A DNA stretch of 58,606 bases from a virus. Shown here one piece after another: positions 1-58,606 of the stretch (position 1 is its first letter; each line of letters begins with the position of its first letter). The notes beneath the pieces are model-generated. The model did not search any database. It was given only the letters and a program-made list of their open reading frames with translations, and was not told the DNA's origin. The position numbers and the translations under genes are program-made. The stretch covers positions 1 to 58,606 of IMG/VR virus record IMGVR_UViG_3300026528_000001; one strand, 5' to 3'.

Positions 1-127
1 AGACATCCAGTTCTCTGGCATGCTGTGGCGTGGCGGACCCACCGGTACGGTCAGGCGTGAGCCGAATCCCAAGCTTCTGAGCGGCGCCGCACCCATCGAG
101 CATCCCGAGCAAGGTCCAGGCCTTTTC
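1..127. repeat. Terminal direct repeat, left copy (circle junction)
   Basis: These 127 bases are identical to 58480-58606. The open reading frame that enters at base 2 is in frame with the one leaving at the right end, so joining the ends restores one gene. An exact overlap of 127 is typical of a k-mer-sized overlap at a circular contig junction. A true short packaged terminal repeat is possible but less likely, because the repeat lies in the middle of a coding region. Confidence 0.95.
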
Positions 128-550
128 ATCGGGAGCAAGGTGGATAACAAGTGGAATGCCAAAGAACTCGGCGCCATTGAAGACGCCTTGACGGCGGCCG
201 GGGCACGGTTTAATATTGACCCACAGGCAACATTGCAACAGGTTCTTGCCTTCAAGGAGGAATCTGGGCGCAAGGGCTTGTGGAAAGAGGATCAGAATGG
301 CCAATACTACCTTTCGCAAATTGCCGCCCGTAGTGGACCGGGAGTGGGATCCGGCCTGGCAGGAAGGCTCGTTCGTACATATCGGCCCCTTGTGGAATCC
401 TGGATCCGTGAAGCCTACCGACTATACGCCGGGGGAGCCGCCTCCGGAGCGCCGCAAGCTGCCACGCCCGCCCCGCCTCAAGCCGGACCAGCCGTAACCG
501 GGCCGGCAGCCATACGTCCGCCTCCGCCCTTGCCAAAGGACATACCGTGA
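2..550 (+). CDS. C-terminal part of 816-residue internal virion protein (continues from 56579)
   Basis: This is the last 182 codons of the gene that begins at 56579 and crosses the circle junction. The segment has an alpha-helical stretch (about residues 680-770 of the joined protein, ending near WIREAYRLYAGG) and then a tail rich in Ala and Pro (for example AIRPPPPLPKDIP). Pro/Ala tails are common in phage ejection proteins. The stop codon overlaps the endolysin GTG by four bases. The function of this end is not recognised. Confidence 0.8.
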   Translation, partial: DIQFSGMLWRGGPTGTVRREPNPKLLSGAAPIEHPEQGPGLFIGSKVDNKWNAKELGAIEDALTAAGARFNIDPQATLQQVLAFKEESGRKGLWKEDQNGQYYLSQIAARSGPGVGSGLAGRLVRTYRPLVESWIREAYRLYAGGAASGAPQAATPAPPQAGPAVTGPAAIRPPPPLPKDIP

Positions 551-948
551 GCCGGTCACTCTCTGACTTGTCGGAGAAATTCCGCCCCTTGGCCGTTGAG
601 CTCATCGCACGCGCCACTGAGGCGGGCATCTGCGTTAAGGTGATTGACACACTGCGCACCGAGGCGGAACAGAAGGAAAACCTTAGACGTGGGGTCAGTT
701 GGACAATGCACTCCAAGCACTTGCCCGATGACGACGGGAAGGCGAATGCCATTGACCTTGCCCCGGTGGAATGCCTGTCGCTGAAGGCTTGGGCTCCGTC
801 GCATCCAGACTGGGAGCGGCTTGGTGAAATCGGTGAGTCTTTAGGCCTCACATGGGGAGGCCGCTGGCGGATCCGAGACTGCTGCCATTTCGAGTTAGGA
901 GAGACCGTACCAGTCGTGGCAGAGTCCCGGATCCATACTGCTACTTAG
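547..948 (+). CDS. M15-family peptidase endolysin (VanY/L-alanyl-D-glutamate type)
   Basis: This 133-residue protein should cleave the peptide part of peptidoglycan at lysis. It carries the M15 zinc site: His58 and Asp70 in SKHLPDDDGKANAIDLAP, and His114 in DCCHFE with the likely catalytic Asp111 three residues before it, the same spacing as in phage T5 endolysin. There is no signal peptide, so it needs a holin. The GTG start overlaps the stop of the upstream virion gene (GTGA). Its end overlaps the end of the holin-like gene on the other strand by eight bases, so the two lysis candidates are convergent. Confidence 0.88.
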   Translation: MSRSLSDLSEKFRPLAVELIARATEAGICVKVIDTLRTEAEQKENLRRGVSWTMHSKHLPDDDGKANAIDLAPVECLSLKAWAPSHPDWERLGEIGESLGLTWGGRWRIRDCCHFELGETVPVVAESRIHTAT

Positions 949-1141
949 GATCAGCGACAGTTCCGGCCTTGTCGGCGTCCTTGGCCAGAAGCGCGACAAT
1001 CATGAGGCCAAGCCCGGACACGAATTGCTTGGTGTCGAGCTGCCCGGTGTTGAGCCAGCCATAGAGTGCCTGACCGGCAAATCCGCCTCCAAAGAGGCTC
1101 CCTGCGATAGTGGTCTTGAAACTGCGTAGAAAGTTCTTCAC
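941..1141 (-). CDS. Small membrane protein, holin candidate
   Basis: A 66-residue protein starting with GTG after a GGGAG ribosome binding site. It has two hydrophobic segments, around TTIAGSLFGGGFAGQALYG and VSGLGLMIVALLAK, separated by a short polar loop, and a charged C-terminus. This resembles the small phage proteins often found next to endolysins. A longer frame reaches 1252, but the GTG at 1141 has the only good ribosome binding site. The holin role is inferred from size, membrane topology and the neighbouring endolysin. Confidence 0.62.
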   Translation of the reverse strand: MKNFLRSFKTTIAGSLFGGGFAGQALYGWLNTGQLDTKQFVSGLGLMIVALLAKDADKAGTVADPK

Positions 1142-1333
1142 GTTTTTCTCCCGAGGTTGAATTTGGTTCCCTCGAACAGACGACCGCAGAATGACCCTGA
1201 CTTCGTACCGGCGGTGCGCGGCCCTGTCTGCCGGGCGCATTAGATTTGTCACGGAAATAGTTGTCCTGTTCGAGGGGATTACAGAGGACTCTATCGGAAG
1301 GAGTCGAGCTGCGGATTATGGGACTTTAGTGCC

Positions 1334-1360
1334 ACACAAAGGAACTGCGCCCCTTTGTGT
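1334..1360 (-). terminator. Hairpin just after the leftward operon, terminator candidate
   Basis: ACACAAAGG and CCTTTGTGT form a perfect 9-bp stem with a 9-base loop. It starts three bases after the last stop codon (1363) of the long leftward operon, where a terminator is expected. There is no T-run on either side, so Rho-independent termination is uncertain. The rest of 1142-1362 shows no gene. Confidence 0.4.
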
Positions 1361-1362
1361 CC

Positions 1363-1494
1363 TTAAGCTGCCCTTCTTCTCTCGCTCGTCTCGTGCCACT
1401 CCCGGTGCGCTTGGGTCATTGCGTGCCACACGCTGAGGCCACCCGCCACCAGATCGTCCCGGCGCCTGTGGTAGCCGATGACATCCAGTTTCAC
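1363..1494 (-). CDS. Small protein of unknown function (43 residues)
   Basis: The GTG start overlaps the stop of the upstream gene as GTGA, which supports translation by coupling. The sequence is basic and aromatic, with VIGYHRRRDDL near the start and WHAMTQAHREWHET near the end, and no transmembrane segment. It is the last gene of the leftward operon. Support is the coupling and position only. Confidence 0.42.
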   Translation of the reverse strand: MKLDVIGYHRRRDDLVAGGLSVWHAMTQAHREWHETSERRRAA

Positions 1495-1829
1495 GGGTTC
1501 GCGCCGCTCTCTGGTTCTGGGTCCACGAAAATGATTGTGTTGCAGAGGCGATGTTTGTGCAGGTACACCTCTTTGAACGCCTCGAAGTTCTCGAACACCA
1601 CCAGGGAACTGATCGGGGCGCGCCATCGGAGCACAGTCCTGCCGTCCGGAAACACTACTCCTTCGACGATCCGCCCAGTCCCGGACACGCCGGTCGGGTC
1701 GGCGACTCTGAGGACGTAGAACCTGCGCAGGGGAGACGTGGGTCTAGTGCCCTTGTCGGTGGCGGCATCATGCCTCATGTCCAGCCGTGTGCCAAGCATA
1801 ATAAGCCACATCGGCATGACGCCCGCCAT
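1491..1829 (-). CDS. Conserved phage protein of unknown function (up to 112 residues)
   Basis: The core, from FYVLRVADPTGVSGTG through GVVFPDGRTVLRWR to a segment ending FKEVYLHKH, resembles a small protein common in tailed phages and actinobacteria that has no assigned role. The conserved part starts near residue 36. The listed ATG has no clear ribosome binding site, so the true start may be a later ATG (for example the one encoding MRHDAATDKG). Confidence 0.6.
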   Translation of the reverse strand: MAGVMPMWLIMLGTRLDMRHDAATDKGTRPTSPLRRFYVLRVADPTGVSGTGRIVEGVVFPDGRTVLRWRAPISSLVVFENFEAFKEVYLHKHRLCNTIIFVDPEPESGANP

Positions 1830-1859
1830 ACTTAAGTCTCATAGGGGATAATGCTACTC

Positions 1860-2039
1860 CTAACCGGTGGGAGTGTCACCCACGGCGACCACGGCGTCGC
1901 AGCAAGCGCACCACAGAATCGGTCTTTTGTCAGTAGTAGTGAGGTCTTCCCACAGGGAGAGTTCCCGGCAGAAGGGGCAGCGGTCAGACGGGGTAAGGGG
2001 CAGGCCGTCACCAGTGAGGTAGGTTACTACGGCCGCCAT
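1860..2039 (-). CDS. Zinc-ribbon microprotein (59 residues)
   Basis: The reading frame encodes two cysteine pairs, CPFC and CACC, about 22 residues apart, as expected for a small zinc ribbon. It begins with MAAVVTYLTG and overlaps the end of the upstream membrane-protein gene by 13 bases. The gene fills a gap that would otherwise be empty. Function is unknown; such ribbons often mediate protein or nucleic acid binding. Confidence 0.6.
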   Translation of the reverse strand: MAAVVTYLTGDGLPLTPSDRCPFCRELSLWEDLTTTDKRPILWCACCDAVVAVGDTPTG

Positions 2040-2183
2040 TTTCTCACGAGAGCTTCCATCCGTTCCTTGCGTTGCGCTTCGAGTTTCTCATTATCCTTAC
2101 GGTAGGATAACCAGGCGGACCAGACCACAAACCAGATAGTCAAGAATAGCGGTCACGGTGATATTCAGCCAGGACTCGTTCAT
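2027..2183 (-). pseudogene. Small membrane protein gene with an apparent +1 frameshift
   Basis: The ATG at 2183 overlaps the stop of the glycosyltransferase gene (ATGA). In frame it encodes MNESWLNITVTAI and then stops early (28 residues). If one base is skipped after the ATT codon, reading continues through LTIWFVVWSAWLSYR and a charged helix ending VRKWRP, giving 51 residues with one membrane segment and a basic, coiled-coil-like tail. This matches the design of the small membrane proteins at 4543-4719 and 6117-6356. It is either a sequencing or assembly error, a real mutation, or programmed frameshifting. A TTG start for the second half is also possible. Confidence 0.55.
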
Positions 2184-2932
2184 GGCTTGCCAGTCACCTG
2201 CGATGGTAGCGCGAAGGTTTGTTTGAAGTACTCATCGTAGGCTGGATCTTCCGATGTGAATCCCCATTCGGCTTTGAAGCGCGCCTTGTTTCTGTCTGCC
2301 TGCTCTCGGATCTTCTCAGCTTCAGCCTCACTCACCTCGGCGAGTGTCCCAGACCCGATGTGGTAGTAGGGTACAGAGAGTGACACCGCCTCGATCCCCA
2401 GTCTGTGCAAGCGGCAGTGATAGCTGTTATCTTCGTAGAATGCAATGAGATAGCCTTCGTCGAATGGTCCGGCCTTCTTCCACACCCAGTCACGAATGAG
2501 GAAGCAGGAGAAGTCTGGGTGGGGTCGCCACGACGCCGGGTTCACACTCTCCATCTGCTGTCTATCCTTGACTCCCACCGCAGTCACGAATCCCCTCCCG
2601 TCAGCCAGTAGGTGGCGGTAAGTGTCTGGCCGCAGTTCCACATCATTATTCACCACTAGGGCATGGGAGCATCTGAACTTACCCAGCACCAGAGAGAGTG
2701 CGCGGTTCCACGCCCCAGCCACGGAGTCGTGTCGGTCCCACAGGATGGTCACGTTTCCATCAGGGTATTTGGCCCTGGCCCATTGGCTGAACCCGTCCGT
2801 GCTCTCGCGGTCCGGAATCATGACTTTGACCGGGATGTCCTGCTCGAGGAAGGAGGCGAGCGCGCGCCGGGTATTGTCAAGGCCGGCACGGTGAAGGCAG
2901 ATGATCCAGTTGTCGGAGGAAAGTTGGCTCAT
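2180..2932 (-). CDS. Glycosyltransferase family 2 protein
   Basis: A 250-residue GT-A-fold enzyme expected to transfer a nucleotide-activated sugar. It opens with WIICLHRAGLDNTRRALASF, has the donor-binding segment ending VNNDVELRP (the acidic metal-binding motif), and the acceptor-side motif FYEDNSYHCRLHRLG. The start codon overlaps the upstream stop as TAATG. It lies between a small membrane protein and a GNAT-like protein in a cluster with two more glycosyltransferases. The acceptor could be host surface polysaccharide, phage DNA or a virion protein; the sequence does not decide. Confidence 0.85.
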   Translation of the reverse strand: MSQLSSDNWIICLHRAGLDNTRRALASFLEQDIPVKVMIPDRESTDGFSQWARAKYPDGNVTILWDRHDSVAGAWNRALSLVLGKFRCSHALVVNNDVELRPDTYRHLLADGRGFVTAVGVKDRQQMESVNPASWRPHPDFSCFLIRDWVWKKAGPFDEGYLIAFYEDNSYHCRLHRLGIEAVSLSVPYYHIGSGTLAEVSEAEAEKIREQADRNKARFKAEWGFTSEDPAYDEYFKQTFALPSQVTGKP

Positions 2933-3516
2933 TACTGGAAGTCTTCACACTGGCAGAAGAAGCACGCGAAACTGAGCCAGTGCTGCCCATGATCTGATAA
3001 TGTGTGACCGCATCTGCATTTTGGATTGAGAGGACCAGACACATATCCTCTTTCTTCCAGTAGTTTATTGGTGACGGCCTTATCCAGTATGATCTTCCCG
3101 CTTTTCGAGACGCCTATTCGCCTCCATCCGGCCTTGAGGAAGCAGCAGCCCGGATTCTGGCTCTTGATGCGGTGCGGGTCCACATAGGTGAAGAACCGTG
3201 TGAATACCGGCTGAAAGCCCCACTTCCTGACAGCAAGTTTCTCTGCCTCAAGGATAATTTTGGAACTCAGCCGGTTCGATTCATTTCGAAACAGCGTGCA
3301 ATGGTAGCCACCTATCAGCCCGTCCCGACGATATTGCTGGTGCATCCAGACGAAGAGGACTGTGCCAGCAGTGTTGCGTAACACTAGTTTTCTTCCGTTT
3401 GGGCAGAACTGTCTGGCTCCTGGCGTTTGGCGGGAATAGTGCCGATCGGCGAGGACCGACATCTCACCGTCAAAGTGAGTGGTTGGAACCAGACCGTCAG
3501 TGAAGGGAAGCATCAT
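2932..3516 (-). CDS. GNAT-like protein, possibly Mom-type, with C-terminal zinc motif
   Basis: This 194-residue protein contains LADRHYSRQTPG, YHCTLFRNESNRLSS, FFTYVDPHRIKSQNPG and FLKAGWRRIG. The pattern recalls phage GNAT-fold proteins related to Mu Mom, which modify adenine in phage DNA against restriction. That link is an inference from the HYS and GW motifs and the layout. The C-terminus (about residues 165-194) holds CRCGHTLSDH and CFFCQCEDF, a likely zinc site. It is coupled to glycosyltransferase genes on both sides (ATGA upstream, TAATG downstream). Confidence 0.55.
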   Translation of the reverse strand: MMLPFTDGLVPTTHFDGEMSVLADRHYSRQTPGARQFCPNGRKLVLRNTAGTVLFVWMHQQYRRDGLIGGYHCTLFRNESNRLSSKIILEAEKLAVRKWGFQPVFTRFFTYVDPHRIKSQNPGCCFLKAGWRRIGVSKSGKIILDKAVTNKLLEERGYVSGPLNPKCRCGHTLSDHGQHWLSFACFFCQCEDFQ

Positions 3517-4277
3517 ACTCTTATGGGCAGTACGTCCCTGAACTCGTCATAGATCAGCCGTGATCCACGCCTGTGAACCTCCAGATCGTCCTGATACCCG
3601 AGCGACAGCAGCAGCGCCTGATACTCAGGTGTGGTCGAGGTCCTACCACCGAGGTGGCGGCAGGGAACTGGAACGGCCATGACCTTCCATCCAAGCCGTC
3701 GCATAAAACAACATGCCGCTAAATCGTAATGGTGGAACACGATGCCGAGGTCGATTATCTTCTGCCAGCCTCCCATCTCTTCATATGCCTCACGCCTGAA
3801 GGCCAAAGCGAATCCATCGAGGACTGCCACTTCTCTGGGCTTGTCGAGGTATTCTCCGTGGGTCTTCCAGTCCTCCTGAGCCGAGGCGTAGTTCTCACGC
3901 GCTAGGTTCAATGGGTTGTATGAGACTTTGTACAGATCCTTGTGCCCCAACCCGGTGGCGCCGCCCCAGCCAACCAGACCCACCTTGGGGTCATCGAATA
4001 CGCTAAGTGTGGCCACATCCCAGAAGCGGTTCTTGTCCTCAGCCAGTTCCACGTCATCGTGTAGAAACATCACTATGGATGATGGCCGGTCAGGGATCTC
4101 TTTCAACCCAGCCAGGAGCATGGGCAGGAGCAGTCTCTCTCCTGGAGGTGCATCTGGTTTCACCAGGACGACATAAGGGAAGACATTCTTTGGTGAGGCG
4201 GCATGGGTGGAGAGACTGTCTATCAGTCGTTCGGCACGTTCCTGATTCCAACTCGGGATAATTATATCGATGCTCAC
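3513..4277 (-). CDS. Glycosyltransferase family 2 protein
   Basis: A 254-residue GT-A enzyme. The N-terminus VSIDIIIPSWNQERA is the nucleotide-sugar binding strand, MFLHDDVELAED carries the metal-binding acidic pair, and VLDGFALAFRREAYEEMGG is the usual acceptor-side region. The GTG at 4277 is chosen because it overlaps the upstream stop as GTGA; an upstream ATG would add seven residues. It is related in plan to the gene at 2180-2932. The target sugar acceptor is unknown. Confidence 0.85.
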   Translation of the reverse strand: MSIDIIIPSWNQERAERLIDSLSTHAASPKNVFPYVVLVKPDAPPGERLLLPMLLAGLKEIPDRPSSIVMFLHDDVELAEDKNRFWDVATLSVFDDPKVGLVGWGGATGLGHKDLYKVSYNPLNLARENYASAQEDWKTHGEYLDKPREVAVLDGFALAFRREAYEEMGGWQKIIDLGIVFHHYDLAACCFMRRLGWKVMAVPVPCRHLGGRTSTTPEYQALLLSLGYQDDLEVHRRGSRLIYDEFRDVLPIRV

Positions 4278-4546
4278 TGTGTATGCTTCTGTAGCCAAGT
4301 TTGTGCTTCCAAGGCCAGTTCTATGGTCCCTTTCGTCACCACGACCATGTAGGAGTTGAATTCGTCTGCGCCGATGTGCGGCTTGAGTTTGACGATGGCA
4401 TCCGCCATCTGCCGGAAAAGCTCCGCGGCAGCGAATTCGTGGAGGCTCTTCTTTCCTGACTTTTGGTAACGATTCAGGAATACCTGCACCGCCTTGTCAC
4501 GGTCGGAATTGTGGTCATCCTCAGCCCCACAGTGCTTGCAGGTCAC
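4274..4546 (-). CDS. Small protein of unknown function (90 residues)
   Basis: It starts with GTG at a GTGA overlap with the upstream membrane-protein gene. The N-terminus has a single CKHC pair, followed by a mostly helical sequence (FLNRYQKSGKKSLHEFAAA, LALEAQTWLQKH). No transmembrane segment is seen. It sits directly before a glycosyltransferase. A longer frame upstream exists but overlaps the better-supported gene at 4543-4719. Confidence 0.58.
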   Translation of the reverse strand: MTCKHCGAEDDHNSDRDKAVQVFLNRYQKSGKKSLHEFAAAELFRQMADAIVKLKPHIGADEFNSYMVVVTKGTIELALEAQTWLQKHTQ

Positions 4547-4719
4547 TTCGGGTTCCTCCCGTGAATGTCCTCCTCGAGCAGGGTGAGCCTCCGGTCCAAG
4601 CGCTCCTCCACATTCGAGAGGCGTATTTCTAGCGCGTCTAGTGAGGCACGCAAGGCCATGGCGAAGAGCCACAGGGCAACCACGCCGGTTATGACTGCGG
4701 TGAAGGCCCAGAAGTACAT
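4543..4719 (-). CDS. Single-pass membrane protein with coiled coil (58 residues)
   Basis: MYFWAFTAVITGVVALWLFA is a membrane segment at the extreme N-terminus. It is followed by a charged heptad-like helix (LDALEIRLSNVEERLDRRL). The layout resembles small phage membrane-anchored coiled-coil proteins. The ATG lies two bases after the stop of the gene at 4722, and the stop overlaps the next GTG. Function is unknown; a holin or membrane-adaptor role for the glycosyltransferases is possible. Confidence 0.6.
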   Translation of the reverse strand: MYFWAFTAVITGVVALWLFAMALRASLDALEIRLSNVEERLDRRLTLLEEDIHGRNPK

Positions 4720-4721
4720 GG

Positions 4722-4967
4722 TTAGTTTTGTCCTTCGGTCAAGTCGATGACTTGGACGTCTCCGAGCGCCTCACTCACCGCCTTGGCGAACCTTTGCGCG
4801 GCTGCGGCGTTCATACCCGGGTAGGTGATGACGTTCACTTTTCCATTCTTGGCGAGGTAGACTGCGCAGAGTATAACCTTGGCTCCAAGCTTCTCCCGCA
4901 ACGCTTCCATGAGTCGGCCGACATCCTGTTCACCCTTCCGTTTGACGGTCACATTTTCTGATGTCAT
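4722..4967 (-). CDS. Small protein of unknown function (81 residues)
   Basis: Starting at MTSENVTVKRKGEQD, the protein alternates helices and strands: a helix (VGRLMEALREKLG), a strand (KVILCAVYLAKNG), then KVNVITYPGMNAAAAQRF. It looks like a small alpha/beta domain. The upstream ATG at 5000 would overlap the glycosyltransferase gene more deeply and is less likely. It lies four bases after that gene's stop. Confidence 0.62.
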   Translation of the reverse strand: MTSENVTVKRKGEQDVGRLMEALREKLGAKVILCAVYLAKNGKVNVITYPGMNAAAAQRFAKAVSEALGDVQVIDLTEGQN

Positions 4968-4971
4968 TGGA

Positions 4972-6120
4972 TTATCTCTGGAACCATTTCTTCCACACAC
5001 CTGGCCACAGGGCGGTGTGCCAGTCCAAGTGCGAGACCATCTCGCGGGTTTGATGCTCGCATTCGCATCGGAAGAAGTTCTCTATCCAGTCCACCCAGGT
5101 CGCGGGGTTATAGACTGGTCTGAGGCAGTTGTAGGGCGTTTCCAGGCGCCACGCCACGGGCGCTACCTTCCACTCCTGATTCGGGACCAGTTCCGCCCCG
5201 CCCCCGTAATCTCCGACAATGCAGGGGACGCCGCAGGCCAAAGACTCAACTATGGGGTAACCAAACCCTTCTCCAAGACTAGGCAGCACGGTGAGGTCGC
5301 ACGCGGAATAGGCGTAGGAGAGCTCCTCATCGGTCATGTACTGGGTGACAGTGACCCTGCTGTTGAGTCCCAGGTCCTGTATGAGCGCGGGGATGGACCA
5401 TGCTCTTATGAGTAAATCCGTGTGGCACCAGAAGTGCCACTTTGGATCCCGTTTGGCCAAGACTGAAAAGGTAGTCATGGCCAAGCCCCAGTCTTTTCTC
5501 TCCTGGTTGGTCATGACACAGCCCACCAGTCTCTTATTCTTCCCTATTCCCAGACTCATGCGGCCAGCCACCTTGTCCCGGGGCTGCCATGTTTCCAGTT
5601 TGATTCCGTGGGGTATCCAGTCATCCTCCACCCCCAGTGTCTTTTGGGCAGCGTCTCTCCCGAACTGGGTATAGAAGAGTCTGCGGTCGTAGCCCTGGAG
5701 TACGGCGGTGAGCTCATGAGACAGCCTGCCTCCCGGTCCCAGAGCGTCGATGGGGAAGTAGCCCCATCGTTTGAACTGACCGCTGGTCAGGAATTGTTTG
5801 AGGTTCTCATCGGTCACAAACTCGGGCCTGGCGAACCACAGGAGGCGGGAGGGGTCCCAGATGGTCATGACTATGCCCTTCTCGTCTCCGGCGAAGTCGT
5901 GCCACACCGATTCCAATACTCCCTCCCCCCACTGGGCAGACTCGGGGAACCCGTACTGTTGGAAGGGAAACTGGCGTGACCCCACTCCCCCTCTGCCGAG
6001 ATAGCCCACGCGGTACTCCGGCATCGAGGACACCAAGGTAGCCAGATCCCTGCCGATGCGGGACAGTCCTCCCGGCAATTCGGGGGCATCACTCAGAAAG
6101 AGGATAGGTGTAGGCCTCAC
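4972..6120 (-). CDS. Glycosyltransferase family 4 (GT-B fold)
   Basis: This 382-residue enzyme starts at VRPTPILFLSDAPELPGG, where GTG overlaps the upstream stop. The N-terminal domain has the glycine-rich loop of GT-B enzymes. The C-terminal domain has the EX7E sugar-nucleotide motif in EGFGYPIVESLACGVP, near residue 300, followed by GDYGGGAELV. It is expected to be a retaining glycosyltransferase. It differs in fold from its two GT2 neighbours, so the cluster could build a short oligosaccharide or decorate one acceptor in steps. Confidence 0.85.
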   Translation of the reverse strand: MRPTPILFLSDAPELPGGLSRIGRDLATLVSSMPEYRVGYLGRGGVGSRQFPFQQYGFPESAQWGEGVLESVWHDFAGDEKGIVMTIWDPSRLLWFARPEFVTDENLKQFLTSGQFKRWGYFPIDALGPGGRLSHELTAVLQGYDRRLFYTQFGRDAAQKTLGVEDDWIPHGIKLETWQPRDKVAGRMSLGIGKNKRLVGCVMTNQERKDWGLAMTTFSVLAKRDPKWHFWCHTDLLIRAWSIPALIQDLGLNSRVTVTQYMTDEELSYAYSACDLTVLPSLGEGFGYPIVESLACGVPCIVGDYGGGAELVPNQEWKVAPVAWRLETPYNCLRPVYNPATWVDWIENFFRCECEHQTREMVSHLDWHTALWPGVWKKWFQR

Positions 6121-6356
6121 TTCCTGTGCTCTGCCTCCAGGGCGGCCTGCATCTTTTTGACCTCGTCGATACGAGCTTGAATCACAGCCTTGTCGATCTT
6201 GATGGTTATGGTTCCTATGCTTCCGACAAGTCCCAATGTGAACAACACAAGAACCAAGCGTTTCTTTAGCGTCAAGCTGTTTTCGGTGGCAATTGTGCCG
6301 ATGGAGAAGGAAAACAGTACGATGAAAAGGATATTCAACCACAGGTCGAAGGTCAT
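6117..6356 (-). CDS. Two-pass membrane protein (79 residues)
   Basis: Two hydrophobic segments are visible, WLNILFIVLFSFSIGTIA and LVLVLFTLGLVGSIGTITI. They are joined by a short basic loop, and a charged helix follows (VKKMQAALEAEHRK). It is coupled by ATGA to the upstream gene and by GTGA to the GT4 gene. It could anchor the glycosyltransferase or act at lysis; neither is shown. Confidence 0.65.
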   Translation of the reverse strand: MTFDLWLNILFIVLFSFSIGTIATENSLTLKKRLVLVLFTLGLVGSIGTITIKIDKAVIQARIDEVKKMQAALEAEHRK

Positions 6357-6529
6357 TGCGGTTTGTGTTCCGGTTCTACCATGTGTCTGACGAAATCCAT
6401 GAAGTTGAGCAGCACCATTGGCTCGAGGTAAATCGTGTTTGTGATCGAGATACCGTCCTCTGTGGTGAGAATGATGGTACCGACGGGATCCACCTCGGCA
6501 TAAACGCCGTCACCCAGATAGGTTTTCAT
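6353..6529 (-). CDS. Conserved small phage protein (58 residues)
   Basis: MKTYLGDGVYAEVDPVGT and ITNTIYLEPMVLLNFMDFV match a pattern widely seen in small phage proteins of unknown role, with an N-terminal beta region and a C-terminal helix. ATGA overlaps are present at both ends. It is too short for many gene callers but the family resemblance is good. Confidence 0.7.
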   Translation of the reverse strand: MKTYLGDGVYAEVDPVGTIILTTEDGISITNTIYLEPMVLLNFMDFVRHMVEPEHKPQ

Positions 6530-7065
6530 TTCACCCGTCTCACCATGGGTGTGGTATACGGTCTCCCCGGCTCATGCGCCGCCGCGATGGTGTCCGCCGG
6601 CACACCGAGTTCCAACAGCCTCTCCGGGTTCAGCCGCCCCGGCGTTGTCCTGTCAGCGAGCGTGACCAGCCACTCCCCGCTCCTCACACTCTTGACTTGG
6701 GCGACGTCCATCCACGCCCCGATCTGGCCATTGAGCGTCTCGACTAGTTCCTCGAGTGCCTTCTTGTGCTCCACCGCTTCCTGCCGCTGCCTGATAAGCT
6801 CGTCAAACGCGGCCTGGCTCTCCTCACTCTCACTAATCTCTGGCTTCAGTTCCCTCATTTCTCCCCCTTTCCATGTGTGAATTTTCCCATCCGGCACCAC
6901 CAACGGAACCTCACTGTCCTTCAGCACAAGCATGCTCACCAATACTGAGGTCGCGGTCCCATCCACTCGATTGTGCCTCTGGCTCAATGCGCACCCCACG
7001 TGACCCACATACTCAAAGGCAGAATCTTCCACATTCGTAACACCTCGCGCATCAGCAGAGATCAT
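6526..7065 (-). CDS. Coiled-coil protein of unknown function (179 or 110 residues)
   Basis: The C-terminal two thirds starts at MRELKPEISESEES, continues with a long charged coiled coil (DELIRQRQEAVEHKKALEE), and then a small beta-rich domain. Two starts are plausible. ATG 7065 has GGAGG seven bases upstream and gives 179 residues. ATG 6858 follows a GGGGGAG run and gives 110 residues. The longer form adds a globular N-terminus with no recognised domain. Both forms end in an ATGA overlap with the next gene. Confidence 0.6.
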   Translation of the reverse strand: MISADARGVTNVEDSAFEYVGHVGCALSQRHNRVDGTATSVLVSMLVLKDSEVPLVVPDGKIHTWKGGEMRELKPEISESEESQAAFDELIRQRQEAVEHKKALEELVETLNGQIGAWMDVAQVKSVRSGEWLVTLADRTTPGRLNPERLLELGVPADTIAAAHEPGRPYTTPMVRRVK

Positions 7066-7089
7066 TGCTCATCCTCCAGAGTCGTTGGT

Positions 7090-7170
7090 AGAGGCCTCAC
7101 CAGGGGTGGAGCCATCCCGACTTCAGCGGAGCGAAGCGGAGCCGAATGAAGCCGGGATGGCGAGGAGGGG
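7090..7170 (+). repeat. Palindromic element, copy A (intergenic)
   Basis: Left arm AGAGGCCTCACCAGGGGTGG and right arm GCGAGGAGGGG flank a variable palindrome. Here the stem is GCCATCCCG with CGGGATGGC, extended inside by CTTCA with TGAAG. The arms match copies B, C and D (12581, 23524, 23844), while the stem sequence differs in each. This copy lies between the stop at 7176 and the ribosome binding site near 7075. It is oriented like the others, opposite to the surrounding genes. Confidence 0.85.
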
Positions 7171-7175
7171 AACGG

Positions 7176-7412
7176 TTATCCGTCTTCCTCGCTCTTCTCC
7201 CCTACCAAGCCGAGTGCGTCATCGAGATTGGAGTACTTCCGGGCAAACTCCATCAGGCAATTCACACTGTCCATCTTCCACTCCACCAGCCTCCCGCCCC
7301 TGGTAATCATCGTCAGCAGGTAATACCCCTTCCCAAGCGGCTTGATGCAAACCTCACACTCATTGGGTGTGACCTTGTGCGCCCGGTTCTGGTTACGGGT
7401 CTTGGTGGGCAT
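7176..7412 (-). CDS. Small protein of unknown function (78 residues)
   Basis: The start codon lies inside the end of the ERCC4-type nuclease gene (20-base overlap). The protein is basic at the N-terminus (MPTKTRNQNRAHK), has one CEVC pair and a beta-rich middle (GKGYYLLTMITRGGRLVEWK). It ends just before palindromic copy A. No family was recognised. Confidence 0.6.
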   Translation of the reverse strand: MPTKTRNQNRAHKVTPNECEVCIKPLGKGYYLLTMITRGGRLVEWKMDSVNCLMEFARKYSNLDDALGLVGEKSEEDG

Positions 7413-8136
7413 TGGGGTTAGTGCCGTTCAACTCTGCCACAATGCGTTGGCTGAGGATCTTCCCTATGCCGGCCACCTCTTTCCACTGGTCTTCCCCGGC
7501 GAGGACCATCTCACGCACAGACCCGTGGAAGTGTCTGGCCACGGCGCCGGCCCGGTCATAGCCCACCCCAGAGAGTTCCTTGGCCACACGGACGGCAAGG
7601 GACGGTTTGATGAGTGTGGGACGGTCGGACCTGTCAAATGCGAGGTGTGAGCGGTGGTCCTCCCACTCCTTGTCTGTCCACCAGCGGTACAAATTTAAGA
7701 CACACGCGGCCGTCTCTCTCTCGCTCTCGGTGCGCCTAAGCCTGACTCCGGTCATGGTCTCAATTGAGGTGAGCCAGTTGTCGAGCTCGCGGTACATCCA
7801 AACACGGGTCCCAAATACTACCGTCTGCCACCCGCCGCGGGCCAAACGCTCGAGAGTTCCTTCCTTGCCCGGACGCCACGCGCCTTCGACAATGAGGTAG
7901 ACCACGTCGTAGTCTCGCAGGAGCTTGGGAAGCTGGCCTCCAGAGAACCTCCCATTCTGAATGCACTGGAGGACATCGCTGAGTCCCTTGAGTTCGATGC
8001 CTACCATCATGGGTTTGCCTGGACCTTGGCCTATGAAGGCGGCATCGGCGCTCTCCAGACGACAAATTTCAGCACTCCCAGGAGGGAGAAGGCCATACAG
8101 TTCGCGGCTCCCGGTGCGATCGTCGATGAGAATCAC
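7393..8136 (-). CDS. ERCC4-type nuclease with C-terminal HhH region
   Basis: This 247-residue protein starts ILIDDRTGSRELYGLL, then GIELKGLSDVLQCIQNGRF, which fits the E-R-K-x-x-x-D active site of XPF/MUS81-type nucleases with Leu in place of Arg. QLPKLLRDYDVVYLIVEG is the following core strand. The C-terminus (about residues 195-240) has helix-hairpin-helix features (KELSGVGYDRAGAVARHF, VAGIGKILSQRIV). It likely cuts branched DNA during phage replication or recombination. GTG start at a GTGA overlap. Confidence 0.82.
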   Translation of the reverse strand: MILIDDRTGSRELYGLLPPGSAEICRLESADAAFIGQGPGKPMMVGIELKGLSDVLQCIQNGRFSGGQLPKLLRDYDVVYLIVEGAWRPGKEGTLERLARGGWQTVVFGTRVWMYRELDNWLTSIETMTGVRLRRTESERETAACVLNLYRWWTDKEWEDHRSHLAFDRSDRPTLIKPSLAVRVAKELSGVGYDRAGAVARHFHGSVREMVLAGEDQWKEVAGIGKILSQRIVAELNGTNPNAHQDP

Positions 8137-8597
8137 TTCTTTCTTAGGCTCAGGATGTACTTGGTGACTTCGTTGGACACTTCCGAGTTGGCATGTTTAT
8201 CGGGATGCACAAGGGAAAGAATCTTGGTCAGCATATTCTGGTCCAGCGTGCCGTTGGTCTTTTCCTGGGTCATCCGGTGCATCCGGCTCAGCAGTTCAAA
8301 GTTGGCCCGGTTCAGTTGTGCTTCCAGATTGGCCGTCTGAACCCTCAGCCTGTGGAGTTCCGCTTCGGCTTTCTCGGCGCGCTCACGCCATCGTGCCATA
8401 GCGTCTTGAGGAAGAGAAGCAACGGTTCCTGCCATTCCCCGCTGGAGACCTTGGGCCATCAGGTCTTCCAGTGGGATGCCACCAAATATCCGATTCATTT
8501 CGTCGTAGGTCACATCGTGAAAACCTCGTGGGATGCACGCATGGAGTCCCGATGGGTCCGCAGGAACGACTCCGCATCTCGTGCAGGCTGTGGGCAT
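8133..8597 (-). CDS. Zinc-motif, coiled-coil, J-domain-like protein (154 residues)
   Basis: The N-terminus has CTRCG and a later HAC, a possible zinc site. Residues 65-115 form a coiled coil (RERAEKAEAELHRLRVQ). The last 35 residues contain LSLVHPDKHANSEVSNEVT, with the HPD tripeptide that DnaJ-type J-domains use to stimulate Hsp70. Similar phage proteins end the same way. A chaperone-recruiting role in phage DNA replication is an inference. Confidence 0.6.
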   Translation of the reverse strand: MPTACTRCGVVPADPSGLHACIPRGFHDVTYDEMNRIFGGIPLEDLMAQGLQRGMAGTVASLPQDAMARWRERAEKAEAELHRLRVQTANLEAQLNRANFELLSRMHRMTQEKTNGTLDQNMLTKILSLVHPDKHANSEVSNEVTKYILSLRKK

Positions 8598-8601
8598 TGG
8601 C

Positions 8602-9405
8602 CTAGCTCCACGTTTCCGGGTTTGTCTCTGGCAAAATCATGCTCGCCAGATACGGAAAGGTATTCATGGGCGCCGCGAGAATCTGGCCCGTCAACTCGGC
8701 ATTCTGCCTGCACGTCAGTACATGGAGGCGAAAGCCGTCATCCCCAGGAGTATCCGTAGTGACCCGTGATACTCTGACCGAGGCCTGGACGATGAACCCG
8801 GTATCCCCAAACCCGCTTCTCTCATACTCACCGGTCCGGCTCCCCTTGGTGCCTCCCTTGCCATCGGGCACATCCACCCACACCGCCTTCATCTTGTGAA
8901 CCAGGATCAGGTTGGCGTTCCCGTCATAGGCCATCCGTAGCATTTCCCTGAACTCGCTATTGACCGTGGTGTAGTGGTGGGGCATGACCTGGGCCAGCTT
9001 CCCGAAGCGCGCGAGCCGCAACAACTCCCACACCTCTGTGGCGGTGTCCATCACCACGGTCCTGAATGAGCGGAGCGCGGCTTTGTAGTCTGCCATCAGT
9101 GAGGTCCACACCTTGTCCGCCTCGTCAGCCACTTCTTTGGCGTTGCCTCGGGTCGTGCTGGGGAGCTGGTAACTGGAGACGTAGATCTTCTTGTCGCGGG
9201 CGAATTTATGGACGACTCCCTCCAATCCCAAGTCCATATTGATGATGCCGATGGGACCGGGAGCGGTCATGGCAAGGTGGGACTTGCCTTCCTTCTCACG
9301 GCCCTCCACCGAGAGTATGACTCTCGGCTTCACCTCAGTGTCGGCGAGGTCAAAGCCGGTTCCTTTCAAGAGTTGACTGTCTTTTGGGTCTCTTTGGGTA
9401 GCCAC
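8602..9405 (-). CDS. AAA/RecA-like phage ATPase (Sak4/AAA_24-like)
   Basis: A 267-residue protein with a P-loop in VEGREKEGKSHLA (GxxxxGKS) near residue 40 and a hydrophobic strand ending in Asp, IGIINMDLG, shortly after. A second strand, FRTVVMDTATEV, is a likely Walker B. The size and order fit phage RecA-like ATPases that promote strand annealing. Its neighbours are a PD-(D/E)XK nuclease and an SSB-like protein, a usual recombination set. The GTG start has AAGGAG upstream and lies within the end of the nuclease gene (40-base overlap). Confidence 0.72.
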   Translation of the reverse strand: MATQRDPKDSQLLKGTGFDLADTEVKPRVILSVEGREKEGKSHLAMTAPGPIGIINMDLGLEGVVHKFARDKKIYVSSYQLPSTTRGNAKEVADEADKVWTSLMADYKAALRSFRTVVMDTATEVWELLRLARFGKLAQVMPHHYTTVNSEFREMLRMAYDGNANLILVHKMKAVWVDVPDGKGGTKGSRTGEYERSGFGDTGFIVQASVRVSRVTTDTPGDDGFRLHVLTCRQNAELTGQILAAPMNTFPYLASMILPETNPETWS

Positions 9406-9977
9406 CCTCTGCTCCTTCCATGAGCCAAAATCATGCTCCAGTTGTCATGAAGTTCCCTCTGACTGAACTCAATCGCGTACCCCTGCGGCCGGGGCACAGT
9501 GGGTTTATAGTCCCCATTCACATACAGAATACGGAAGTTGGCTCGAGTCAGCTTCAAAGCGTGACAATACGCCTTGGCTTGCACGAACCAGTGCCAGTTC
9601 TCACTCTCCAGGTCCCGAGCAGCACTGCGCCAAGTACACTTCCACTCTTCCAACACCGGCGGATCCTGAGCGAAGTCCACGGCGTCAGGAGTCATAAGAA
9701 TCCCGTCGAGTTCAATTTCCCCGACACGCACGAGTCCCGGTGCGGCCCAGGACCTTTCCCGGTTCATCTCACGGGTGACAATGTCCTCCCATACAAACCC
9801 CAGTGTGCGGTAGAGCTTCAACTTCTCGTCTCCCATAGCCCTTGGGTTCCGGTCACGACCGATACTCTTTTCCATGTCCTTGATGACGTCTGTGAGGTGG
9901 ACTCCCGCGGTTCTCATGCGGTTGTCCGAGGAGAAGTAGGAGGAGTCGATTATCAGGTCGAAGGGGGTGAGTTTCAC
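9366..9977 (-). CDS. PD-(D/E)XK nuclease (phage exonuclease / Cas4-like)
   Basis: A 203-residue protein. The core reads ELDGILMTPDAVDF, then PPVLEEWKCTWRSA, giving the D...ExK active site, and NWHWFVQAKAYCHAL supplies the usual Q-x-x-x-Y helix of RecB/Cas4-type nucleases. No iron-sulfur cysteines are obvious. It probably resects DNA ends for the adjacent annealing or recombination proteins. GTG starts just after the upstream stop. Confidence 0.8.
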   Translation of the reverse strand: MKLTPFDLIIDSSYFSSDNRMRTAGVHLTDVIKDMEKSIGRDRNPRAMGDEKLKLYRTLGFVWEDIVTREMNRERSWAAPGLVRVGEIELDGILMTPDAVDFAQDPPVLEEWKCTWRSAARDLESENWHWFVQAKAYCHALKLTRANFRILYVNGDYKPTVPRPQGYAIEFSQRELHDNWSMILAHGRSRGWLPKETQKTVNS

Positions 9978-10829
9978 CTAAGCCATCTCCACCTTCTGGG
10001 CTTTGGCATCGTACTTCCACGGATGTCCCTCGCCCCCGAGGAATGAATCTTGGTACACCATTCCGACAATGGTCTGCCGGTCCGGGTCGCTCGCCAATAC
10101 TTTGAACACCTCGGCAGTGAGCCGGTTCTTCAGGATTGATCCGCCCATCTGCGTGAGTATGCCCAACACCACAGTGCGGGCCTTCTCGACCTGAGCCTCG
10201 CCAGCTTGGTTCGTGGCACCGGCGGCCATGGCGGCGGCGTGGGCCTCGGTTGCTGTGGACGGTCCCTTGCTGGCCGGCATCTTTGAGACGCTCCCACCTG
10301 CGGCTTTGGCCTTCTTCGCCTCCCATGGGAAGCGGTAAATCTTACTCACCACGAGTATGGTGGCCTCCCGGGTCTTGTCTGCGGACTTGACCAGTCCTTT
10401 TCTCTCAGGCTGCGGTATTCGGTGAACGTGGCATTCCATGCCGTCGATCACGGAGATGTCACCCTCGAGGAGTTTGTCTTCGGGGAACCCGGCGTTGACC
10501 AGGGCGACGATGAAGAGTCCGACATTAGACGTAGTCTTCAGCCCGCCAACCCCGGTCACCTCGAGTGTCTTGCCATCCGCTGACGGCATGAGGTTTCTGG
10601 CGTCTCCGCAGGAGTAGTACTGGGTGTAAGTTTCAGTGAGGGGTGTGCCATCGCCCCCGGTCTCCATTGTTATTGCGAGCGCCGGGACGGCATTGTGGAT
10701 CTGGCCCGCGTAGTCCCACATGACAAACCTCGCCTCGTTAATTGTCACATCCACATCGTCTATGAGTCCGCCTGTGGTGAAGTCACTGGGCCTCAGGCTG
10801 GCGCGTTTTGGTTTTTCCATTTCCTTCAT
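9978..10829 (-). CDS. SSB-like phage DNA metabolism protein
   Basis: This 283-residue protein starts MKEMEKPKRASLRPSDFTTG after a perfect AGGAGGT ribosome binding site. A beta-rich N-terminal domain (to about residue 165) resembles phage proteins thought to bind single-stranded DNA, and a charged, alanine-rich linker and helical tail follow. It lies directly upstream of the nuclease and ATPase genes and has its own promoter at 10857-10886. The KRASLRPSDF motif is shared with the otherwise different protein at 13732-14343. The SSB role is an inference. Confidence 0.6.
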   Translation of the reverse strand: MKEMEKPKRASLRPSDFTTGGLIDDVDVTINEARFVMWDYAGQIHNAVPALAITMETGGDGTPLTETYTQYYSCGDARNLMPSADGKTLEVTGVGGLKTTSNVGLFIVALVNAGFPEDKLLEGDISVIDGMECHVHRIPQPERKGLVKSADKTREATILVVSKIYRFPWEAKKAKAAGGSVSKMPASKGPSTATEAHAAAMAAGATNQAGEAQVEKARTVVLGILTQMGGSILKNRLTAEVFKVLASDPDRQTIVGMVYQDSFLGGEGHPWKYDAKAQKVEMA

Positions 10830-10856
10830 TGATTTACCTCCTAAGTGTGGGTTGGC

Positions 10857-10886
10857 ATCATGCCGTGTCTTGTGTCTGTCAGTCAA
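10857..10886 (-). promoter_or_regulatory. Promoter P2 for the SSB-like gene
   Basis: TTGACT (10886-10881), an 18-base spacer, and CATGAT (10862-10857). The bases after the -35 box, GACAGACACA, match the other family promoters at 11268, 14525 and 53385. The -35 box overlaps the stop of the upstream gene. The -10 box is weak by itself; the call rests on the shared -35 region and position. Confidence 0.55.
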
Positions 10887-11211
10887 CAGGAAAAACGTCC
10901 AACGCTTCCAGTCTCGCCTCGGCCAGACGCTCCCGCTCACGGAATTCAACCTCTTGACGTTGGGCTTCGGCCAAGTTGGCCAGGATGGTTTCGACAGGAA
11001 GCGCCGTAACACGGTTACGGTTTTCGTCTTCGGCTTTCAGTCGGGAAGCGTGCTCGTAGGCTTTCCCGGCCATGTATGCGTCAAGTTCCGAGCCTCTGAT
11101 TGCCGTGGAAGCGATTATCTCCCCACGGTAATAAAGACGCGTGAACCCGTGACTGTAGATGTAGCGGTAATCCTTGCCTTCTTTGGTCAGGAATAAGCTT
11201 GGTCTGGGCAT
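10879..11211 (-). CDS. Protein of unknown function (110 residues)
   Basis: The ATG follows AAGGGAGA at good spacing and is the first gene downstream of promoter P1. The N-terminal half is beta-rich (KDYRYIYSHGFTRLYYRGEI); the C-terminal half is a charged helix (LAEAQRQEVEFRERERLAEA) that may form a coiled coil. No family was recognised. It heads a small replication operon with the SSB-like gene. Confidence 0.66.
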   Translation of the reverse strand: MPRPSLFLTKEGKDYRYIYSHGFTRLYYRGEIIASTAIRGSELDAYMAGKAYEHASRLKAEDENRNRVTALPVETILANLAEAQRQEVEFRERERLAEARLEALDVFPVD

Positions 11212-11237
11212 TTTGTCTCTCCCTTAGGTATGCGAGA

Positions 11238-11268
11238 ATGATATGCCATGTGTGTGACTATGAGTCAA
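11238..11268 (-). promoter_or_regulatory. Promoter P1 for the replication genes
   Basis: TTGACT (11268-11263), a 19-base spacer, and TATCAT (11243-11238). The predicted start lies about 20 bases before the ATG at 11211, leaving room for its ribosome binding site. The -35 region forms the palindrome TGACT-CAT-AGTCA, so a repressor site may overlap it. It belongs to the same family as the promoters at 10886, 14525 and 53385. Confidence 0.65.
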
Positions 11269-11297
11269 CAACAATCTTCACTTCCCCTCACTGTTTC

Positions 11298-12950
11298 TCA
11301 CGCCACAAGTGGCCCGCTCGGGGGAGCGGGAAGGGGAATGACCACTGACCGTCTGACCGCTTCCCGGAACCACCTTGGGGCCATCCCTTGATTCCTTCCG
11401 TAGAACCAGGTCCACATGTCATCCACGATATACGTCTCGCACCAGTCGGTCTGACTCCTGACCCCGCGGCCGGCTGCTTGGACCACGGACTGCATTGCCA
11501 GGTACAGGCCATACTCTGGGTCTGCCTCAGTCCTCGCACGCACCAGGGGATCCCTGCCATCGGGGAAGGGCACCTTGGCGATTATCTGGTATCTGCACTC
11601 GTCGTCTGGGAAATCCACCCCGGTCGTCACGCTCGGGGATACGAGTACGCTAGGCGCCTTGGCTCGCTTGAACTGGCTCACAGCGTATGCCACTCCTCCA
11701 GCCCGGTGGGTGAGCATCAGATCTTTGTACTGACTCCTCTCCAGTATCAAGCGCGCGCGATCATAGCTCACGGTGTGGATGATTCCCTTGCGATCCAATC
11801 TTCGGCCTATGATCTGATCCATGCGCATGACCCACAATAAGACGTCTGTCTCACTCGACCTGTGGTTGAGCCTCACCGTGGGAATGTGGGTAACCAGACG
11901 GTTCTGCACAGGGAAAGTGCTGGGGCAATCCTCGATCTCCACTTCTTCACTTTGGATTCCCAGGAGGCTCAGTGTCTTTGGCCTTACCGTGGCTGAGGTC
12001 AGCATTACCCTGGGTATCCCGAGAAACAAACTCCCTTCCGCATAGGGCGCCGGCCACAGAGGGGTGAGGGTGACTCCCTTCCCTCGCCTATCGATCACCC
12101 ATTCTCCTTTGGCTCGATTCAACTCCTCGAGCTTCCCTATGAGTTGCTTCAGCTCCCGCGCGCGCCGGCGGGTAGAACCACTCGACCCGACCGAGCCGGC
12201 TTCACCTCTCAGCCCTTTGTATGCCTGCGCGGCTGCCACGCTCCCACGGGCGGCCCAAGTCTTCCATTCTTTCAAGTCGTCCGTGTTGGGGAACCTGAGT
12301 CCCAGAAACCTCAACTCGTACTGGTCCAGGCTGATCTCCAGGGCCCCACTCAATTCATCAGGGACCAGCGAGGCTTCATCACATACCAGCAGGTCGAACT
12401 TTCCCAGGGCATCCGCATCCGCCCTATGGCTGGCTATCCAATAGGCGTAATTGGTCACCACCAGGCGGCTCCTATTCGCGTGTCTCACCGCGTCGAAGTA
12501 CTCACATCCTTGACCCTTGTAACGGCACTCATACCCATGGTGGCAGGGCCCGTCCCACGCCGATGGGTATGTGGCAGGAACCTCACCGGGGGAGGAGCTT
12601 CGAAGAGGCGAAGCCTCTGAGAAGCGAGGAGGGGACACACCATTCCCACCCGTGAGTATGGCGCAAGGGTAGTTAGTCTGACCTCGGATGTCACGTAGTC
12701 CTACTTCCTCAAAGTCATGGAGTAATTGATTTTCAAGCGCCTTGGTCGCGGTCAGTACCGCCACACGCCTACCTGTGGCGAGTGCGGCTACCATATAGAT
12801 GAGGCTTTTTCCCGACCCTGTACTTAAAGTTAGTGCCACGAAGCGTTTATCTGAGTCTACAGCTCTGAGAAAAGCTTCGCCCTGTCCCTGTCTCCAGGTG
12901 TCATACCTCTGTGGGGCGCCGAGTGAGTTAGGCGGCGGCAGTATGGTCAT
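11298..12950 (-). CDS. XPD/DinG-like superfamily 2 helicase with Fe-S cysteines
   Basis: A 550-residue helicase. Walker A is STGSGKS (residues 43-49), the Walker B box is DEAS (191-194), and motif VI is QAAGRGVRS near residue 490. Four cysteines at 96, 136, 142 and 149 are placed as in the iron-sulfur domain of XPD and DinG, suggesting a 5' to 3' helicase. Between the first and second cysteine lies a segment encoded by palindromic copy B, which stretches the C96-C136 spacing. The start overlaps the upstream gene by 23 bases. It is the largest replication enzyme found; no polymerase or primase accompanies it. Confidence 0.88.
   Translation of the reverse strand: MTILPPPNSLGAPQRYDTWRQGQGEAFLRAVDSDKRFVALTLSTGSGKSLIYMVAALATGRRVAVLTATKALENQLLHDFEEVGLRDIRGQTNYPCAILTGGNGVSPPRFSEASPLRSSSPGEVPATYPSAWDGPCHHGYECRYKGQGCEYFDAVRHANRSRLVVTNYAYWIASHRADADALGKFDLLVCDEASLVPDELSGALEISLDQYELRFLGLRFPNTDDLKEWKTWAARGSVAAAQAYKGLRGEAGSVGSSGSTRRRARELKQLIGKLEELNRAKGEWVIDRRGKGVTLTPLWPAPYAEGSLFLGIPRVMLTSATVRPKTLSLLGIQSEEVEIEDCPSTFPVQNRLVTHIPTVRLNHRSSETDVLLWVMRMDQIIGRRLDRKGIIHTVSYDRARLILERSQYKDLMLTHRAGGVAYAVSQFKRAKAPSVLVSPSVTTGVDFPDDECRYQIIAKVPFPDGRDPLVRARTEADPEYGLYLAMQSVVQAAGRGVRSQTDWCETYIVDDMWTWFYGRNQGMAPRWFREAVRRSVVIPLPAPPSGPLVA
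12581..12634 (+). repeat. Palindromic element, copy B (in frame inside the helicase gene)
   Basis: Left arm CCTCACCGGGGGAGGAGC and right arm GCGAGGAGGGG flank the stem GCTTC/GAAGC and AGAGGC/GCCTCT. It is 54 bases, a multiple of three, and is read on the minus strand without a stop as part of the helicase, roughly residues 106-123 (FSEASPLRSSSPGEV region). Serine, proline and arginine dominate, as expected for a tolerated surface insert. Confidence 0.85.
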
Positions 12951-13233
12951 GGTCGGGGTAAATCATCCGGTAGAGGTCAGGGTCAATCTGCCTACGGTAT
13001 TTGCGGAGCATCCATTTGGCTGAGATCAACTGACTTCTGTTCAAGCCACCGTCTTGCGCTTTCGCGGCAAGTGAATGCCCAAGGCCGGTATCGGCCTTGG
13101 AAAACCCGACGCCGTTTTTGACCTTAGCATAGTCAGTATCCAGACAAGTCAGGATTCCGAGTATCGTGCACACTGCCGTGACGTGATCCCATGACCAGCA
13201 TTCATCCCCGATCGGAAGCAATCCGGCTCTCAT
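12928..13233 (-). CDS. Conserved phage replication-associated protein (101 residues)
   Basis: The middle and C-terminus, NGVGFSKADTGLGHSLAAK and LISAKWMLRKYRRQI, match a short domain often seen at the ends of phage helicases and DNA polymerases, where its function is unknown. Here it is a free protein just before the helicase gene, overlapping it by 23 bases, and it starts at an ATGA overlap with the RHH gene. It may work as a helicase cofactor. Confidence 0.62.
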   Translation of the reverse strand: MRAGLLPIGDECWSWDHVTAVCTILGILTCLDTDYAKVKNGVGFSKADTGLGHSLAAKAQDGGLNRSQLISAKWMLRKYRRQIDPDLYRMIYPDHDHTAAA

Positions 13234-13487
13234 TCCATCTCTCCTTCCCGGATTATGGCTTCCAGCATTCGGTTGTCTACCCTACCCAATACTCTGTCTA
13301 TTTCCTTGTTTGACAGGGTGATTCCCTGGACGGCCCGATGCTGCCGCCAAGCATTGAGATAAGCATCCAGCATCTGCTTCATGACCTGTGTTACCGTCAT
13401 ATTTCTTTCCTTGGCGTTTTCTCTCAGCAGCATCCTGTAAGCCGGGTCAAGTCTAAATGTTACAGTCTCTTTCGGCGTTTTTCCCAT
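13230..13487 (-). CDS. Ribbon-helix-helix DNA-binding protein (85 residues)
   Basis: TVTFRLDPAYRMLLRENAKE followed by MTVTQVMKQMLDAYL is a clear ribbon-helix-helix pattern: one strand, then two helices with the turn near ERNM. Such dimers bind short direct repeats. It is the first gene of the helicase operon and lies directly downstream of the CGTAA repeats at 13556-13590, so autoregulation is likely. A long C-terminal helix (about residues 40-85) may add a second interaction. Confidence 0.75.
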   Translation of the reverse strand: MGKTPKETVTFRLDPAYRMLLRENAKERNMTVTQVMKQMLDAYLNAWRQHRAVQGITLSNKEIDRVLGRVDNRMLEAIIREGEME

Positions 13488-13731
13488 GGTTTCCCTCTCG
13501 GAATGTAAATCACATCTGCTGCCGATAAAATGTGTTTGTCAAGCAAAAAATCGTATCTTTACGTGGCATTACGTGCTCTTTTACGATGTCGATTTTACAA
13601 TCAAATATCTTCAAGTCAGCTAGTTACAAGAATTAGTATTACAAGTAGGCGGTGGGGCGGCAAAATGGGTAAAAAAAGGTGAAAGTGTGTCATGTCCGGT
13701 CTTCATACTACTAATACTTAATACTTACTAC
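13488..13731. other. AT-rich non-coding region, regulatory or origin candidate
   Basis: No gene is seen in these 244 bases, which are clearly richer in A and T than the rest of the genome. They hold one-turn-spaced CGTAA repeats (13556-13590), two TTACAAG copies about 14 bases apart (13624 and 13638), A-runs, and a 7-base tandem repeat at the far end. A minus-strand TTGACA near 13540 could be a -35 box, but no good -10 box is found at normal spacing. The mix suits an operator region or replication origin. Confidence 0.45.
13556..13590 (-). promoter_or_regulatory. CGTAA direct repeats, possible RHH operator
   Basis: Read on the minus strand, ATCGTAAAAG, GCACGTAATG and CCACGTAAAG place CGTAA three times at 12- and 10-base intervals, about one helical turn. 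Tandem short repeats of this kind are typical binding sites for ribbon-helix-helix proteins, and such a protein is encoded immediately downstream at 13230-13487. Confidence 0.4.
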
Positions 13732-13739
13732 TTACTCAG
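13712..13739. repeat. Seven-base tandem repeat
   Basis: TAATACT, TAATACT, TACTACT and TACTCAG follow one another with a strict period of seven. The array covers the end of the leftward gene at 13732, including its stop codon. Heptad arrays are recognised by some ParG/omega-type RHH proteins, but the motif here is not their known one. Confidence 0.5.
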
Positions 13740-14343
13740 GGCACTTTTTTGTCCAGTATTCGAGGAACTCGCTGAGCTTGGCAAGGTGGGCTTTTTTGCG
13801 CCGGCCTTCAGGGAAACTGTTTTTGGCGGCGGCGATTGTGTCGCGCAGGAAGTCGCGGGCTTCCTCTGGACCGTACTTTGCGGCGGCATCGCTCGCGGCA
13901 CGCTCGGCGTCGGCCAGGTTTTCGGCCAGTCCGTTTTCCTCCATCTGGCGTCGGATGATTTCGCGCTCGGCGATTACACCCCCCAGAATCGTCTTGATCT
14001 TCGGTGACCCGTTGCGGTGGAATATGGTCAAAAACAGCAGCGCCAGTGCTGACCGGACCACATCGGCACGGTTATCCCAGTTTGGATAAACCATGGCCTT
14101 GATCAGTTGGTCCATCGCCCGACCCACCTTCGCCGTAACGTGTGCGTGCAGGTCAACCGACGGTCCTCCTGCCTTCTGATCCTGGCCAGGGAAAAACACA
14201 TCTTCCTCAAAGCTGATCCGCTCGTCTGGTTTGGGCAGGCTTTTGTACAGATCCTTCATCCCTTCCTCAAGCATTGGCTCGAAATCCTTCCTTGGCTTGG
14301 CGAAATCGACGGGTCTGAGACTGGCTTTCTTTGTGTCGCTCAC
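13732..14343 (-). CDS. Protein of unknown function with KKASLRPVDF N-terminus (203 residues)
   Basis: GTG at 14343 follows an AGGAGGAG ribosome binding site and opens VSDTKKASLRPVDFAKPRKD. This N-terminal motif closely matches that of the SSB-like protein at 9978-10829. The middle (about residues 80-120) is helical and hydrophobic (NRADVVRSALALLFLTIFHR). The C-terminal half is charged and helical. It is the first leftward gene from the divergent control region, so it is probably expressed early. No family was recognised. Confidence 0.68.
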   Translation of the reverse strand: MSDTKKASLRPVDFAKPRKDFEPMLEEGMKDLYKSLPKPDERISFEEDVFFPGQDQKAGGPSVDLHAHVTAKVGRAMDQLIKAMVYPNWDNRADVVRSALALLFLTIFHRNGSPKIKTILGGVIAEREIIRRQMEENGLAENLADAERAASDAAAKYGPEEARDFLRDTIAAAKNSFPEGRRKKAHLAKLSEFLEYWTKKCPE

Positions 14344-14396
14344 AGGCTTTCTCCTCCTCGCACAGGGGCGGGTACGGGCGTTTAACAAACAGGCCG

Positions 14397-14427
14397 GGCG
14401 GTGAGCCACGCCCGTGGACTCACCGCC
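14397..14427. promoter_or_regulatory. Near-perfect hairpin in the leader of the leftward gene
   Basis: GGCGGTGAG pairs with CTCACCGCC, and inside it CCACG pairs with CGTGG across a two-base loop, broken by a single unpaired base: a 14-bp hairpin. It lies between the predicted promoter at 14489-14516 and the GTG at 14343. On the minus strand it is followed by CGGCCTGTTTGTT, a weakly T-rich tract, so it may act as an attenuator. Confidence 0.45.
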
Positions 14428-14488
14428 TTCGACCTGTTCGAGGAAGGCACAAGGCTGGGGGCCTCGCGCGTAACGTGAACGACTGGGT

Positions 14489-14516
14489 ATATTATCCACC
14501 ACCAGGACTGAATCAA
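14489..14516 (-). promoter_or_regulatory. Leftward promoter candidate
   Basis: TTGATT (14516-14511), a 16-base spacer, and TAATAT (14494-14489) on the minus strand. The transcript would have a leader of roughly 140 bases before the GTG at 14343, including the hairpin at 14397-14427. It is not part of the TTGACT family and lies almost back to back with promoter P3. Confidence 0.45.
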
Positions 14517-14524
14517 CAAAAATC

Positions 14525-14554
14525 TTGACTCAAAGACACCACACTAAGTATCAT
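14525..14554 (+). promoter_or_regulatory. Promoter P3 for the XRE regulator
   Basis: TTGACT (14525-14530), an 18-base spacer, and TATCAT (14549-14554). The sequence after the -35 box, CAAAGACACCACAC, matches P1, P2 and P4. Transcription should begin about 14560, so the ATG at 14565 would have almost no leader. Confidence 0.65.
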
Positions 14555-14564
14555 TTTCCCCGTC

Positions 14565-14849
14565 ATGGTGACCCCGTCTACTATACCCAGGACCAAGCTC
14601 AGAACTCACGACGCCGTGGCTTCCCGAAACTCCCTAGCCACCATCGCCAAACGCACCGGCATCTGCCGCTCCCATCTCTTCCGCATCTTCGACGGCTCCC
14701 GTGTCCCCAGTCTCCCCGTCGCATGGAAATTGGCAAACGCCTTGCGCATCTCTTTGGACGAACTCTATAACCGCCTCCAGAAGGTCAAGGCGCGACGATT
14801 AGCCAAACACCCATCTCAGTCCACCTCAGAGGAGATCTCCGCGCCTTGA
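14565..14849 (+). CDS. XRE-family helix-turn-helix regulator (94 residues)
   Basis: The region NSLATIAKRTGICRSHLFRI is a Cro/cI-type helix-turn-helix, followed by VPSLPVAWKLANALRISLDE, the usual XRE end. It is the first rightward gene at the divergent control region and may regulate the promoters on either side. No long dimerisation domain is present, so it is more Cro-like than cI-like. The ATG lies only about five bases after the predicted transcript start. Confidence 0.78.
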   Translation: MVTPSTIPRTKLRTHDAVASRNSLATIAKRTGICRSHLFRIFDGSRVPSLPVAWKLANALRISLDELYNRLQKVKARRLAKHPSQSTSEEISAP

Positions 14850-14937
14850 GCCGTATACGCAAAACAATAGGCATTCCTCAAGACAGAATGTCCGCCAAAT
14901 TAACTTCGGTTTGCACCTGTTCCCGCGCTGGTTACTG

Positions 14938-15219
14938 ATGGCTCGACCTACGGTTGACATAGACGATCCCAAGACACTCGTGGTTACTCCTGAGCAGGCA
15001 GCACTTTACCTGAAAATGTCACCCTGGACTTTGCGCCATTACAGGCGTGAAGGCCGCGGCCCCCGCTTCGCCCGCATTGGACGCTACGTCATGTATCCGA
15101 TGAAAGAGCTCGAACGCTGGGTCGAGTCGATGACTGTCGAGCCGGCTTTCTACCACGCGGAGCAGGTGGCCAGAAAACCGAAGTTCCCAGGAAAGCGCAA
15201 GCGCCAGCCCGCAGCCTGA
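14938..15219 (+). CDS. MerR/excisionase-type helix-turn-helix protein (93 residues)
   Basis: LVVTPEQAALYLKMSPWTLR followed by RREGRGPRFARIGRYVMYP and MKELERWVES is the helix-turn-helix and wing pattern of AlpA/excisionase-type proteins (Pfam HTH_17). The C-terminus is basic. The ATG start is chosen over an upstream TTG; neither has a strong ribosome binding site. Without an integrase in the genome, a transcription role is more likely than excision. Confidence 0.75.
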   Translation: MARPTVDIDDPKTLVVTPEQAALYLKMSPWTLRHYRREGRGPRFARIGRYVMYPMKELERWVESMTVEPAFYHAEQVARKPKFPGKRKRQPAA

Positions 15220-15413
15220 CAAATTCCCTCAAAGGAAATTGCATCCGTTTTCGCATCCGATAAGGGCCATTATGTCAACTAGCCCCTTATTGGCCCAAGC
15301 GGCGAAGCGCATAGGAAGTTGCATATTCCTTGGCCCTGTTAGCCCATTAGGCTACTCATTGTCCGAGGGGTGGGCGGGCCCGGGGCTTGGCGTGCCCCCG
15401 GTTTCGGGCGGTA
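15220..15413 (+). promoter_or_regulatory. Structured intergenic region with mutually exclusive stems
   Basis: No gene is seen. GCATCCG is repeated at 15241 and 15253. ATAAGGG (15260) can pair with CCCTTAT (15284), while the overlapping GGGCCA (15264) can pair with TGGCCC (15291), so only one stem can be complete at a time. The rest is rich in GGCC-like words. It precedes the long rightward operon and could hold an RNA switch or operator. Confidence 0.35.
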
Positions 15414-15761
15414 ATGTCAAAAAAAATCTTCAGAATGTCATTGACAGGGAGTCAACCACTCGAGTATATGTTTTGGGGCGAAGTTCGGCAAGACGAAAGC
15501 GGGGCGGTAATGAGACAAGCCTTTAGAATTCGAGACGCCAACACCGTCCTCAACCGCTACGAGATCGGCTGGACCAAAGACGACAACGCCAATGTGGAAA
15601 CTTTCGCGAGCCGGAAAGCGGACGCTCTTGACTGGGCGGCAGGGGAATCGGTTAGCCGCCATGGATACACATACTACGTCTTCGACCGGATGGCTAGGCG
15701 CGGGTGTGCGTGCCGATGGGATTTCAGATCAGGGGCGCTCGTCGAGGTAACCAACCGATGA
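15414..15761 (+). CDS. Protein of unknown function (115 or 83 residues)
   Basis: The conserved-looking part starts at MRQAFRIRDANTVLNRYEIG and continues to a basic C-terminus with CAC. Two starts compete: ATG 15414 (115 residues) and ATG 15510 (83 residues). The promoter-like TTGACA-18-TATATG at 15441-15470 lies between them, which favours the shorter protein if that promoter is real. Both ATGs are preceded by GGGCGGTA. It ends in an ATGA overlap. Confidence 0.6.
   Translation: MSKKIFRMSLTGSQPLEYMFWGEVRQDESGAVMRQAFRIRDANTVLNRYEIGWTKDDNANVETFASRKADALDWAAGESVSRHGYTYYVFDRMARRGCACRWDFRSGALVEVTNR
15441..15470 (+). promoter_or_regulatory. Rightward promoter candidate with inverted repeat
   Basis: TTGACA (15441-15446), an 18-base spacer and TATATG (15465-15470). 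The -35 box begins the inverted repeat TTGAC-AGGGA-GTCAA, a possible operator. It would drive the coupled operon leading to the terminase. It lies inside the longer version of the surrounding gene, so one of the two calls needs correction. Confidence 0.45.
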
Positions 15762-15883
15762 CCTGGAAGAAACTCACCCCCACCGAGCACGAGGAGCAGG
15801 TTTGCTTGTTCGACTGGTGCTCTGCGATGGAAAAAGAGGGGTTGGTGAGTCGAATCCCATTTAGATCCTGGCAAGGGAGGTGA
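15758..15883 (+). CDS. Short VRR-NUC-like N-terminal fragment (41 residues)
   Basis: MTWKKLTPTEHEEQVCLFDW looks like the first helix of phage VRR-NUC nucleases, which usually continue for another 60-100 residues with the catalytic strand. Here the frame ends after VSRIPFRSWQGR, so the nuclease core is absent. The ATGA overlap shows it is still translated. It is either a remnant or a trimmed regulatory peptide. Confidence 0.45.
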   Translation: MTWKKLTPTEHEEQVCLFDWCSAMEKEGLVSRIPFRSWQGR

Positions 15884-15885
15884 AG

Positions 15886-16182
15886 ATGGATCTGACACGG
15901 GAGGAGATGGAGACTGTGATTCGGTGTTCTGCAGCGGACAAGGTATGGGATGTGGTGACAGCGGATCCGAGGGTGAAGACGCGGTTGAGGCGGGCGGGAT
16001 ATGAGGGTGTGCCGGATCACCAACTGTCGGCGCCCTACGAGAAGTTTGAGGTGCCGTTCAAGCTGGTGAGGTTCGGGAGCATGAAGGCAGCGGAGGCGCG
16101 GCGGGAGAGGGCGCTTAAAAACCCGATTAAGCCGAAAAGCGAACGTGCAGACGCGGGCAAAATGGGAGAGAATGCGTCATGA
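15886..16182 (+). CDS. Conserved phage protein of unknown function (98 residues)
   Basis: MDLTREEMETVIRCSAADKV and VTADPRVKTRLRRAGYEGVP resemble a family of small phage proteins found near early or terminase genes with no known role. The ATG at 15886 is preferred over GTG 15880 because AGGGAGG sits at the right distance from it. The C-terminus is very basic. Confidence 0.7.
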   Translation: MDLTREEMETVIRCSAADKVWDVVTADPRVKTRLRRAGYEGVPDHQLSAPYEKFEVPFKLVRFGSMKAAEARRERALKNPIKPKSERADAGKMGENAS

Positions 16183-16247
16183 GTGGTATGGCAAGGGGGT
16201 AAGTCATTGTTACGGTAATTCAGCCGGGAATTTGGGAGGTTTTGGAA

Positions 16248-16463
16248 ATGGCGAAACTGACGTACAAGCGGAGGCAGAGTCTTCCGAAGAAGGAGTTTGC
16301 GATACCGAGCAAGGCCCCGAAAAGCGGGAGTTATCCCATTGACACTGCCAATAGAGCCAGGAATGCGCTAGCCCGTGTGAGTCAATACGGGACCGCGAGT
16401 GAGAAGCGGATGGTAAGGGCGAAGGTGGCTGGTAGGTATCCGGGGATAGGCAGGGGGAAATGA
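16248..16463 (+). CDS. Small basic protein, DUF6582-like (71 residues)
   Basis: MAKLTYKRRQSLPKKEFAIP, then ARNALARVSQYGTASEKRMV and a GRYPGIG ending, match a short family common in phages and bacteria with no assigned function. The ATG follows GGGAGG. It ends in an ATGA overlap with the next gene. Confidence 0.7.
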   Translation: MAKLTYKRRQSLPKKEFAIPSKAPKSGSYPIDTANRARNALARVSQYGTASEKRMVRAKVAGRYPGIGRGK

Positions 16464-17281
16464 AGGCGAACAAACACGGCCCAGGATGTCTCACCGATGA
16501 CACGCATCCCTTCGCGGACCTGGTGGACACCCATACTCTGAGCCGCAGACGCAACGGGCCAGTGCGGCCACGGAAAGAGCCGCTGGAAGAGACGCAGGAG
16601 GATGAAACGTTACCAGGGCAGGCGGATGCGGAACCCGTCAGTTCTGCTCTGGACAGGGAGACGGAGACCGTTGCGATCACCGGGGACTCGTCTCCGTCTC
16701 CCATACTTTCCCCCTTCCCTGTGAGTGGTGACCTTGCCACCAAACATGACGTCAAATTGCGTGTCATGCGCCGTCTGGGGCGTGACCGGCTTCTCGAGTG
16801 CCTCCGGTATTGCGACGACCGGCGCCTGCTCAAGTTCGCGCATGCCTTGGCGGACCCGGCCAATGACGAGAGGGAACTCGACCAGGTTTACCGTGAGTGC
16901 GGCCTCTCCGTGGTCGATCTGCTTGGGGCATTCCGTAGGTTCCAACTGGATCTGGCCATGCTGGATCTCTTCGAATGGCTCCCCGCGGTGAGCAGGGACG
17001 CGGCTCGGGTCGCGCTGTCTCGGCGGGGGAACTGCCGAAGGTGCGATGGCCTCAAGAAAGTCCAGGACGAGAAGGACGGGCCTTACCGCATGTGCCCCGA
17101 GTGCCGTGGCAAGGGGTATGTGAGAGTGCCGGGGGACGCCGCCGCCCGCGCCGCCGTACTGGATGCCGCCGGGGTGACAGGGAAGAAGCAGGTGATCAGG
17201 GTGCCTGTTTTTGGGGATGAGGCGTTCGAAACGGATATATCCCGAGTGGTAGTAGTACCCGCGCGGGAGGTCAAGGAATGA
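16460..17281 (+). CDS. Zinc-finger phage protein near the terminase, TerS candidate
   Basis: A 273-residue protein. The N-terminal 90 residues are polar and probably disordered. Residues 100-175 are helical (LKFAHALADPANDERELDQV; LGAFRRFQLDLAMLDLFEWL). Then CRRCDG and CPECRGKGYVRVPG form a DnaJ-type double CxxC zinc finger. Phage genes with this plan often sit upstream of the large terminase, and some may be small terminase subunits. That role is inferred only; no other TerS candidate is seen here. Confidence 0.55.
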   Translation: MKANKHGPGCLTDDTHPFADLVDTHTLSRRRNGPVRPRKEPLEETQEDETLPGQADAEPVSSALDRETETVAITGDSSPSPILSPFPVSGDLATKHDVKLRVMRRLGRDRLLECLRYCDDRRLLKFAHALADPANDERELDQVYRECGLSVVDLLGAFRRFQLDLAMLDLFEWLPAVSRDAARVALSRRGNCRRCDGLKKVQDEKDGPYRMCPECRGKGYVRVPGDAAARAAVLDAAGVTGKKQVIRVPVFGDEAFETDISRVVVVPAREVKE

Positions 17282-17505
17282 ACGTCAACTTGGTTCGCCT
17301 CCGCATGGTAGAGAAACAGCTCCGGCGTATCGCTGACCTCCTTGAGATAGTGGTGGAGGAGTCCTACGGCCGGCGCCTCACTCCTTCCTCTCCTCCCACG
17401 GGCCCGGAACCGGAAGTCCTCTACACCGATGAGGAGGCCGACGCGGTGAGGGAGATGGAGGAAGCCATGAAGAAATACAAGGGTCCAGTGGAGGAGGAAG
17501 AATGA
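17278..17505 (+). CDS. Small acidic protein of unknown function (75 residues)
   Basis: An N-terminal helix (LRMVEKQLRRIADLLEIVVE) is followed by a Pro/Ser linker and an acidic tail ending GPVEEEE. ATGA overlaps at both ends tie it to its neighbours. No family recognised. Confidence 0.6.
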   Translation: MNVNLVRLRMVEKQLRRIADLLEIVVEESYGRRLTPSSPPTGPEPEVLYTDEEADAVREMEEAMKKYKGPVEEEE

Positions 17506-17804
17506 AGCCGGAAGAATCTATGGTCATCTCGGAAGCTGTTGATGCCGTGATCCGTTTCTGCTCATCCACCGCGGAGATAGACAAGCTCCATGCCAAGGCC
17601 TTGGAGGAATTGACCGGCCTCGTCAGGAATCTCCACGACCGGGCACTGGCTCTGGAGGAGAGGCTGGCTGTGGTCGAGAGGCGGTTTCAGGAAAACGTCA
17701 CCATCGACTACACCACACCACCGGGCACGTTCGTGCGGACGAAAGTCTCGCAGAGTGACCCGGCCGCCTCTCTCAAGACGCCCAACTGGGAGAAGAAGTT
17801 GTGA
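17502..17804 (+). CDS. Small helical protein of unknown function (100 residues)
   Basis: The first 65 residues form amphipathic helices (AVDAVIRFCSSTAEIDKLHA, LEERLAVVERRF) that may be a coiled coil. A polar tail follows. Coupled by ATGA upstream and GTGA to the glycosyltransferase downstream. Confidence 0.6.
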   Translation: MKPEESMVISEAVDAVIRFCSSTAEIDKLHAKALEELTGLVRNLHDRALALEERLAVVERRFQENVTIDYTTPPGTFVRTKVSQSDPAASLKTPNWEKKL

Positions 17805-18547
17805 CCATGGTCAACGCGGTGATGCTCGTCAGAGACAGGTTAGAACTCACCCGGCAGGCGATCTTCACAATGCTTGATCATGTGCCTGTCGGTTCGCTCA
17901 ACCTCACCATTGCGGATGACGGCAGCCAGGACGAGACGCGTTTCCTTCTCGAGCGATTTGCCAATGACCGTGTCCGCGTCCTGCGCCTCTTCCCCCCCGT
18001 GGGCATAGTCGGCCTCGCTCGCAACTTGGGCATCCTCGCCAGTGAGAGACTGTTTGGCCGGGGCGACTATCTCTATCTGGCGGACAATGACGCCTACCAC
18101 CTGCCCGGCTGGCTCGATACGCTACGTGGCGCATTTGAACGGGCTGAACCGCACGTCAAACTTCTCGGTGGTTACACTCATCCGTATCATGGCGTCAACC
18201 AATGGGCGCCAGCATCGTCACCAAGAATCGGTCTGCATGACGCGGTTCAGGGACTCTCTCAACTGATGCGTTGGAATACGTTTGACCGCTACGGGCCGTT
18301 TGACTCAAACGCTCAGGGCACTAACCAGTCAGAAGATTTTGCCTTTTGTCAGAGAATCATCAAGGACAGCTATCTGGTTGGCTCAATCTATCCTAGGGTA
18401 ATCATCAACTGCGGTCTGCTCGACTCCTACGGCAAGCCGTGTGTTGGGTATGAGGCGGTGCAGGCGGAGTTAGAGGCGGAGATAAGGGCACGGGGTTTGG
18501 AGGGAAAGGTGTACTACCCAACGGTGGGGGAGAAGGCGTCAGCATGA
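17801..18547 (+). CDS. Glycosyltransferase family 2 protein
   Basis: A 248-residue GT-A enzyme on the opposite strand to the other three. It shows VNAVMLVRDRLELTRQAI at the start, LTIADDGSQDET for donor binding, and YLYLADNDAYHLPGW for the metal-binding acidic motif. GTG 17801 overlaps the upstream stop; an ATG two codons later is also possible. It is followed by a tiny membrane peptide gene and a SAM methyltransferase gene, a pairing seen in surface-sugar pathways. Confidence 0.82.
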   Translation: MTMVNAVMLVRDRLELTRQAIFTMLDHVPVGSLNLTIADDGSQDETRFLLERFANDRVRVLRLFPPVGIVGLARNLGILASERLFGRGDYLYLADNDAYHLPGWLDTLRGAFERAEPHVKLLGGYTHPYHGVNQWAPASSPRIGLHDAVQGLSQLMRWNTFDRYGPFDSNAQGTNQSEDFAFCQRIIKDSYLVGSIYPRVIINCGLLDSYGKPCVGYEAVQAELEAEIRARGLEGKVYYPTVGEKASA

Positions 18548-18648
18548 AATGGTACAAGGCCGTGGCCATTCTGTGCCTCATGGCAACCATCGCTTTCTTC
18601 ATTGACATCTATGGATTCGGTTTTGGTCCCACGCCCGTGCTGCGCTAG
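18544..18648 (+). CDS. Membrane micropeptide (34 residues)
   Basis: MKWYKAVAILCLMATIAFFI is a complete membrane segment, followed by a short Gly/Pro tail. The ATG overlaps the glycosyltransferase stop as ATGA. The peptide is too short to assign, but the coupling and membrane composition support expression. Confidence 0.5.
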   Translation: MKWYKAVAILCLMATIAFFIDIYGFGFGPTPVLR

Positions 18649-18665
18649 GCGTCTCACCGGGCCTT

Positions 18666-19232
18666 ATGGATGCTGATGGGGATAGCTTGGTACGAGTGGA
18701 CAAGGTGAGCGGACTGAGAATCAACGCCGGGTCAGGTCAGAGACCCTTCGCCAATTTCGTCAACCTCGACATCCAGGAGAAGTGGCGCCAGCCGGCCCTG
18801 GACAAGGGCGGTGAATTCATCTTGGGTGACATGGACAGTCTCCCGTTTCCCGATGAGTCCGCCTCACTGGTAGTGTCTCATCATACGCTGGAGCACATGG
18901 GCTGTGGCGAGGCTGCGCCCTTCGTCAAAGAAGCTCATCGTGTCCTGCGTCCCGGCGGGAGTCTCTTGGTGTTTGTCCCTGACATGCTGGCGCTCGCACG
19001 GGCCTACCTCGAGGGCAAACTCACCACACAGGTCTACCTGACTAATGTCTACGGGGCCTACATGGGCGATCCGCACGATGCCCATGCGTGGGGTTTCGAC
19101 AGGGGGAGTCTTTATGACTTCCTGCGTGCCTCGGCCCCATGGAAGAGAGTGATGCGCTTCGACTGGCGCGACATCCAGGGAATGGACGCCGCCCGGGACT
19201 GGTGGGTACTCGATTGCGAGGCGGTCAAGTGA
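18666..19232 (+). CDS. Class I SAM-dependent methyltransferase (188 residues)
   Basis: RINAGSGQRPFANFVNLDI is the SAM-binding motif I with its acidic end, LGDMDSLPFPDESASLVVSH is motif II, and HTLEHMGCGEAAPFVKEAHR with VLRPGGSLLVFVPD completes the type 11 methyltransferase core. No target-recognition domain for DNA is present, so a small molecule or sugar is a more likely substrate. It lies next to a glycosyltransferase. Confidence 0.85.
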   Translation: MDADGDSLVRVDKVSGLRINAGSGQRPFANFVNLDIQEKWRQPALDKGGEFILGDMDSLPFPDESASLVVSHHTLEHMGCGEAAPFVKEAHRVLRPGGSLLVFVPDMLALARAYLEGKLTTQVYLTNVYGAYMGDPHDAHAWGFDRGSLYDFLRASAPWKRVMRFDWRDIQGMDAARDWWVLDCEAVK

Positions 19233-19480
19233 CAAAGAAGGCGCCTGCTGCACTGGAGGCTGCGTATCATGCGGCGTGGGGAGAACCGGTCAACCGTTGC
19301 GACAGCCGCAACCCGCACGACAGTGTTCGGCTGCAGCATTTGGTCCAGGATCTCTACTTTCCTGTCCGCTGGATGGCCCGGTGCGTGAAACCAAAGGGTC
19401 ACCCCGGCCCTCACCTCGGCCCGGACGAATCGGTGTGGCATGATGCGAAGGCAGAGGCGAAATGTACTCCGAAAGAGTGA
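19229..19480 (+). CDS. Small protein of unknown function (83 residues)
   Basis: GTG at a GTGA overlap is preferred to an upstream ATG that lies inside the methyltransferase gene. The sequence contains WMARCVKPKGHPGPHLGPDE, a Cys/His-rich segment common in small phage proteins, with other Cys residues at RCDS and KCTP. Its end overlaps the terminase gene start by 19 bases. Confidence 0.6.
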   Translation: MTKKAPAALEAAYHAAWGEPVNRCDSRNPHDSVRLQHLVQDLYFPVRWMARCVKPKGHPGPHLGPDESVWHDAKAEAKCTPKE

Positions 19481-20688
19481 CTGATTCCCAGATCCGCCTG
19501 ACCGAGCGTTCTCACCACGGGCGCCTCCACCTCACCTACCACTCCGTCTCTGAGTGCGACGACATGGGGAAGAAGCTTGCCTCGGCCATCGACGAGAGTG
19601 GGAATCAAAAACGCAAGCTCACCGAGCCCGAGCGTGACTTCGTCCGCAATGAGAGAATCCTGAGTAAGATTGACTTCCATTACTGGCGAGAGAGGTACGC
19701 CAGTCTCATACGTGACCCGGTGGAAGGCGGTGGCCTCGGCAGATTTGACCACCTCTGGGATTCCCAAGTGGAGATTCTTCGCTTGGTAGCCAAGGCCGAA
19801 GAGGACGCCTACGACGCCTTCCTCGCCGGCGACCCCAGCGACGGAGTACTCCTGGCAATTCACAAGGCCCGCCAACTGGGTGCCTCCATGCTGGCGCAGG
19901 CCATGTTGTGGCACCGGGTTACCACCACCGAACACCTCCGGGCCCTCATTGCGAGTGTGGAAGGTGAGAAGACCCGCCTTCTCTATGACCGGGGTGACCG
20001 CATACTGAACAATCTGCCGTGGTGGCTCAAGCCCTCCGTCCGCTATCAGGTCAAGGGCGAGCATACGATGTTCGACCGGTTAGACACGATTATCACGTTG
20101 CAGGATGCGAAGCAGACCACCGGTCTGGGCCAAGGGGAGCAGTGGGACATCTCGCATCTTACTGAGTGCGCGAGCTGGCCTTACCCAAATGTGATTGAGC
20201 ATGATTTCTTCCCCACGATCCCACAGAGTCCTCTGGCTCTTTCCTTTCTCGAATCCACCGCGCAAGGCAGAGGCAACTGGTGGCATGATTTCACCGAGCG
20301 TGTCCGCAACGGCAAGACCCGGCGCTGGCGCTATTGCTTCATCCCCTGGTACATCGAGACCAAGAAGTATCGCGCCAAACCTCCCGCCAATTGGATCCCC
20401 TCGGACGTGTCCATGCTCCACGCCAAGATGGTTCACGACACCTCTGCCGAGTGGTGCGGCGGCCGGTCGGTGTTCTTACCCAAAGAACAACTCTATTGGT
20501 ACGAGACCACCCGCGCGGAGTACCAGGAAGCGGGGAAGCTGAATTTATTCCTGACCAATTACGCGGCGACGCCCGAGGAGTCATTTCAACATTCGGGTTC
20601 AACGGCCTTTACGCCTGAATGCCTGGAATGGGCCAGGCTCATGACGACGAGAGCCAAGGCGACGGCCTACGATCTGGTGACGCGATGA
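19462..20688 (+). CDS. terL (N-terminal part): Large terminase, ATPase part only (split TerL)
   Basis: This 408-residue protein is the packaging motor ATPase. The Walker A variant is HKARQLGAS (residues 134-142), and Walker B ends in Thr234-Glu235 (DISHLTECASW). SFLESTAQGRGNWWHDF is motif III, the coupling region. The sequence runs to the usual end of the ATPase domain (NYAATPEESFQHSG, then CLEWARLM) and stops. The nuclease domain that normally follows is encoded 3.47 kb downstream at 24162-24998. No intein or intron signal was seen at the break. Confidence 0.85.
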   Translation: MYSERVTDSQIRLTERSHHGRLHLTYHSVSECDDMGKKLASAIDESGNQKRKLTEPERDFVRNERILSKIDFHYWRERYASLIRDPVEGGGLGRFDHLWDSQVEILRLVAKAEEDAYDAFLAGDPSDGVLLAIHKARQLGASMLAQAMLWHRVTTTEHLRALIASVEGEKTRLLYDRGDRILNNLPWWLKPSVRYQVKGEHTMFDRLDTIITLQDAKQTTGLGQGEQWDISHLTECASWPYPNVIEHDFFPTIPQSPLALSFLESTAQGRGNWWHDFTERVRNGKTRRWRYCFIPWYIETKKYRAKPPANWIPSDVSMLHAKMVHDTSAEWCGGRSVFLPKEQLYWYETTRAEYQEAGKLNLFLTNYAATPEESFQHSGSTAFTPECLEWARLMTTRAKATAYDLVTR

Positions 20689-20927
20689 TGAAGCTTCACC
20701 CGGATGGAACGGTTCGCAAGTACGGGGGCCAGTTTGAGGAAGGCGACTGGACCGTCAGTCCCGCCGAACTGGTCGAGCCGCCAAGCGTGGAGCCGAATCT
20801 CTCCTGTGAATGCGGCTCCGATCAGTTCAAGGTGTGCTGGTGGGATTACCCCAATTGCGGCGGCTACTGCCGCGTGGTGTGCGCCGCCTGTGAGAAGGAT
20901 CTGGTTCTGATTAACGACTACGCCTGA
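20685..20927 (+). CDS. Zinc-ribbon protein (80 residues)
   Basis: Starts at an ATGA overlap with the terminase ATPase stop. The C-terminal half holds CECGSDQF, then CGGYCRVVCAACEKD, so two or more CxxC-type knuckles. This is the first gene of the stretch inserted between the two terminase parts. Function unknown. Confidence 0.62.
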   Translation: MMKLHPDGTVRKYGGQFEEGDWTVSPAELVEPPSVEPNLSCECGSDQFKVCWWDYPNCGGYCRVVCAACEKDLVLINDYA

Positions 20928-20944
20928 GAGAGGTTGGAGGCCCA

Positions 20945-21229
20945 ATGATGACCGATGCTGAGGTCGCGGCAGTGGAACTCAGGCGACTCAGGGAGAAACG
21001 CCGTCTCCGCTTGCGTCCCGCCTCCAGAGTGACCAGGATGAGAGTTGAACGTGAGCGCCTTGGCCTGACGGTGCGCGAGGTTGCACGCTATGTCGGAATC
21101 TCGAACTCTTTCGTGAGCCAAGTGGAAAACGGCATGGCCGAACCTTCGCTGTCGAAGGGTCTACGGCTGGCCAGGTTTTTCGGTCTTGCTCCCGGGGAGT
21201 TGCTGGTCACGGTGAAGGAGGAAAAGTGA
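20945..21229 (+). CDS. XRE-family helix-turn-helix protein (94 residues)
   Basis: RERLGLTVREVARYVGISNS followed by FVSQVENGMAEPSLSKGLRL is a textbook XRE helix-turn-helix. The N-terminal 35 residues are very basic. GGAGG precedes the ATG. It lies within the terminase-split region and may regulate late genes. Confidence 0.78.
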   Translation: MMTDAEVAAVELRRLREKRRLRLRPASRVTRMRVERERLGLTVREVARYVGISNSFVSQVENGMAEPSLSKGLRLARFFGLAPGELLVTVKEEK

Positions 21230-21300
21230 ACCGATTTCTGACCGATTGGTATGAGTTCGTGGCGGTGAAGCTCGGGGTATTCATCTGGAGGCTCCCGTGA
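21226..21300 (+). CDS. Micropeptide (24 residues)
   Basis: The peptide begins VNRFLTDWYEFVAVKLG and ends FIWRLP. It starts at a GTGA overlap with the XRE stop and ends at a GTGA overlap with the next gene. Coupling at both ends is hard to explain by chance. It is aromatic and amphipathic, possibly membrane-associated. It may serve only to carry ribosomes through the gap. Confidence 0.42.
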   Translation: MNRFLTDWYEFVAVKLGVFIWRLP

Positions 21301-21482
21301 AAGTAACAGTTGACTTCGACTACGACGACGCTTTGGCCCGTGCGGTGGCCATCCATAACGGCGGCCGCGGTCTCGCCGGCCCGGAGGAGGTCCGCTCCTG
21401 GGCTAAAGAACAACTCAGCATCGCCGGGGAGATGGCCGTCGAGGAGATGCGCGAGTCCATGGAAGAAGGAGAACCCTCATGA
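21297..21482 (+). CDS. Small acidic protein of unknown function (61 residues)
   Basis: MKVTVDFDYDDALARAVAIH gives one strand and a helix; the rest is an acidic helix (AVEEMRESMEEGEP). Four-base overlaps on both sides. No family recognised. Confidence 0.58.
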   Translation: MKVTVDFDYDDALARAVAIHNGGRGLAGPEEVRSWAKEQLSIAGEMAVEEMRESMEEGEPS

Positions 21483-21724
21483 GCCAGACCAGAGTGGTTG
21501 TCTGTCGCTTTGACAGTACTGGTCACCTGGAGGGAAAGAAGCGTACTTATAAGGCGGTCAAGGCCGCCGTGCTCGAAGAGGGCTGCTTCTCTGTCTTCGA
21601 GGCAACCGCCAGCATGAAGGACGCGAAGTTGTTCACTCGCCTACACCATGACCCCGAGATCGAGATTGACAAGGAGAATTCCGTCTTCCCGTGGATTGCC
21701 GTGAGGAGGAAGGAACCTTCCTGA
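21479..21724 (+). CDS. Protein of unknown function (81 residues)
   Basis: Begins MSQTRVVVCRFDSTGHLEGK and ends FPWIAVRRKEPS, an alternating strand-helix-strand pattern. It overlaps the upstream gene by four bases and ends one base before the next start. No family recognised. Confidence 0.58.
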   Translation: MSQTRVVVCRFDSTGHLEGKKRTYKAVKAAVLEEGCFSVFEATASMKDAKLFTRLHHDPEIEIDKENSVFPWIAVRRKEPS

Positions 21725-21725
21725 T

Positions 21726-22217
21726 ATGAACGCGCATCAGAAGATCGCCTTGGCCAATCATTGCCGCCTCGCTGTCGAGGTCGTCCGCCCCATGTTTCAC
21801 TGGGTGCGCCCCGACGGCATGACTGTCACTCTGACCGTTAACTCGGGCTACGAGTTAATCGAGGAAGGCTATGGCGGGCCCGTGTGGCACGCCAGTGTCT
21901 GTCCCCAGGGGCGGAAAGTGTCACAGCGCATCTTGGCTTATGAAACACACGGTGTGCTTCGCGGTGTGGGTTTCGCCTCTCTGGGAGAATGGGCAGAATA
22001 CAGCCCTGACTTGACCGCCTATCACTTGCGTCGTCGCCTCAGTCCTGTTGAGGAAATGCTGATAGTCCCGCCGGTCGCAGACATTCGCGGTACAAAGGAG
22101 GCGTGGGACAGAGTGGATCGGGTGCGCGAGGAATTGCCCAAACATAAAGAAATGATCATGTGCTGGGAAGAGATGCTGCGTCAGGAGTTGGGGAGAGTGA
22201 GCCGATGCGCACTGTGA
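21726..22217 (+). CDS. Conserved phage protein of unknown function (163 residues)
   Basis: The middle, VLRGVGFASLGEWAEYSP, and YHLRRRLSPVEEML with VADIRGTKEAWDRV match a pattern common to phage proteins of unknown role. The N-terminal part is beta-rich (VWHASVCPQGRKV). It overlaps the next gene by 13 bases. Confidence 0.65.
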   Translation: MNAHQKIALANHCRLAVEVVRPMFHWVRPDGMTVTLTVNSGYELIEEGYGGPVWHASVCPQGRKVSQRILAYETHGVLRGVGFASLGEWAEYSPDLTAYHLRRRLSPVEEMLIVPPVADIRGTKEAWDRVDRVREELPKHKEMIMCWEEMLRQELGRVSRCAL

Positions 22218-22576
22218 TCTGTGGCGGTCCCAAGACCGGCAAGACCACCCTCTCCCAATCTCTTCCCAGTCCCGTCTACCATACCGACGACCGCATCTCT
22301 CTGGGCTGGTCCGAAGCTTCCGAGTCCGTCTCCCAACTCTTCTCCTCTCCCGGCCCCTGGACCGTCGAGGGCGCCGCCGCCGCCAGGGCGTTACGCAAGT
22401 GGCTCGCCTCCAATCCCACAGGCAAACCTTGCGACCAAGTCATCCTCCTCTCGGGCGTCATGGACTCCGCTCAGTACACTCCCCGCCACGCCGCCATGGC
22501 CAAGGGCATAGAGACCGTCTTCAGTGAGATCGAAGGGGAACTCCTCGCAAGAGGGGTCGAGGTTATTCGCCAATGA
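22205..22576 (+). CDS. P-loop NTPase/kinase-like protein (123 residues)
   Basis: MRTVICGGPKTGKTTLSQSL is a Walker A loop at the N-terminus, and VYHTDDRI may be the next acidic motif. WTVEGAAAARALRKWL and CDQVILLSGVM fit the small kinase-like NTPases seen in many phages. The ATG at 22205 is chosen because the family starts just before the P-loop. Substrate unknown. Confidence 0.72.
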   Translation: MRTVICGGPKTGKTTLSQSLPSPVYHTDDRISLGWSEASESVSQLFSSPGPWTVEGAAAARALRKWLASNPTGKPCDQVILLSGVMDSAQYTPRHAAMAKGIETVFSEIEGELLARGVEVIRQ

Positions 22577-23667
22577 ATATTCTCCTTGTCCAACTCGACG
22601 GCCGTCTTCCCAACCTCGCCGTCATGCGCCTCTCTGCTCACCACAAAGCCATGGGCGACACCGTCGAATTCCACCGTGGCCGCGTCACTCAACCCAACCT
22701 CTTCTTCCGCCCCGACCGTGTGTACGCCTCGCTGATCTTCGAGAAGACACGGCCTTACGCGCATGAACTCTTGCGGACTTATCCCGACGCCATTCCGGGC
22801 GGCACCGGCTGGAGCATCGCAGACACTTTGGAAGACCATGATGTGGAGACTTTGACGCAGGACTACTCCTTCTATCCCAATTTCCCTTTCTCCATCGGCT
22901 TCACCTCCCGTGGCTGCCGCATGCGCTGTCCCTTCTGTGTGGTTCCGCGTAAGGAAGGCCGTCCGCGCGCCGTCTCCACTATTGCTGGCATCTGGCGCGG
23001 CAACCCGTGGCCGCGCAAGCTCATCCTGCTCGACAACGACTTCTTCGGCCAGCCCGAGAGTCAGTGGCAGGCGCGCATCCAAGAAATCCGTGAAGGCAAC
23101 TTCCGCATCTCCTTCTGCCAGGGCGTCAACGTCCGCCAGATTACTCCCGAGTCCGCCGCCGCTCTCGCTTCCGTCCATTACCGCGACAACGAATTCCGCG
23201 AGCGCATCCTCTACACCGCTTGGGACAACCTAGGCGACGAGAAGGTATTCAAGCGCGGCGTCGGCATTCTCAATTCGGCTGGCATTCCGTCCTCCCATCT
23301 GCGCGTCTACATGCTCATCGGCTACCGCCAGGACGAAACTTGGGACGAGATCCTCTACCGCTTCCACTCCCTCGTCTCTCTCGGCTGCCAGCCCTACCCC
23401 ATGGTCTACGGTGACACTCGCCCAGATCTGAAGGCCTTCCAGCGCTGGGCCGTCACAGGCCTCTACAGGGCGGTGAGGTGGGAGGACTATCGTGACCCGA
23501 GACTCATAGGCAGACGCGTGGTCAGAGGCCTCACCGGGGGTGGAGCTTGGGCAATCCACTCAGGGTTCGCAGAGCGAACCGGAGAGGGATTGGACAAGCG
23601 AGGAGGGGACCAAAGGGGGCAAGCTCCCTTTGAGAACCACCAACTGCGAGGAGTGGACACTCGGTGA
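22573..23667 (+). CDS. Radical SAM protein (364 residues)
   Basis: The cluster-binding motif is Cys115-x3-Cys119-x2-Cys122 in SRGCRMRCPFCVVP, a standard radical SAM signature that binds a 4Fe-4S cluster and SAM. The N-terminal part (MNILLVQLDGRLPNLAVMRL) resembles the Rossmann-like domain seen in B12-type radical SAM enzymes. LRVYMLIGYRQDETWDEILY is the late barrel strand. Residues 318-346 are encoded by palindromic copy C, so the C-terminal 45 residues are atypical. The substrate is unknown; phage radical SAM proteins have no settled role. Confidence 0.85.
   Translation: MNILLVQLDGRLPNLAVMRLSAHHKAMGDTVEFHRGRVTQPNLFFRPDRVYASLIFEKTRPYAHELLRTYPDAIPGGTGWSIADTLEDHDVETLTQDYSFYPNFPFSIGFTSRGCRMRCPFCVVPRKEGRPRAVSTIAGIWRGNPWPRKLILLDNDFFGQPESQWQARIQEIREGNFRISFCQGVNVRQITPESAAALASVHYRDNEFRERILYTAWDNLGDEKVFKRGVGILNSAGIPSSHLRVYMLIGYRQDETWDEILYRFHSLVSLGCQPYPMVYGDTRPDLKAFQRWAVTGLYRAVRWEDYRDPRLIGRRVVRGLTGGGAWAIHSGFAERTGEGLDKRGGDQRGQAPFENHQLRGVDTR
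23524..23608 (+). repeat. Palindromic element, copy C (in frame in the radical SAM gene)
   Basis: Left arm AGAGGCCTCACCGGGGGTGG, right arm GCGAGGAGGGG. Three nested stems lie between: GCTTG/CAAGC, CAATCC/GGATTG and GGTTCGC/GCGAACC. It is read in frame as RGLTGGGAW through KRGGD, residues 318-346. Confidence 0.88.
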
Positions 23668-23912
23668 ATTCCCATCAGCGCGTCTGCATTGAGTGCGGTC
23701 AAGTCAAATCCAGAGAAAGGGACTTCCCGGCTGTGAATGATCCTTCCCGTGTTCAGCCTCGCTATCTTGACCGCTGCTGGGCCTGCTATCGTAGCATCCT
23801 CAGACGCATCGACATTCGCGAGCGCATACGCGAACTCAGGGTCAGGGGCCTTACCAGGGGTGGAGCTTCGAACGTGCGCAGCACGGACGAAGCGAGGAGG
23901 GGGGACAAGTGA
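23664..23912 (+). CDS. Zinc-knuckle protein with element-derived C-terminus (82 residues)
   Basis: CIECGQVKSRERDF and CWACYRSI give two CxxC pairs, 32 residues apart. Residues 61-82 (from RGLTRGGAS to EARRGDK) are encoded by palindromic copy D in the same frame as copy C. GTG starts at a GTGA overlap and the stop overlaps the next GTG. The intact domain is only about 60 residues. Confidence 0.65.
   Translation: MNSHQRVCIECGQVKSRERDFPAVNDPSRVQPRYLDRCWACYRSILRRIDIRERIRELRVRGLTRGGASNVRSTDEARRGDK
23844..23904 (+). repeat. Palindromic element, copy D (forms a protein C-terminus)
   Basis: Left arm AGGGGCCTTACCAGGGGTGG and right arm GCGAGGAGGGG flank the stem GCTTCG/CGAAGC with an inner GTGC/GCAC. 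It encodes RGLTRGGA and RRGD in the same register as copy C. The gene ends eight bases after the element and the next gene starts in that overlap. Confidence 0.87.
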
Positions 23913-24169
23913 CACGACCATGGATAACCGAGCAACTCATCTCTCTCGTCGAATCTCCCGCCGTCACCCAGCCCGTCATCGCCCGCGCCTACTCCGCGGC
24001 ACTGTCTTACTCTGGCGTCAGATGGTCCGAGGTCAATGCCGCCATTCTCCGCCGCTACAAGCCGTCGGGTCTCACGCGCATCAAGGAAATGGCTTGGAAG
24101 ATAACGGAAACCTATGAGGAGGTTCTTGATGAAATGAGGGCAGAGACTTACAGGAGGTCGGGTGCCTGA
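23909..24169 (+). CDS. Small helical protein of unknown function (86 residues)
   Basis: Starts at a GTGA overlap. The sequence is helical (VIARAYSAALSYSGVRWSEV, LTRIKEMAWKITETYEEVL) and resembles a DNA-binding or cap domain without a clear motif. It overlaps the terminase nuclease gene by eight bases and contains that gene's AGGAGG ribosome binding site. Confidence 0.62.
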   Translation: MTRPWITEQLISLVESPAVTQPVIARAYSAALSYSGVRWSEVNAAILRRYKPSGLTRIKEMAWKITETYEEVLDEMRAETYRRSGA

Positions 24170-24998
24170 AACCTACCGTATCGGCACCTTCGGTAGTCTT
24201 GTTCCCGTCTCTTACGACAGAGATCCAAGAGGTGTGATTTTTTTGTTCGAACCTCCCAATCCCCGTGCCACCTATGTCCTGGGCTGTGATCCCACCAAGG
24301 GGATCACCGGTTGGTCCCGCGAACTCCGCACGCAAGACGACTCCAAGACCGACAACGGGGCCATCGAGATCATCCGCAAGGGGCGCACCCAAGAAGACCC
24401 AGATGTCCAAGTCTGTGAATTCGCGGCCCCCATAGACCCCTACGAACTGGCCATCTACTGCAACATCCTCGGGCGCCTCTACGGAGGGGCGGACGAATCC
24501 GGCCAGGCCCTCACGATAATCGAGGTGTGGCCCGGACCAGGACTGCCGACTCAGCGTGAGTTGATCAACAGGTACGGGTATACGAATCTGTTTGTCTGGA
24601 AATACCTGGACTCTATGGCGGTCAAGGCCACTCACTCACTAGGCTGGACCTCCACTCAGAAGTCGGTCCGTGACCTTTGGATCATGGGCTCGCGCCACAT
24701 CCAGGGTCGGCACTTCCTCCCTGCCTCCCCGTGGCTGGTGGAGGAGATGTCGGACTGCGAGACAGACCCGGTCAAGATGTCAGGCAAAGCGATCTACGGC
24801 CGTCACGACGACCGGGTGCGCGCCTTACTCATGGCCATCTGGGCGGCTCACGACTGGAGTTTCCAAGTTGAGATCCCGGAGAATGTGGACATCGAGACCG
24901 GCGCCCCTGGTTTGGATTGGCAGAGAAGTGACATCAGTGTGGAAGACATGCTGAGCGAGTGGGATGACCGCTTCAGCAGAATGTTGGAGGGTGGGTGA
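24162..24998 (+). CDS. terL (C-terminal part): Large terminase, nuclease part only (split TerL)
   Basis: This 278-residue protein is the RNase H-like nuclease that cuts the concatemer. Acidic residues expected at the active site are Asp43 (VLGCDPTKG), Glu121 (TIIEVWPGPG) and Asp216/Asp217 (GRHDDRVRALLMAIWAAH). Its N-terminus, FLFEPPNPRATYVLGCDP, is what follows the ATPase domain in fused terminases. It has its own GTG start with AGGAGG upstream. The ATPase half is at 19462-20688; together they make about 686 residues. Confidence 0.83.
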   Translation: MPETYRIGTFGSLVPVSYDRDPRGVIFLFEPPNPRATYVLGCDPTKGITGWSRELRTQDDSKTDNGAIEIIRKGRTQEDPDVQVCEFAAPIDPYELAIYCNILGRLYGGADESGQALTIIEVWPGPGLPTQRELINRYGYTNLFVWKYLDSMAVKATHSLGWTSTQKSVRDLWIMGSRHIQGRHFLPASPWLVEEMSDCETDPVKMSGKAIYGRHDDRVRALLMAIWAAHDWSFQVEIPENVDIETGAPGLDWQRSDISVEDMLSEWDDRFSRMLEGG

Positions 24999-25222
24999 AA
25001 CTGAAGGAGAAGTTGCGGTCAAGCGTGGACTATGAGCGGGCGGCGGAGTTCTATGGAAAGAAAATCGTCCTTTTCAAAGCGGATGCCGTTATGGGTGCTG
25101 GGTCGGCTCAAGAACTCATGAATGCGGTTGTGGCCCGTGAGGCTCTGGTGATTCTTGCCGCTGTGGCACATGCCAAAGAAATGATGTCCGGGAAGGAAGA
25201 GGAAATCGAGTTGGAAGGATAA
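24995..25222 (+). CDS. Small helical protein of unknown function (75 residues)
   Basis: GTG at a four-base overlap with the nuclease gene. A helical hydrophobic segment (MNAVVAREALVILAAVAHAK) is followed by an acidic tail. No family recognised. Confidence 0.58.
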   Translation: MKLKEKLRSSVDYERAAEFYGKKIVLFKADAVMGAGSAQELMNAVVAREALVILAAVAHAKEMMSGKEEEIELEG

Positions 25223-25248
25223 TCTGTTGCGTCCGCTCCCGTCTTGTA

Positions 25249-25680
25249 GTGAAATATCCCGCCGTGGACACCGCTACCGCTGAAACCCGTGAGCAAATCC
25301 TGATCCGCCTCCAGGTAGACCTTCCCTCCGACATTGCCACAAGTTATGAGGCTCAGGCTAAGGAGCGGGGGATGACCATGGAGCAACTTCTGTCTGAGCG
25401 CCTTTTCCGGTGTGTCTCTCACACCGCCGCCTCGGGCCTCTACTTTTCCGACGCTGAACGCAATGAACTCGAGCGCATCTTCGGTCGTCAGCTCAAGACC
25501 GCCGCGGACGTGATCCGCCACGGGGCCAAGCTGGTGACCATCTCTGTGGAAGGAATCAAGGTGGGCCTTACTCCCCGTCTCATCACCCGGATCAAGTCGC
25601 GCACTTTCCGCACCCCGCTCGCAGAGGTGGTCAAGCGCGAGGTCCGGGCGGGTCTGGAACTCTTCTGTGGGATGAGGTGA
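25249..25680 (+). CDS. Protein of unknown function, RHH-like N-terminus (143 residues)
   Basis: ILIRLQVDLPSDIATSYEAQ and MTMEQLLSERLFRC give a strand-helix-helix order like ribbon-helix-helix proteins. The second half (LERIFGRQLKTAADVI; FRTPLAEVVKREVRAGLELF) is helical. Only a GTG start is available. Confidence 0.55.
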   Translation: MKYPAVDTATAETREQILIRLQVDLPSDIATSYEAQAKERGMTMEQLLSERLFRCVSHTAASGLYFSDAERNELERIFGRQLKTAADVIRHGAKLVTISVEGIKVGLTPRLITRIKSRTFRTPLAEVVKREVRAGLELFCGMR

Positions 25681-25685
25681 GAGAA

Positions 25686-25761
25686 TGCGGAGCCGGACAG
25701 TCCCCCTCGCCCCTTGTTTTTGTAGGTCAAACCGAGGCGCTTTCTCCGTCTCGGCTCCGCA
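25686..25761. other. Inverted repeat between operon segments
   Basis: TGCGGAGCCG (25686-25695) and CGGCTCCGCA (25752-25761) are perfectly complementary over 10 bases, with a 56-base loop rich in C and T. The gap 25681-25797 has no gene. It may mark a transcript end before the structural genes; there is no T-run after the stem. Confidence 0.4.
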
Positions 25762-25797
25762 CGGATTCATATCGGCACACACCATGGACTGATTTAG

Positions 25798-26238
25798 ATG
25801 CCACTGCACGACCTTATCTGCTCCTCCTGTTCCGTCACCCTACGTCACTTCCTCTCCCCTTGGCCCGACCGGGTCGTTCACCTGGAGGATGGGGGCCAGT
25901 TCGAGATCCTGTGGTCTGACCCGGGTCGCACCCACACCGCTCAAGTTCACCCCCGGGAGAGGATAGTCCTGTGGCGTCACCCAAAGTCAGGCCAAGTCGC
26001 CTACCCGGGACGGAATGATGCCGTGATGCCGGAGCGCTACCGCAAACTAGGTTATGAGCGCGTTGAACTCCACAACCTGCGAAGCGTGGAGCGGTTCGAG
26101 AAGGAGAGTCATGTCTTAGGTCATGGGGTCAGGTCAGAAATAGCCTGGTTTGATCGGGGTTCGGGCCGGGGTTTTGACGACCGCATCCCGGACCTTCCCC
26201 CTACCGATCCCTCTGTGCGTGGAGGGTTTCGCCGGTGA
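25798..26238 (+). CDS. Zinc-ribbon phage protein of unknown function (146 residues)
   Basis: MPLHDLICSSC is a FmdB-like zinc-ribbon start that lacks its second pair. The middle is beta-rich (GQFEILWSDPGRTHTAQVHP) and the end, YRKLGYERVELHNLRSVERF, resembles a conserved phage C-terminus found near portal genes. It ends in a GTGA overlap. Confidence 0.65.
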   Translation: MPLHDLICSSCSVTLRHFLSPWPDRVVHLEDGGQFEILWSDPGRTHTAQVHPRERIVLWRHPKSGQVAYPGRNDAVMPERYRKLGYERVELHNLRSVERFEKESHVLGHGVRSEIAWFDRGSGRGFDDRIPDLPPTDPSVRGGFRR

Positions 26239-26546
26239 AGGCTCCCATCTGGCAGTCTGGCTTGACTCCAGAGCAAGAGCGTGACATCGCTTACCAGGAG
26301 CGGAACCTCCTGGTCCTGCGCTATGCTGATGGCTGGTACTACGATACTCAAAACAACTGGGAAGGTTGGAAGCGTGTTCTCAGTCTCGACGGTGGCCGCA
26401 TGTGCTTTCACATCCCAGACGACTTCCCTGTCGGCAATCTGCCTGAGATCAAGCCCAATTGGGATGGCCATTCCACCCGTGAGAAGTGGGAACGCGTGAT
26501 GATGAAATTTGGCATCCAGCCGGAAGGCTATGGTTCTGATTCTTAG
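26235..26546 (+). CDS. Protein of unknown function (103 residues)
   Basis: Aromatic, beta-rich sequence (RYADGWYYDTQNNWEGWKRV) and a charged helix (STREKWERVMMKFGIQ). GTG overlaps the upstream stop. Located just before the portal gene, so possibly structural. Confidence 0.6.
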   Translation: MKAPIWQSGLTPEQERDIAYQERNLLVLRYADGWYYDTQNNWEGWKRVLSLDGGRMCFHIPDDFPVGNLPEIKPNWDGHSTREKWERVMMKFGIQPEGYGSDS

Positions 26547-26582
26547 CGTGCCCCATGCGCCCACGGAGGAGAAGGCTGGAGC

Positions 26583-28493
26583 ATGAGCGAAAAGTCTGAC
26601 CTCACGCCTCCCGAGGCGGAACTCGAACGCAAGATCCTGGGTTGGTGTGCTTCCGCATTGGAAGAAGGCGAGCTATTCCTCAAGCAACAGAAGGGCTATA
26701 GCAAGATTTCTGAGACGATTGACGCTATTTCCGGTGACGATTTGCCCGTGAAATCTGTCTCTCTCTCGACCACCACCTGCAACCAATTAGGTCATATCGC
26801 ACTGAACCTAAGTGCTGCAATGACTGATGTTAAACCGTTCTGGGAATACAAGACCTTCAACAAAAAATACGAGCCCCAACAAGTGGCCCTAGGCAAACTC
26901 TCCCTCCACCTCTGGCTGCAGCGCCGCCTCAACATGCGCTATGCCGACACAGTGAGGTATTGGGTTGCGGCCGGAACCGGATTTATGCATCCCTACTACA
27001 ACCCGATTACCGGCGACCTTGACGCCTCCGCCGAGGATCCTCGGGACATCCTCCCCGTCCGTCCCAGTTCCTACGTTTCCATCCAGGATGCGGTTGGGGT
27101 CATCATGCGTCGGGAGCGGTCGGTCAACTACCTCAAGCAGAGGTATCCTGAGAAGGCGCACCTGATCAAGCCGGACCGTGACTCCTCTCTCGCCAAACTC
27201 TCTACCTCCACGCGTGCGGGTCGCCTCCTGCAATCGATCAACGCCTTCTCCCCCTTTGCCGAATATCTCTTTGGCAACAAGCCGTCCCAAGACATCAAGG
27301 GGATTCCCGTCTGTGACGAGTTCATCCTCTACGTCAAGTCCGACGAAATTCACCGGGGCACCACTCCCATCATCATGGGGGACCCCGAGACCAACTGGTC
27401 CTACACGGTCAACCCCGGGGAAAAAAAGTACCCTCGCGGCCGGCGTATCCCGTTCACCCGGACCACAGTCTTGGAAGACGGCCCCAACCAGTACTGGCAC
27501 GGCCTGTTTCCACTCTGCAAGCTGACACTCGACCCATGGCCCTGGACTTGGCTTGGCAAGGCTCCGCTCTGGGACCTCCTGCCTCTCCAGAAGGCTCTGG
27601 ACTGCAACATCCGCGTCGTGGACGATCACAACGAGAAGCTGGCCCGCCCCGACCTGATTGCCGACAAAAACGCGGTCTCCCGCGCCGCGCTGGATCGCAT
27701 AGACACGCGCAAGGGCGGGCTGAAGATGCAGCAGAATCCGCTCGGGGGCAAGGGCATCCAATTGCAGTACCCGAACCCACTGGACCCATCGATCCGGGAC
27801 TACATCACTTTCCTGATCGACCGGATGGACACCTACTCTGGGATCAAGGATGTGAGTTCCTTGATGCGCTTGGGGCAAATCCCGTCATCCGAGACTATCG
27901 AGAAGATTCTCGAAAGTATGACCCCGGCCATCCGTCTCCGCTCCCAGGCCGCCGAAGCCTTCATGACCGAGTTTGCGATGATGACGGCTTCGAATGTGAT
28001 GCAGTTCTATACTCTGCCCATGCGCCTCGCCATCCTCGGCCCATCCGGTCTCACTTTCGAAGACTTCGACTATGACCCGGGCACCATGGTTCCCGATTAC
28101 ATTCACCCGGAGGACCACAACAACTTCGGCGACGTGACTCCCGAAGCGCTCCTGCGTGGCCCTCGCCCTCGTTATGACCGTGCCCGTGAGTTCTTGCGCC
28201 AGTTCACCTACCACATTGCTCCAGGTTCTCTCCTGGCGGCCTCGGAGATCACCAGGAAGCTTTTGTACCTGCAATTGGCGCGTGCTGGGATGGTCGATGT
28301 TTGGACACTTTTAGAAATATTGGGAGTGCCAAATGTAGGCGAGCCGCCCGAAGGAACGGGGAATACCATCACCGCCCGCCTGATTGCGCAGCAGCAAATG
28401 GGCTTCGGGCCTAATGCGACGAGTGTGGGTAGAAAAGCTTCGGGACAGGAAATGCCTCAAATGACTCCCGGCGGGATTGTGGAGTCAAGATAA
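26583..28493 (+). CDS. Portal protein (636 residues)
   Basis: The length, position after the terminase, and an acidic helical N-terminus fit a podovirus-type portal, the 12-subunit DNA gate. Portal-like features are the long helical region with LTPPEAELERKILGWCASAL, the middle core LLPLQKALDCNIRVVDDHNE, and the late segment YITFLIDRMDTYSGIKDV. GGAGGAG precedes the ATG. Its stop overlaps the end of the antisense HNH gene by nine bases. Confidence 0.75.
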   Translation: MSEKSDLTPPEAELERKILGWCASALEEGELFLKQQKGYSKISETIDAISGDDLPVKSVSLSTTTCNQLGHIALNLSAAMTDVKPFWEYKTFNKKYEPQQVALGKLSLHLWLQRRLNMRYADTVRYWVAAGTGFMHPYYNPITGDLDASAEDPRDILPVRPSSYVSIQDAVGVIMRRERSVNYLKQRYPEKAHLIKPDRDSSLAKLSTSTRAGRLLQSINAFSPFAEYLFGNKPSQDIKGIPVCDEFILYVKSDEIHRGTTPIIMGDPETNWSYTVNPGEKKYPRGRRIPFTRTTVLEDGPNQYWHGLFPLCKLTLDPWPWTWLGKAPLWDLLPLQKALDCNIRVVDDHNEKLARPDLIADKNAVSRAALDRIDTRKGGLKMQQNPLGGKGIQLQYPNPLDPSIRDYITFLIDRMDTYSGIKDVSSLMRLGQIPSSETIEKILESMTPAIRLRSQAAEAFMTEFAMMTASNVMQFYTLPMRLAILGPSGLTFEDFDYDPGTMVPDYIHPEDHNNFGDVTPEALLRGPRPRYDRAREFLRQFTYHIAPGSLLAASEITRKLLYLQLARAGMVDVWTLLEILGVPNVGEPPEGTGNTITARLIAQQQMGFGPNATSVGRKASGQEMPQMTPGGIVESR

Positions 28494-29150
28494 GCTATGG
28501 TCTTCCTTCTTTCGTCTGTCGTGTTTTTTCATCTCGGGCGGCTTCGTTGTGAGTGCTCTTTCAACAGACCATCCTGCCTTGAGTCTGTTGAAAAGCGTCG
28601 GCTGTCGGATTCCGGTGACTCTCGCCCATTCGGTCACACAGAGAGTCTTTCCTTGAAAGGTCAGATAGGTGCTGGAGCGGCGGTTCTGCGCCTGTTGCGT
28701 TTTTGTTGCCCAGACACAGTTCTCAGGCGAATAAGGTCCCTCATTATTCTTTCGTTCCAGGGTATGCTGCGACGTTGGGCGTGGTCCCATGTCTTTGTAG
28801 AAGGCTTCAAAGGAATTGAGCCACCTCTCGCAAACTGTGATTCCCCGTGCGCCGTAACGGAAAAACCCAGTGTCATTCGGTCTGTAGCAACGGCCTTTCA
28901 TCGCGTCCCAGATCTTAAACTCGCGCGAGCGTGTGAGTCCGTGTGTTGTTTTGGTTTCGCGTATCCAGTCCTTCAACAGGCAACCGCAAGACTTTGTGTG
29001 GCCGGTTGTGAGGTTCTGTGCCTGTACGATCACTTCCCTGCCGCACTCACATTGGCAGAGCCAGTAGGTTCTTTTGTTCTCAGTTCTATCTTCCGAAATT
29101 ACTGTGAGTCTGTTGAAGTGTCGGTCTGTAAGATTAATCTTACGCGACAT
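28485..29150 (-). CDS. HNH homing-type endonuclease 1
   Basis: This 221-residue protein has the common phage HNH plan: FNRLTVISED, then CQCECGREVIVQAQNL and SCGCLL zinc cysteines, then MKGRCYRPNDTGFFRYGARG, and the HNH core HTLERKNNEGPYSPENCVWA. A C-terminal helix-turn-helix (VTEWARVTGIRQPTLFNRL) should bind DNA. It is antisense to all neighbours and starts after GGAGGA. It is a clear paralogue of 40081-40722 and probably a mobile free-standing endonuclease. Confidence 0.87.
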   Translation of the reverse strand: MSRKINLTDRHFNRLTVISEDRTENKRTYWLCQCECGREVIVQAQNLTTGHTKSCGCLLKDWIRETKTTHGLTRSREFKIWDAMKGRCYRPNDTGFFRYGARGITVCERWLNSFEAFYKDMGPRPTSQHTLERKNNEGPYSPENCVWATKTQQAQNRRSSTYLTFQGKTLCVTEWARVTGIRQPTLFNRLKAGWSVERALTTKPPEMKKHDRRKKEDHSLS

Positions 29151-29180
29151 GGTTCCTCCAGGTTAGGAACTGTGTTGACA

Positions 29181-29212
29181 GGGCCGATAGGAAGTAGCAT
29201 TCCCATCGGCCC
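29181..29212. other. Strong hairpin upstream of HNH gene 1
   Basis: GGGCCGAT and ATCGGCCC form a perfect 8-bp stem; the 16-base loop can pair further (GGAA with TTCC). It sits between the HNH start (29150) and the next rightward gene (29229). The plus-strand tail GTTATCTT is only weakly T-rich. A matching hairpin lies upstream of the second HNH gene. Confidence 0.5.
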
Positions 29213-29228
29213 GTTATCTTAGCATACT

Positions 29229-29390
29229 ATGACCGTCTCCGAGCTTCTCGACAAACTCTCGTCCTTCCCCCCGGAGATGGATGTGTGGATTTCAGGTGAC
29301 GGTCCCGCCACCGACGTCCGTGTCGCCGGCCGCGCTCTGGAGGAGTACATCGTCATCGACGCCGCCGAGGACGAAGAGTTCCCCGGCTAG
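29229..29390 (+). CDS. Small acidic phage protein (53 residues)
   Basis: MTVSELLDKLSSFPPEMDVW is a recurrent start of short phage proteins, and the tail (IVIDAAEDEEFPG) is acidic. It is followed by an AGGAGG site for the next gene. Function unknown. Confidence 0.65.
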   Translation: MTVSELLDKLSSFPPEMDVWISGDGPATDVRVAGRALEEYIVIDAAEDEEFPG

Positions 29391-29409
29391 AAAGAGGAGG
29401 AATAAAACT

Positions 29410-29727
29410 GTGGGCTATCATACAGGCCGCCAGTCGGTCACGACTCCAGGAACGAGAGTCGCTCTCACCCCTGCTGTGCGCACCCCTGCCTCCTGGACCA
29501 CCATTCAGGCCTGGGACGGCAACACCGGAGCCATCTACGTCGGGGACCGGACCGTGGCCTACGACGCTTCTGCGAACGGCAAGAGTTACACAGGTCATAA
29601 GCTCGTCCCGGGGGATTTCAAGAATCTCCGTGAGATCGGCGGCACCACGTATTTGGACCTGCAGAACGTGTACATCGATGCCGATAACGCCGCTGACGGA
29701 TGTTGCTTCGATTACGGAGCCAGGTAG
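29410..29727 (+). CDS. Head- or tail-associated structural protein (105 residues)
   Basis: GTG preceded by AGGAGGA. The beta-rich sequence (VTTPGTRVALTPAVRT; AIYVGDRTVAYDAS; LDLQNVYIDADNAADG) matches a small structural family common in phage head and neck modules. The exact virion role is not known. Confidence 0.66.
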   Translation: MGYHTGRQSVTTPGTRVALTPAVRTPASWTTIQAWDGNTGAIYVGDRTVAYDASANGKSYTGHKLVPGDFKNLREIGGTTYLDLQNVYIDADNAADGCCFDYGAR

Positions 29728-29728
29728 A

Positions 29729-30826
29729 ATGAAATTCAAGCTTCTCTTCCTTCTCGTCCTCCTCACGCCCTTGCGGGCTTACTCACAGATGGGCATCGCC
29801 CGCGGCATCGCCCAGGTCCCTGCCCCCCCCACCACCCCATGCTCCCAAGGCGCGGTCCGCTTCGCCCGCTCCACCAACCTCGTCTACCTCTGCGGCCCGA
29901 ATAACACCTGGACCGCCGTGGGCGCCGCCGCGGGCACGGTCACCGGCACGGGTACGGCCAACCAGTTCCCGATCTTCACCGGGACGTCCACCATCGGGAA
30001 CTCCATCCTGACTCAGGGAACCAATCTCCTCGAGCAGAAGGCCACCACGAACCCGCAGACGTTCCGCGTCTACGAAACCACCGCGAATACCGGCAGCGTG
30101 GCTCAGATCCAGGCGCTCTCGACCGCAAACACAGTGCGCTTAGGAAGCAAAATCCTCAACGGCGCCGCCACCGCGCGCGCTACCGAGTGGGGCTACGAGA
30201 ACCAGGCGGGGACCTTTCTGGGCTGGTCCGTTTCAACCTCCGGGCACTTGAACGCTGCCGGCACCAATCTTGAGATCGGGAATACCAACGCTCCGAAGGC
30301 GCTCTACCTCGGCGGGACCAACGGGCAGGGTTTGTTGAACTTCAACGGGACGACCGCCGGAACACTTACAATTGCCGCCCCGGCGTCGATCACAAGTTAC
30401 ACGCTGACTTGGCCTGCCGCCGTGGGTGCCGCGAATACATTCGTCAAGACGGACGCGAGCGGGAATCTCAGCTACTCGAACACGTTCAATCAGCCCATTC
30501 TGCGCGGCATTGCCACCGCCACACTAACCGACGCCGCCACCATCGCCACGGACGCCTCTCTCGGCAATCACTTCCGGGTCACACTCGCAGGCAACCGGAC
30601 TCTAGGAAACCCGACCAACGCCACGGATGGGCAGAAAATCGTGTGGGAAGTGATTCAGGACTCGACAGGGAGCCGCACTCTTTCATTTGACACCCAGTTT
30701 GCCTTTGGTTCGGATGTCGCCAGTTGCATTGTTTCCACCACCGCGAGCAAGCGAGATTTCATTGGGGCCATATACAATTCGACAGCCACGAAGTGGTACG
30801 TCACAAGTTGTGTCAGGGGGTACTGA
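29729..30826 (+). CDS. Fibre-like protein with N-terminal signal peptide (365 residues)
   Basis: The first 20 residues (MKFKLLFLLVLLTPLRAYSQ) are a standard Sec signal peptide. The body is Gly/Thr/Asn/Ala-rich with fibre-type repeats (GTVTGTGTANQFPIFTGTS; APASITSYTLTWPAAVG) and a C-terminal beta module (DGQKIVWEVIQDSTGSRTLS) typical of tail-fibre ends. A fibre assembled inside the cell should not need export, so this is either secreted or displayed, or the signal has another use. Confidence 0.7.
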   Translation: MKFKLLFLLVLLTPLRAYSQMGIARGIAQVPAPPTTPCSQGAVRFARSTNLVYLCGPNNTWTAVGAAAGTVTGTGTANQFPIFTGTSTIGNSILTQGTNLLEQKATTNPQTFRVYETTANTGSVAQIQALSTANTVRLGSKILNGAATARATEWGYENQAGTFLGWSVSTSGHLNAAGTNLEIGNTNAPKALYLGGTNGQGLLNFNGTTAGTLTIAAPASITSYTLTWPAAVGAANTFVKTDASGNLSYSNTFNQPILRGIATATLTDAATIATDASLGNHFRVTLAGNRTLGNPTNATDGQKIVWEVIQDSTGSRTLSFDTQFAFGSDVASCIVSTTASKRDFIGAIYNSTATKWYVTSCVRGY

Positions 30827-31447
30827 ATGCTAAGACGCAAACTCCTCGCCACCGTCCTTTCCGCCATTCTCGCCTTCCCGCCGCTCTTCCTCTTCGGCTC
30901 AGTCACGAAGATCACTTACGGCACCTCGACCGCTATCACTTGCACACTGGCCTCTCTTGCCCAGGCAGCCGCTCGTGAGAGCACCGCCGTGGACAATACC
31001 TCGAACCTCTTCCTTGACGTTCTGGTCTACGTGGCGGTCACGTTGCAAAGCGGCTCGCCAGCCTCGGACAAGCAGATCGTCATCTATGCCTACGGCAGTG
31101 AGGATGGGACTAACTACACAGACAACGCCACCGGGACCGACGCGGCTGTCACGCTTCGCATTCCCGCCAATTTCCGCGTGATCGGCGTTATCGCCACGCC
31201 TGATTCCGGGTCTCTTCTTTACAAGAGTCACCCTATGAGTATTGCCGCGGCCTTCGGCGGCGTTATGCCACGCAAGTGGGGCATTGTTGTGGAAAACCGG
31301 ACCAATATCACGTTCAACGCAACCGAGAACACGCACACGAAAAGCTACACAGGCATCACGCTCACTACTGTCGAGACCCGTCCTCTCACGCTTCCGTTCA
31401 CGGATGGGGAGCCGCAATACCCAATCGAACTGCTGAGGGTCGCATGA
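30827..31447 (+). CDS. Conserved phage structural-type protein with signal-like N-terminus (206 residues)
   Basis: From about residue 30, TYGTSTAITCTLASLAQAAA, then YAYGSEDGTNYTDNATGTDA and MSIAAAFGGVMPRKWGIVVE match a beta-rich family common in phage capsid or tail modules. The N-terminus MLRRKLLATVLSAILAFPP is basic and then hydrophobic, like a signal peptide or membrane anchor. The family normally starts near residue 26, so the leader looks added. Confidence 0.68.
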   Translation: MLRRKLLATVLSAILAFPPLFLFGSVTKITYGTSTAITCTLASLAQAAARESTAVDNTSNLFLDVLVYVAVTLQSGSPASDKQIVIYAYGSEDGTNYTDNATGTDAAVTLRIPANFRVIGVIATPDSGSLLYKSHPMSIAAAFGGVMPRKWGIVVENRTNITFNATENTHTKSYTGITLTTVETRPLTLPFTDGEPQYPIELLRVA

Positions 31448-32370
31448 AGAAGGCTTTTGTTCTGATCTTCATCCTTCTTACTCTGACGGGATGCCCCAGG
31501 AAACTTCAGGCTCAGGCTCTGCGCAAGGGATGGGGAAACACAAAGCCGCCGATCGGGACGCAACTCCGAATCGGATACCCCTGGTCTGTGGGCTTGCGGA
31601 TTGCCGTGGTGTTCAACGGGCTCCAGATCAGCGTGGGTTCCGCCGGCGGAAATCAGGTGATCAATTACGGCACTTGGCCGGTGGGCCCGGTAACTCTCGG
31701 TTCCACCACATCGGCGGGCCCTCGATTAAGCGGGCCCGATCAGGTGACCCCGACTATTGCCAGGAAAGGCGGCGGCAGGCGTGTGGTTCTTTCCGATGTC
31801 TCCTACAGGGTGCAGTTTGACAATTCCAATATGATACCAACCGGCGGCGGGACTACCATCCTGATGGGGCACCAGAAGACGGACACGACAGCGCGCGCCG
31901 CGATTGGGTTCTCCACGGGCAGCACCGCCGCAGCCTACTGTAATGCGCTTATCCGCTACACTGGCCTTGGGACGCAGTTCTACTACGGAGGCGCCGTCGA
32001 GACGGCAAGTCTTGTCACTTGGGTGACGCCATCTGGGAATGCCGACGACGATGACATCTGGGCCTTCTCGACGGGTCCGCGCGGTATGGAGATCTGGAAA
32101 AACGGCGTCATCGGGGCAAGCAATAGCGCCGATCCAACAAGGTCAGCAAGCACAGATCCCTTCACGATCGGGAGTCCATCGGGTACCGATAGCGATCTTG
32201 TGATCCGGGATTTTTTCTATCTCTGGGCGCGTCAACTGACCACAACCGAGATCGCCTACTTGAGCAAATTCCCGTTTGACGTCTTCACGCCGCCTCCCAA
32301 CTGGCTGTCTGTCTTTGCGGCATCTGCGGCAGGTGGTAACTTCACGACCTTCCACGGGGGCGGGAAATGA
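31444..32370 (+). CDS. LamG-like protein with lipoprotein signal (308 residues)
   Basis: MKKAFVLIFILLTLTGC ends in a lipobox with Cys17 as the expected lipidation site. The body is a concanavalin/LamG-type beta sandwich, with SDLVIRDFFYLWARQLTTTE giving the characteristic late strand and helix. LamG domains bind sugars and occur in phage adhesion modules. As a lipoprotein it would sit in the host membrane rather than in the virion. Starts at an ATGA overlap. Confidence 0.72.
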   Translation: MKKAFVLIFILLTLTGCPRKLQAQALRKGWGNTKPPIGTQLRIGYPWSVGLRIAVVFNGLQISVGSAGGNQVINYGTWPVGPVTLGSTTSAGPRLSGPDQVTPTIARKGGGRRVVLSDVSYRVQFDNSNMIPTGGGTTILMGHQKTDTTARAAIGFSTGSTAAAYCNALIRYTGLGTQFYYGGAVETASLVTWVTPSGNADDDDIWAFSTGPRGMEIWKNGVIGASNSADPTRSASTDPFTIGSPSGTDSDLVIRDFFYLWARQLTTTEIAYLSKFPFDVFTPPPNWLSVFAASAAGGNFTTFHGGGK

Positions 32371-32993
32371 AACGAATCACTCTCGCGATAATCCTTACGC
32401 TCATCCTCGCCTTGGACACCGTGGCGTCTACCAGTTGGTCGATCTGGCCCAAGACTTCCACCAAGGTGAAAGTCTCCGGCACGGACGTCTACTTCGACTT
32501 CCCGGCACCGCCCGACACGGCCAATTACCTGCTCAAGCCGTTCACGACTCCGATCTTCTCTTCAGTCACGGCTTCCTTCAGTCTGACCATGGACCCGGGC
32601 GCCTTCTTCACTTGGTGCGGCGCCCCGTGTGGCAACCCGTGTCCTGATCCGGCAAAGACCCGGCTTTATCTCGAACAACTGGATCCTCCCACATGCGATT
32701 GGAACGACCCCGAAACGCCGTGCCAATACCATCGATGGTGGAGCAATCCCGTCTCCCAGGAACTAGTAGCCGGAGATTTCATGCTGGCGGTGCCGCTCAC
32801 TCCCGACCAGTGGTCGAGCGTCTACGGACGGTTCGGGACTTATGACGCAACGGCGATGGCGGCGTTTTACACGGCGCTACAGAACCTCAATCGGATCGGC
32901 ATGTCCTTTGGCGGCGGATGCTTTTTCGGGCATGGCGTGAGCGTGGCTGGGGGCAACGCCCGCTTCACGCTCCACTCGTACACAGCACAGTGA
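32367..32993 (+). CDS. Exported Cys-rich protein of unknown function (208 residues)
   Basis: MKRITLAIILTLILALDTVA is a Sec signal peptide. The mature part has several cysteines (TWCGAPCGNPCPD, TCDWNDPETPC), fitting disulfides outside the cytoplasm, and aromatic beta regions. ATGA overlap with the lipoprotein gene suggests that the two are made together. No family recognised. Confidence 0.65.
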   Translation: MKRITLAIILTLILALDTVASTSWSIWPKTSTKVKVSGTDVYFDFPAPPDTANYLLKPFTTPIFSSVTASFSLTMDPGAFFTWCGAPCGNPCPDPAKTRLYLEQLDPPTCDWNDPETPCQYHRWWSNPVSQELVAGDFMLAVPLTPDQWSSVYGRFGTYDATAMAAFYTALQNLNRIGMSFGGGCFFGHGVSVAGGNARFTLHSYTAQ

Positions 32994-32996
32994 GTG

Positions 32997-33281
32997 ATGG
33001 AATGGACCATAGTACTTGTGGCGTTACTCTCCATGTTTGGCCTTGGCGTGCTGGTTGGCTGGCTCCTGCGCGGCGACACAAAGTCAGAAACGTCAGTGAC
33101 CCTGGCAGCGGACATCCGGGAGAAAAAGTCCCAACTGGCTCTTCTCACTCTCCGGGAACTTGTGGACGTGGTTACCGTGATCCCGTGGCAGGACAATCAC
33201 GAAGACGTGGAGCACAGCGTGGAGCGTGCCGCCAAGATAATCAACAGGCTCAGGCTGCTCCAGGAGGAGAATCAAAAGTGA
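32997..33281 (+). CDS. Membrane-anchored protein with coiled coil (94 residues)
   Basis: A single N-terminal membrane segment (TIVLVALLSMFGLGVLVGWL) followed by charged helices (REKKSQLALLTLRELVDVV). A GTG one codon earlier is equally possible. It follows the exported-protein genes and may act with them at the inner membrane. Confidence 0.62.
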   Translation: MEWTIVLVALLSMFGLGVLVGWLLRGDTKSETSVTLAADIREKKSQLALLTLRELVDVVTVIPWQDNHEDVEHSVERAAKIINRLRLLQEENQK

Positions 33282-33323
33282 ATTGTTTTCCTACACTCTT
33301 GTGTCGTATAAGGTAAGGCCAGG

Positions 33324-33521
33324 ATGGCTGAGTCAAAGTCGGACAAGATCACCGAGTCAGTCGGCAAGGAACTCAAAGATAATCCGCCCGCGATTCTGGC
33401 CTCCACGAAACGGAAGTTCGGCGCCGCGCGGGCCGAGAGTCAGCGCCGTGCTATCCTACTCTCCAAAGCTCGTCGCATGGGCGCTCGTATTCCGAAACCA
33501 AAAAGCATGAAGGAGTACTAA
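33324..33521 (+). CDS. Small basic phage protein (65 residues)
   Basis: MAESKSDKITESVGKELKDN, then PAILASTKRKFGAARAESQ and ILLSKARRMGARIPKP, matches a short basic family found in phage structural modules. Function unknown; DNA or RNA binding is possible. Confidence 0.65.
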   Translation: MAESKSDKITESVGKELKDNPPAILASTKRKFGAARAESQRRAILLSKARRMGARIPKPKSMKEY

Positions 33522-33525
33522 AACC

Positions 33526-33687
33526 ATGGCAGGCAGTCTAGTCAAAGGTCCCGCAAACTCACCCGCCTCTCCGGGAGGACACAGGGGTTTGCGTGGCAAA
33601 GGCGGGCGCAGGTCTACAGGTAAAAAGGGATTCATGAACACTCCGGCGCAGGCCCCACAGAAGGGCTTCGGGTCCAAGAAAGGCTGA
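33526..33687 (+). CDS. Small basic Gly-rich protein (53 residues)
   Basis: The sequence is disordered and basic, with GGHRGLRGKGGRRSTGKKG in the middle and FGSKKG at the end. It lies four bases after the previous stop and five before the next start. Its composition suggests DNA or capsid binding. Confidence 0.5.
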   Translation: MAGSLVKGPANSPASPGGHRGLRGKGGRRSTGKKGFMNTPAQAPQKGFGSKKG

Positions 33688-33692
33688 GTTAC

Positions 33693-34133
33693 ATGCCTGT
33701 TATCCACCCTCCCATGGACCGCTCCGGCGTGGACCTCGACAACCCGCCGCCTTCGCCGTCCGGGACACCCGTGAAGCCTCCCGGTCTCCTGCAGGGTCTG
33801 GCCGGCCGCGGACCCGCACCGTCATTCCAGGGACCGGGCATGGGACCCATGGGCAGTTCGCCTCAGACACTTGTCCTCTCCGAACTTATGAGTGTGGAGA
33901 ACAGTCTCAAGCGCATTGCCACGGTCCTTCCGGGAACCATCTCGGCAATCGGCCCAATGATCGACGCTCTCCGTCAAAGCATCCCGCGCGCCCTGGCGGA
34001 ATCGGGCGCTGGTCAGCAGTCCCCTGCCCTCGCAGCTCCGCCTGTGCCGGGCCAGGGCATGATCCCACCGCCTGTTCCCGCGGTCCCGCTCCCAGCGATG
34101 GGGCCGCAATTGGGGCAGGCATTCATGGGTTAA
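33693..34133 (+). CDS. Pro/Gly-rich protein, possible scaffold partner (146 residues)
   Basis: Low-complexity Pro-rich ends surround a central helix (LVLSELMSVENSLKRIATVL through IDALRQSIPRALAES). Proteins of this type often accompany capsid scaffolds, and this one directly precedes the scaffold gene. Function inferred from place and composition only. Confidence 0.55.
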   Translation: MPVIHPPMDRSGVDLDNPPPSPSGTPVKPPGLLQGLAGRGPAPSFQGPGMGPMGSSPQTLVLSELMSVENSLKRIATVLPGTISAIGPMIDALRQSIPRALAESGAGQQSPALAAPPVPGQGMIPPPVPAVPLPAMGPQLGQAFMG

Positions 34134-34212
34134 AAACCAAATCTTCCAGGCGTTAGGCCACAAAGAGGCTTCGCCTTCTGAGAGGCAGACGCTAGGGAAA
34201 GAGGCAAAACCA
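34134..34212. other. Gap with imperfect hairpin, weakly similar to copy B
   Basis: AGAGGCTTCGCCTTCTGAGA resembles AGAGGCGAAGCCTCTGAGAA in palindromic copy B and folds into an imperfect hairpin, but both conserved arms of the element are missing. It may be a decayed copy or chance. Confidence 0.25.
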
Positions 34213-35031
34213 ATGGCAACCGACACATCCAACCTCCAAGCCTACTGGCAGGAGCTCGCCAAGCGTGCGGGTCTTCCTGAGGACAAGGCCAAACTGGTTT
34301 CAGACGCTCTTGCCGACGAGACCGTGCAGAAGACCTTCCGCGAGGGCTTCCGTGCGATGCCGGACTACAGTCGTGATCTTGATTCTGTCCGGGACCGCAC
34401 GAGAAAGGAAACCGGCGAGGCGGTGAAGTCTTACTATGACAAGTGGTACGCCACAGAGGCGCTTCCGGTTCTGACTAGTAAGGCAAAGGAGGCGGCCGAT
34501 TACAAGGCGTCACTGGACCGCTACCGCCAAGCCTACGGTGACCTTGACGGCGACAATGGCAACCGGCAGCAGATCATTACCCCGGCTTCGGGCGATTTCC
34601 TCTCCAAGGCCGAATTCACGGAGTATATGCGCTCCCGGGAGCAGGCGGAGATCAATGTCCTCAAGGCCGGTCTTACCGCTGCTTCCCATCACATGCACGT
34701 CTTCGGGAAACCTCTCGACGTGGACGCGGTTCTCAAGACCGCGGCCGAGAAAGGTCTGACCTTCGACGAGGCCTACCGCCAGTATGTGGCGCCGGAACTC
34801 GAGAAGAAGACGCAGGAGACTCGTGCCGCTGAATTGAAGGCTGCCCGCGAAGAGGGCGCTCGTGACGCTCTCTCACGTCACAAGATCCCGGTGGACGCCG
34901 GTCCCAAGGAATTTCACCCCTTCTTCGACCGCGAGGTTTCAGACGGCAAGACGCCTCCACCCACCGAGCGCGACTCCATGGCCGCGTTCGTCGAAGGGTG
35001 GTACGAAGCGGCAGAGAAACAGCAGAAGTAA
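34213..35031 (+). CDS. Scaffolding protein (272 residues)
   Basis: A charged, helical protein placed directly before the major capsid gene, as usual for scaffolds. It opens with helices (NLQAYWQELAKRAGLPEDKA), has an acidic centre and a long Lys/Glu/Ala-rich helix (ELEKKTQETRAAELKAAREE). The C-terminus (SMAAFVEGWYEAAEKQQK) could bind the capsid shell. Confidence 0.72.
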   Translation: MATDTSNLQAYWQELAKRAGLPEDKAKLVSDALADETVQKTFREGFRAMPDYSRDLDSVRDRTRKETGEAVKSYYDKWYATEALPVLTSKAKEAADYKASLDRYRQAYGDLDGDNGNRQQIITPASGDFLSKAEFTEYMRSREQAEINVLKAGLTAASHHMHVFGKPLDVDAVLKTAAEKGLTFDEAYRQYVAPELEKKTQETRAAELKAAREEGARDALSRHKIPVDAGPKEFHPFFDREVSDGKTPPPTERDSMAAFVEGWYEAAEKQQK

Positions 35032-35100
35032 GTTCCCCTCGCCAGAGCCAGTCTTCTTCTGTGACTGTCCCTTCCCGAGGGAGAATAGGAGAAGACACGA

Positions 35101-36198
35101 ATGGCTGAATTAGACCAGCTTACAGTCGCAACAAAACGCTACATCCGCAAGACCCCCGCGTTGGTGGACAACGTCTTCAACCGGGATCCCTTCCTGGCCT
35201 ACGCCAAGCTGAACGTCAGGGAAGATTTCACCGGGGGCCGGCTCATTGGGGAAGATTTTGTCTATGACGCGCTGATCGGCGGGTTCTATCAGAAAGGCAA
35301 GGAATTCGACGTCACCGAGAAGCAGGTTGAACAGCAGGCGCAGTTTCTCATGAAGTTCGCCGAGGCGGGCGTCACCCTCAGCAAGGAAGACGTGCAGGTT
35401 CTCAACAAGGGGCCCGAGGCGTCCTTCCGCCTGATCGAATCGCGCCTTACCAATGCCTACATGACCATCGGGGCGCATATGGCTATCGCCCTCTACCTCA
35501 ACGGTGTCCGTGCCGGATTCACCCCGTTCTACAACGGCATTGCCGAGGCCCTCAACGACAACTCCACGGTCAGTTGGGACAACAACACCTACTCCACCTA
35601 CGGCGGCATCACGCGTGGCGGGGCAGTGGGCAACGCACTAAACAGTGCCCCGACCAATGTCAATGGAACTATCGAGTACAACACGCTCGAGGAAACCTAC
35701 GGGGACGCGAGCTTCGGGGATGCGGAGTTTGAACCTAATCTGGGTGTGACCACGGTCAAGGGATATTCGTACATCAAAGAGAAGTTTCAGACTCAGCAAA
35801 GATTTAATGACACGCAAGACCCGCGCATCGGGTTCAATGGACTCAAGTTCAACAACGCCACTCTGATCAAGTCGCGCTACGTTCCCGGGTCAGACATCGT
35901 GACCGCCAATACCGACTCGAACAAGATCGCGGTAGCGATGCTCAAGGAAACCTCGGGCAACGTCATCACCGCCTACCCCCCGCTTGCGGTTTCCGCGAGC
36001 GAGACCTTGCTATGGCTGAATTGCAGGAAACCCTTCTTTTTCTTCTACCTGTCGAACGATCCTGAGTTCGGTCTCGGCTTCACGGGGTTCAAGCCCGGGC
36101 AAGGAAACACCAAAATTGTCGGCCAGGTCTTGGCTGCCTCAGCCATCACGTTTCCTGGTCCTCGTTATCACCGCCAGATCCACGGGTTCACCGGCTAG
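35101..36198 (+). CDS. Major capsid protein (365 residues)
   Basis: The position after the scaffold and the sequence pattern support this. DFTGGRLIGEDFVYDALIGG, then EVTLSKED-like strands, a long insert, and a late segment SRYVPGSDIVTANTDSNKIA with FFFFYLSNDPEFGLGFTGFK are typical of HK97-fold capsid proteins of podovirus-like phages. AGGAG precedes the ATG. Two hairpins follow the gene. Confidence 0.78.
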   Translation: MAELDQLTVATKRYIRKTPALVDNVFNRDPFLAYAKLNVREDFTGGRLIGEDFVYDALIGGFYQKGKEFDVTEKQVEQQAQFLMKFAEAGVTLSKEDVQVLNKGPEASFRLIESRLTNAYMTIGAHMAIALYLNGVRAGFTPFYNGIAEALNDNSTVSWDNNTYSTYGGITRGGAVGNALNSAPTNVNGTIEYNTLEETYGDASFGDAEFEPNLGVTTVKGYSYIKEKFQTQQRFNDTQDPRIGFNGLKFNNATLIKSRYVPGSDIVTANTDSNKIAVAMLKETSGNVITAYPPLAVSASETLLWLNCRKPFFFFYLSNDPEFGLGFTGFKPGQGNTKIVGQVLAASAITFPGPRYHRQIHGFTG

Positions 36199-36237
36199 GG
36201 AGCTGCGCCCCCTAGGGACCCCGGCCAAAAGCCGGGG
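36195..36237 (+). terminator. Tandem hairpins after the capsid gene
   Basis: CTAGGG/CCCTAG (36195-36215) and CCCCGGC/GCCGGGG (36219-36237, loop CAAAA) are adjacent. No T-run follows, but hairpins after a capsid gene often reduce readthrough or protect the mRNA 3' end. Confidence 0.45.
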
Positions 36238-36257
36238 CTAAAGAAAGGAGACATTAG

Positions 36258-36776
36258 ATGCCAAATACCAAGATCCAAACCGTCTACATCTCGACCGGCG
36301 ACCCCGACACGATGAACGCGAGTGAACTCTACAAACCAGGGGAACTGGGCGCGGTGTTCGACTTCGCCGGAAGCCGCCGGTATCAACTTGTTCAGCTCGA
36401 CTCCGGGGTCGTGGCCGCCAATACCACAGGTGTGGTGGCAGCCACGCAACTGGCTTACTGGAAGGACAAGTCCACGTATCTCGTGACCAATGACCTGCGC
36501 TTCTCGCAGCGCAACCTCGTGGCCGGGGTTTTCCGTGTGGCCCTCACCGCCGGCTATTACGGCTGCATTCTGAAGAAGGGCAAGTCCATCAACGTCAAGG
36601 CAGCCTCGGCCACCTATGCGGACGGGGATGTCATGATCGCCAATTCCGGCACCGCAGCCGACGCGGTCAACATCGCCGCCGGCACGGCGCCTACTTACCT
36701 TCCCATCGGCGTGGCTCGCGGAGCGAGGTCGGGCAGCGTGGTTCCCACGGACGTGGACATTCCTGACGTGATCTAA
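36258..36776 (+). CDS. Capsid-associated/decoration-type protein (172 residues)
   Basis: Beta-rich and Ala/Gly-rich, with ELGAVFDFAGSRRYQLVQLD and YYGCILKKGKSINVKAAS. It follows the capsid gene and resembles phage head decoration or completion proteins in place and composition. AAAGGAG precedes the ATG. Confidence 0.62.
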   Translation: MPNTKIQTVYISTGDPDTMNASELYKPGELGAVFDFAGSRRYQLVQLDSGVVAANTTGVVAATQLAYWKDKSTYLVTNDLRFSQRNLVAGVFRVALTAGYYGCILKKGKSINVKAASATYADGDVMIANSGTAADAVNIAAGTAPTYLPIGVARGARSGSVVPTDVDIPDVI

Positions 36777-36789
36777 AGGGAGGAAGCCT

Positions 36790-37038
36790 ATGGCAGCAGT
36801 GACGGTCAACCGCCGGCGCGCCTTTGTCTCTGGCAACATGCGCGAGGTTGTGGCCAACGTCTCGGTCGCCGCGGACGGAGACACTTTCAATACCCAGCTC
36901 CGGCGCATCGAGGCCGTGGCCGCTACTCCATCACAGTCTTCAGCCACCCAGGTAGGCTGTACTATCTCAGGGGGTACGGTCACTTTCAAAGTGGGTGGCG
37001 CTGAGGCTAACGTTCTGGTCCGGGTTGTGGGACAATAA
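36790..37038 (+). CDS. Small structural-type protein (82 residues)
   Basis: RRRAFVSGNMREVVANVSVA and a Thr/Gly-rich beta end (GGTVTFKVGGAEANVLVR) look like a small beta-sandwich head protein. GGGAGG precedes the ATG. Confidence 0.6.
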   Translation: MAAVTVNRRRAFVSGNMREVVANVSVAADGDTFNTQLRRIEAVAATPSQSSATQVGCTISGGTVTFKVGGAEANVLVRVVGQ

Positions 37039-37177
37039 GCATCGCCTGTTTCCAAGCCTGGACCAGGACGAAGCAGGTAAGGGGACGGGCAGGGTAAGAG
37101 GGGGGAACCCAGGGGGTGGATGCTCCTTCGACACTCTGGCTTCTTGCTCTGTCCTCCCGTCCCTTTAGTATGGGAAT
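37039..37177. other. Structured gap before the connector gene
   Basis: AAGGGGACGGG (37079-37089) can pair with CCCGTCCCTT (37156-37165) with one bulged G, closing a long hairpin. The loop contains CCCAGGGGGTGGATGC, weakly like the left arm of the palindromic element. No gene is seen. Confidence 0.35.
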
Positions 37178-38131
37178 TTGGACCTCGCGGAGACGCATGT
37201 GGCCCTGGATACATATCCTGACATCTGGAACCGTGTGCTCCTACGGGTGCCGTCCGCCTCTTCGCTCTTAGCCCAAGATTGGGTCGGGAACGCTTTCCGT
37301 CAAGTGGCTGAGCGTCGGCCCTGGTCCTGGCGGATAAAGCGGCAGCAATTTCTCTTTCCCGCGGTCTACAAGACGGGAACGGTTTCAGTCACATTCGGAT
37401 CAACCACGGTCACAGGATCGGGAACCGCTTTCACTTCCGGGATGGCTGGGCGCCAGTTTCGTGTGGGTCTTCAGGTGCCAATCTACACAATTGTCGCGGT
37501 TCCCGATGCCACAACTCTGACTCTTGACCAAGCTTGGGGCGGGGATGACGCTTCTGGAGTCGGCTTCGAGATTTACTCCGCCTACCAGACGGTGCCGGCC
37601 GATTTCAGCTACTTCCTGACCGTCTGGGATCCCCGTTTCAACTGGCAGCTTCACCGCAACACCACGCAGGAGGAATTGAACTGGTACGACGCGCAGCGGG
37701 CAAACCAGGCGTCCTCTTCCTACTGTGTCGTCAGTTGCGACTACGATCAGACCACCACACCGCCGCGGCCTCGTTACGAGCTATGGCCGCACATGAAGGC
37801 GCAGTATTGCTATCCGTACCTTTACATCGCCCGCCCGGCAGATCTCGCGGATTCTGGCGCGCAACTGCCTTTCTATTTGTCAGGTGATGTACTGCTGGAG
37901 ATGGCTCTGGCCGAGGCGGCCCGCTGGCCTGGCCCATCGCGGGACAAGCCCAGCCAGTACTATTCGCTGGCTCTGGCCATGATGCATGAGCGGCGGGCGG
38001 AGAGAAGGATCGTTGAGATGGAGCGCAATGACGACGAGACGTTTGAGGCGGATGTGAAGTACGCCATGAACCTGCCGTTTTCGCCGTGGCCCTTTGACTC
38101 GAACTGGATCCAGAGCCATGCGCTGGGATAG
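37178..38131 (+). CDS. Head-tail connector/adaptor-type protein (317 residues)
   Basis: The C-terminal half is helical (LLEMALAEAARWPGPSRDKP, SLALAMMHERRAERRIVEME), as in adaptor proteins. The middle has an Ig-like or beta-barrel insert (GTVSVTFGSTTVTGSGTAFT). The start is uncertain: TTG 37178 opens the frame, but GTG 37199 has a better CGGAG spacing and gives 310 residues. Confidence 0.62.
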   Translation: MDLAETHVALDTYPDIWNRVLLRVPSASSLLAQDWVGNAFRQVAERRPWSWRIKRQQFLFPAVYKTGTVSVTFGSTTVTGSGTAFTSGMAGRQFRVGLQVPIYTIVAVPDATTLTLDQAWGGDDASGVGFEIYSAYQTVPADFSYFLTVWDPRFNWQLHRNTTQEELNWYDAQRANQASSSYCVVSCDYDQTTTPPRPRYELWPHMKAQYCYPYLYIARPADLADSGAQLPFYLSGDVLLEMALAEAARWPGPSRDKPSQYYSLALAMMHERRAERRIVEMERNDDETFEADVKYAMNLPFSPWPFDSNWIQSHALG

Positions 38132-38147
38132 GCGAGGAACTTGGACT

Positions 38148-38220
38148 GATGCCATGGTCTGTCGTGGTCGTGGCATCTAAGGCCGCTCCGGTTTTTCTTT
38201 GTCGGATTTCCGGGGCGGCC
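38148..38220 (+). terminator. Two hairpins between structural genes
   Basis: GATGCCA/TGGCATC (38148-38177) is followed by GGCCGCTCCGG/CCGGGGCGGCC (38181-38220), an 11-bp stem with one G-T pair. The gap 38132-38246 has no gene. The loop of the second hairpin holds TTTTT, and CTTTTC lies downstream, so partial termination is possible. Confidence 0.45.
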
Positions 38221-38246
38221 CACGCGCTTTTCAAAGGAGGGTTTGA

Positions 38247-38486
38247 ATGTCAGTTTTACTTCGTTGCAAGATGAAGGTCCAGTCTCTGGAAGCCGCCAAG
38301 AACGCAGACGGTTCCGTCCACGATGAGCGTATCAAGCTTACTGCTGTCTTGGGCCCGGAGAATGAACCCTGGTCACTGTTCACGCCGTCCGGTGAACTCA
38401 ACATCACTATCACCAATTCGGCGGTGTTCGGGAAACTAAAACAGGACGCCGAGTACTACATCGACATCGTGCCCGTGGAGGGATGA
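38247..38486 (+). CDS. Small phage structural protein (79 residues)
   Basis: MSVLLRCKMKVQSLEAAKNA, then LTAVLGPENEPWSLFTPSGE and LNITITNSAVFGKL, matches a small beta-barrel family common in phage structural modules. AAAGGAGG precedes the ATG. Confidence 0.72.
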   Translation: MSVLLRCKMKVQSLEAAKNADGSVHDERIKLTAVLGPENEPWSLFTPSGELNITITNSAVFGKLKQDAEYYIDIVPVEG

Positions 38487-38489
38487 GAA

Positions 38490-38690
38490 ATGCCAAGCTT
38501 TGACAAGAGTCTGATTCACACCCCGGTGGAGCCCTGCGCCACGCCGCCCAAGAATAACAAGGGGTCAGGTGGCGGGACTTATGACGGGGAGGAAGGGTAT
38601 AAAAAACGTACGCCTTCCCCGGATGCCGCCCCCGAGAAGATCTACGATGATGTGGGTCCGCTTGGGAAGCCTCCCGAAAGATTTCCTTGA
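38490..38690 (+). CDS. Small disordered protein (66 residues)
   Basis: Rich in Pro, Gly and Lys with no predicted structure (PPKNNKGSGGGTYDGEEGYK). It starts three bases after the previous stop. Position suggests a structural or assembly role. Confidence 0.5.
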   Translation: MPSFDKSLIHTPVEPCATPPKNNKGSGGGTYDGEEGYKKRTPSPDAAPEKIYDDVGPLGKPPERFP

Positions 38691-38705
38691 TTCCTGGAGT
38701 GCCGC

Positions 38706-40100
38706 ATGATGAAACGTCCCGCCCTGGTCCTGACGCTAGTCTTTCTCCTTTGCTGCCAGCGACCGCTTTTCGGCAGGGAACGCCTCCAAGGATGGTGTCA
38801 GGACGGGGCGGGCGTGGTCACGGTTTCTGGGACCACCGCGACCATCACCCCGGGGACCGCCAACCGGGCGATGGTCAGCTACCCCTCCTGCACGGTGACG
38901 GTTTACCTCACCGGCACCACTACTCTCGCCAGCCTGTACTCCGACAATTCCGGCACGGTAAAATCCAATCCCTTCACCGCCGCCAACACGGGCCAATTCT
39001 TCTTTTACGCTGATTCAGGCCGCTATGATGTCCGTCTCTCTGGCGGGGGTATCTCGACTCCCTTCACTCTCTCTGACTTCTCCCTCTGGGACACGGGCAC
39101 ACTCGGGGCTTCTGGCACAGTCCTCCGTAGCAACGGCTCGAATCCCGTGTGGGCTACGCTCGGTTCTTCCGACCTTCCCACGCTCCAGGCATTGAGTGGC
39201 ACCCTCACGGCCGCCAAGGGCGGGACGGGCCAGAGTTCATTCGTGAAAGGGACCTTGCTGGTCGCTTCTGCCGGGACGACTCTCGGCAAGCTGGCGGTAG
39301 GGACAAATACCCAGGTTCTTACTGCCGACAGCACTCAAACCCTGGGAGTGAAGTGGGCCGCACCCGCAGTCACGGCGCACAATATTCTTTCGGCTTCACA
39401 TGGAGACAGTCTGGCAGGAACGGTAGTGCGCGGCGACATCATCGTTGGGAACTCGACTCCCGCGTGGTCCCGGCTTGCCATCGGGGCAAACAACCGAGTG
39501 CTCAGAAGTAACGGCACGGATGCATCCTGGGCGCAGGTGGCTCTGGCTACCGATGTGAGCGGGGTTTTGCCTGTGGCAAACGGCGGGACCGGGACGGCCT
39601 ACTTCACCGTGGCTGGTCCCACCACAGCTCGTACTCTGACTTTTCCTGACGCTAACGCGACGGTGCTCACGACTAATGCCGCAGTGACCGCCGCACAGGG
39701 AGGCACAGGGCAATCTTCATTCACTAAGGGTGATGTGACGGTAGCATCGGGCTCCACGACGCTCGTGAAGCTCCCGGTGGGTTCGGACAACCAGTTGCTC
39801 ACAGCGGATAGCTCTCAGACCAGTGGCCTTAAGTACGGGTGGAAGCATCTGACGGCGACCGCCACGTTAGACTTTCCAAGCACCAATGCTCAATTGTCGG
39901 CGGATCTCACCATCGCGGTGACAGGGGCCGCCGTGGGAAATCCAGTCATACTCGGCACACCCGCAGCTCCAGATGCAAACAGTGCGTACACCGCCTTCAT
40001 AAGCGCGAGCGGAGTTTGCACGGTACGCTTTCATAACTACAGTTCAGGGGCGATCAACCCGGCTTCTGGAAGTTTCACGGTTATTGTTGTTGTTCCTTAG
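38706..40100 (+). CDS. Tail-fibre-like protein with signal peptide (464 residues)
   Basis: The body has the classic fibre repeats: AAKGGTGQSSFVKG, VANGGTGTAYFTVAGPTTAR and AAQGGTGQSSFTKG, spaced by beta segments, and a C-terminal module (AYTAFISASGVCTVRFHN) like those ending prophage fibres. The N-terminus MMKRPALVLTLVFLLCCQRP is a signal peptide, possibly with a lipobox-type Cys. Its last 20 bases overlap antisense HNH gene 2. Confidence 0.75.
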   Translation: MMKRPALVLTLVFLLCCQRPLFGRERLQGWCQDGAGVVTVSGTTATITPGTANRAMVSYPSCTVTVYLTGTTTLASLYSDNSGTVKSNPFTAANTGQFFFYADSGRYDVRLSGGGISTPFTLSDFSLWDTGTLGASGTVLRSNGSNPVWATLGSSDLPTLQALSGTLTAAKGGTGQSSFVKGTLLVASAGTTLGKLAVGTNTQVLTADSTQTLGVKWAAPAVTAHNILSASHGDSLAGTVVRGDIIVGNSTPAWSRLAIGANNRVLRSNGTDASWAQVALATDVSGVLPVANGGTGTAYFTVAGPTTARTLTFPDANATVLTTNAAVTAAQGGTGQSSFTKGDVTVASGSTTLVKLPVGSDNQLLTADSSQTSGLKYGWKHLTATATLDFPSTNAQLSADLTIAVTGAAVGNPVILGTPAAPDANSAYTAFISASGVCTVRFHNYSSGAINPASGSFTVIVVVP

Positions 40101-40722
40101 AGCGGTGATGCAGAACTCGAATTGGGACAGAAAGCGTTTTCTCTATCGGCCAACCGAGTTTTTGGATGCGGGCAGACAGTGTGCTGCCACTAGTGCCGAT
40201 TTCTTCCGCCCATTGGGAAACGCACATGGTTTTATTACCGTAGGTCCACTTTACGTTGGATCTCTGGTTTCGCGCTTGTTCCTTTCTGGTTGCCCAGATG
40301 CAATTTTCTTTGGAGTATGGGCCATGGTTGTCCTTGCGCTCAATTGTGTGTTTTGGGCTCGGACGTGGTCCTATGTCACGGAGAAAGTTTTCAAAGGATT
40401 CGTACCATTCGTAAGACATGATGATCCCGCGTCCGCCATAGTCCTTAAAGGCACGATTGTTGCTGTTGTAGCACCGGCCGCGTATCGATGCCCAAATGTT
40501 GTATTCGACAGTCTTTCTCAGGCCGTGGGTTTTGCGCAGACCTGTTTTCAAATGGCAGCCGCAAGAGCCAGAGTTGCCGCTTCTAAGATTGCTTGTCGGG
40601 ACTGTGGTAACTGTGCCGCAGTCACAGCGGCATTCCCAATAGCGTATCCACTTTCTGCTTTCCTTGTAACGGATCACTGTAAGTTTTCTGAAGCGCTGTC
40701 CGGTGAGATCGAGAACTGGCAT
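40081..40722 (-). CDS. HNH homing-type endonuclease 2
   Basis: A 213-residue paralogue of 28485-29150: FRKLTVIRYKESRKWIRYWE, zinc cysteines in CRCDCGTV and CGCHL, RCYNSNNRAFKDYGGRG, and the HNH core HTIERKDNHGPYSKENCIWA. A C-terminal helix-turn-helix-like end (EEIGTSGSTLSARIQKLGW) follows. The ATG at 40722 has GGAGAG upstream. It is antisense in the structural block and lies between a fibre gene and a structural gene whose start is hard to find. Confidence 0.87.
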   Translation of the reverse strand: MPVLDLTGQRFRKLTVIRYKESRKWIRYWECRCDCGTVTTVPTSNLRSGNSGSCGCHLKTGLRKTHGLRKTVEYNIWASIRGRCYNSNNRAFKDYGGRGIIMSYEWYESFENFLRDIGPRPSPKHTIERKDNHGPYSKENCIWATRKEQARNQRSNVKWTYGNKTMCVSQWAEEIGTSGSTLSARIQKLGWPIEKTLSVPIRVLHHRSKEQQQ

Positions 40723-40755
40723 GGCTTCTCTCCAGGTGAGAAGTTGTGTCGGCAA

Positions 40756-40791
40756 GGTCTGCCCGGAGGTTACGAGCCTCTTGGGCAGACC
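40756..40791. other. Strong hairpin upstream of HNH gene 2
   Basis: GGTCTGCCC and GGGCAGACC form a perfect 9-bp stem; GAGG and CCTC in the loop can extend it. It occupies the same relative place as the hairpin upstream of HNH gene 1, but its sequence differs. Confidence 0.5.
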
Positions 40792-40819
40792 GCTTGACTA
40801 TATCATTTGGTATTTGGTT

Positions 40820-41197
40820 TTGGCGACGATTCTTACTGACTCAGGAAAGACGATTTTGGTTAATTGCCTTGCTGATATTGGTTCGATTCCTGTGTATCTT
40901 GCGGGTGGGACAGGTGCCGGATCCGCTGCGGTCACGGATACGACTCTGTTTTCGGAGACCGGAGCACGGGTCCAGTGTCAGGTTTCGATAGTCACCACAA
41001 CAACCGCGAATGACACATGTAGATTTGTCGGAACTATTACCAACTATGGGGCCATCGAGACAATTACGAATGTCGGCCTTTTTGACGCGGCCTCCTCGGG
41101 CAACCTCCTGTGCAAGGCCGATGGTGTGGGCCAGGCCCTGGACACCAACGAGGGCCTGGAGATAATCTGGGACATCAAGATCACGGGGCAATGCTAG
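40820..41197 (+). CDS. Structural-type protein with unclear start (125 residues from TTG)
   Basis: LATILTDSGKTILVNCLADI, then TLFSETGARVQCQVSIVTTT and YGAIETITNVGLFDA, is a beta-rich phage structural family. No ATG or GTG with a ribosome binding site is found near its start; TTG 40820 is the best guess. The HNH gene just upstream may have displaced the original translation signals. Confidence 0.55.
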   Translation: MATILTDSGKTILVNCLADIGSIPVYLAGGTGAGSAAVTDTTLFSETGARVQCQVSIVTTTTANDTCRFVGTITNYGAIETITNVGLFDAASSGNLLCKADGVGQALDTNEGLEIIWDIKITGQC

Positions 41198-41689
41198 ATG
41201 GCGAGCGGCGCGCTTTACCCAAGCAGCATAGTCTACGTCACAAGCGGCCTCGTGGGCCCTGCCGTCCACGTCGGCGCGGCTTCCACCGGCCTCAGGCGCA
41301 CCCGCGGCATTCAAGTGGTGGCTGCGGCCGACCTCAGTGCGAACGCTGATGTGGAAATGACCTTCGACATGCCACCCGCTCTTCCCTCGGGCACGGGCAA
41401 ACTTATTCTCTTAGGCCGTACGGTGGGCACGGGCAACGCGATAATCCTGGTCAGTTGGGTTTCGGTGGCCATCGGGGAGGACCCATCCGCCGCCACGTTA
41501 CTCAGCGAAGGGAACCAGACTCTCACGGTTGTCGGCGGGGACTCGGACAAGTTCCTGCGGCTCAAGACGACTCTGGACGCAGACACTCTGACTGCGGATG
41601 AGATTGTCTGCATGCGGCTACGGTTCGTCCAGGCGAGTTACACGCTGAACCAGCCTCTCACCGTGGCTCCAAGCATGAGGTGGGAATAA
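41198..41689 (+). CDS. Structural-type protein (163 residues)
   Basis: A beta-rich protein (GPAVHVGAASTGLRRTRGIQ; GKLILLGRTVGTGNAIILVS; CMRLRFVQASYTLNQPLTV) with no membrane segment. ATG follows the stop of the previous gene directly. Probably a virion protein of the tail or baseplate; no family name recognised. Confidence 0.58.
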   Translation: MASGALYPSSIVYVTSGLVGPAVHVGAASTGLRRTRGIQVVAAADLSANADVEMTFDMPPALPSGTGKLILLGRTVGTGNAIILVSWVSVAIGEDPSAATLLSEGNQTLTVVGGDSDKFLRLKTTLDADTLTADEIVCMRLRFVQASYTLNQPLTVAPSMRWE

Positions 41690-41697
41690 GGGGAGCT

Positions 41698-42582
41698 ATG
41701 TCTCGTCTCTTTGTTGCAGCCAACTCTGACAAAATCGTCCTTCCCAATACCGCCTGGGCTTCCCGTTTTTCCTTCTCCGCCTGGATCTACCCCGTCAGTC
41801 AACCGGCGGTCAGCTCTGGCCTCACAATTCTTTCAAACGCCACCGGCAGCACCAACCTCACTGGTTACCGCTTCGCTTATGAGAACGACGGGTCGATCTT
41901 TCCCAAGCTGACGGCCTACTGGACGCTCGCGTTTGGATTGGCGACCAAGTACACCCACAGCGTCCTCCTGACTCTCAACGAGTGGCATCATCTGGTCTGG
42001 ACTTATACCGGTGCTGCGGCGGTCTGCTACGTGGATGGGGCCGCGAATGTTCCGGTTCTCGAGCTCAACAACCCCGGGGTGAATGTGGCGGCCTTTGGTG
42101 CCAACCGCATCGGCTGCTGGTTCGGCATCAGTAATGTGGATCTCTGGTTCTGGGACGGGCGCATCGGGGAGGTGGCATTCCTGGGAGACAACTGCAATCC
42201 CGTCCTGTCCGCGGGCGAGGTTTTGAATCTCTACCGCGGCGCCTACCTGTGCGAATTGCGCCCCACGGGGCCGACGAACCATTACGAAGGGATCTGGATG
42301 CTGGAGGGGCTTTTTGACCCGGAGCCGGACTGGTCCGGGCACAGGCGGCACTCCATCTCCATCAGTGGGACCAGCAGGGCGGCCAATCCTCCCACCGCCT
42401 GGTATCCGCCACTCATTCCCAGTTACCCTCTCGACATCTCCGGCGGCAGCGGCTCCCTCGGACTTTCCATGTCCGTTCTGGTGCAGCCTGCCGCCTACCA
42501 GACCTTTGTCCCGGCGCCCGGTCCGTGCGTGGGCGAGACCGGGGATGCCTCGCGCCCGCCTGACCCTGAGACTGGAGCCTGA
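41698..42582 (+). CDS. LamG/concanavalin-like protein (294 residues)
   Basis: WASRFSFSAWIYPVSQP, LLTLNEWHHLVWTYTGAAA and VDLWFWDGRIGEVAFLGD are the hallmarks of LamG-type lectin domains, about residues 15-200. The C-terminal part is Pro-rich. It lacks a signal peptide, unlike the LamG protein at 31444. Likely a receptor- or sugar-binding virion protein. The ATG follows AAGGGGAG. Confidence 0.7.
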   Translation: MSRLFVAANSDKIVLPNTAWASRFSFSAWIYPVSQPAVSSGLTILSNATGSTNLTGYRFAYENDGSIFPKLTAYWTLAFGLATKYTHSVLLTLNEWHHLVWTYTGAAAVCYVDGAANVPVLELNNPGVNVAAFGANRIGCWFGISNVDLWFWDGRIGEVAFLGDNCNPVLSAGEVLNLYRGAYLCELRPTGPTNHYEGIWMLEGLFDPEPDWSGHRRHSISISGTSRAANPPTAWYPPLIPSYPLDISGGSGSLGLSMSVLVQPAAYQTFVPAPGPCVGETGDASRPPDPETGA

Positions 42583-42586
42583 TGAA

Positions 42587-43180
42587 ATGAGAGACCTGAG
42601 CTACATCCGTTCCTGGTTTGCCGACAATAACCCGTCCGGTTTCTACCATAAGGCAGTCATCACCACAGGCGATCCCCGGACCGTCAATGACCGCGCCCCA
42701 CGCAATCCCTTGGGGATTCTGTATCGGCATTGGGATGGGAACATCTACCGCTACGTGAAGTTCGACTGGGGGACGGATCAGGTTACCGCATTGGCTGGTG
42801 GTTGCGTCCACTGGAAGCAGCTAAATTACGCGAACGGGCTGTTCACGGTGACAAGCGACATTTCTGACAGTATGGATATCTACCAAGGCGTCGGTATTCC
42901 TATGGACGTCGCCGGGTTCCTCGGCTGTGTGGTGACCAATGGCCGCTATTGCTGGGTACAGGTTGGCGGTGCTGGCATGGTTCTCGCTAACTCATCGGAT
43001 GAGCCGAGCGGCACGGGAGTACTCTTCGACGGAGGTAGTAACGACCTCACGGTGAGCGCATGGACCAGCAGTCACGGACTCGTCGTGGCTCAGTCCATAC
43101 AAGCCATCCCGGTGTGGACGGGCGACCCTAGCGTGATACAAAACCCGATTCAGGCTCGCATCCTGATAGTGCCCGCATGA
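42587..43180 (+). CDS. Structural-type protein (197 residues)
   Basis: Aromatic beta-rich sequence (YRHWDGNIYRYVKFDWGTDQ; FLGCVVTNGRYCWVQVGGAG), typical of phage head or tail proteins. The ATG overlaps the region just after the previous stop, and a longer upstream frame would overlap the LamG gene. The exact role is unknown. Confidence 0.6.
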   Translation: MRDLSYIRSWFADNNPSGFYHKAVITTGDPRTVNDRAPRNPLGILYRHWDGNIYRYVKFDWGTDQVTALAGGCVHWKQLNYANGLFTVTSDISDSMDIYQGVGIPMDVAGFLGCVVTNGRYCWVQVGGAGMVLANSSDEPSGTGVLFDGGSNDLTVSAWTSSHGLVVAQSIQAIPVWTGDPSVIQNPIQARILIVPA

Positions 43181-44571
43181 GCTACACCCACACCACGCTC
43201 GGAACACTCAAGAGCCAGCTCGCTTCCCGGCTGGGAGACTCAGGAAAAGTTTTTTGGCCCGACGCGGAGCTAGGCCGCTACCTCACGGAGGCCTTGCGCA
43301 CCTGGGGGTCACTCTCGGCCTTCTGGCGCGAGAGGGGAACCTTCGCTACCGCCGCCCCCACTGCCTTCTATTCTCTCCAGACACAGGTTTCGGGCCTCTT
43401 GGGGTACACGGTCACAGACAGGTCTGTCATCTCGGACCTGCTCGACCACCTGATGGAGCCGCCCATCACTGATTGGGCTGTCTACCCAGGAACGGAGATG
43501 TTTACCCTAGACGACCTGACCCGCGCGGTGGAGAGACGGCGTGATCAGTTTCTCGCGGAGACAGGAGTGGTCCTCACACGGCATGATGTTTCCATCACCC
43601 CAGCGGGCCGCGTCAGTCTCCCGGACACCGTTATCGACGTCCGCCGCCTGGTGTGGCGCTCTGCCGCCGGTGTCAACTCTCACCTGTGGCGGGAGGACGA
43701 ATGGGCATTGACTGCGGCTACGCGAGGGCTTTGGGCGGTCAATCCGGGTACTCCCGCCGCTTACTCCGTGATGGCGACCCAGCCGGTTCAGGTCCAGTTG
43801 GCTCCTGTTCCAATGGATGCAGGGACTTTGGATCTCATCTCTGTCTCCACTGGCGCAGACCTCGATCCAGCCACGTCTGCCACGGTTCTCGGGATTCCTG
43901 ACGATTTGGCTTGGGTGGTGAAGTGTGGCGCGCTCGCGGACTTATTAGGGAGAGATGGTCCTGCGTCAGACCCTGTCCGGTCGGTATTTGCCGAGTCCCG
44001 CTACCAGCAGGGAGTCCAGATTGCTCGTATGCTGGCGAGTGTGGTGATGGCCGAGATTAACGGAGTCCCACTGGTGAGCGACTCGCTCCAGAGTTTGGAC
44101 TCGGCGCGAGTGAACTGGCAGAACACCACCGCCACCACTCCAACCACGGTGGCGTTAGCTGGACTTAATCTTCTGGCGCTTCATCCGACTCCCGATGCAG
44201 CCTATGGGGTGACTCTGGATGTGGTGAGGAATGCGCCTGTCCCTGTGGCGGACACAGACTATGTGGAGGTGGGCCGGGAGCAACTGGACGCTATCCTGGA
44301 CTACGCCGCGCACTTGGCTAGTTTCAAGATGGGAGGTCAGGAGTTCGACGTGACCATTAGGGAGGCGGACAACTTCCTGCGCCAAGCCATGACGTACAAT
44401 GAGCGTCTGGCTGCGGCGGCACGGTACGTGGTTCCTTCCCGCGACCAAGCCAGGGGCGAGGAGAAGCGCCGGCCACGACGGGATTCCGCCCAAGGGTTGG
44501 GGGCGCTGCCGCCAGCCACCCCGAGGACCACCCCGTCGCCTTACCTGCCGGTGGAGTTAGTGGAGAGGTGA
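43177..44571 (+). CDS. Head-tail connector or tail tube-type protein (464 residues)
   Basis: The N-terminus has a helical segment with WPDAELGRYLTEALRTWGSL, as in phage adaptor proteins. The middle is beta-rich, and a late helix contains EVGREQLDAILDYAAHLASF, ending in a Pro/Arg-rich tail. It precedes the largest tail gene, consistent with a connector or tubular A-like role, but no specific family could be fixed. Confidence 0.55.
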   Translation: MSYTHTTLGTLKSQLASRLGDSGKVFWPDAELGRYLTEALRTWGSLSAFWRERGTFATAAPTAFYSLQTQVSGLLGYTVTDRSVISDLLDHLMEPPITDWAVYPGTEMFTLDDLTRAVERRRDQFLAETGVVLTRHDVSITPAGRVSLPDTVIDVRRLVWRSAAGVNSHLWREDEWALTAATRGLWAVNPGTPAAYSVMATQPVQVQLAPVPMDAGTLDLISVSTGADLDPATSATVLGIPDDLAWVVKCGALADLLGRDGPASDPVRSVFAESRYQQGVQIARMLASVVMAEINGVPLVSDSLQSLDSARVNWQNTTATTPTTVALAGLNLLALHPTPDAAYGVTLDVVRNAPVPVADTDYVEVGREQLDAILDYAAHLASFKMGGQEFDVTIREADNFLRQAMTYNERLAAAARYVVPSRDQARGEEKRRPRRDSAQGLGALPPATPRTTPSPYLPVELVER

Positions 44572-44572
44572 G

Positions 44573-47500
44573 ATGGCCCGCCAGGAGTTCAAACCAGACA
44601 CGCACCGGTTCTTCAGCAAGGGACTTTTCCTCAACGCTCCCGTGGACATGATTCCAGAAGGCGGCTATCCCATACTCAAGAACGTCCGGTCTTACCAGCA
44701 GGGCCGTATCGAGCCGCGTCCCGGCTTCACTGTAGTAAGCCCAACTGCCCCAATGGGAGGCGACGTCGTCTCGGGCCAGTCCCCGGTCCACTCCGCGCGC
44801 CGTTTGCAGGGGTCAGCCACTACATGGGCACGAGTCGTTGGGACCGGGACCCATCTGGCTGTGGGGCAACAGTCATTCGCTGATGTTGACTCTGGCTACT
44901 CGGGGGACCCGCTCTCCCTGGTCCCGGCGGTTCCCCAAGGTTCCCCTTCTCCCTGGGTCTACGTGGGGGATCGTAGCCGGATGAGAAAAGTCTCGGACTC
45001 TGGCACAGTGCGCAAAGTAGGCCTGCCGCCACCAACGGAGCCGCCCACAGTCACACTCGACGCTCCCAACTATGACCTGTTCAACAATACCGAGGCCTTA
45101 ACCGGCTGGGCCAATGCCGGGACCGCCGGGGCGCTCTTTCTGGTCGGCTACCGGGTGTCACAGTCGATCACGGCCATCGCGTTTGACTCTGGCACCACGG
45201 GCTGGGCTTCCATCGGCACTGCCCTCGCCTATCTCGACTCCGCCATTCGTGCCGGGATGCACCTCCAATTGGACCCCGGCGGGACGCATGACGAGTTCGT
45301 GATCGCCGAGTCGGTCCATCCTGCCGTGGCGACTTCCACCATTGCCGGGATTATCTATGACTCCGGCACCACCGGGGCGTGTGTTATTGCCCTGGCGGAT
45401 CCGGGGGATGACTACGTGGTGGACAGTCTCATCAAGATAGACACCGAGGTGGTTAGAGTCGTGAGTGTCACTCCTGGTCCAGATGGGTCCAACAGCTTCC
45501 GGTGTGTCACGACATCGAACCATGTGGTGGGGGAAACGGTCACGGGGATTGGTTCGGTCCGTGCCTATTGCAAGAAGACGCACATTGTGACAGAAACGGT
45601 GCGGGCCAATGCCATTCGCTCCGACATTACCGCAGGCCTGGGGTACGTCCAACTCACTCAGCCGGTGAACCTCAACCGGCACCTGGACGACATCATCCAC
45701 GTCTCGGTCAAGTTCTCGGACATCTCCAAGGTCACGGAAGGGAAGATCCTTTTCGATGTTGACTCGGGCACGAATGATTTCGCCCACAACTTCTACTTTC
45801 TCGCTTTCCATCCGTCTGACCTGGTTCCAGCGGTGGCCGAAGCCAAAACGATAGCGGAAGCCCGCACCAACGCGGTAACCCGCTATGGAGACTCTAAGCC
45901 GCTGCGGGACACCCAGGTAGTAGTAAGTCCCACGGTGCGTCCCGGCAGTCCTGCAGATGTGCGCGGCACACTGGATCCGGTCAGTCCGGGACCATTGCCG
46001 TCCCAGTCGCAGGTGTCGGTGAGCGGCGACCTGGTTCCCAATCCTCGAGTCGTCCCTGGGCCGCCATTCGGCACCATCCGCACTGTCTTGGATCCGGGGT
46101 CCGGCAGGCCTGTGGCCGCCACCACGCCGCGAGCCACGGAGACCTCGAGCGCCTGGTCCGACTTTGCCACCTCGCGCGAGATCGCCCCGGGGTCGGACCA
46201 GTGGCTGGAGCTCAGGTTCACTCTGCGTGACCTCATCCGGGTAGGATCCGACTCCTCGCGCAATCTCGGTAATGTGGCCAAGATACGAATCCAACTCACC
46301 GTCACCGCCACAGTCACGCTCTCGTTCTCCTCTCTCTGGATACTCCGCGGCCCCGGCCCCGAGGTGGGCGACGTGGGCGCCCCCTACGTGTACAGGTACA
46401 GGTGCCGTCACCGTGATACCGGGGTCAGGTCAAACTTTTCTCCAGTTTCTAGAGGCGAGGTGAGTCCTCACCGGACGCCTGTGCTTGTGACTCTCCCCTA
46501 TGTCTCAGACTCAGACGTCTCTCACTTGGACGTGGAACGCTTCGGCGGGGACCTCCTGGGCTGGCGCTACGTGGGCACAGCGGAGAACGTCGTAGGCGGA
46601 TCAGTCCTGCATGACACACTGTCCGATGATGTCGTTGCCGCCAGTGCCTCTGAGGGAAATATGAATTTCCAACTCTGGCCTACGATAGGGACCGCAGTCT
46701 CTGGCACCGCCAACGTGGTGGGTCCCGTGGTTCTAGACTCGGGAACCGGCTTCAACACGGCATGGGCTCCAGGGACGACCATCGAAATCTCGGGCAAGCA
46801 GTACACTATCGACAGGGTAATCTCCACTTCCCGTCTGGAACTGGTGGAGACTGCCCCAACCGCATCGGCTGTGGCATGGTCAGTCCAGGCGCCCGTCATC
46901 CAGGGGCAACCACTCCCGGCACTCTGGGGGCCGCTCGACGGGTTTCTGTTTGGCTGCGGCGACCCCGCTAATCCCGGGACGCTTTACTGTTCAAACGGGA
47001 ACAACCCGGACAGCACCCAGGAGAACCACAAGGTAGAGGTGACTCCGGCCACGGAGCCGCTCCAGAACGGGTGTGTGTACAACGGCCGTGCCTATGTCTG
47101 GTCCACGGAGAGGATGTTCCAAATCCTGCGCGATCCGGTCACCGGACTCCCATTGCTTCCGTTTGAGATCCCGAATGCGCGCGGTCTCTACAGCCGGTGG
47201 GCCTTTGCCGTTGGCCCGTCCATCTACTGGCTGGCCCGGGACGGCATTTACGAGACCCAGGGCGGGGCACCACGCTCCCTGACCGATGCCGCCCTCTATC
47301 CTCTCTTCCCTCATGAGGGCCAGGACGGGCAGGCGGTCAACGGATACTCTCCCCCTGACCTGCCGGTGCGCGCTTCCATCACGGACCAGCCTCCGCGCTT
47401 GCGTCTGGCCTATTACGAGGACTGGTTGTATTTCGACTACAAGGCCAGGGACACCACGCAAGCGACTCTGGCCTACCAGACCGATGCCGGCGCCTGGTAC

Positions 47501-48622
47501 TGGGACCAGTACACTCCGGCCGCGTACATGCACTACGGGGAGGAAGGGCAGGGAGTCCGCAGTCTTCTCCTGGGCGGGTCGGATGGGAAGCTGTACCAGT
47601 CGGGCGGGTCAGATGACAACCTTGTCGCGATCTCCTGCCAGGTGCGCACCGCTTCCAAGGACCAGGGTTCCCCGCGCAACATCAAAGTCTACGGGGACGC
47701 GATTGTGGATGCGGAAGCCGGGGTAATCGCGGGTGTGAGTCTGACCGTGACCCCGGGCTTTGACAACCATTCCCGCCTGCTTACCGCCCGGACCTTCTCC
47801 CTGGGCATACGTGGTCAGACAGTCTTAGAGCTTTCTGATACAAACGACAACGGGGAGGCGCCGCAAGCCAGGAACGTGTCCCTTGACCTGACCTTCACCG
47901 CAGTCTCGGGCTACCCTTGGCTCTACCTCTGGGAGCCGCGCTACCTCGCCTATCCCGAGGCCACAGGTAAACGCGCCACGGACTGGGACGATGCTGGCCA
48001 CCCAGGTGCCAAATGGGTGCAAGGACTGATCATTGAAGCCGACACCCGTGCCACGCTGGATAGTGGTGCCTGGCTCAATACGCCTCGCACCATCCAAGTC
48101 CAAGGTGACGGCGGCGTGGCGATGGCCGCACTCACGGTCACGCACCCTAGGAGGACGGAAAAGGCCTACTCTTTTCCTGGCTTCTTTACCCACCAGATGC
48201 GTCTTGTCCCGCTCGATTCGGGTTTGTGGCGGGAATTCACCGTCCGCTGGGTATGGCAGCCGGCGCCGGAACTCGCCATAGTGTGGGAGACGCCAGACAC
48301 TACGGGAAACGGCAGAGGATTCCAACACTTGCGGGATGGATGGATCGCACACATTTCCACGGCGGACATCACTTGGCGGGTGACCTATGACGGGGTGGCT
48401 TACTCCTACACCATACCCTCGAGTGGTGGGAGGTACGTCAAGACCTACGTCCCTCTGCGTGCGGTCAAGCACAAGGGGCGGCGGCACAAATTGTCTTCCT
48501 CTTGTCCTTTCCGGCTGTATGCTGAGGACTCAGAGGTGAGGACTAGGGACTGGGGCAGTACGGGTTCTTACCGTGTGGAACGTCCCTTTGGCGGGGCAAG
48601 CGGAAGCGGAGCGCAGGTGTAA
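44573..48622 (+). CDS. Large tail protein, tail tubular B-like (1349 residues)
   Basis: The start, FFSKGLFLNAPVDMIPEGGY with ILKNVRSYQQGRIEPRPGF, closely follows the opening of podovirus tail nozzle proteins (T7 gp12-like), which describe ordered parameter strands. Repeated beta motifs follow (YNGRAYVWSTERMFQIL; GPSIYWLARDGIYETQGG; LYFDYKARDTTQATLAYQTD), suggesting a beta-propeller, and the C-terminus carries further beta domains. It is longer than gp12, so extra receptor or platform domains are likely. Confidence 0.65.
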   Translation: MARQEFKPDTHRFFSKGLFLNAPVDMIPEGGYPILKNVRSYQQGRIEPRPGFTVVSPTAPMGGDVVSGQSPVHSARRLQGSATTWARVVGTGTHLAVGQQSFADVDSGYSGDPLSLVPAVPQGSPSPWVYVGDRSRMRKVSDSGTVRKVGLPPPTEPPTVTLDAPNYDLFNNTEALTGWANAGTAGALFLVGYRVSQSITAIAFDSGTTGWASIGTALAYLDSAIRAGMHLQLDPGGTHDEFVIAESVHPAVATSTIAGIIYDSGTTGACVIALADPGDDYVVDSLIKIDTEVVRVVSVTPGPDGSNSFRCVTTSNHVVGETVTGIGSVRAYCKKTHIVTETVRANAIRSDITAGLGYVQLTQPVNLNRHLDDIIHVSVKFSDISKVTEGKILFDVDSGTNDFAHNFYFLAFHPSDLVPAVAEAKTIAEARTNAVTRYGDSKPLRDTQVVVSPTVRPGSPADVRGTLDPVSPGPLPSQSQVSVSGDLVPNPRVVPGPPFGTIRTVLDPGSGRPVAATTPRATETSSAWSDFATSREIAPGSDQWLELRFTLRDLIRVGSDSSRNLGNVAKIRIQLTVTATVTLSFSSLWILRGPGPEVGDVGAPYVYRYRCRHRDTGVRSNFSPVSRGEVSPHRTPVLVTLPYVSDSDVSHLDVERFGGDLLGWRYVGTAENVVGGSVLHDTLSDDVVAASASEGNMNFQLWPTIGTAVSGTANVVGPVVLDSGTGFNTAWAPGTTIEISGKQYTIDRVISTSRLELVETAPTASAVAWSVQAPVIQGQPLPALWGPLDGFLFGCGDPANPGTLYCSNGNNPDSTQENHKVEVTPATEPLQNGCVYNGRAYVWSTERMFQILRDPVTGLPLLPFEIPNARGLYSRWAFAVGPSIYWLARDGIYETQGGAPRSLTDAALYPLFPHEGQDGQAVNGYSPPDLPVRASITDQPPRLRLAYYEDWLYFDYKARDTTQATLAYQTDAGAWYWDQYTPAAYMHYGEEGQGVRSLLLGGSDGKLYQSGGSDDNLVAISCQVRTASKDQGSPRNIKVYGDAIVDAEAGVIAGVSLTVTPGFDNHSRLLTARTFSLGIRGQTVLELSDTNDNGEAPQARNVSLDLTFTAVSGYPWLYLWEPRYLAYPEATGKRATDWDDAGHPGAKWVQGLIIEADTRATLDSGAWLNTPRTIQVQGDGGVAMAALTVTHPRRTEKAYSFPGFFTHQMRLVPLDSGLWREFTVRWVWQPAPELAIVWETPDTTGNGRGFQHLRDGWIAHISTADITWRVTYDGVAYSYTIPSSGGRYVKTYVPLRAVKHKGRRHKLSSSCPFRLYAEDSEVRTRDWGSTGSYRVERPFGGASGSGAQV

Positions 48623-48787
48623 ATGGCTGAGGCGAGGTACTACCCTAACCTGGACGAGTTGAAGGACCCGATGCGCCTGGAGTTTGTGGTGCGTTCACTG
48701 TTCGACCGGCTCTACGCGATGGAGAACCGGGTGAGGGATCTCGAGAGACAACTGCAGAGCCAGACGCAGGTGAAGAGGAAAGAGTGA
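48623..48787 (+). CDS. Small helical protein (54 residues)
   Basis: A coiled-coil-like sequence (LEFVVRSLFDRLYAMENRVR; LERQLQSQTQVKRKE). The ATG starts one base after the tail gene stop, and it ends in a GTGA overlap. Probably a short structural or assembly helix. Confidence 0.6.
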   Translation: MAEARYYPNLDELKDPMRLEFVVRSLFDRLYAMENRVRDLERQLQSQTQVKRKE

Positions 48788-49161
48788 AATACGAACTCCT
48801 TGACCCTAATGACTGGCCGCGCCTTCTGGAACTGGTTGATCCCATGACTGTTCCTATCCCCCCTCCCCACACCGCCTCTGCCGTGGTAGCCCGGGATGAT
48901 TCCGACCATGGCCGTGTCACAGGCGCGCTCTTTCTCCAACCCGCACTCCATATGGAACCATTGGTTATTCATCCGGTGTACTCGGGGTACGTCAACTACG
49001 CGCGCATGGTGCGGCTCTTCGAAGACAACATGGCCCGTCTCGGCGGCGGGGAGTACTACGTGTTTGCCCCGGACGGTAGGATAGCCAGAATGGCAGAACT
49101 GGTTGGGATGCAGAGGCTGCCCTATACCGTGTATCGCAAGACCGTGGAAGGAGGAAGTTGA
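48784..49161 (+). CDS. GNAT-like protein, possibly reduced (125 residues)
   Basis: The C-terminal half (YARMVRLFEDNMARLGGGEY to GMQRLPYTVYRKTV) has the helix-strand-helix end of GNAT acetyltransferases, as seen in phage proteins near tail genes. The N-terminal half lacks a clear acetyl-CoA loop, so activity is doubtful. GTG start at a four-base overlap. Confidence 0.5.
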   Translation: MKYELLDPNDWPRLLELVDPMTVPIPPPHTASAVVARDDSDHGRVTGALFLQPALHMEPLVIHPVYSGYVNYARMVRLFEDNMARLGGGEYYVFAPDGRIARMAELVGMQRLPYTVYRKTVEGGS

Positions 49162-49162
49162 C

Positions 49163-49999
49163 ATGCCATTTCTGGCTCCATTGATTCCCGCCGTTATTGG
49201 CGGGATTGGCGCCCTCGGTGGTGCCGGCACAGGCGCGGCCCTGGCTCGGGCGGGCATAGGTCTTGGTACTGGTCTGCTTGGGTCCAAGCTGGGTGGCGGC
49301 GTTGGTGGGGCTAACCCGCAACTGAATCCCTACGAATCCGGTGCCATGGCCAACCTACAAAGTCTCATGGGCCAGTTGGGCCAGTATGGCCCTCAATTCA
49401 TGTCACGCGCGGAGCAGGCCTATGGCCCGGCTCAGTCTTACTGGTCGCGTCTCCTTGCCGGGAACCGCCCTGCGGTCATGGGCGCCCTGGGTCCTGAGAT
49501 AGAGGCGCTTACGGGGCAACAGCAGCAAGTCAGGCAAATACAGGGGGAGTTACAGCCGCGGGGCGGTCCCGGGGCGGCCTTCATGGCGCAGCTTCCCTAC
49601 CAGACGGCGGGACAAATAGGCGCGCTGATGTCACAAGCCCGTGGGGGTGCGGCCACCAGTCTGGGGCAATTGGCCGGTACCGCTGGGCAACTGGGCCTTG
49701 GCGCTTTCAGGGAGCAGCAGGGGGCTGCCAGCGGGATATTGGACACGGTGCTGCGGCAGAAGTATCTGGATCTCTACCGTCGGCAGCAGGAGTTCGACCG
49801 GGCCAGAACCATCGGCAAGGGAATCTACGGCTTGTTGGGTGGACTGCCGGGTGGAGGCACCCCATCCGGGGAACCTCCGCTCAGCCCGAAGGAGTTTCCC
49901 GGCACAGGAGTTCCTACAGGCACGCCATTCCCCGGCGCTACGCCGCCGTTTCTCCCTGGTGGCACCGGCATACCGCCACTTGGCGGTTTCCCATGGTGA
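49163..49999 (+). CDS. Internal virion/ejection protein (278 residues)
   Basis: The N-terminus is a Gly/Ala membrane-like segment (PLIPAVIGGIGALGGAGTGA and LGTGLLGSKLGGGVGG). The centre is helical and Gln/Ala-rich (AYGPAQSYWSRLLAG; LRQKYLDLYRRQQEFDRA) and the tail is Gly/Pro-rich. This is typical of podovirus ejection proteins that form the DNA-delivery channel (gp14-like). GGAGG precedes the ATG. Confidence 0.65.
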   Translation: MPFLAPLIPAVIGGIGALGGAGTGAALARAGIGLGTGLLGSKLGGGVGGANPQLNPYESGAMANLQSLMGQLGQYGPQFMSRAEQAYGPAQSYWSRLLAGNRPAVMGALGPEIEALTGQQQQVRQIQGELQPRGGPGAAFMAQLPYQTAGQIGALMSQARGGAATSLGQLAGTAGQLGLGAFREQQGAASGILDTVLRQKYLDLYRRQQEFDRARTIGKGIYGLLGGLPGGGTPSGEPPLSPKEFPGTGVPTGTPFPGATPPFLPGGTGIPPLGGFPW

Positions 50000-50010
50000 G
50001 GTATTGACCT

Positions 50011-51630
50011 ATGAGCGTCTTTGGTGTCCTCACGGGCATGGCCGAGGCCCATGCGGAGAAGCAGAAGACCCTGTTCGAGAAAGAGATGGAGCGCCGTCAG
50101 ACGCTGGCCAACCTCTACCTGAAATTCGCCATGGATCCAGGCACCAGACCAGAGGCTATGGGACCCATGCTCCAGACTGGGCTTTCAATCATGGCTCACC
50201 CGCCGGATAAGAAGCTGCCACCCAAGTACGAGGACATCACACCGTTTCTGACAACCACGCTACCGGCGGGGAAACAGACGATATCCGCTCAGGAGACGCC
50301 AGGATTCCAGCCAGCCACGCCTACTGGTGGCGGTATGCCTGCGGTTCCACCGGTTCCTGGATTCAGTGGGATTGGTCCTCTGGCTCCCGGACAGTCGCGG
50401 GAAGATATTCCAGGCATCCCGGCATTGCCATCTCTACCTGGACCCGCCGCCCCAGCCATGCCAAGCGTGAGCCTGCCACCTCCCCCTCCACCTCCCGCCG
50501 TCCAAGTTTCTTCCCGCTACACCCCGGAGGAAATGTCAGAGATGGCAGCCGCGGCGGCAGAGGCCAAGATGGCGGCAGAGTACCCCTACAAAGCCGCGCT
50601 GGCTCGTGTGGAGCATCCGATACAGCCGCATGAGATAGGCCAGTACGGTCTCTATCTCCCAAGCACAGGCCAAACCATCTCTCCTCCCTCAGGCGTCTCA
50701 CTTCCGATAGAGCAGCAGAGGTGGGAGGCGGCGGCCATCTCTGTGGCGCAGAAGGAAAAGGTTCCAGTGGACTGGTCTCGCCCGGTAGGTCCGCAACTGT
50801 CGCCGACACTCAAGCCCGCCGTCACCCAGGAGTACGAGCGGCTGACGAAGAAGCCGCCCGATGAAACCATGCAAGTGCTCCGGCAGATGCTGACCCAGAA
50901 GCATGAACTGGAGCTCGAGGACCTGAAGGCGCGGCGTGGGCCTGAGGCTGTCAATACTTGGGTGGATAAGCTCGACGCCAGCCAGGGCGGCGACCCGGAC
51001 GACTGGTGGAACGTCCCGAACGAGATCCGCACACAGGTGAAGGTGCGAGCGGCCCAACGTGGCGTGGCGGTCCCGACGCGCAAGCTTCCGACAGAGATGA
51101 AAAACAAGGAAGAGTCTGCGGACATGGCGCTGTCAGCAATTGACGCGCTTTCCGCACTGGCTGAGGCCAACCCGAACCTGATCGGACCAGTCTTTGGAAG
51201 GATAGGATTAACAGAGCAGGCATTCGGGGCGTCCTTCCGTGATCCGAGGGAAGCCCAGATAGCGCAGGAGATGCGCACCCGGATGGTCTACCTTCTGGGT
51301 CTTGAATCCAAAGCCCTCTTCGGCGGCAGAACGGCGCATCAGTTGGTGGAGAAGCTTGAGAAGGGAAGTGCCGGCCCGACACAGGATCTCAACTTGCTAA
51401 GAGGCAGCATCACAGGGATGCGCTGGCACGCGAACAACGTGAAGCGCGAGGGGGCGGCATACCGGTTTGGCGGGATGCAGACACCTGCCGGCAGGGCGGC
51501 GGCGGAAAGGGTGGGAGGCCCGCCTGCAGCCGTAGTCGGTGGCATCGTGACAAGCGGTGGGAAGCGCTACCGGGTGGTCGCGGTCAACCCGGACGGTAGC
51601 GTGGACGTGGATCCCAAAGAGGTCAAGTGA
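50011..51630 (+). CDS. Internal virion/ejection protein (539 residues)
   Basis: A helical N-terminus (MAEAHAEKQKTLFEKEMERR), a long Pro-rich middle (about residues 100-180), then mixed helical regions (LRQMLTQKHELELEDLKARR) and a C-terminal beta end (GKRYRVVAVNPDGSVDVDP). The place between two other ejection proteins suggests a shared role. No enzyme motif was found. Confidence 0.6.
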   Translation: MSVFGVLTGMAEAHAEKQKTLFEKEMERRQTLANLYLKFAMDPGTRPEAMGPMLQTGLSIMAHPPDKKLPPKYEDITPFLTTTLPAGKQTISAQETPGFQPATPTGGGMPAVPPVPGFSGIGPLAPGQSREDIPGIPALPSLPGPAAPAMPSVSLPPPPPPPAVQVSSRYTPEEMSEMAAAAAEAKMAAEYPYKAALARVEHPIQPHEIGQYGLYLPSTGQTISPPSGVSLPIEQQRWEAAAISVAQKEKVPVDWSRPVGPQLSPTLKPAVTQEYERLTKKPPDETMQVLRQMLTQKHELELEDLKARRGPEAVNTWVDKLDASQGGDPDDWWNVPNEIRTQVKVRAAQRGVAVPTRKLPTEMKNKEESADMALSAIDALSALAEANPNLIGPVFGRIGLTEQAFGASFRDPREAQIAQEMRTRMVYLLGLESKALFGGRTAHQLVEKLEKGSAGPTQDLNLLRGSITGMRWHANNVKREGAAYRFGGMQTPAGRAAAERVGGPPAAVVGGIVTSGGKRYRVVAVNPDGSVDVDPKEVK

Positions 51631-51634
51631 GGGG

Positions 51635-52708
51635 ATGCCTCAGACTCTGCGACTCAAGCCGGAAGAGATCACCACAACTGAGCCACCATCTCCAGCTTCT
51701 AATACGATACGGCTCAAGCCGGGTGACATTTCCGGTGTGGAGCCGCCGCCATTCAGCCCGCCACCGGATCTGCCACGCAAGTGGTGGCAGCTCCCACAAC
51801 CGGGACCAACATGGAAAGAGATAGGTGCTGAGTCGCCTCCGGGGCCGGATCAGGCCTATGGCCAGGAACTGATTGGCGCGGGCAAGTCCGCTCTCGGCAC
51901 CGCCTACCAAGCTGCCCGCCTTCCTCTCGCTGCCATGGCACGTCCTTGGGCCCGTGCTGCGGGGAAAGAGTCGCCCTCACTGATTGGCCAGACTCCTGAA
52001 CCTTTGCGTCCCACCGATGACGCTCAGATGATCGGGACCGCCTTTGAGCGCATTGCCGAAACCTTGGTCGCTCCAGAACTGTGGGGTGCCAGGCTGGGTG
52101 TCATTGTCCCAGCAATTCAAAACATGGCATCGCAAGCCGGTGTGAATTGGCTTCAGGGAGGAACTAAAGAAGAGGTCGCGCTCGCGACGGCTCTTGGCGC
52201 GTTGCCATCCGGTGTGGGTGTGGTGACGCGGAGGACTGGAGATTGGATTCGCGCCTGGAAACCAGAAACAGTGACAAAGCTGGTGGAACGTATCGGGAAA
52301 GTCCTGCCGTATCTTGGTGCCGCCTACGGGCACCACATGGGAGAGACGGGGGGCGCCGTACTGGGTTACGCGACCGGCCATGCCGGCAGGGAACTGGGCG
52401 AGTGGATTGCGGGTAAGTTGGCTGGCCGTCTTGGCACCACAAGCCGCCTGCCTGGTGCGGCTGGTTACACTGCTCCATGGCTCAAGCCGCCGGGAGTGCC
52501 GGGAGTGACGACGGAAGAGGCGGTGAGACTTCTCCCTGGGCTGGCGCAACCGGAGATGCAGGTGCCCAGTGGAGAGCAACAGGCGCCTACGGGAAAGGTT
52601 GTGATTCGCCGTCCTGGTCAAAAGCCCGAGACGGTGGATGTGTACGTTGATGCTGAGGGAAGAGTAAGACTTGGCGGGGGACAGGGGGAGACGGTCCCCC
52701 GCCAATAA
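51635..52708 (+). CDS. Internal virion/ejection protein (357 residues)
   Basis: The N-terminus has two copies of a short motif, TLRLKPEEI and TIRLKPGDI, which may bind a partner. The middle is Ala/Gly-rich with membrane-like helices (HHMGETGGAVLGYATGHAG). A beta-rich end (GKVVIRRPGQKPETVDVYVD) closes it. The ATG at 51635 is chosen over an upstream in-frame start that overlaps the previous gene. Confidence 0.58.
   Translation: MPQTLRLKPEEITTTEPPSPASNTIRLKPGDISGVEPPPFSPPPDLPRKWWQLPQPGPTWKEIGAESPPGPDQAYGQELIGAGKSALGTAYQAARLPLAAMARPWARAAGKESPSLIGQTPEPLRPTDDAQMIGTAFERIAETLVAPELWGARLGVIVPAIQNMASQAGVNWLQGGTKEEVALATALGALPSGVGVVTRRTGDWIRAWKPETVTKLVERIGKVLPYLGAAYGHHMGETGGAVLGYATGHAGRELGEWIAGKLAGRLGTTSRLPGAAGYTAPWLKPPGVPGVTTEEAVRLLPGLAQPEMQVPSGEQQAPTGKVVIRRPGQKPETVDVYVDAEGRVRLGGGQGETVPRQ
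52673..52703. terminator. Hairpin between convergent genes
   Basis: GGCGGGGGAC (52673-52682) pairs perfectly with GTCCCCCGCC (52694-52703) around an 11-base loop. It overlaps the end of the rightward virion gene and precedes the end of the antisense moron (52712), where termination in either direction would be useful. No T-run follows. Confidence 0.45.
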
Positions 52709-52711
52709 GGC

Positions 52712-53140
52712 TCAAGGCACAAGATGGCAGAAACCACCCACATCACATATCATCCTGTATAAACTTCCGTCTGGACGCTCAAATGTTCTTGGTGTTGGAT
52801 AGGTCATGGGTGTGGTTATGGAGTTAGATGAGATACCCAGACAACATCCAGCAGCTAGGCCCCGGTCGATTATTTCTGCCGTCGATGCGGATAGAGCCTT
52901 CCAGTAGCTGGCATCCGGGTAGATTGAAAAGGATGGTTCTCTGGTTGTATAGGTCGTGCCAACGACGAAGTCACGGCCTATAAACCCAATGGAAAACGAG
53001 TCGTTGGCAGACTGGCGCGTGGTGATATGGTAGTCCAGGTTGCCGAGGAAGCCGTTGGACCAAGTCGTCAAGTCTTGAGTATAACCAGTTGCAGAAAGGG
53101 CCATCACAGCCAGTGTCAGAAGCAGTAAGGTTCTTGTCAT
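52712..53140 (-). CDS. Exported moron protein (142 residues)
   Basis: MTRTLLLLTLAVMALSATGY is a Sec signal peptide. The mature part is Ser/Thr/Tyr-rich with four Cys (GCCLG and CDVGGFC), suggesting a disulfide-bonded periplasmic or surface protein. It is antisense to the internal virion genes and coupled by ATGA to the gene upstream. It may alter the host surface, for example against superinfection; this is inferred from export and position. Confidence 0.62.
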   Translation of the reverse strand: MTRTLLLLTLAVMALSATGYTQDLTTWSNGFLGNLDYHITTRQSANDSFSIGFIGRDFVVGTTYTTREPSFSIYPDASYWKALSASTAEIIDRGLAAGCCLGISSNSITTPMTYPTPRTFERPDGSLYRMICDVGGFCHLVP

Positions 53141-53346
53141 TTGTGTTTCTCCTTTTTGGAATCATCCACGATAAGTCCATGGTCATCGAGTATCCCGCGA
53201 TGAAGTCCGAAGCTCTTGTGCCACTGCCACATGTTATTTGCCGTCTCACCGCGCCATATGTCGGTCTTGGTACGGTCTTGGTAATGGTCGCCGACGCGAC
53301 CAACCACGAAGTCTCCCCCGGGAGTTTTTGCAATGTAGCGTTTCAT
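53137..53346 (-). CDS. Small cytoplasmic moron protein (69 residues)
   Basis: KTPGGDFVVGRVGDHYQDRT and ANNMWQWHKSFGLHRGI give a basic, His/Trp-rich protein with no signal peptide. It is the first gene after promoter P4, with the ATG only about three bases after the predicted transcript start, and it is coupled to the exported protein. Function unknown. Confidence 0.58.
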   Translation of the reverse strand: MKRYIAKTPGGDFVVGRVGDHYQDRTKTDIWRGETANNMWQWHKSFGLHRGILDDHGLIVDDSKKEKHK

Positions 53347-53355
53347 GAAAGTGAG

Positions 53356-53385
53356 ACTGTAAGATTTGTGTTGCCTGTGAGTCAA
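53356..53385 (-). promoter_or_regulatory. Promoter P4 for the antisense moron
   Basis: TTGACT (53385-53380), an 18-base spacer and TACAGT (53361-53356). The region after the -35 box, CACAGGCAACACA, matches P1-P3. The transcript would be nearly leaderless at the ATG 53346. Confidence 0.62.
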
Positions 53386-53429
53386 TAGTCCAGATGAGCT
53401 AGCCCTTTGCGCTAGCCAGTGGTTACTCT

Positions 53430-56400
53430 GTGAACGGAAACTCGCCTTTTGACCCCTACTACTACGATCCGACAGAGGTGCGTCGCCGACTGGCCGAATT
53501 GGCAGGCACACCACTCCTTCCCGAACTGCCTTCCCCTCGGCAGTACGATGTGGGTATCGGCCCCGGTCAGATGACTCCTACGGAGATAGGTGTCAGATCC
53601 TTCATGGACCAACTCACGGGCAGGAGTTACAACTTGGCAAGGCCGCTGACTTCCCCCACCAACTTGGCCATCCTGGGCGGCACGGCTGTGGCTCCAGAAC
53701 TGGCACCCTTCGCCTCCCGCGCCTTTGGACTTGGGATGGGTACGGTCGGGCTTCATGAGGCTGAGTCAGGGAAGTACCCAGAGGCGGCCACATCTTTGGG
53801 TTTAGGTCTGATGGGACTAGCTGGACCCAGCCTTCGTTCCGGCCAGCGTGTTGACTTACGGACAACACAAATGTTACCATACGGATCAGAGGTACCTTAT
53901 GCCGAAAGACCCGCGGGAATTGTCAGAGAACCGGAACCCACAGGAGCGCCCGGCGGTGGTCCAGTACCCGCTCGAGGAGTGCCATATCTGGCACGACCTC
54001 GATCCGGAGTGTCTCTGCTCGGCCTGTCGATCCGCCGCGACCTCGCCAACCGCGACTGGGTTGACCTCCGGGGAAAACAAGTAAACACTTCTGAAGACAT
54101 TGCCGCCGCCGCGCAGACTTTCCGTAGTCCGCAGTTTGAGACTTTCCATGTTCTCTATGTCAATAAGAATGGACAGATAGCAGGGCATGAGGCGCTGACG
54201 AGCAGGCTTCCCGCTGGTGTGGCGCCGTTCGCTGAGGGTCAATCTGCGCGTTTTGCGTATGGGATAAACAGCCGCGCTAAACGTCTCGAGGCTAGCGACG
54301 TGTGGCTGCTTCACAATCATCCTAGTGGGCGTACCATACCATCACGGGAAGACGTTTCCATAACACGGTCATTGGCAGGACGTGTGCCCAGATTGAGAGG
54401 ACAGCTCATCATCAATGATGTGTCATATGGCGAGATTTCACCAACGGGTAGTGTTTATCAAAGGAGCTTGCCGGAAGCGGCTAGGGTTACTACTGGTCTT
54501 GGTGAAGCGGAAGTACCGCATCCGGAACTTGGTCGTACCATCATGAGTAGCCTCGACGTGGCTTCGGTCGGGCGGATTCTGAAAACACCAGAGAATATGG
54601 TAAGTCTGGTCTACCGTAGCTCGGATGGTGCTGTGCGTGCTATCGAGTCTGTTCCGGTGAACCTCTATCTCAAGTCGGATGATATGGCCGATTGGATACG
54701 CGGCCGGCAACGTGAGTACGGTGCTTCGATGGCTTTATCCTATTATGACTCGACAGGGCGCTTTGCTCCTGAGGTTACTGAAGCCGGACTGAAATTGATA
54801 CGCACTCGCGCGATACGAGACGGCATACTCGGTTCAGAAGGCGGTCAAACTAGGTCTCTGGAGGACTTTGCGGGTGTGACGAGAGAGCCGGAACAGTGGC
54901 CGAAGAGTATCCGTATACGTGAACCGGAAGAGCCACTACAGTCCCGTCTTGTTTCGCCTTTCTACAGTCAATTAGAGCGTGTGATTGAGGCCAAGATGCC
55001 CAATGTCACCACGGTAGACCAGCTCCAGGGGATACTGAAGGACCCGAGGATTAAAGGGACAGAGCTTGAGGCAACAGGCCTTCAGCGGTGGCTGGACACA
55101 TTTAAGGGAAGCACCAAGAAGATCACGAAGGACGAGGTGAGAAGGCAACTGGCGCTGGGGAAGGTGGAACTGAAGGACGTGACATACGCGGAGGAAGACC
55201 CGGCCGTCATGGCGAAAAGAAGTACTCTTGACGCCCAGATCAAGTCCACGCAGAGCGAGTTAAACGATGTCTACTACTACGACCGTGACGCGAAGGACTG
55301 GCTGCAACGAGTCGAGAAGTTGAACAAACAACTGGAGGATCTGAGCTATGCGCGGGCCGAGATACCGGAGCCACCAGAGGAACCGAAATTCGGCAGGCAG
55401 AAACTCCAGCTTGAGGGTGGGACCAACTACCGGGAAAAGCTCCTGGTGATGCCGGGAGGGGAGAAGGTCATCGACTGGAGGGTCACTGGTCCAGGCGGTC
55501 GCGTCAGAACCTTCCCCACCGAGGCTGAGGCACGCATTTACACCAATCAGTGGTACGGGCGTCCCGATCCGCCCTTGGTTACTATTGAAAGGGTTACGAG
55601 GCGGGAGCCCTATGTGGAACCGCATTTTAATGTGGAAGGCGTGGTGGCTCATGGCCGCTTCACCGACCGGACCACCACTGCGGGAGAGCCGATGCTCTTC
55701 GGGGAAGAGCTCCAGTCTCAGGCAGCTCTGGACGTGCGCAAGGCCAGAGAAGCAGGCGAGCTATCCCCATGGAAGGGGTTTCCCTTTGAGAAGAACTGGC
55801 ATGAACTGATGTTGTGGCGTGCGCTCAGGATGGCCGCGGAGGAGGGGAAGACCAGGTTTGGGTGGACCACTGGGGAGCAGCAGATAGAGAGGTACAATCT
55901 CGGCAGACATATCGACAGTCTCAGTGTGGCTCAGAGTCCGCAGGGTCACTTTATTCTCGACATGAGAGGCGGGCGTTTACCCGGAGGTTATCAAGTCACT
56001 ACCGTATCGCCTGAGCAACTGCCCGACTATGTGGGAACTGAACTGGCGCAAAAGATCAAAGCTGAAGTTGAGCCAGGAGGCAAGTTCAAGGACTATTCAG
56101 GCTTAGACCTTCGTGTGGGTGGCGAGGGCAAGCGGCAGCTTTACGACCAGATGCTGACCCAGGCGGCTAACCGGATAGGCAAGCGGTACGGGGCGAAGGT
56201 GGAAGACGTGACGATGCCCACCAACGTGCCACAGATAGTCCAGACGGGGAACACATGGATCGTCAAAAGCACCATCACAGGCCAGCCGCTGTACGAAGGG
56301 GCCACAAGGCAAGCGGCCATGGATTTCATCAATGAGATGCAGGAGCTTGGGTCTGTGGCTAAAGGTGAAGGTCTAACCACGGTCCACAGCATCCCGATTA

Positions 56401-56582
56401 CTCCTGACTTGTATCAGGCTCTCATGGGCGAAGGCCGGCCCCTCTTCCAGTCCCCTCTCCCCTTCCTTGCGGGTGGCGCCGGGGCTGCTCTCGCGGGAGC
56501 CGCAGCGGCACAGAAGGGGAAGGCCCAAGACGCAGACTACGAATATGACCGAGCCACAGGCAAAGTCAGGCGGGTGAAGTGA
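53430..56582 (+). CDS. Polyvalent protein with RadC-like JAB domain (1050 residues)
   Basis: Residues about 220-345 form a RadC-like JAB domain: His295 and His297 in LLHNHPSGRTIPSREDVSIT and Asp308 make the metal site. Residues about 560-650 are coiled coil (LDAQIKSTQSELNDVYYYD). Residues about 725-1010 match the polyvalent-protein domain described by Aravind and colleagues (GEPMLFGEELQSQA; RFGWTTGEQQIERYNLG; GLDLRVGGEGKRQLYDQML). Such proteins are thought to enter the host with the DNA and counter early defences. Only a GTG start is available. The C-terminus has a hydrophobic Gly/Ala segment (FLAGGAGAALAGAAAA). Confidence 0.8.
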   Translation: MNGNSPFDPYYYDPTEVRRRLAELAGTPLLPELPSPRQYDVGIGPGQMTPTEIGVRSFMDQLTGRSYNLARPLTSPTNLAILGGTAVAPELAPFASRAFGLGMGTVGLHEAESGKYPEAATSLGLGLMGLAGPSLRSGQRVDLRTTQMLPYGSEVPYAERPAGIVREPEPTGAPGGGPVPARGVPYLARPRSGVSLLGLSIRRDLANRDWVDLRGKQVNTSEDIAAAAQTFRSPQFETFHVLYVNKNGQIAGHEALTSRLPAGVAPFAEGQSARFAYGINSRAKRLEASDVWLLHNHPSGRTIPSREDVSITRSLAGRVPRLRGQLIINDVSYGEISPTGSVYQRSLPEAARVTTGLGEAEVPHPELGRTIMSSLDVASVGRILKTPENMVSLVYRSSDGAVRAIESVPVNLYLKSDDMADWIRGRQREYGASMALSYYDSTGRFAPEVTEAGLKLIRTRAIRDGILGSEGGQTRSLEDFAGVTREPEQWPKSIRIREPEEPLQSRLVSPFYSQLERVIEAKMPNVTTVDQLQGILKDPRIKGTELEATGLQRWLDTFKGSTKKITKDEVRRQLALGKVELKDVTYAEEDPAVMAKRSTLDAQIKSTQSELNDVYYYDRDAKDWLQRVEKLNKQLEDLSYARAEIPEPPEEPKFGRQKLQLEGGTNYREKLLVMPGGEKVIDWRVTGPGGRVRTFPTEAEARIYTNQWYGRPDPPLVTIERVTRREPYVEPHFNVEGVVAHGRFTDRTTTAGEPMLFGEELQSQAALDVRKAREAGELSPWKGFPFEKNWHELMLWRALRMAAEEGKTRFGWTTGEQQIERYNLGRHIDSLSVAQSPQGHFILDMRGGRLPGGYQVTTVSPEQLPDYVGTELAQKIKAEVEPGGKFKDYSGLDLRVGGEGKRQLYDQMLTQAANRIGKRYGAKVEDVTMPTNVPQIVQTGNTWIVKSTITGQPLYEGATRQAAMDFINEMQELGSVAKGEGLTTVHSIPITPDLYQALMGEGRPLFQSPLPFLAGGAGAALAGAAAAQKGKAQDADYEYDRATGKVRRVK

Positions 56583-58606
56583 CAAACGGCATCGGCATCA
56601 AGCGAGTCAAGCTGCCTGACGGCACGGTATACGAGTTCCACGGGGATTTTACGAACGCTCACCTTGAGGATGCGATGCGGCAACTCGAGGGGGGACCGCC
56701 ACCGGTGCCGGAATCATCTGTCTTAGGCCGTATCCCTTATGAAGCAGGCCAAGCCGTGCGTGGCGCCGCCGAGGCTTATGGCATCCTGCCGCCTCCCGGG
56801 GCGCCGCCCGTAGGATCGCGTCTCATGCCGGATCCAAACGCTCCCATGCCTCTGACTCAAATGTACGGTGCGGGGAGGCAATTGACCGAAGCCGGACTCG
56901 GTGAACTCGGCCCCGCGGTCATGTCAGAAGATCCTCAGGCCGTGCGTCGTGCCGCCATGATGACCACGCTCGGGACCGTTCCGATGGCCGGGCCGGGCAT
57001 ATGGTCGGGTCTCCAGATGATTCAGACCGGTGAGCCGGGGCGCGGTCTCGGGACCATGTTGCCCTGGGTCATGGGCATCGGCGGGAAGCGCCCGCCACGA
57101 ATCACGGAGCACATGCCTCCGCCGCCTGGTACTGTTCCCTCTTACCTGGCATCCGCCTTCCCGCCTGGTAGGACTTTGCCTCTCCTCAACAAACTCATTC
57201 AACGTGTCCCGGACGTAGGCGCATTGAAGAACGTCCGCACCGTGTTAGAGGACGCTGCCGGGAAGCTGGTGGTAGGCAAAATCACTTTTCAGGACTGGAT
57301 GGACCGCGTCCAGGTGAACATGACGCCTGCTGAGATCGAGGTGGGCCGCAGGTGGTATTCGGATCTGCACAAGCTCTTTGCCGCGCACTTCGGGGAGGCG
57401 AATGCGGACAAGGAACTGATTGCCTGGGGACTCAGTCAGCAAAAGACTTCTCCGTCCGCCGGCATGGGGAATGTGCTCAAGGCCAAGGATATCATTGCGG
57501 CCGGTTCTGCGCCCTGGCCTGGTCCTTACCCTGTCCCGGGCGGAAGTCTGCCGCAAGCCGGGCTGAGCGAGGAGGCGCTTCTGGCGTGGCTGCGCGGTCA
57601 GGTGCCCGAAGCTGGCATCGGCCAGAAGCTGGTGGATTTTTCTGACAACACGCAAGGCAGGGTGACACGCACTCTCTATGGGGATGACCCAAGAGCGGGA
57701 GCTCCAGTCACGGTAGATACTCACACCTTCCGGGACGCGGGCGGCATCGACCAGACGCTGCTCGACTACCTCAAGGAGCGCTTCGGGCCGCAAGTCACCA
57801 GAGGTCTGCGCCGTGACACTGCCGGACCGATCTCACCGACTCAGTACGAGAACGCGACAAAGTTCTTCAATGACTTGACAGCACACTTGAACCAAGTGGG
57901 TTTCGCTGGAGGCAATTGGAAGTCGCCGGCCGAAGCTCAAGCGGTGGGCTGGATGACGATGCAGAAAGCCATCGGGCGCACTCCGGAGACGCCGGCAGAC
58001 ATCTTCAACAAGAACTACCGCACGATTTCCTATGAGTTAAGCTATGCAGCCGGCTCGCCTTACGAGAAGACTTTCGGCCCGATGTACAAGCTGCCTTATG
58101 ACACGGCACAGCAGATAACAAGGTATGTGGACGACCGGGTCGCCTCGGAGTTTCTGGCTCATGAATTCGGCTCTCAAGGCGTTCAGGTGGAAAACCTTCA
58201 CCGTGGCGGGACGTATCTCGATTACCCGGTGGCCCCGTCGATCCAGCGGAAAGTGATGGCCTCGCCTGAAACGGTGGCGCAGATACGCGATTCACTGGCC
58301 TATTTGTATCAGCAGGACGAAGCCTACAGTTTCCGTTTCGACGTGGGAAAAGATTCTGCCAACGTCAATGGCATCCGTGCTGTGGGTGACCCGAGGTTTG
58401 CCGATCGGGTGTTTCTGGACAGTTTCTGGAAAGCGTTCCGCGAAGAGTTAGAACCGCGAGCGCCTCATCTTCTGAAAGAAGACATCCAGTTCTCTGGCAT
58501 GCTGTGGCGTGGCGGACCCACCGGTACGGTCAGGCGTGAGCCGAATCCCAAGCTTCTGAGCGGCGCCGCACCCATCGAGCATCCCGAGCAAGGTCCAGGC
58601 CTTTTC
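56579..58606 (+). CDS. Large internal virion protein, first 676 codons (continues at 2)
   Basis: GTG overlaps the stop of the polyvalent gene and opens IKRVKLPDGTVYEFHGDFTN, a short beta motif common at the start of phage virion proteins. The frame stays open to the window end and continues in frame at base 2 to a stop at 550, giving 816 residues. The first 200 residues are Pro/Gly-rich; the rest is mixed helical (LHKLFAAHFGEANADKELIA; YELSYAAGSPYEKTFGPMYK), with no recognised enzyme core. Position suggests an ejection or polyvalent-type protein. Confidence 0.75.
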   Translation, partial: MTNGIGIKRVKLPDGTVYEFHGDFTNAHLEDAMRQLEGGPPPVPESSVLGRIPYEAGQAVRGAAEAYGILPPPGAPPVGSRLMPDPNAPMPLTQMYGAGRQLTEAGLGELGPAVMSEDPQAVRRAAMMTTLGTVPMAGPGIWSGLQMIQTGEPGRGLGTMLPWVMGIGGKRPPRITEHMPPPPGTVPSYLASAFPPGRTLPLLNKLIQRVPDVGALKNVRTVLEDAAGKLVVGKITFQDWMDRVQVNMTPAEIEVGRRWYSDLHKLFAAHFGEANADKELIAWGLSQQKTSPSAGMGNVLKAKDIIAAGSAPWPGPYPVPGGSLPQAGLSEEALLAWLRGQVPEAGIGQKLVDFSDNTQGRVTRTLYGDDPRAGAPVTVDTHTFRDAGGIDQTLLDYLKERFGPQVTRGLRRDTAGPISPTQYENATKFFNDLTAHLNQVGFAGGNWKSPAEAQAVGWMTMQKAIGRTPETPADIFNKNYRTISYELSYAAGSPYEKTFGPMYKLPYDTAQQITRYVDDRVASEFLAHEFGSQGVQVENLHRGGTYLDYPVAPSIQRKVMASPETVAQIRDSLAYLYQQDEAYSFRFDVGKDSANVNGIRAVGDPRFADRVFLDSFWKAFREELEPRAPHLLKEDIQFSGMLWRGGPTGTVRREPNPKLLSGAAPIEHPEQGPGLF
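58480..58606. repeat. Terminal direct repeat, right copy (circle junction)
   Basis: Identical to 1-127; see the left copy. Bases after 58479 should be counted only once in a circular map. Confidence 0.95.

What the first reader, a model, noticed from the sequence alone, without database searches (positions are those of the whole stretch)
19462..24998. Large terminase split into ATPase and nuclease genes 3.47 kb apart with nine genes between
The first gene ends just after the ATPase domain and the second starts where the nuclease domain normally begins; both keep their key residues (Thr234-Glu235; D43, E121, D216/D217). All intervening genes are on the same strand and mostly coupled, so the break is old and tolerated. 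The packaging motor must assemble from two chains or be joined in another way.
Basis: partly seen in the sequence, partly recalled or inferred. Interest (0 to 1): 0.78.

Follow-up and report, generated by a model that had tools for sequence, protein, structure and literature searches.

The report
Phage DNA-packaging enzyme made as two proteins
In this uncultured virus, and in a whole family of its relatives, the enzyme that pumps DNA into new virus shells and cuts it is made as two separate proteins instead of one, and the gap between the two genes collects other genes (here nine), so these phages can be used to test whether pump and cutter need to be joined.

Summary
Window 19462-20688 encodes a complete T4-gp17-like terminase ATPase. 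Window 24162-24998 encodes a complete RNase-H-fold terminase nuclease (AlphaFold pLDDT 90.6; best PDB match T4 gp17). Nine same-strand, mostly overlapping genes lie between them.

The nine genes did not break the gene. They sit in an older gene boundary. After clustering relatives at 95% identity, 65 are split and 28 fused. The space between the two domains runs from 8 bp to 3.9 kb, and this window is third largest. Inserts differ from phage to phage: homing endonucleases, a DNA methylase, glycosyltransferase-methyltransferase, peptidases, and here a radical-SAM gene.

In a focused tree of 30 sequences, fused and split forms interchange at least five times, with fused forms nested among split ones. 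Both parts are under purifying selection (omega about 0.03-0.25) and co-vary (r = 0.88); one nuclease has apparently been exchanged. In relatives L040/L041 a LAGLIDADG endonuclease sits at the ATPase 3' end and carries a copy of the ATPase tail, a homing footprint. No intron, intein remnant or second terminase was found, so the motor is most likely a two-chain complex.

Split terminases are already reported in Arthrobacter cluster AY phages (consecutive genes). This is a new variant of a known kind.

The parts
19462..20688 (+). Terminase large subunit, ATPase half (408 aa): Walker A region K135/R137/Q138/G140, Walker B/catalytic H232-LT-E235, coupling motif E264-S-T-A267
   Evidence: ORF; PHROG terminase large subunit E 6e-6; profile to T4 gp17 E 5.5e-6; invariant columns
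20685..20927 (+). Inserted gene 1, small Cys-rich protein; ATG overlaps the ATPase stop by 4 nt
   Evidence: no family
20945..21229 (+). Inserted gene 2, Xre/Cro-type HTH regulator
   Evidence: HTH_3 E 2e-13
21297..21482 (+). Inserted gene 3, unknown, 61 aa
   Evidence: no homologue in the other loci held at that point
21479..21724 (+). Inserted gene 4, unknown, 81 aa
   Evidence: no confirmed family; no relative in viral contigs
21726..22217 (+). Inserted gene 5, unknown, 163 aa
22205..22576 (+). Inserted gene 6, small P-loop NTPase (GGPKTGKTT)
   Evidence: weak AAA hits; one viral relative, 52% identity
22573..23667 (+). Inserted gene 7, radical SAM protein (CRMRCPFC)
   Evidence: phrog_9298 E 5e-51; 211 viral stretches encode relatives, none of the 80 fetched loci beside a terminase of this family
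23664..23912 (+). Inserted gene 8, Cys-pair zinc-ribbon-like protein
   Evidence: weak only
23909..24169 (+). Inserted gene 9, unknown, 86 aa; overlaps the nuclease start by 8 nt
24162..24998 (+). Terminase large subunit, nuclease half (278 aa, RNase H fold; D43, E121, D216/D217)
   Evidence: AlphaFold pLDDT 90.6; T4 gp17 3cpe E 2.7e-8, RB49 nuclease E 2e-6; invariant residues
26583..28493 (+). Portal protein (context: same late operon)
   Evidence: phrog_156 E 1e-7
35101..36198 (+). Major head protein (context: tailed phage)
   Evidence: phrog_9953 E 5e-18

Best explanation
The large terminase of this phage family is encoded as two genes. In the window the ATPase (translocase) and the RNase-H nuclease are separate, complete polypeptides translated from one late operon. 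They most likely assemble non-covalently at the portal into one motor that packages and cuts DNA. Shown: both domains are complete, catalytic residues are conserved, both are under purifying selection, and they co-vary. Inferred: that they form a complex. The split predates the nine genes. The boundary between the two genes is a tolerated landing site where genes are gained and lost, with homing endonucleases among the visitors, and it can re-fuse when the genes are adjacent.
For: Domain completeness and fold. Family-wide split with gaps of 8-3901 bp. At least five fused/split changes in the 30-row tree (0% of bootstraps show one origin) and seven in the 82-row tree. Different cargo in the boundary. 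Homing footprint: L040/L041 against L037. Selection: omega 0.03-0.25 for both halves, including widely separated pairs L043/L045 and L073/L070. Co-variation r = 0.876 over 65 split clusters and 0.958 for those with gaps over 900 bp. Tail and head lengths equal those of adjacent-gene relatives. No intron in the gap. Two-gene terminases exist in cultured Arthrobacter cluster AY phages: PMC11920828, PMC12820723.
Against: No direct evidence for a complex. All members of the close family are metagenomic; the host is unknown and no virion has been seen. One nuclease exchange (L003/L006) and the general tolerance of distance would also fit a loosely recruited nuclease.
Confidence: 0.82

Rival explanations
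1. Modular motor: the ATPase alone forms the translocating ring (as the phi29 packaging ATPase, which lacks an active nuclease), and the nuclease is a separate cutter recruited only at initiation and termination.
For: Any spacing and cargo is tolerated; the nuclease can apparently be exchanged between lineages, L003/L006 ATPase 96% but nuclease 71% identity; phi29 precedent from general knowledge, with its vestigial nuclease domain (PMC7672431, abstract).
Against: Strong co-variation of the two parts; repeated nesting of fused forms suggests that joined and separate forms work alike.
Confidence: 0.3
2. The two halves are joined after transcription or translation by an intron, trans-splicing or a split intein.
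For: Inteins and homing endonucleases do occur in this terminase family; ICP1 terL is spliced (PMC10448857).
Against: No intron family at the gathering score, nor in the gap at E <= 5; each half has its own stop and start and no extra residues; nine coupled genes lie between.
Confidence: 0.03
3. Assembly chimera: the inserted block does not belong between the two genes.
For: Single metagenomic contig; most inserted genes are orphans.
Against: Gene overlaps at both edges (4 nt at 20685, 8 nt at 24162); even G+C; independent contigs with boundaries of 1.3-3.9 kb, seen in pairs such as L043/L044, L070/L147 and L073/L075.
Confidence: 0.03
4. The nuclease half has decayed or taken another role, and packaging is cut by another enzyme (e.g. 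HNH).
For: HNH endonuclease genes lie elsewhere in the window.
Against: Catalytic residues are invariant and omega is 0.03-0.18 in the nuclease across split pairs.
Confidence: 0.04

Closest known systems
T4 gp17 / RB49 gp17 large terminase
   Same: Same two folds, same order, same catalytic residues; best profile and fold matches for both halves
   Different: One polypeptide in T4; two genes 3.5 kb apart here
Two-gene terminase of Arthrobacter cluster AY phages (BillyTP gp2/gp3, BlueShadow)
   Same: ATPase and nuclease in separate genes of a functional, isolated phage (PMC11920828, PMC12820723)
   Different: The genes are consecutive and overlapping; no detectable sequence relation to this family (best E 0.04); so an independent case
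Genes-in-pieces ribonucleotide reductase made by a homing endonuclease (Friedrich et al. 2007, cited in PMC10448857)
   Same: Essential phage enzyme working as two peptides; homing endonucleases sit at the break in relatives L035, L038, L040, L041, L126
   Different: No endonuclease is now in the window's gap; the gap holds nine other genes
Tunturiibacter phage Tunturi_1 terminase (PP887698)
   Same: Nearest cultured homologue over the whole ATPase (27% identity)
   Different: Fused, 723 aa
Terminase inteins of mycobacteriophages (PMC5050341)
   Same: Relatives L007, L019 and L051 carry P-loop inteins; L055 and L139 carry inteins before the conserved CATPEESFQ-type motif
   Different: The window itself has no intein

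Membership tests
T4-gp17-like large terminase | P-loop ATPase with Walker A, Walker B/catalytic Glu, coupling motif | tested here: met
   Invariant K135, R137, Q138, G140, H232, E235, E264-S-T-A267; gp17 profile match
T4-gp17-like large terminase | RNase-H-fold nuclease with acidic triad | tested here: met
   D43, E121, D217 invariant, D216 at 90% or more, in 80 sequences; fold match to gp17
T4-gp17-like large terminase | Both domains in one polypeptide | tested here: not met
   Two ORFs 3473 bp apart; only one ATPase match in the record
T4-gp17-like large terminase | ATP-driven DNA packaging and cleavage | not testable with these tools
   Needs protein or phage
Cluster AY-type two-gene terminase | ATPase and nuclease in two genes | tested here: met
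Cluster AY-type two-gene terminase | Genes consecutive | tested here: not met
   Nine genes between
Cluster AY-type two-gene terminase | Homologous by sequence | tested here: not met
   No significant profile match
Homing-endonuclease genes-in-pieces | Homing endonuclease gene at the break | tested here: not met
   None among the window gap genes scanned against Pfam and PHROGs (all but the 61-aa gene at 21297), beyond weak hits; present in relatives L035, L038, L040, L041, L126
Intron- or intein-interrupted terL | Intron or intein signature at the junction | tested here: not met
   No Rfam match; no extra residues at either end

The most novel reading that the evidence does not exclude
The covalent link between pump and cutter has been abandoned in a large phage clade: the ATPase ring translocates alone, and the nuclease is a separately encoded, exchangeable module recruited only to cut. 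The packaging motor thus evolves by swapping nucleases and carries a cargo locus in the middle of its own gene.
Probability: 0.25. Interest if true: 0.8.

Novelty: new variant of a known kind. Interest (0 to 1): 0.6.

Why it matters
The large terminase is usually treated as one chain, and how its ATPase and nuclease are coupled during packaging is debated. A clade in which nature has separated, spaced, re-fused and even exchanged the two halves gives natural experiments on whether the link is needed. It also shows homing endonucleases and cargo settling inside a hallmark gene. In practice, annotators and phylogenies that rely on full-length terL will miss or mis-measure such phages: neither half has a meaningful Pfam or NCBIfam match, and the nuclease has no PHROG.

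Tried and rejected
Intron or split intein joining: Rfam at the gathering score (whole window) and at E <= 5 (gap) found nothing, and the domain ends hold no extra residues. Assembly chimera: overlaps at both edges, even G+C, independent contigs. Nuclease decay: rejected by dN/dS and invariant residues. The inserted block as a shared mobile cassette: rejected, window insert genes had no specific homologue in the other loci held (the HTH gene only weak matches elsewhere), and the radical SAM relatives had no terminase of this family within the fetched flanks. A formal AU test for a single clade of split forms on 82 rows did not finish; replaced by a careful 30-row tree with bootstraps. Cluster AY terminase as a homologue: no significant match. 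Searches for 'split terminase' and similar phrases found no paper on this family.

Full report
What is there. The window is one 58.6-kb virus contig of a tailed phage: a portal gene at 26583 and a major head protein at 35101. The ORF 19462-20688 is a terminase large-subunit ATPase. Pfam and NCBIfam give no meaningful match, but PHROGs gives terminase large subunit (E 6e-6), and a profile of 14 relatives matches the T4 gp17 ATPase (E 5.5e-6). The ORF 24162-24998 had no Pfam or PHROG match. An 80-sequence profile matches the RB49 and T4 gp17 nucleases (E 9e-18 and 8e-12), and an AlphaFold model (pLDDT 90.6) matches T4 gp17 best in the PDB. D43, G47, E121 and D217 are invariant and D216 nearly so across the 80. 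A fused homologue, L031, models as both domains and matches full-length gp17 at E 1e-22. Each half is therefore complete, and the gene border falls in the interdomain linker.

The nine genes between. They run 20685-24169, all on + and mostly overlapping: a Cys-rich protein, an Xre-type HTH, unknowns, a small P-loop protein, a radical SAM protein (phrog_9298), a zinc-ribbon-like protein and an unknown. Only the radical SAM gene is widespread in viruses (211 stretches). It was never beside a terminase of this family in the 80 loci fetched. The others are near-orphans.

The split is a family trait. From viral contigs, genome contigs and cultured phages I collected 112 distinct ATPase sequences with a nuclease in reach: 81 split and 31 fused; clustered at 95%, 65 split and 28 fused. 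In every split case the nuclease is downstream on the same strand. The distance between the domains is a continuum: 8, 11, 12, 16 ... 712, 942, 971, 1565, 1863, 1881, 2348, 3185, 3488 (window), 3756, 3901 bp. The window is thus the tail of a distribution. The survey started from split members, so the ratio is not an unbiased frequency. One adjacent case, L002, has both genes in one frame separated by a single TAA, so read-through is possible there.

History. On an 82-row tree of ATPase plus nuclease columns, fused and split need at least seven changes. On a careful 30-row tree of the window's half they need five, and no bootstrap tree has a single origin. The window lies in a well-supported clade of 23 (20 split, 3 fused) whose outer branches L058, L059, L133 and L087 are fused. 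The simplest reading is an early fission followed by re-fusion at least three times (L031, L050, L128). Independent fissions are not excluded. Nearest cultured homologues are fused.

Cargo and homing elements at the boundary. Contents differ among phages: HNH endonucleases (L035, L126), LAGLIDADG-type endonucleases by motif (L038, L040, L041; phrog_5046), a DNA methylase (L020), glycosyltransferase-methyltransferase (L038, with related ORFs in L037, L040, L042), a subtilase-like and an M15-like peptidase (L070, L073), and large unknowns (L043, L045). The L037 versus L040/L041 comparison is telling. L037 has no endonuclease, and its ATPase ends RVVEAQGYKIDVERVA. In L040/L041 a 195-aa endonuclease follows the ATPase and itself (as read in L040) ends RVVEAQGYKIDVERVA, while the ATPase carries a replacement tail. 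This is the footprint of insertion into the last codons of the ATPase gene. Relatives also hold inteins at the P-loop (L007, L019, L051) and just before the CATPEESFQ-type motif (L055, L139).

Both halves work as a pair. Pairs of relatives give omega of 0.05-0.25 for the ATPase and 0.03-0.18 for the nuclease, including widely separated pairs. Distances of the two halves correlate at r = 0.876 among split forms, close to 0.896 in fused ones, and 0.958 for those with gaps over 900 bp. Yet L003 and L006 share 96% in the ATPase and only 71% in the nuclease, while L004 and L006 share 91% in the nuclease and 84% in the ATPase. The break therefore also permits exchange.

How it works. Most likely two chains form one motor. 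The ATPase tail after Q376 (32 aa) and the nuclease head before D43 (42 aa) equal those of adjacent-gene relatives, and their sum (74) lies inside the range of fused linkers (65-118). Nothing is left for an intein or intron, and no intron family is found. Assembly in a complex is inference. A transiently recruited nuclease is the main rival and the most novel reading.

What is known. Two-gene terminases, consecutive, are described in Arthrobacter cluster AY phages (PMC11920828, PMC12820723; seen), with no detectable sequence relation. A homing endonuclease has made a two-piece, functional ribonucleotide reductase (Friedrich 2007, cited in PMC10448857), and ICP1 terL is spliced (PMC10448857). 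I found no paper on this family. New here are the extent of the clade, the cargo boundary, the repeated fission and fusion, and the homing footprint. I class it as a new variant of a known kind.

Noticed in passing
window 28485-29150 (-) and 40081-40755 (-): Two HNH endonuclease genes (phrog_374, E 1e-66 and 3e-59) on the opposite strand within the late operon, the first overlapping the 3' end of the portal gene; likely free-standing homing endonucleases.
   Followed up: partly
window 17801-19232: A family-2 glycosyltransferase and a methyltransferase sit directly upstream of the ATPase, where relatives often have a small conserved gene, so gene gain is not limited to the ATPase/nuclease border.
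   Followed up: partly
L016 6008-7999, L019 1496-3490, L051 1413-3425: Inteins in the Walker A motif of the split ATPase (Intein_splicing matches in L016 and L051, LAGLIDADG_3 in L051; L019 by homology and motifs).
   Followed up: yes
L055 5271-7574, L139 4397-6664: Inteins at a second site, before the conserved CATPEESFQ-type motif near the end of the ATPase domain, close to the fission point.
   Followed up: yes
L003/L006/L004: Discordant ATPase and nuclease identities indicate exchange of the nuclease gene between close phages from one metagenome.
   Followed up: partly
window 22573-23667: Radical SAM protein of a family common in viruses (211 stretches, about 50% identity) with no known function; its last ~30-55 residues are not shared with relatives.
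   Followed up: no
window 2180-6342: Several glycosyltransferase genes on the minus strand (phrog_2170, phrog_29879), suggesting surface or DNA glycosylation functions.
   Followed up: no
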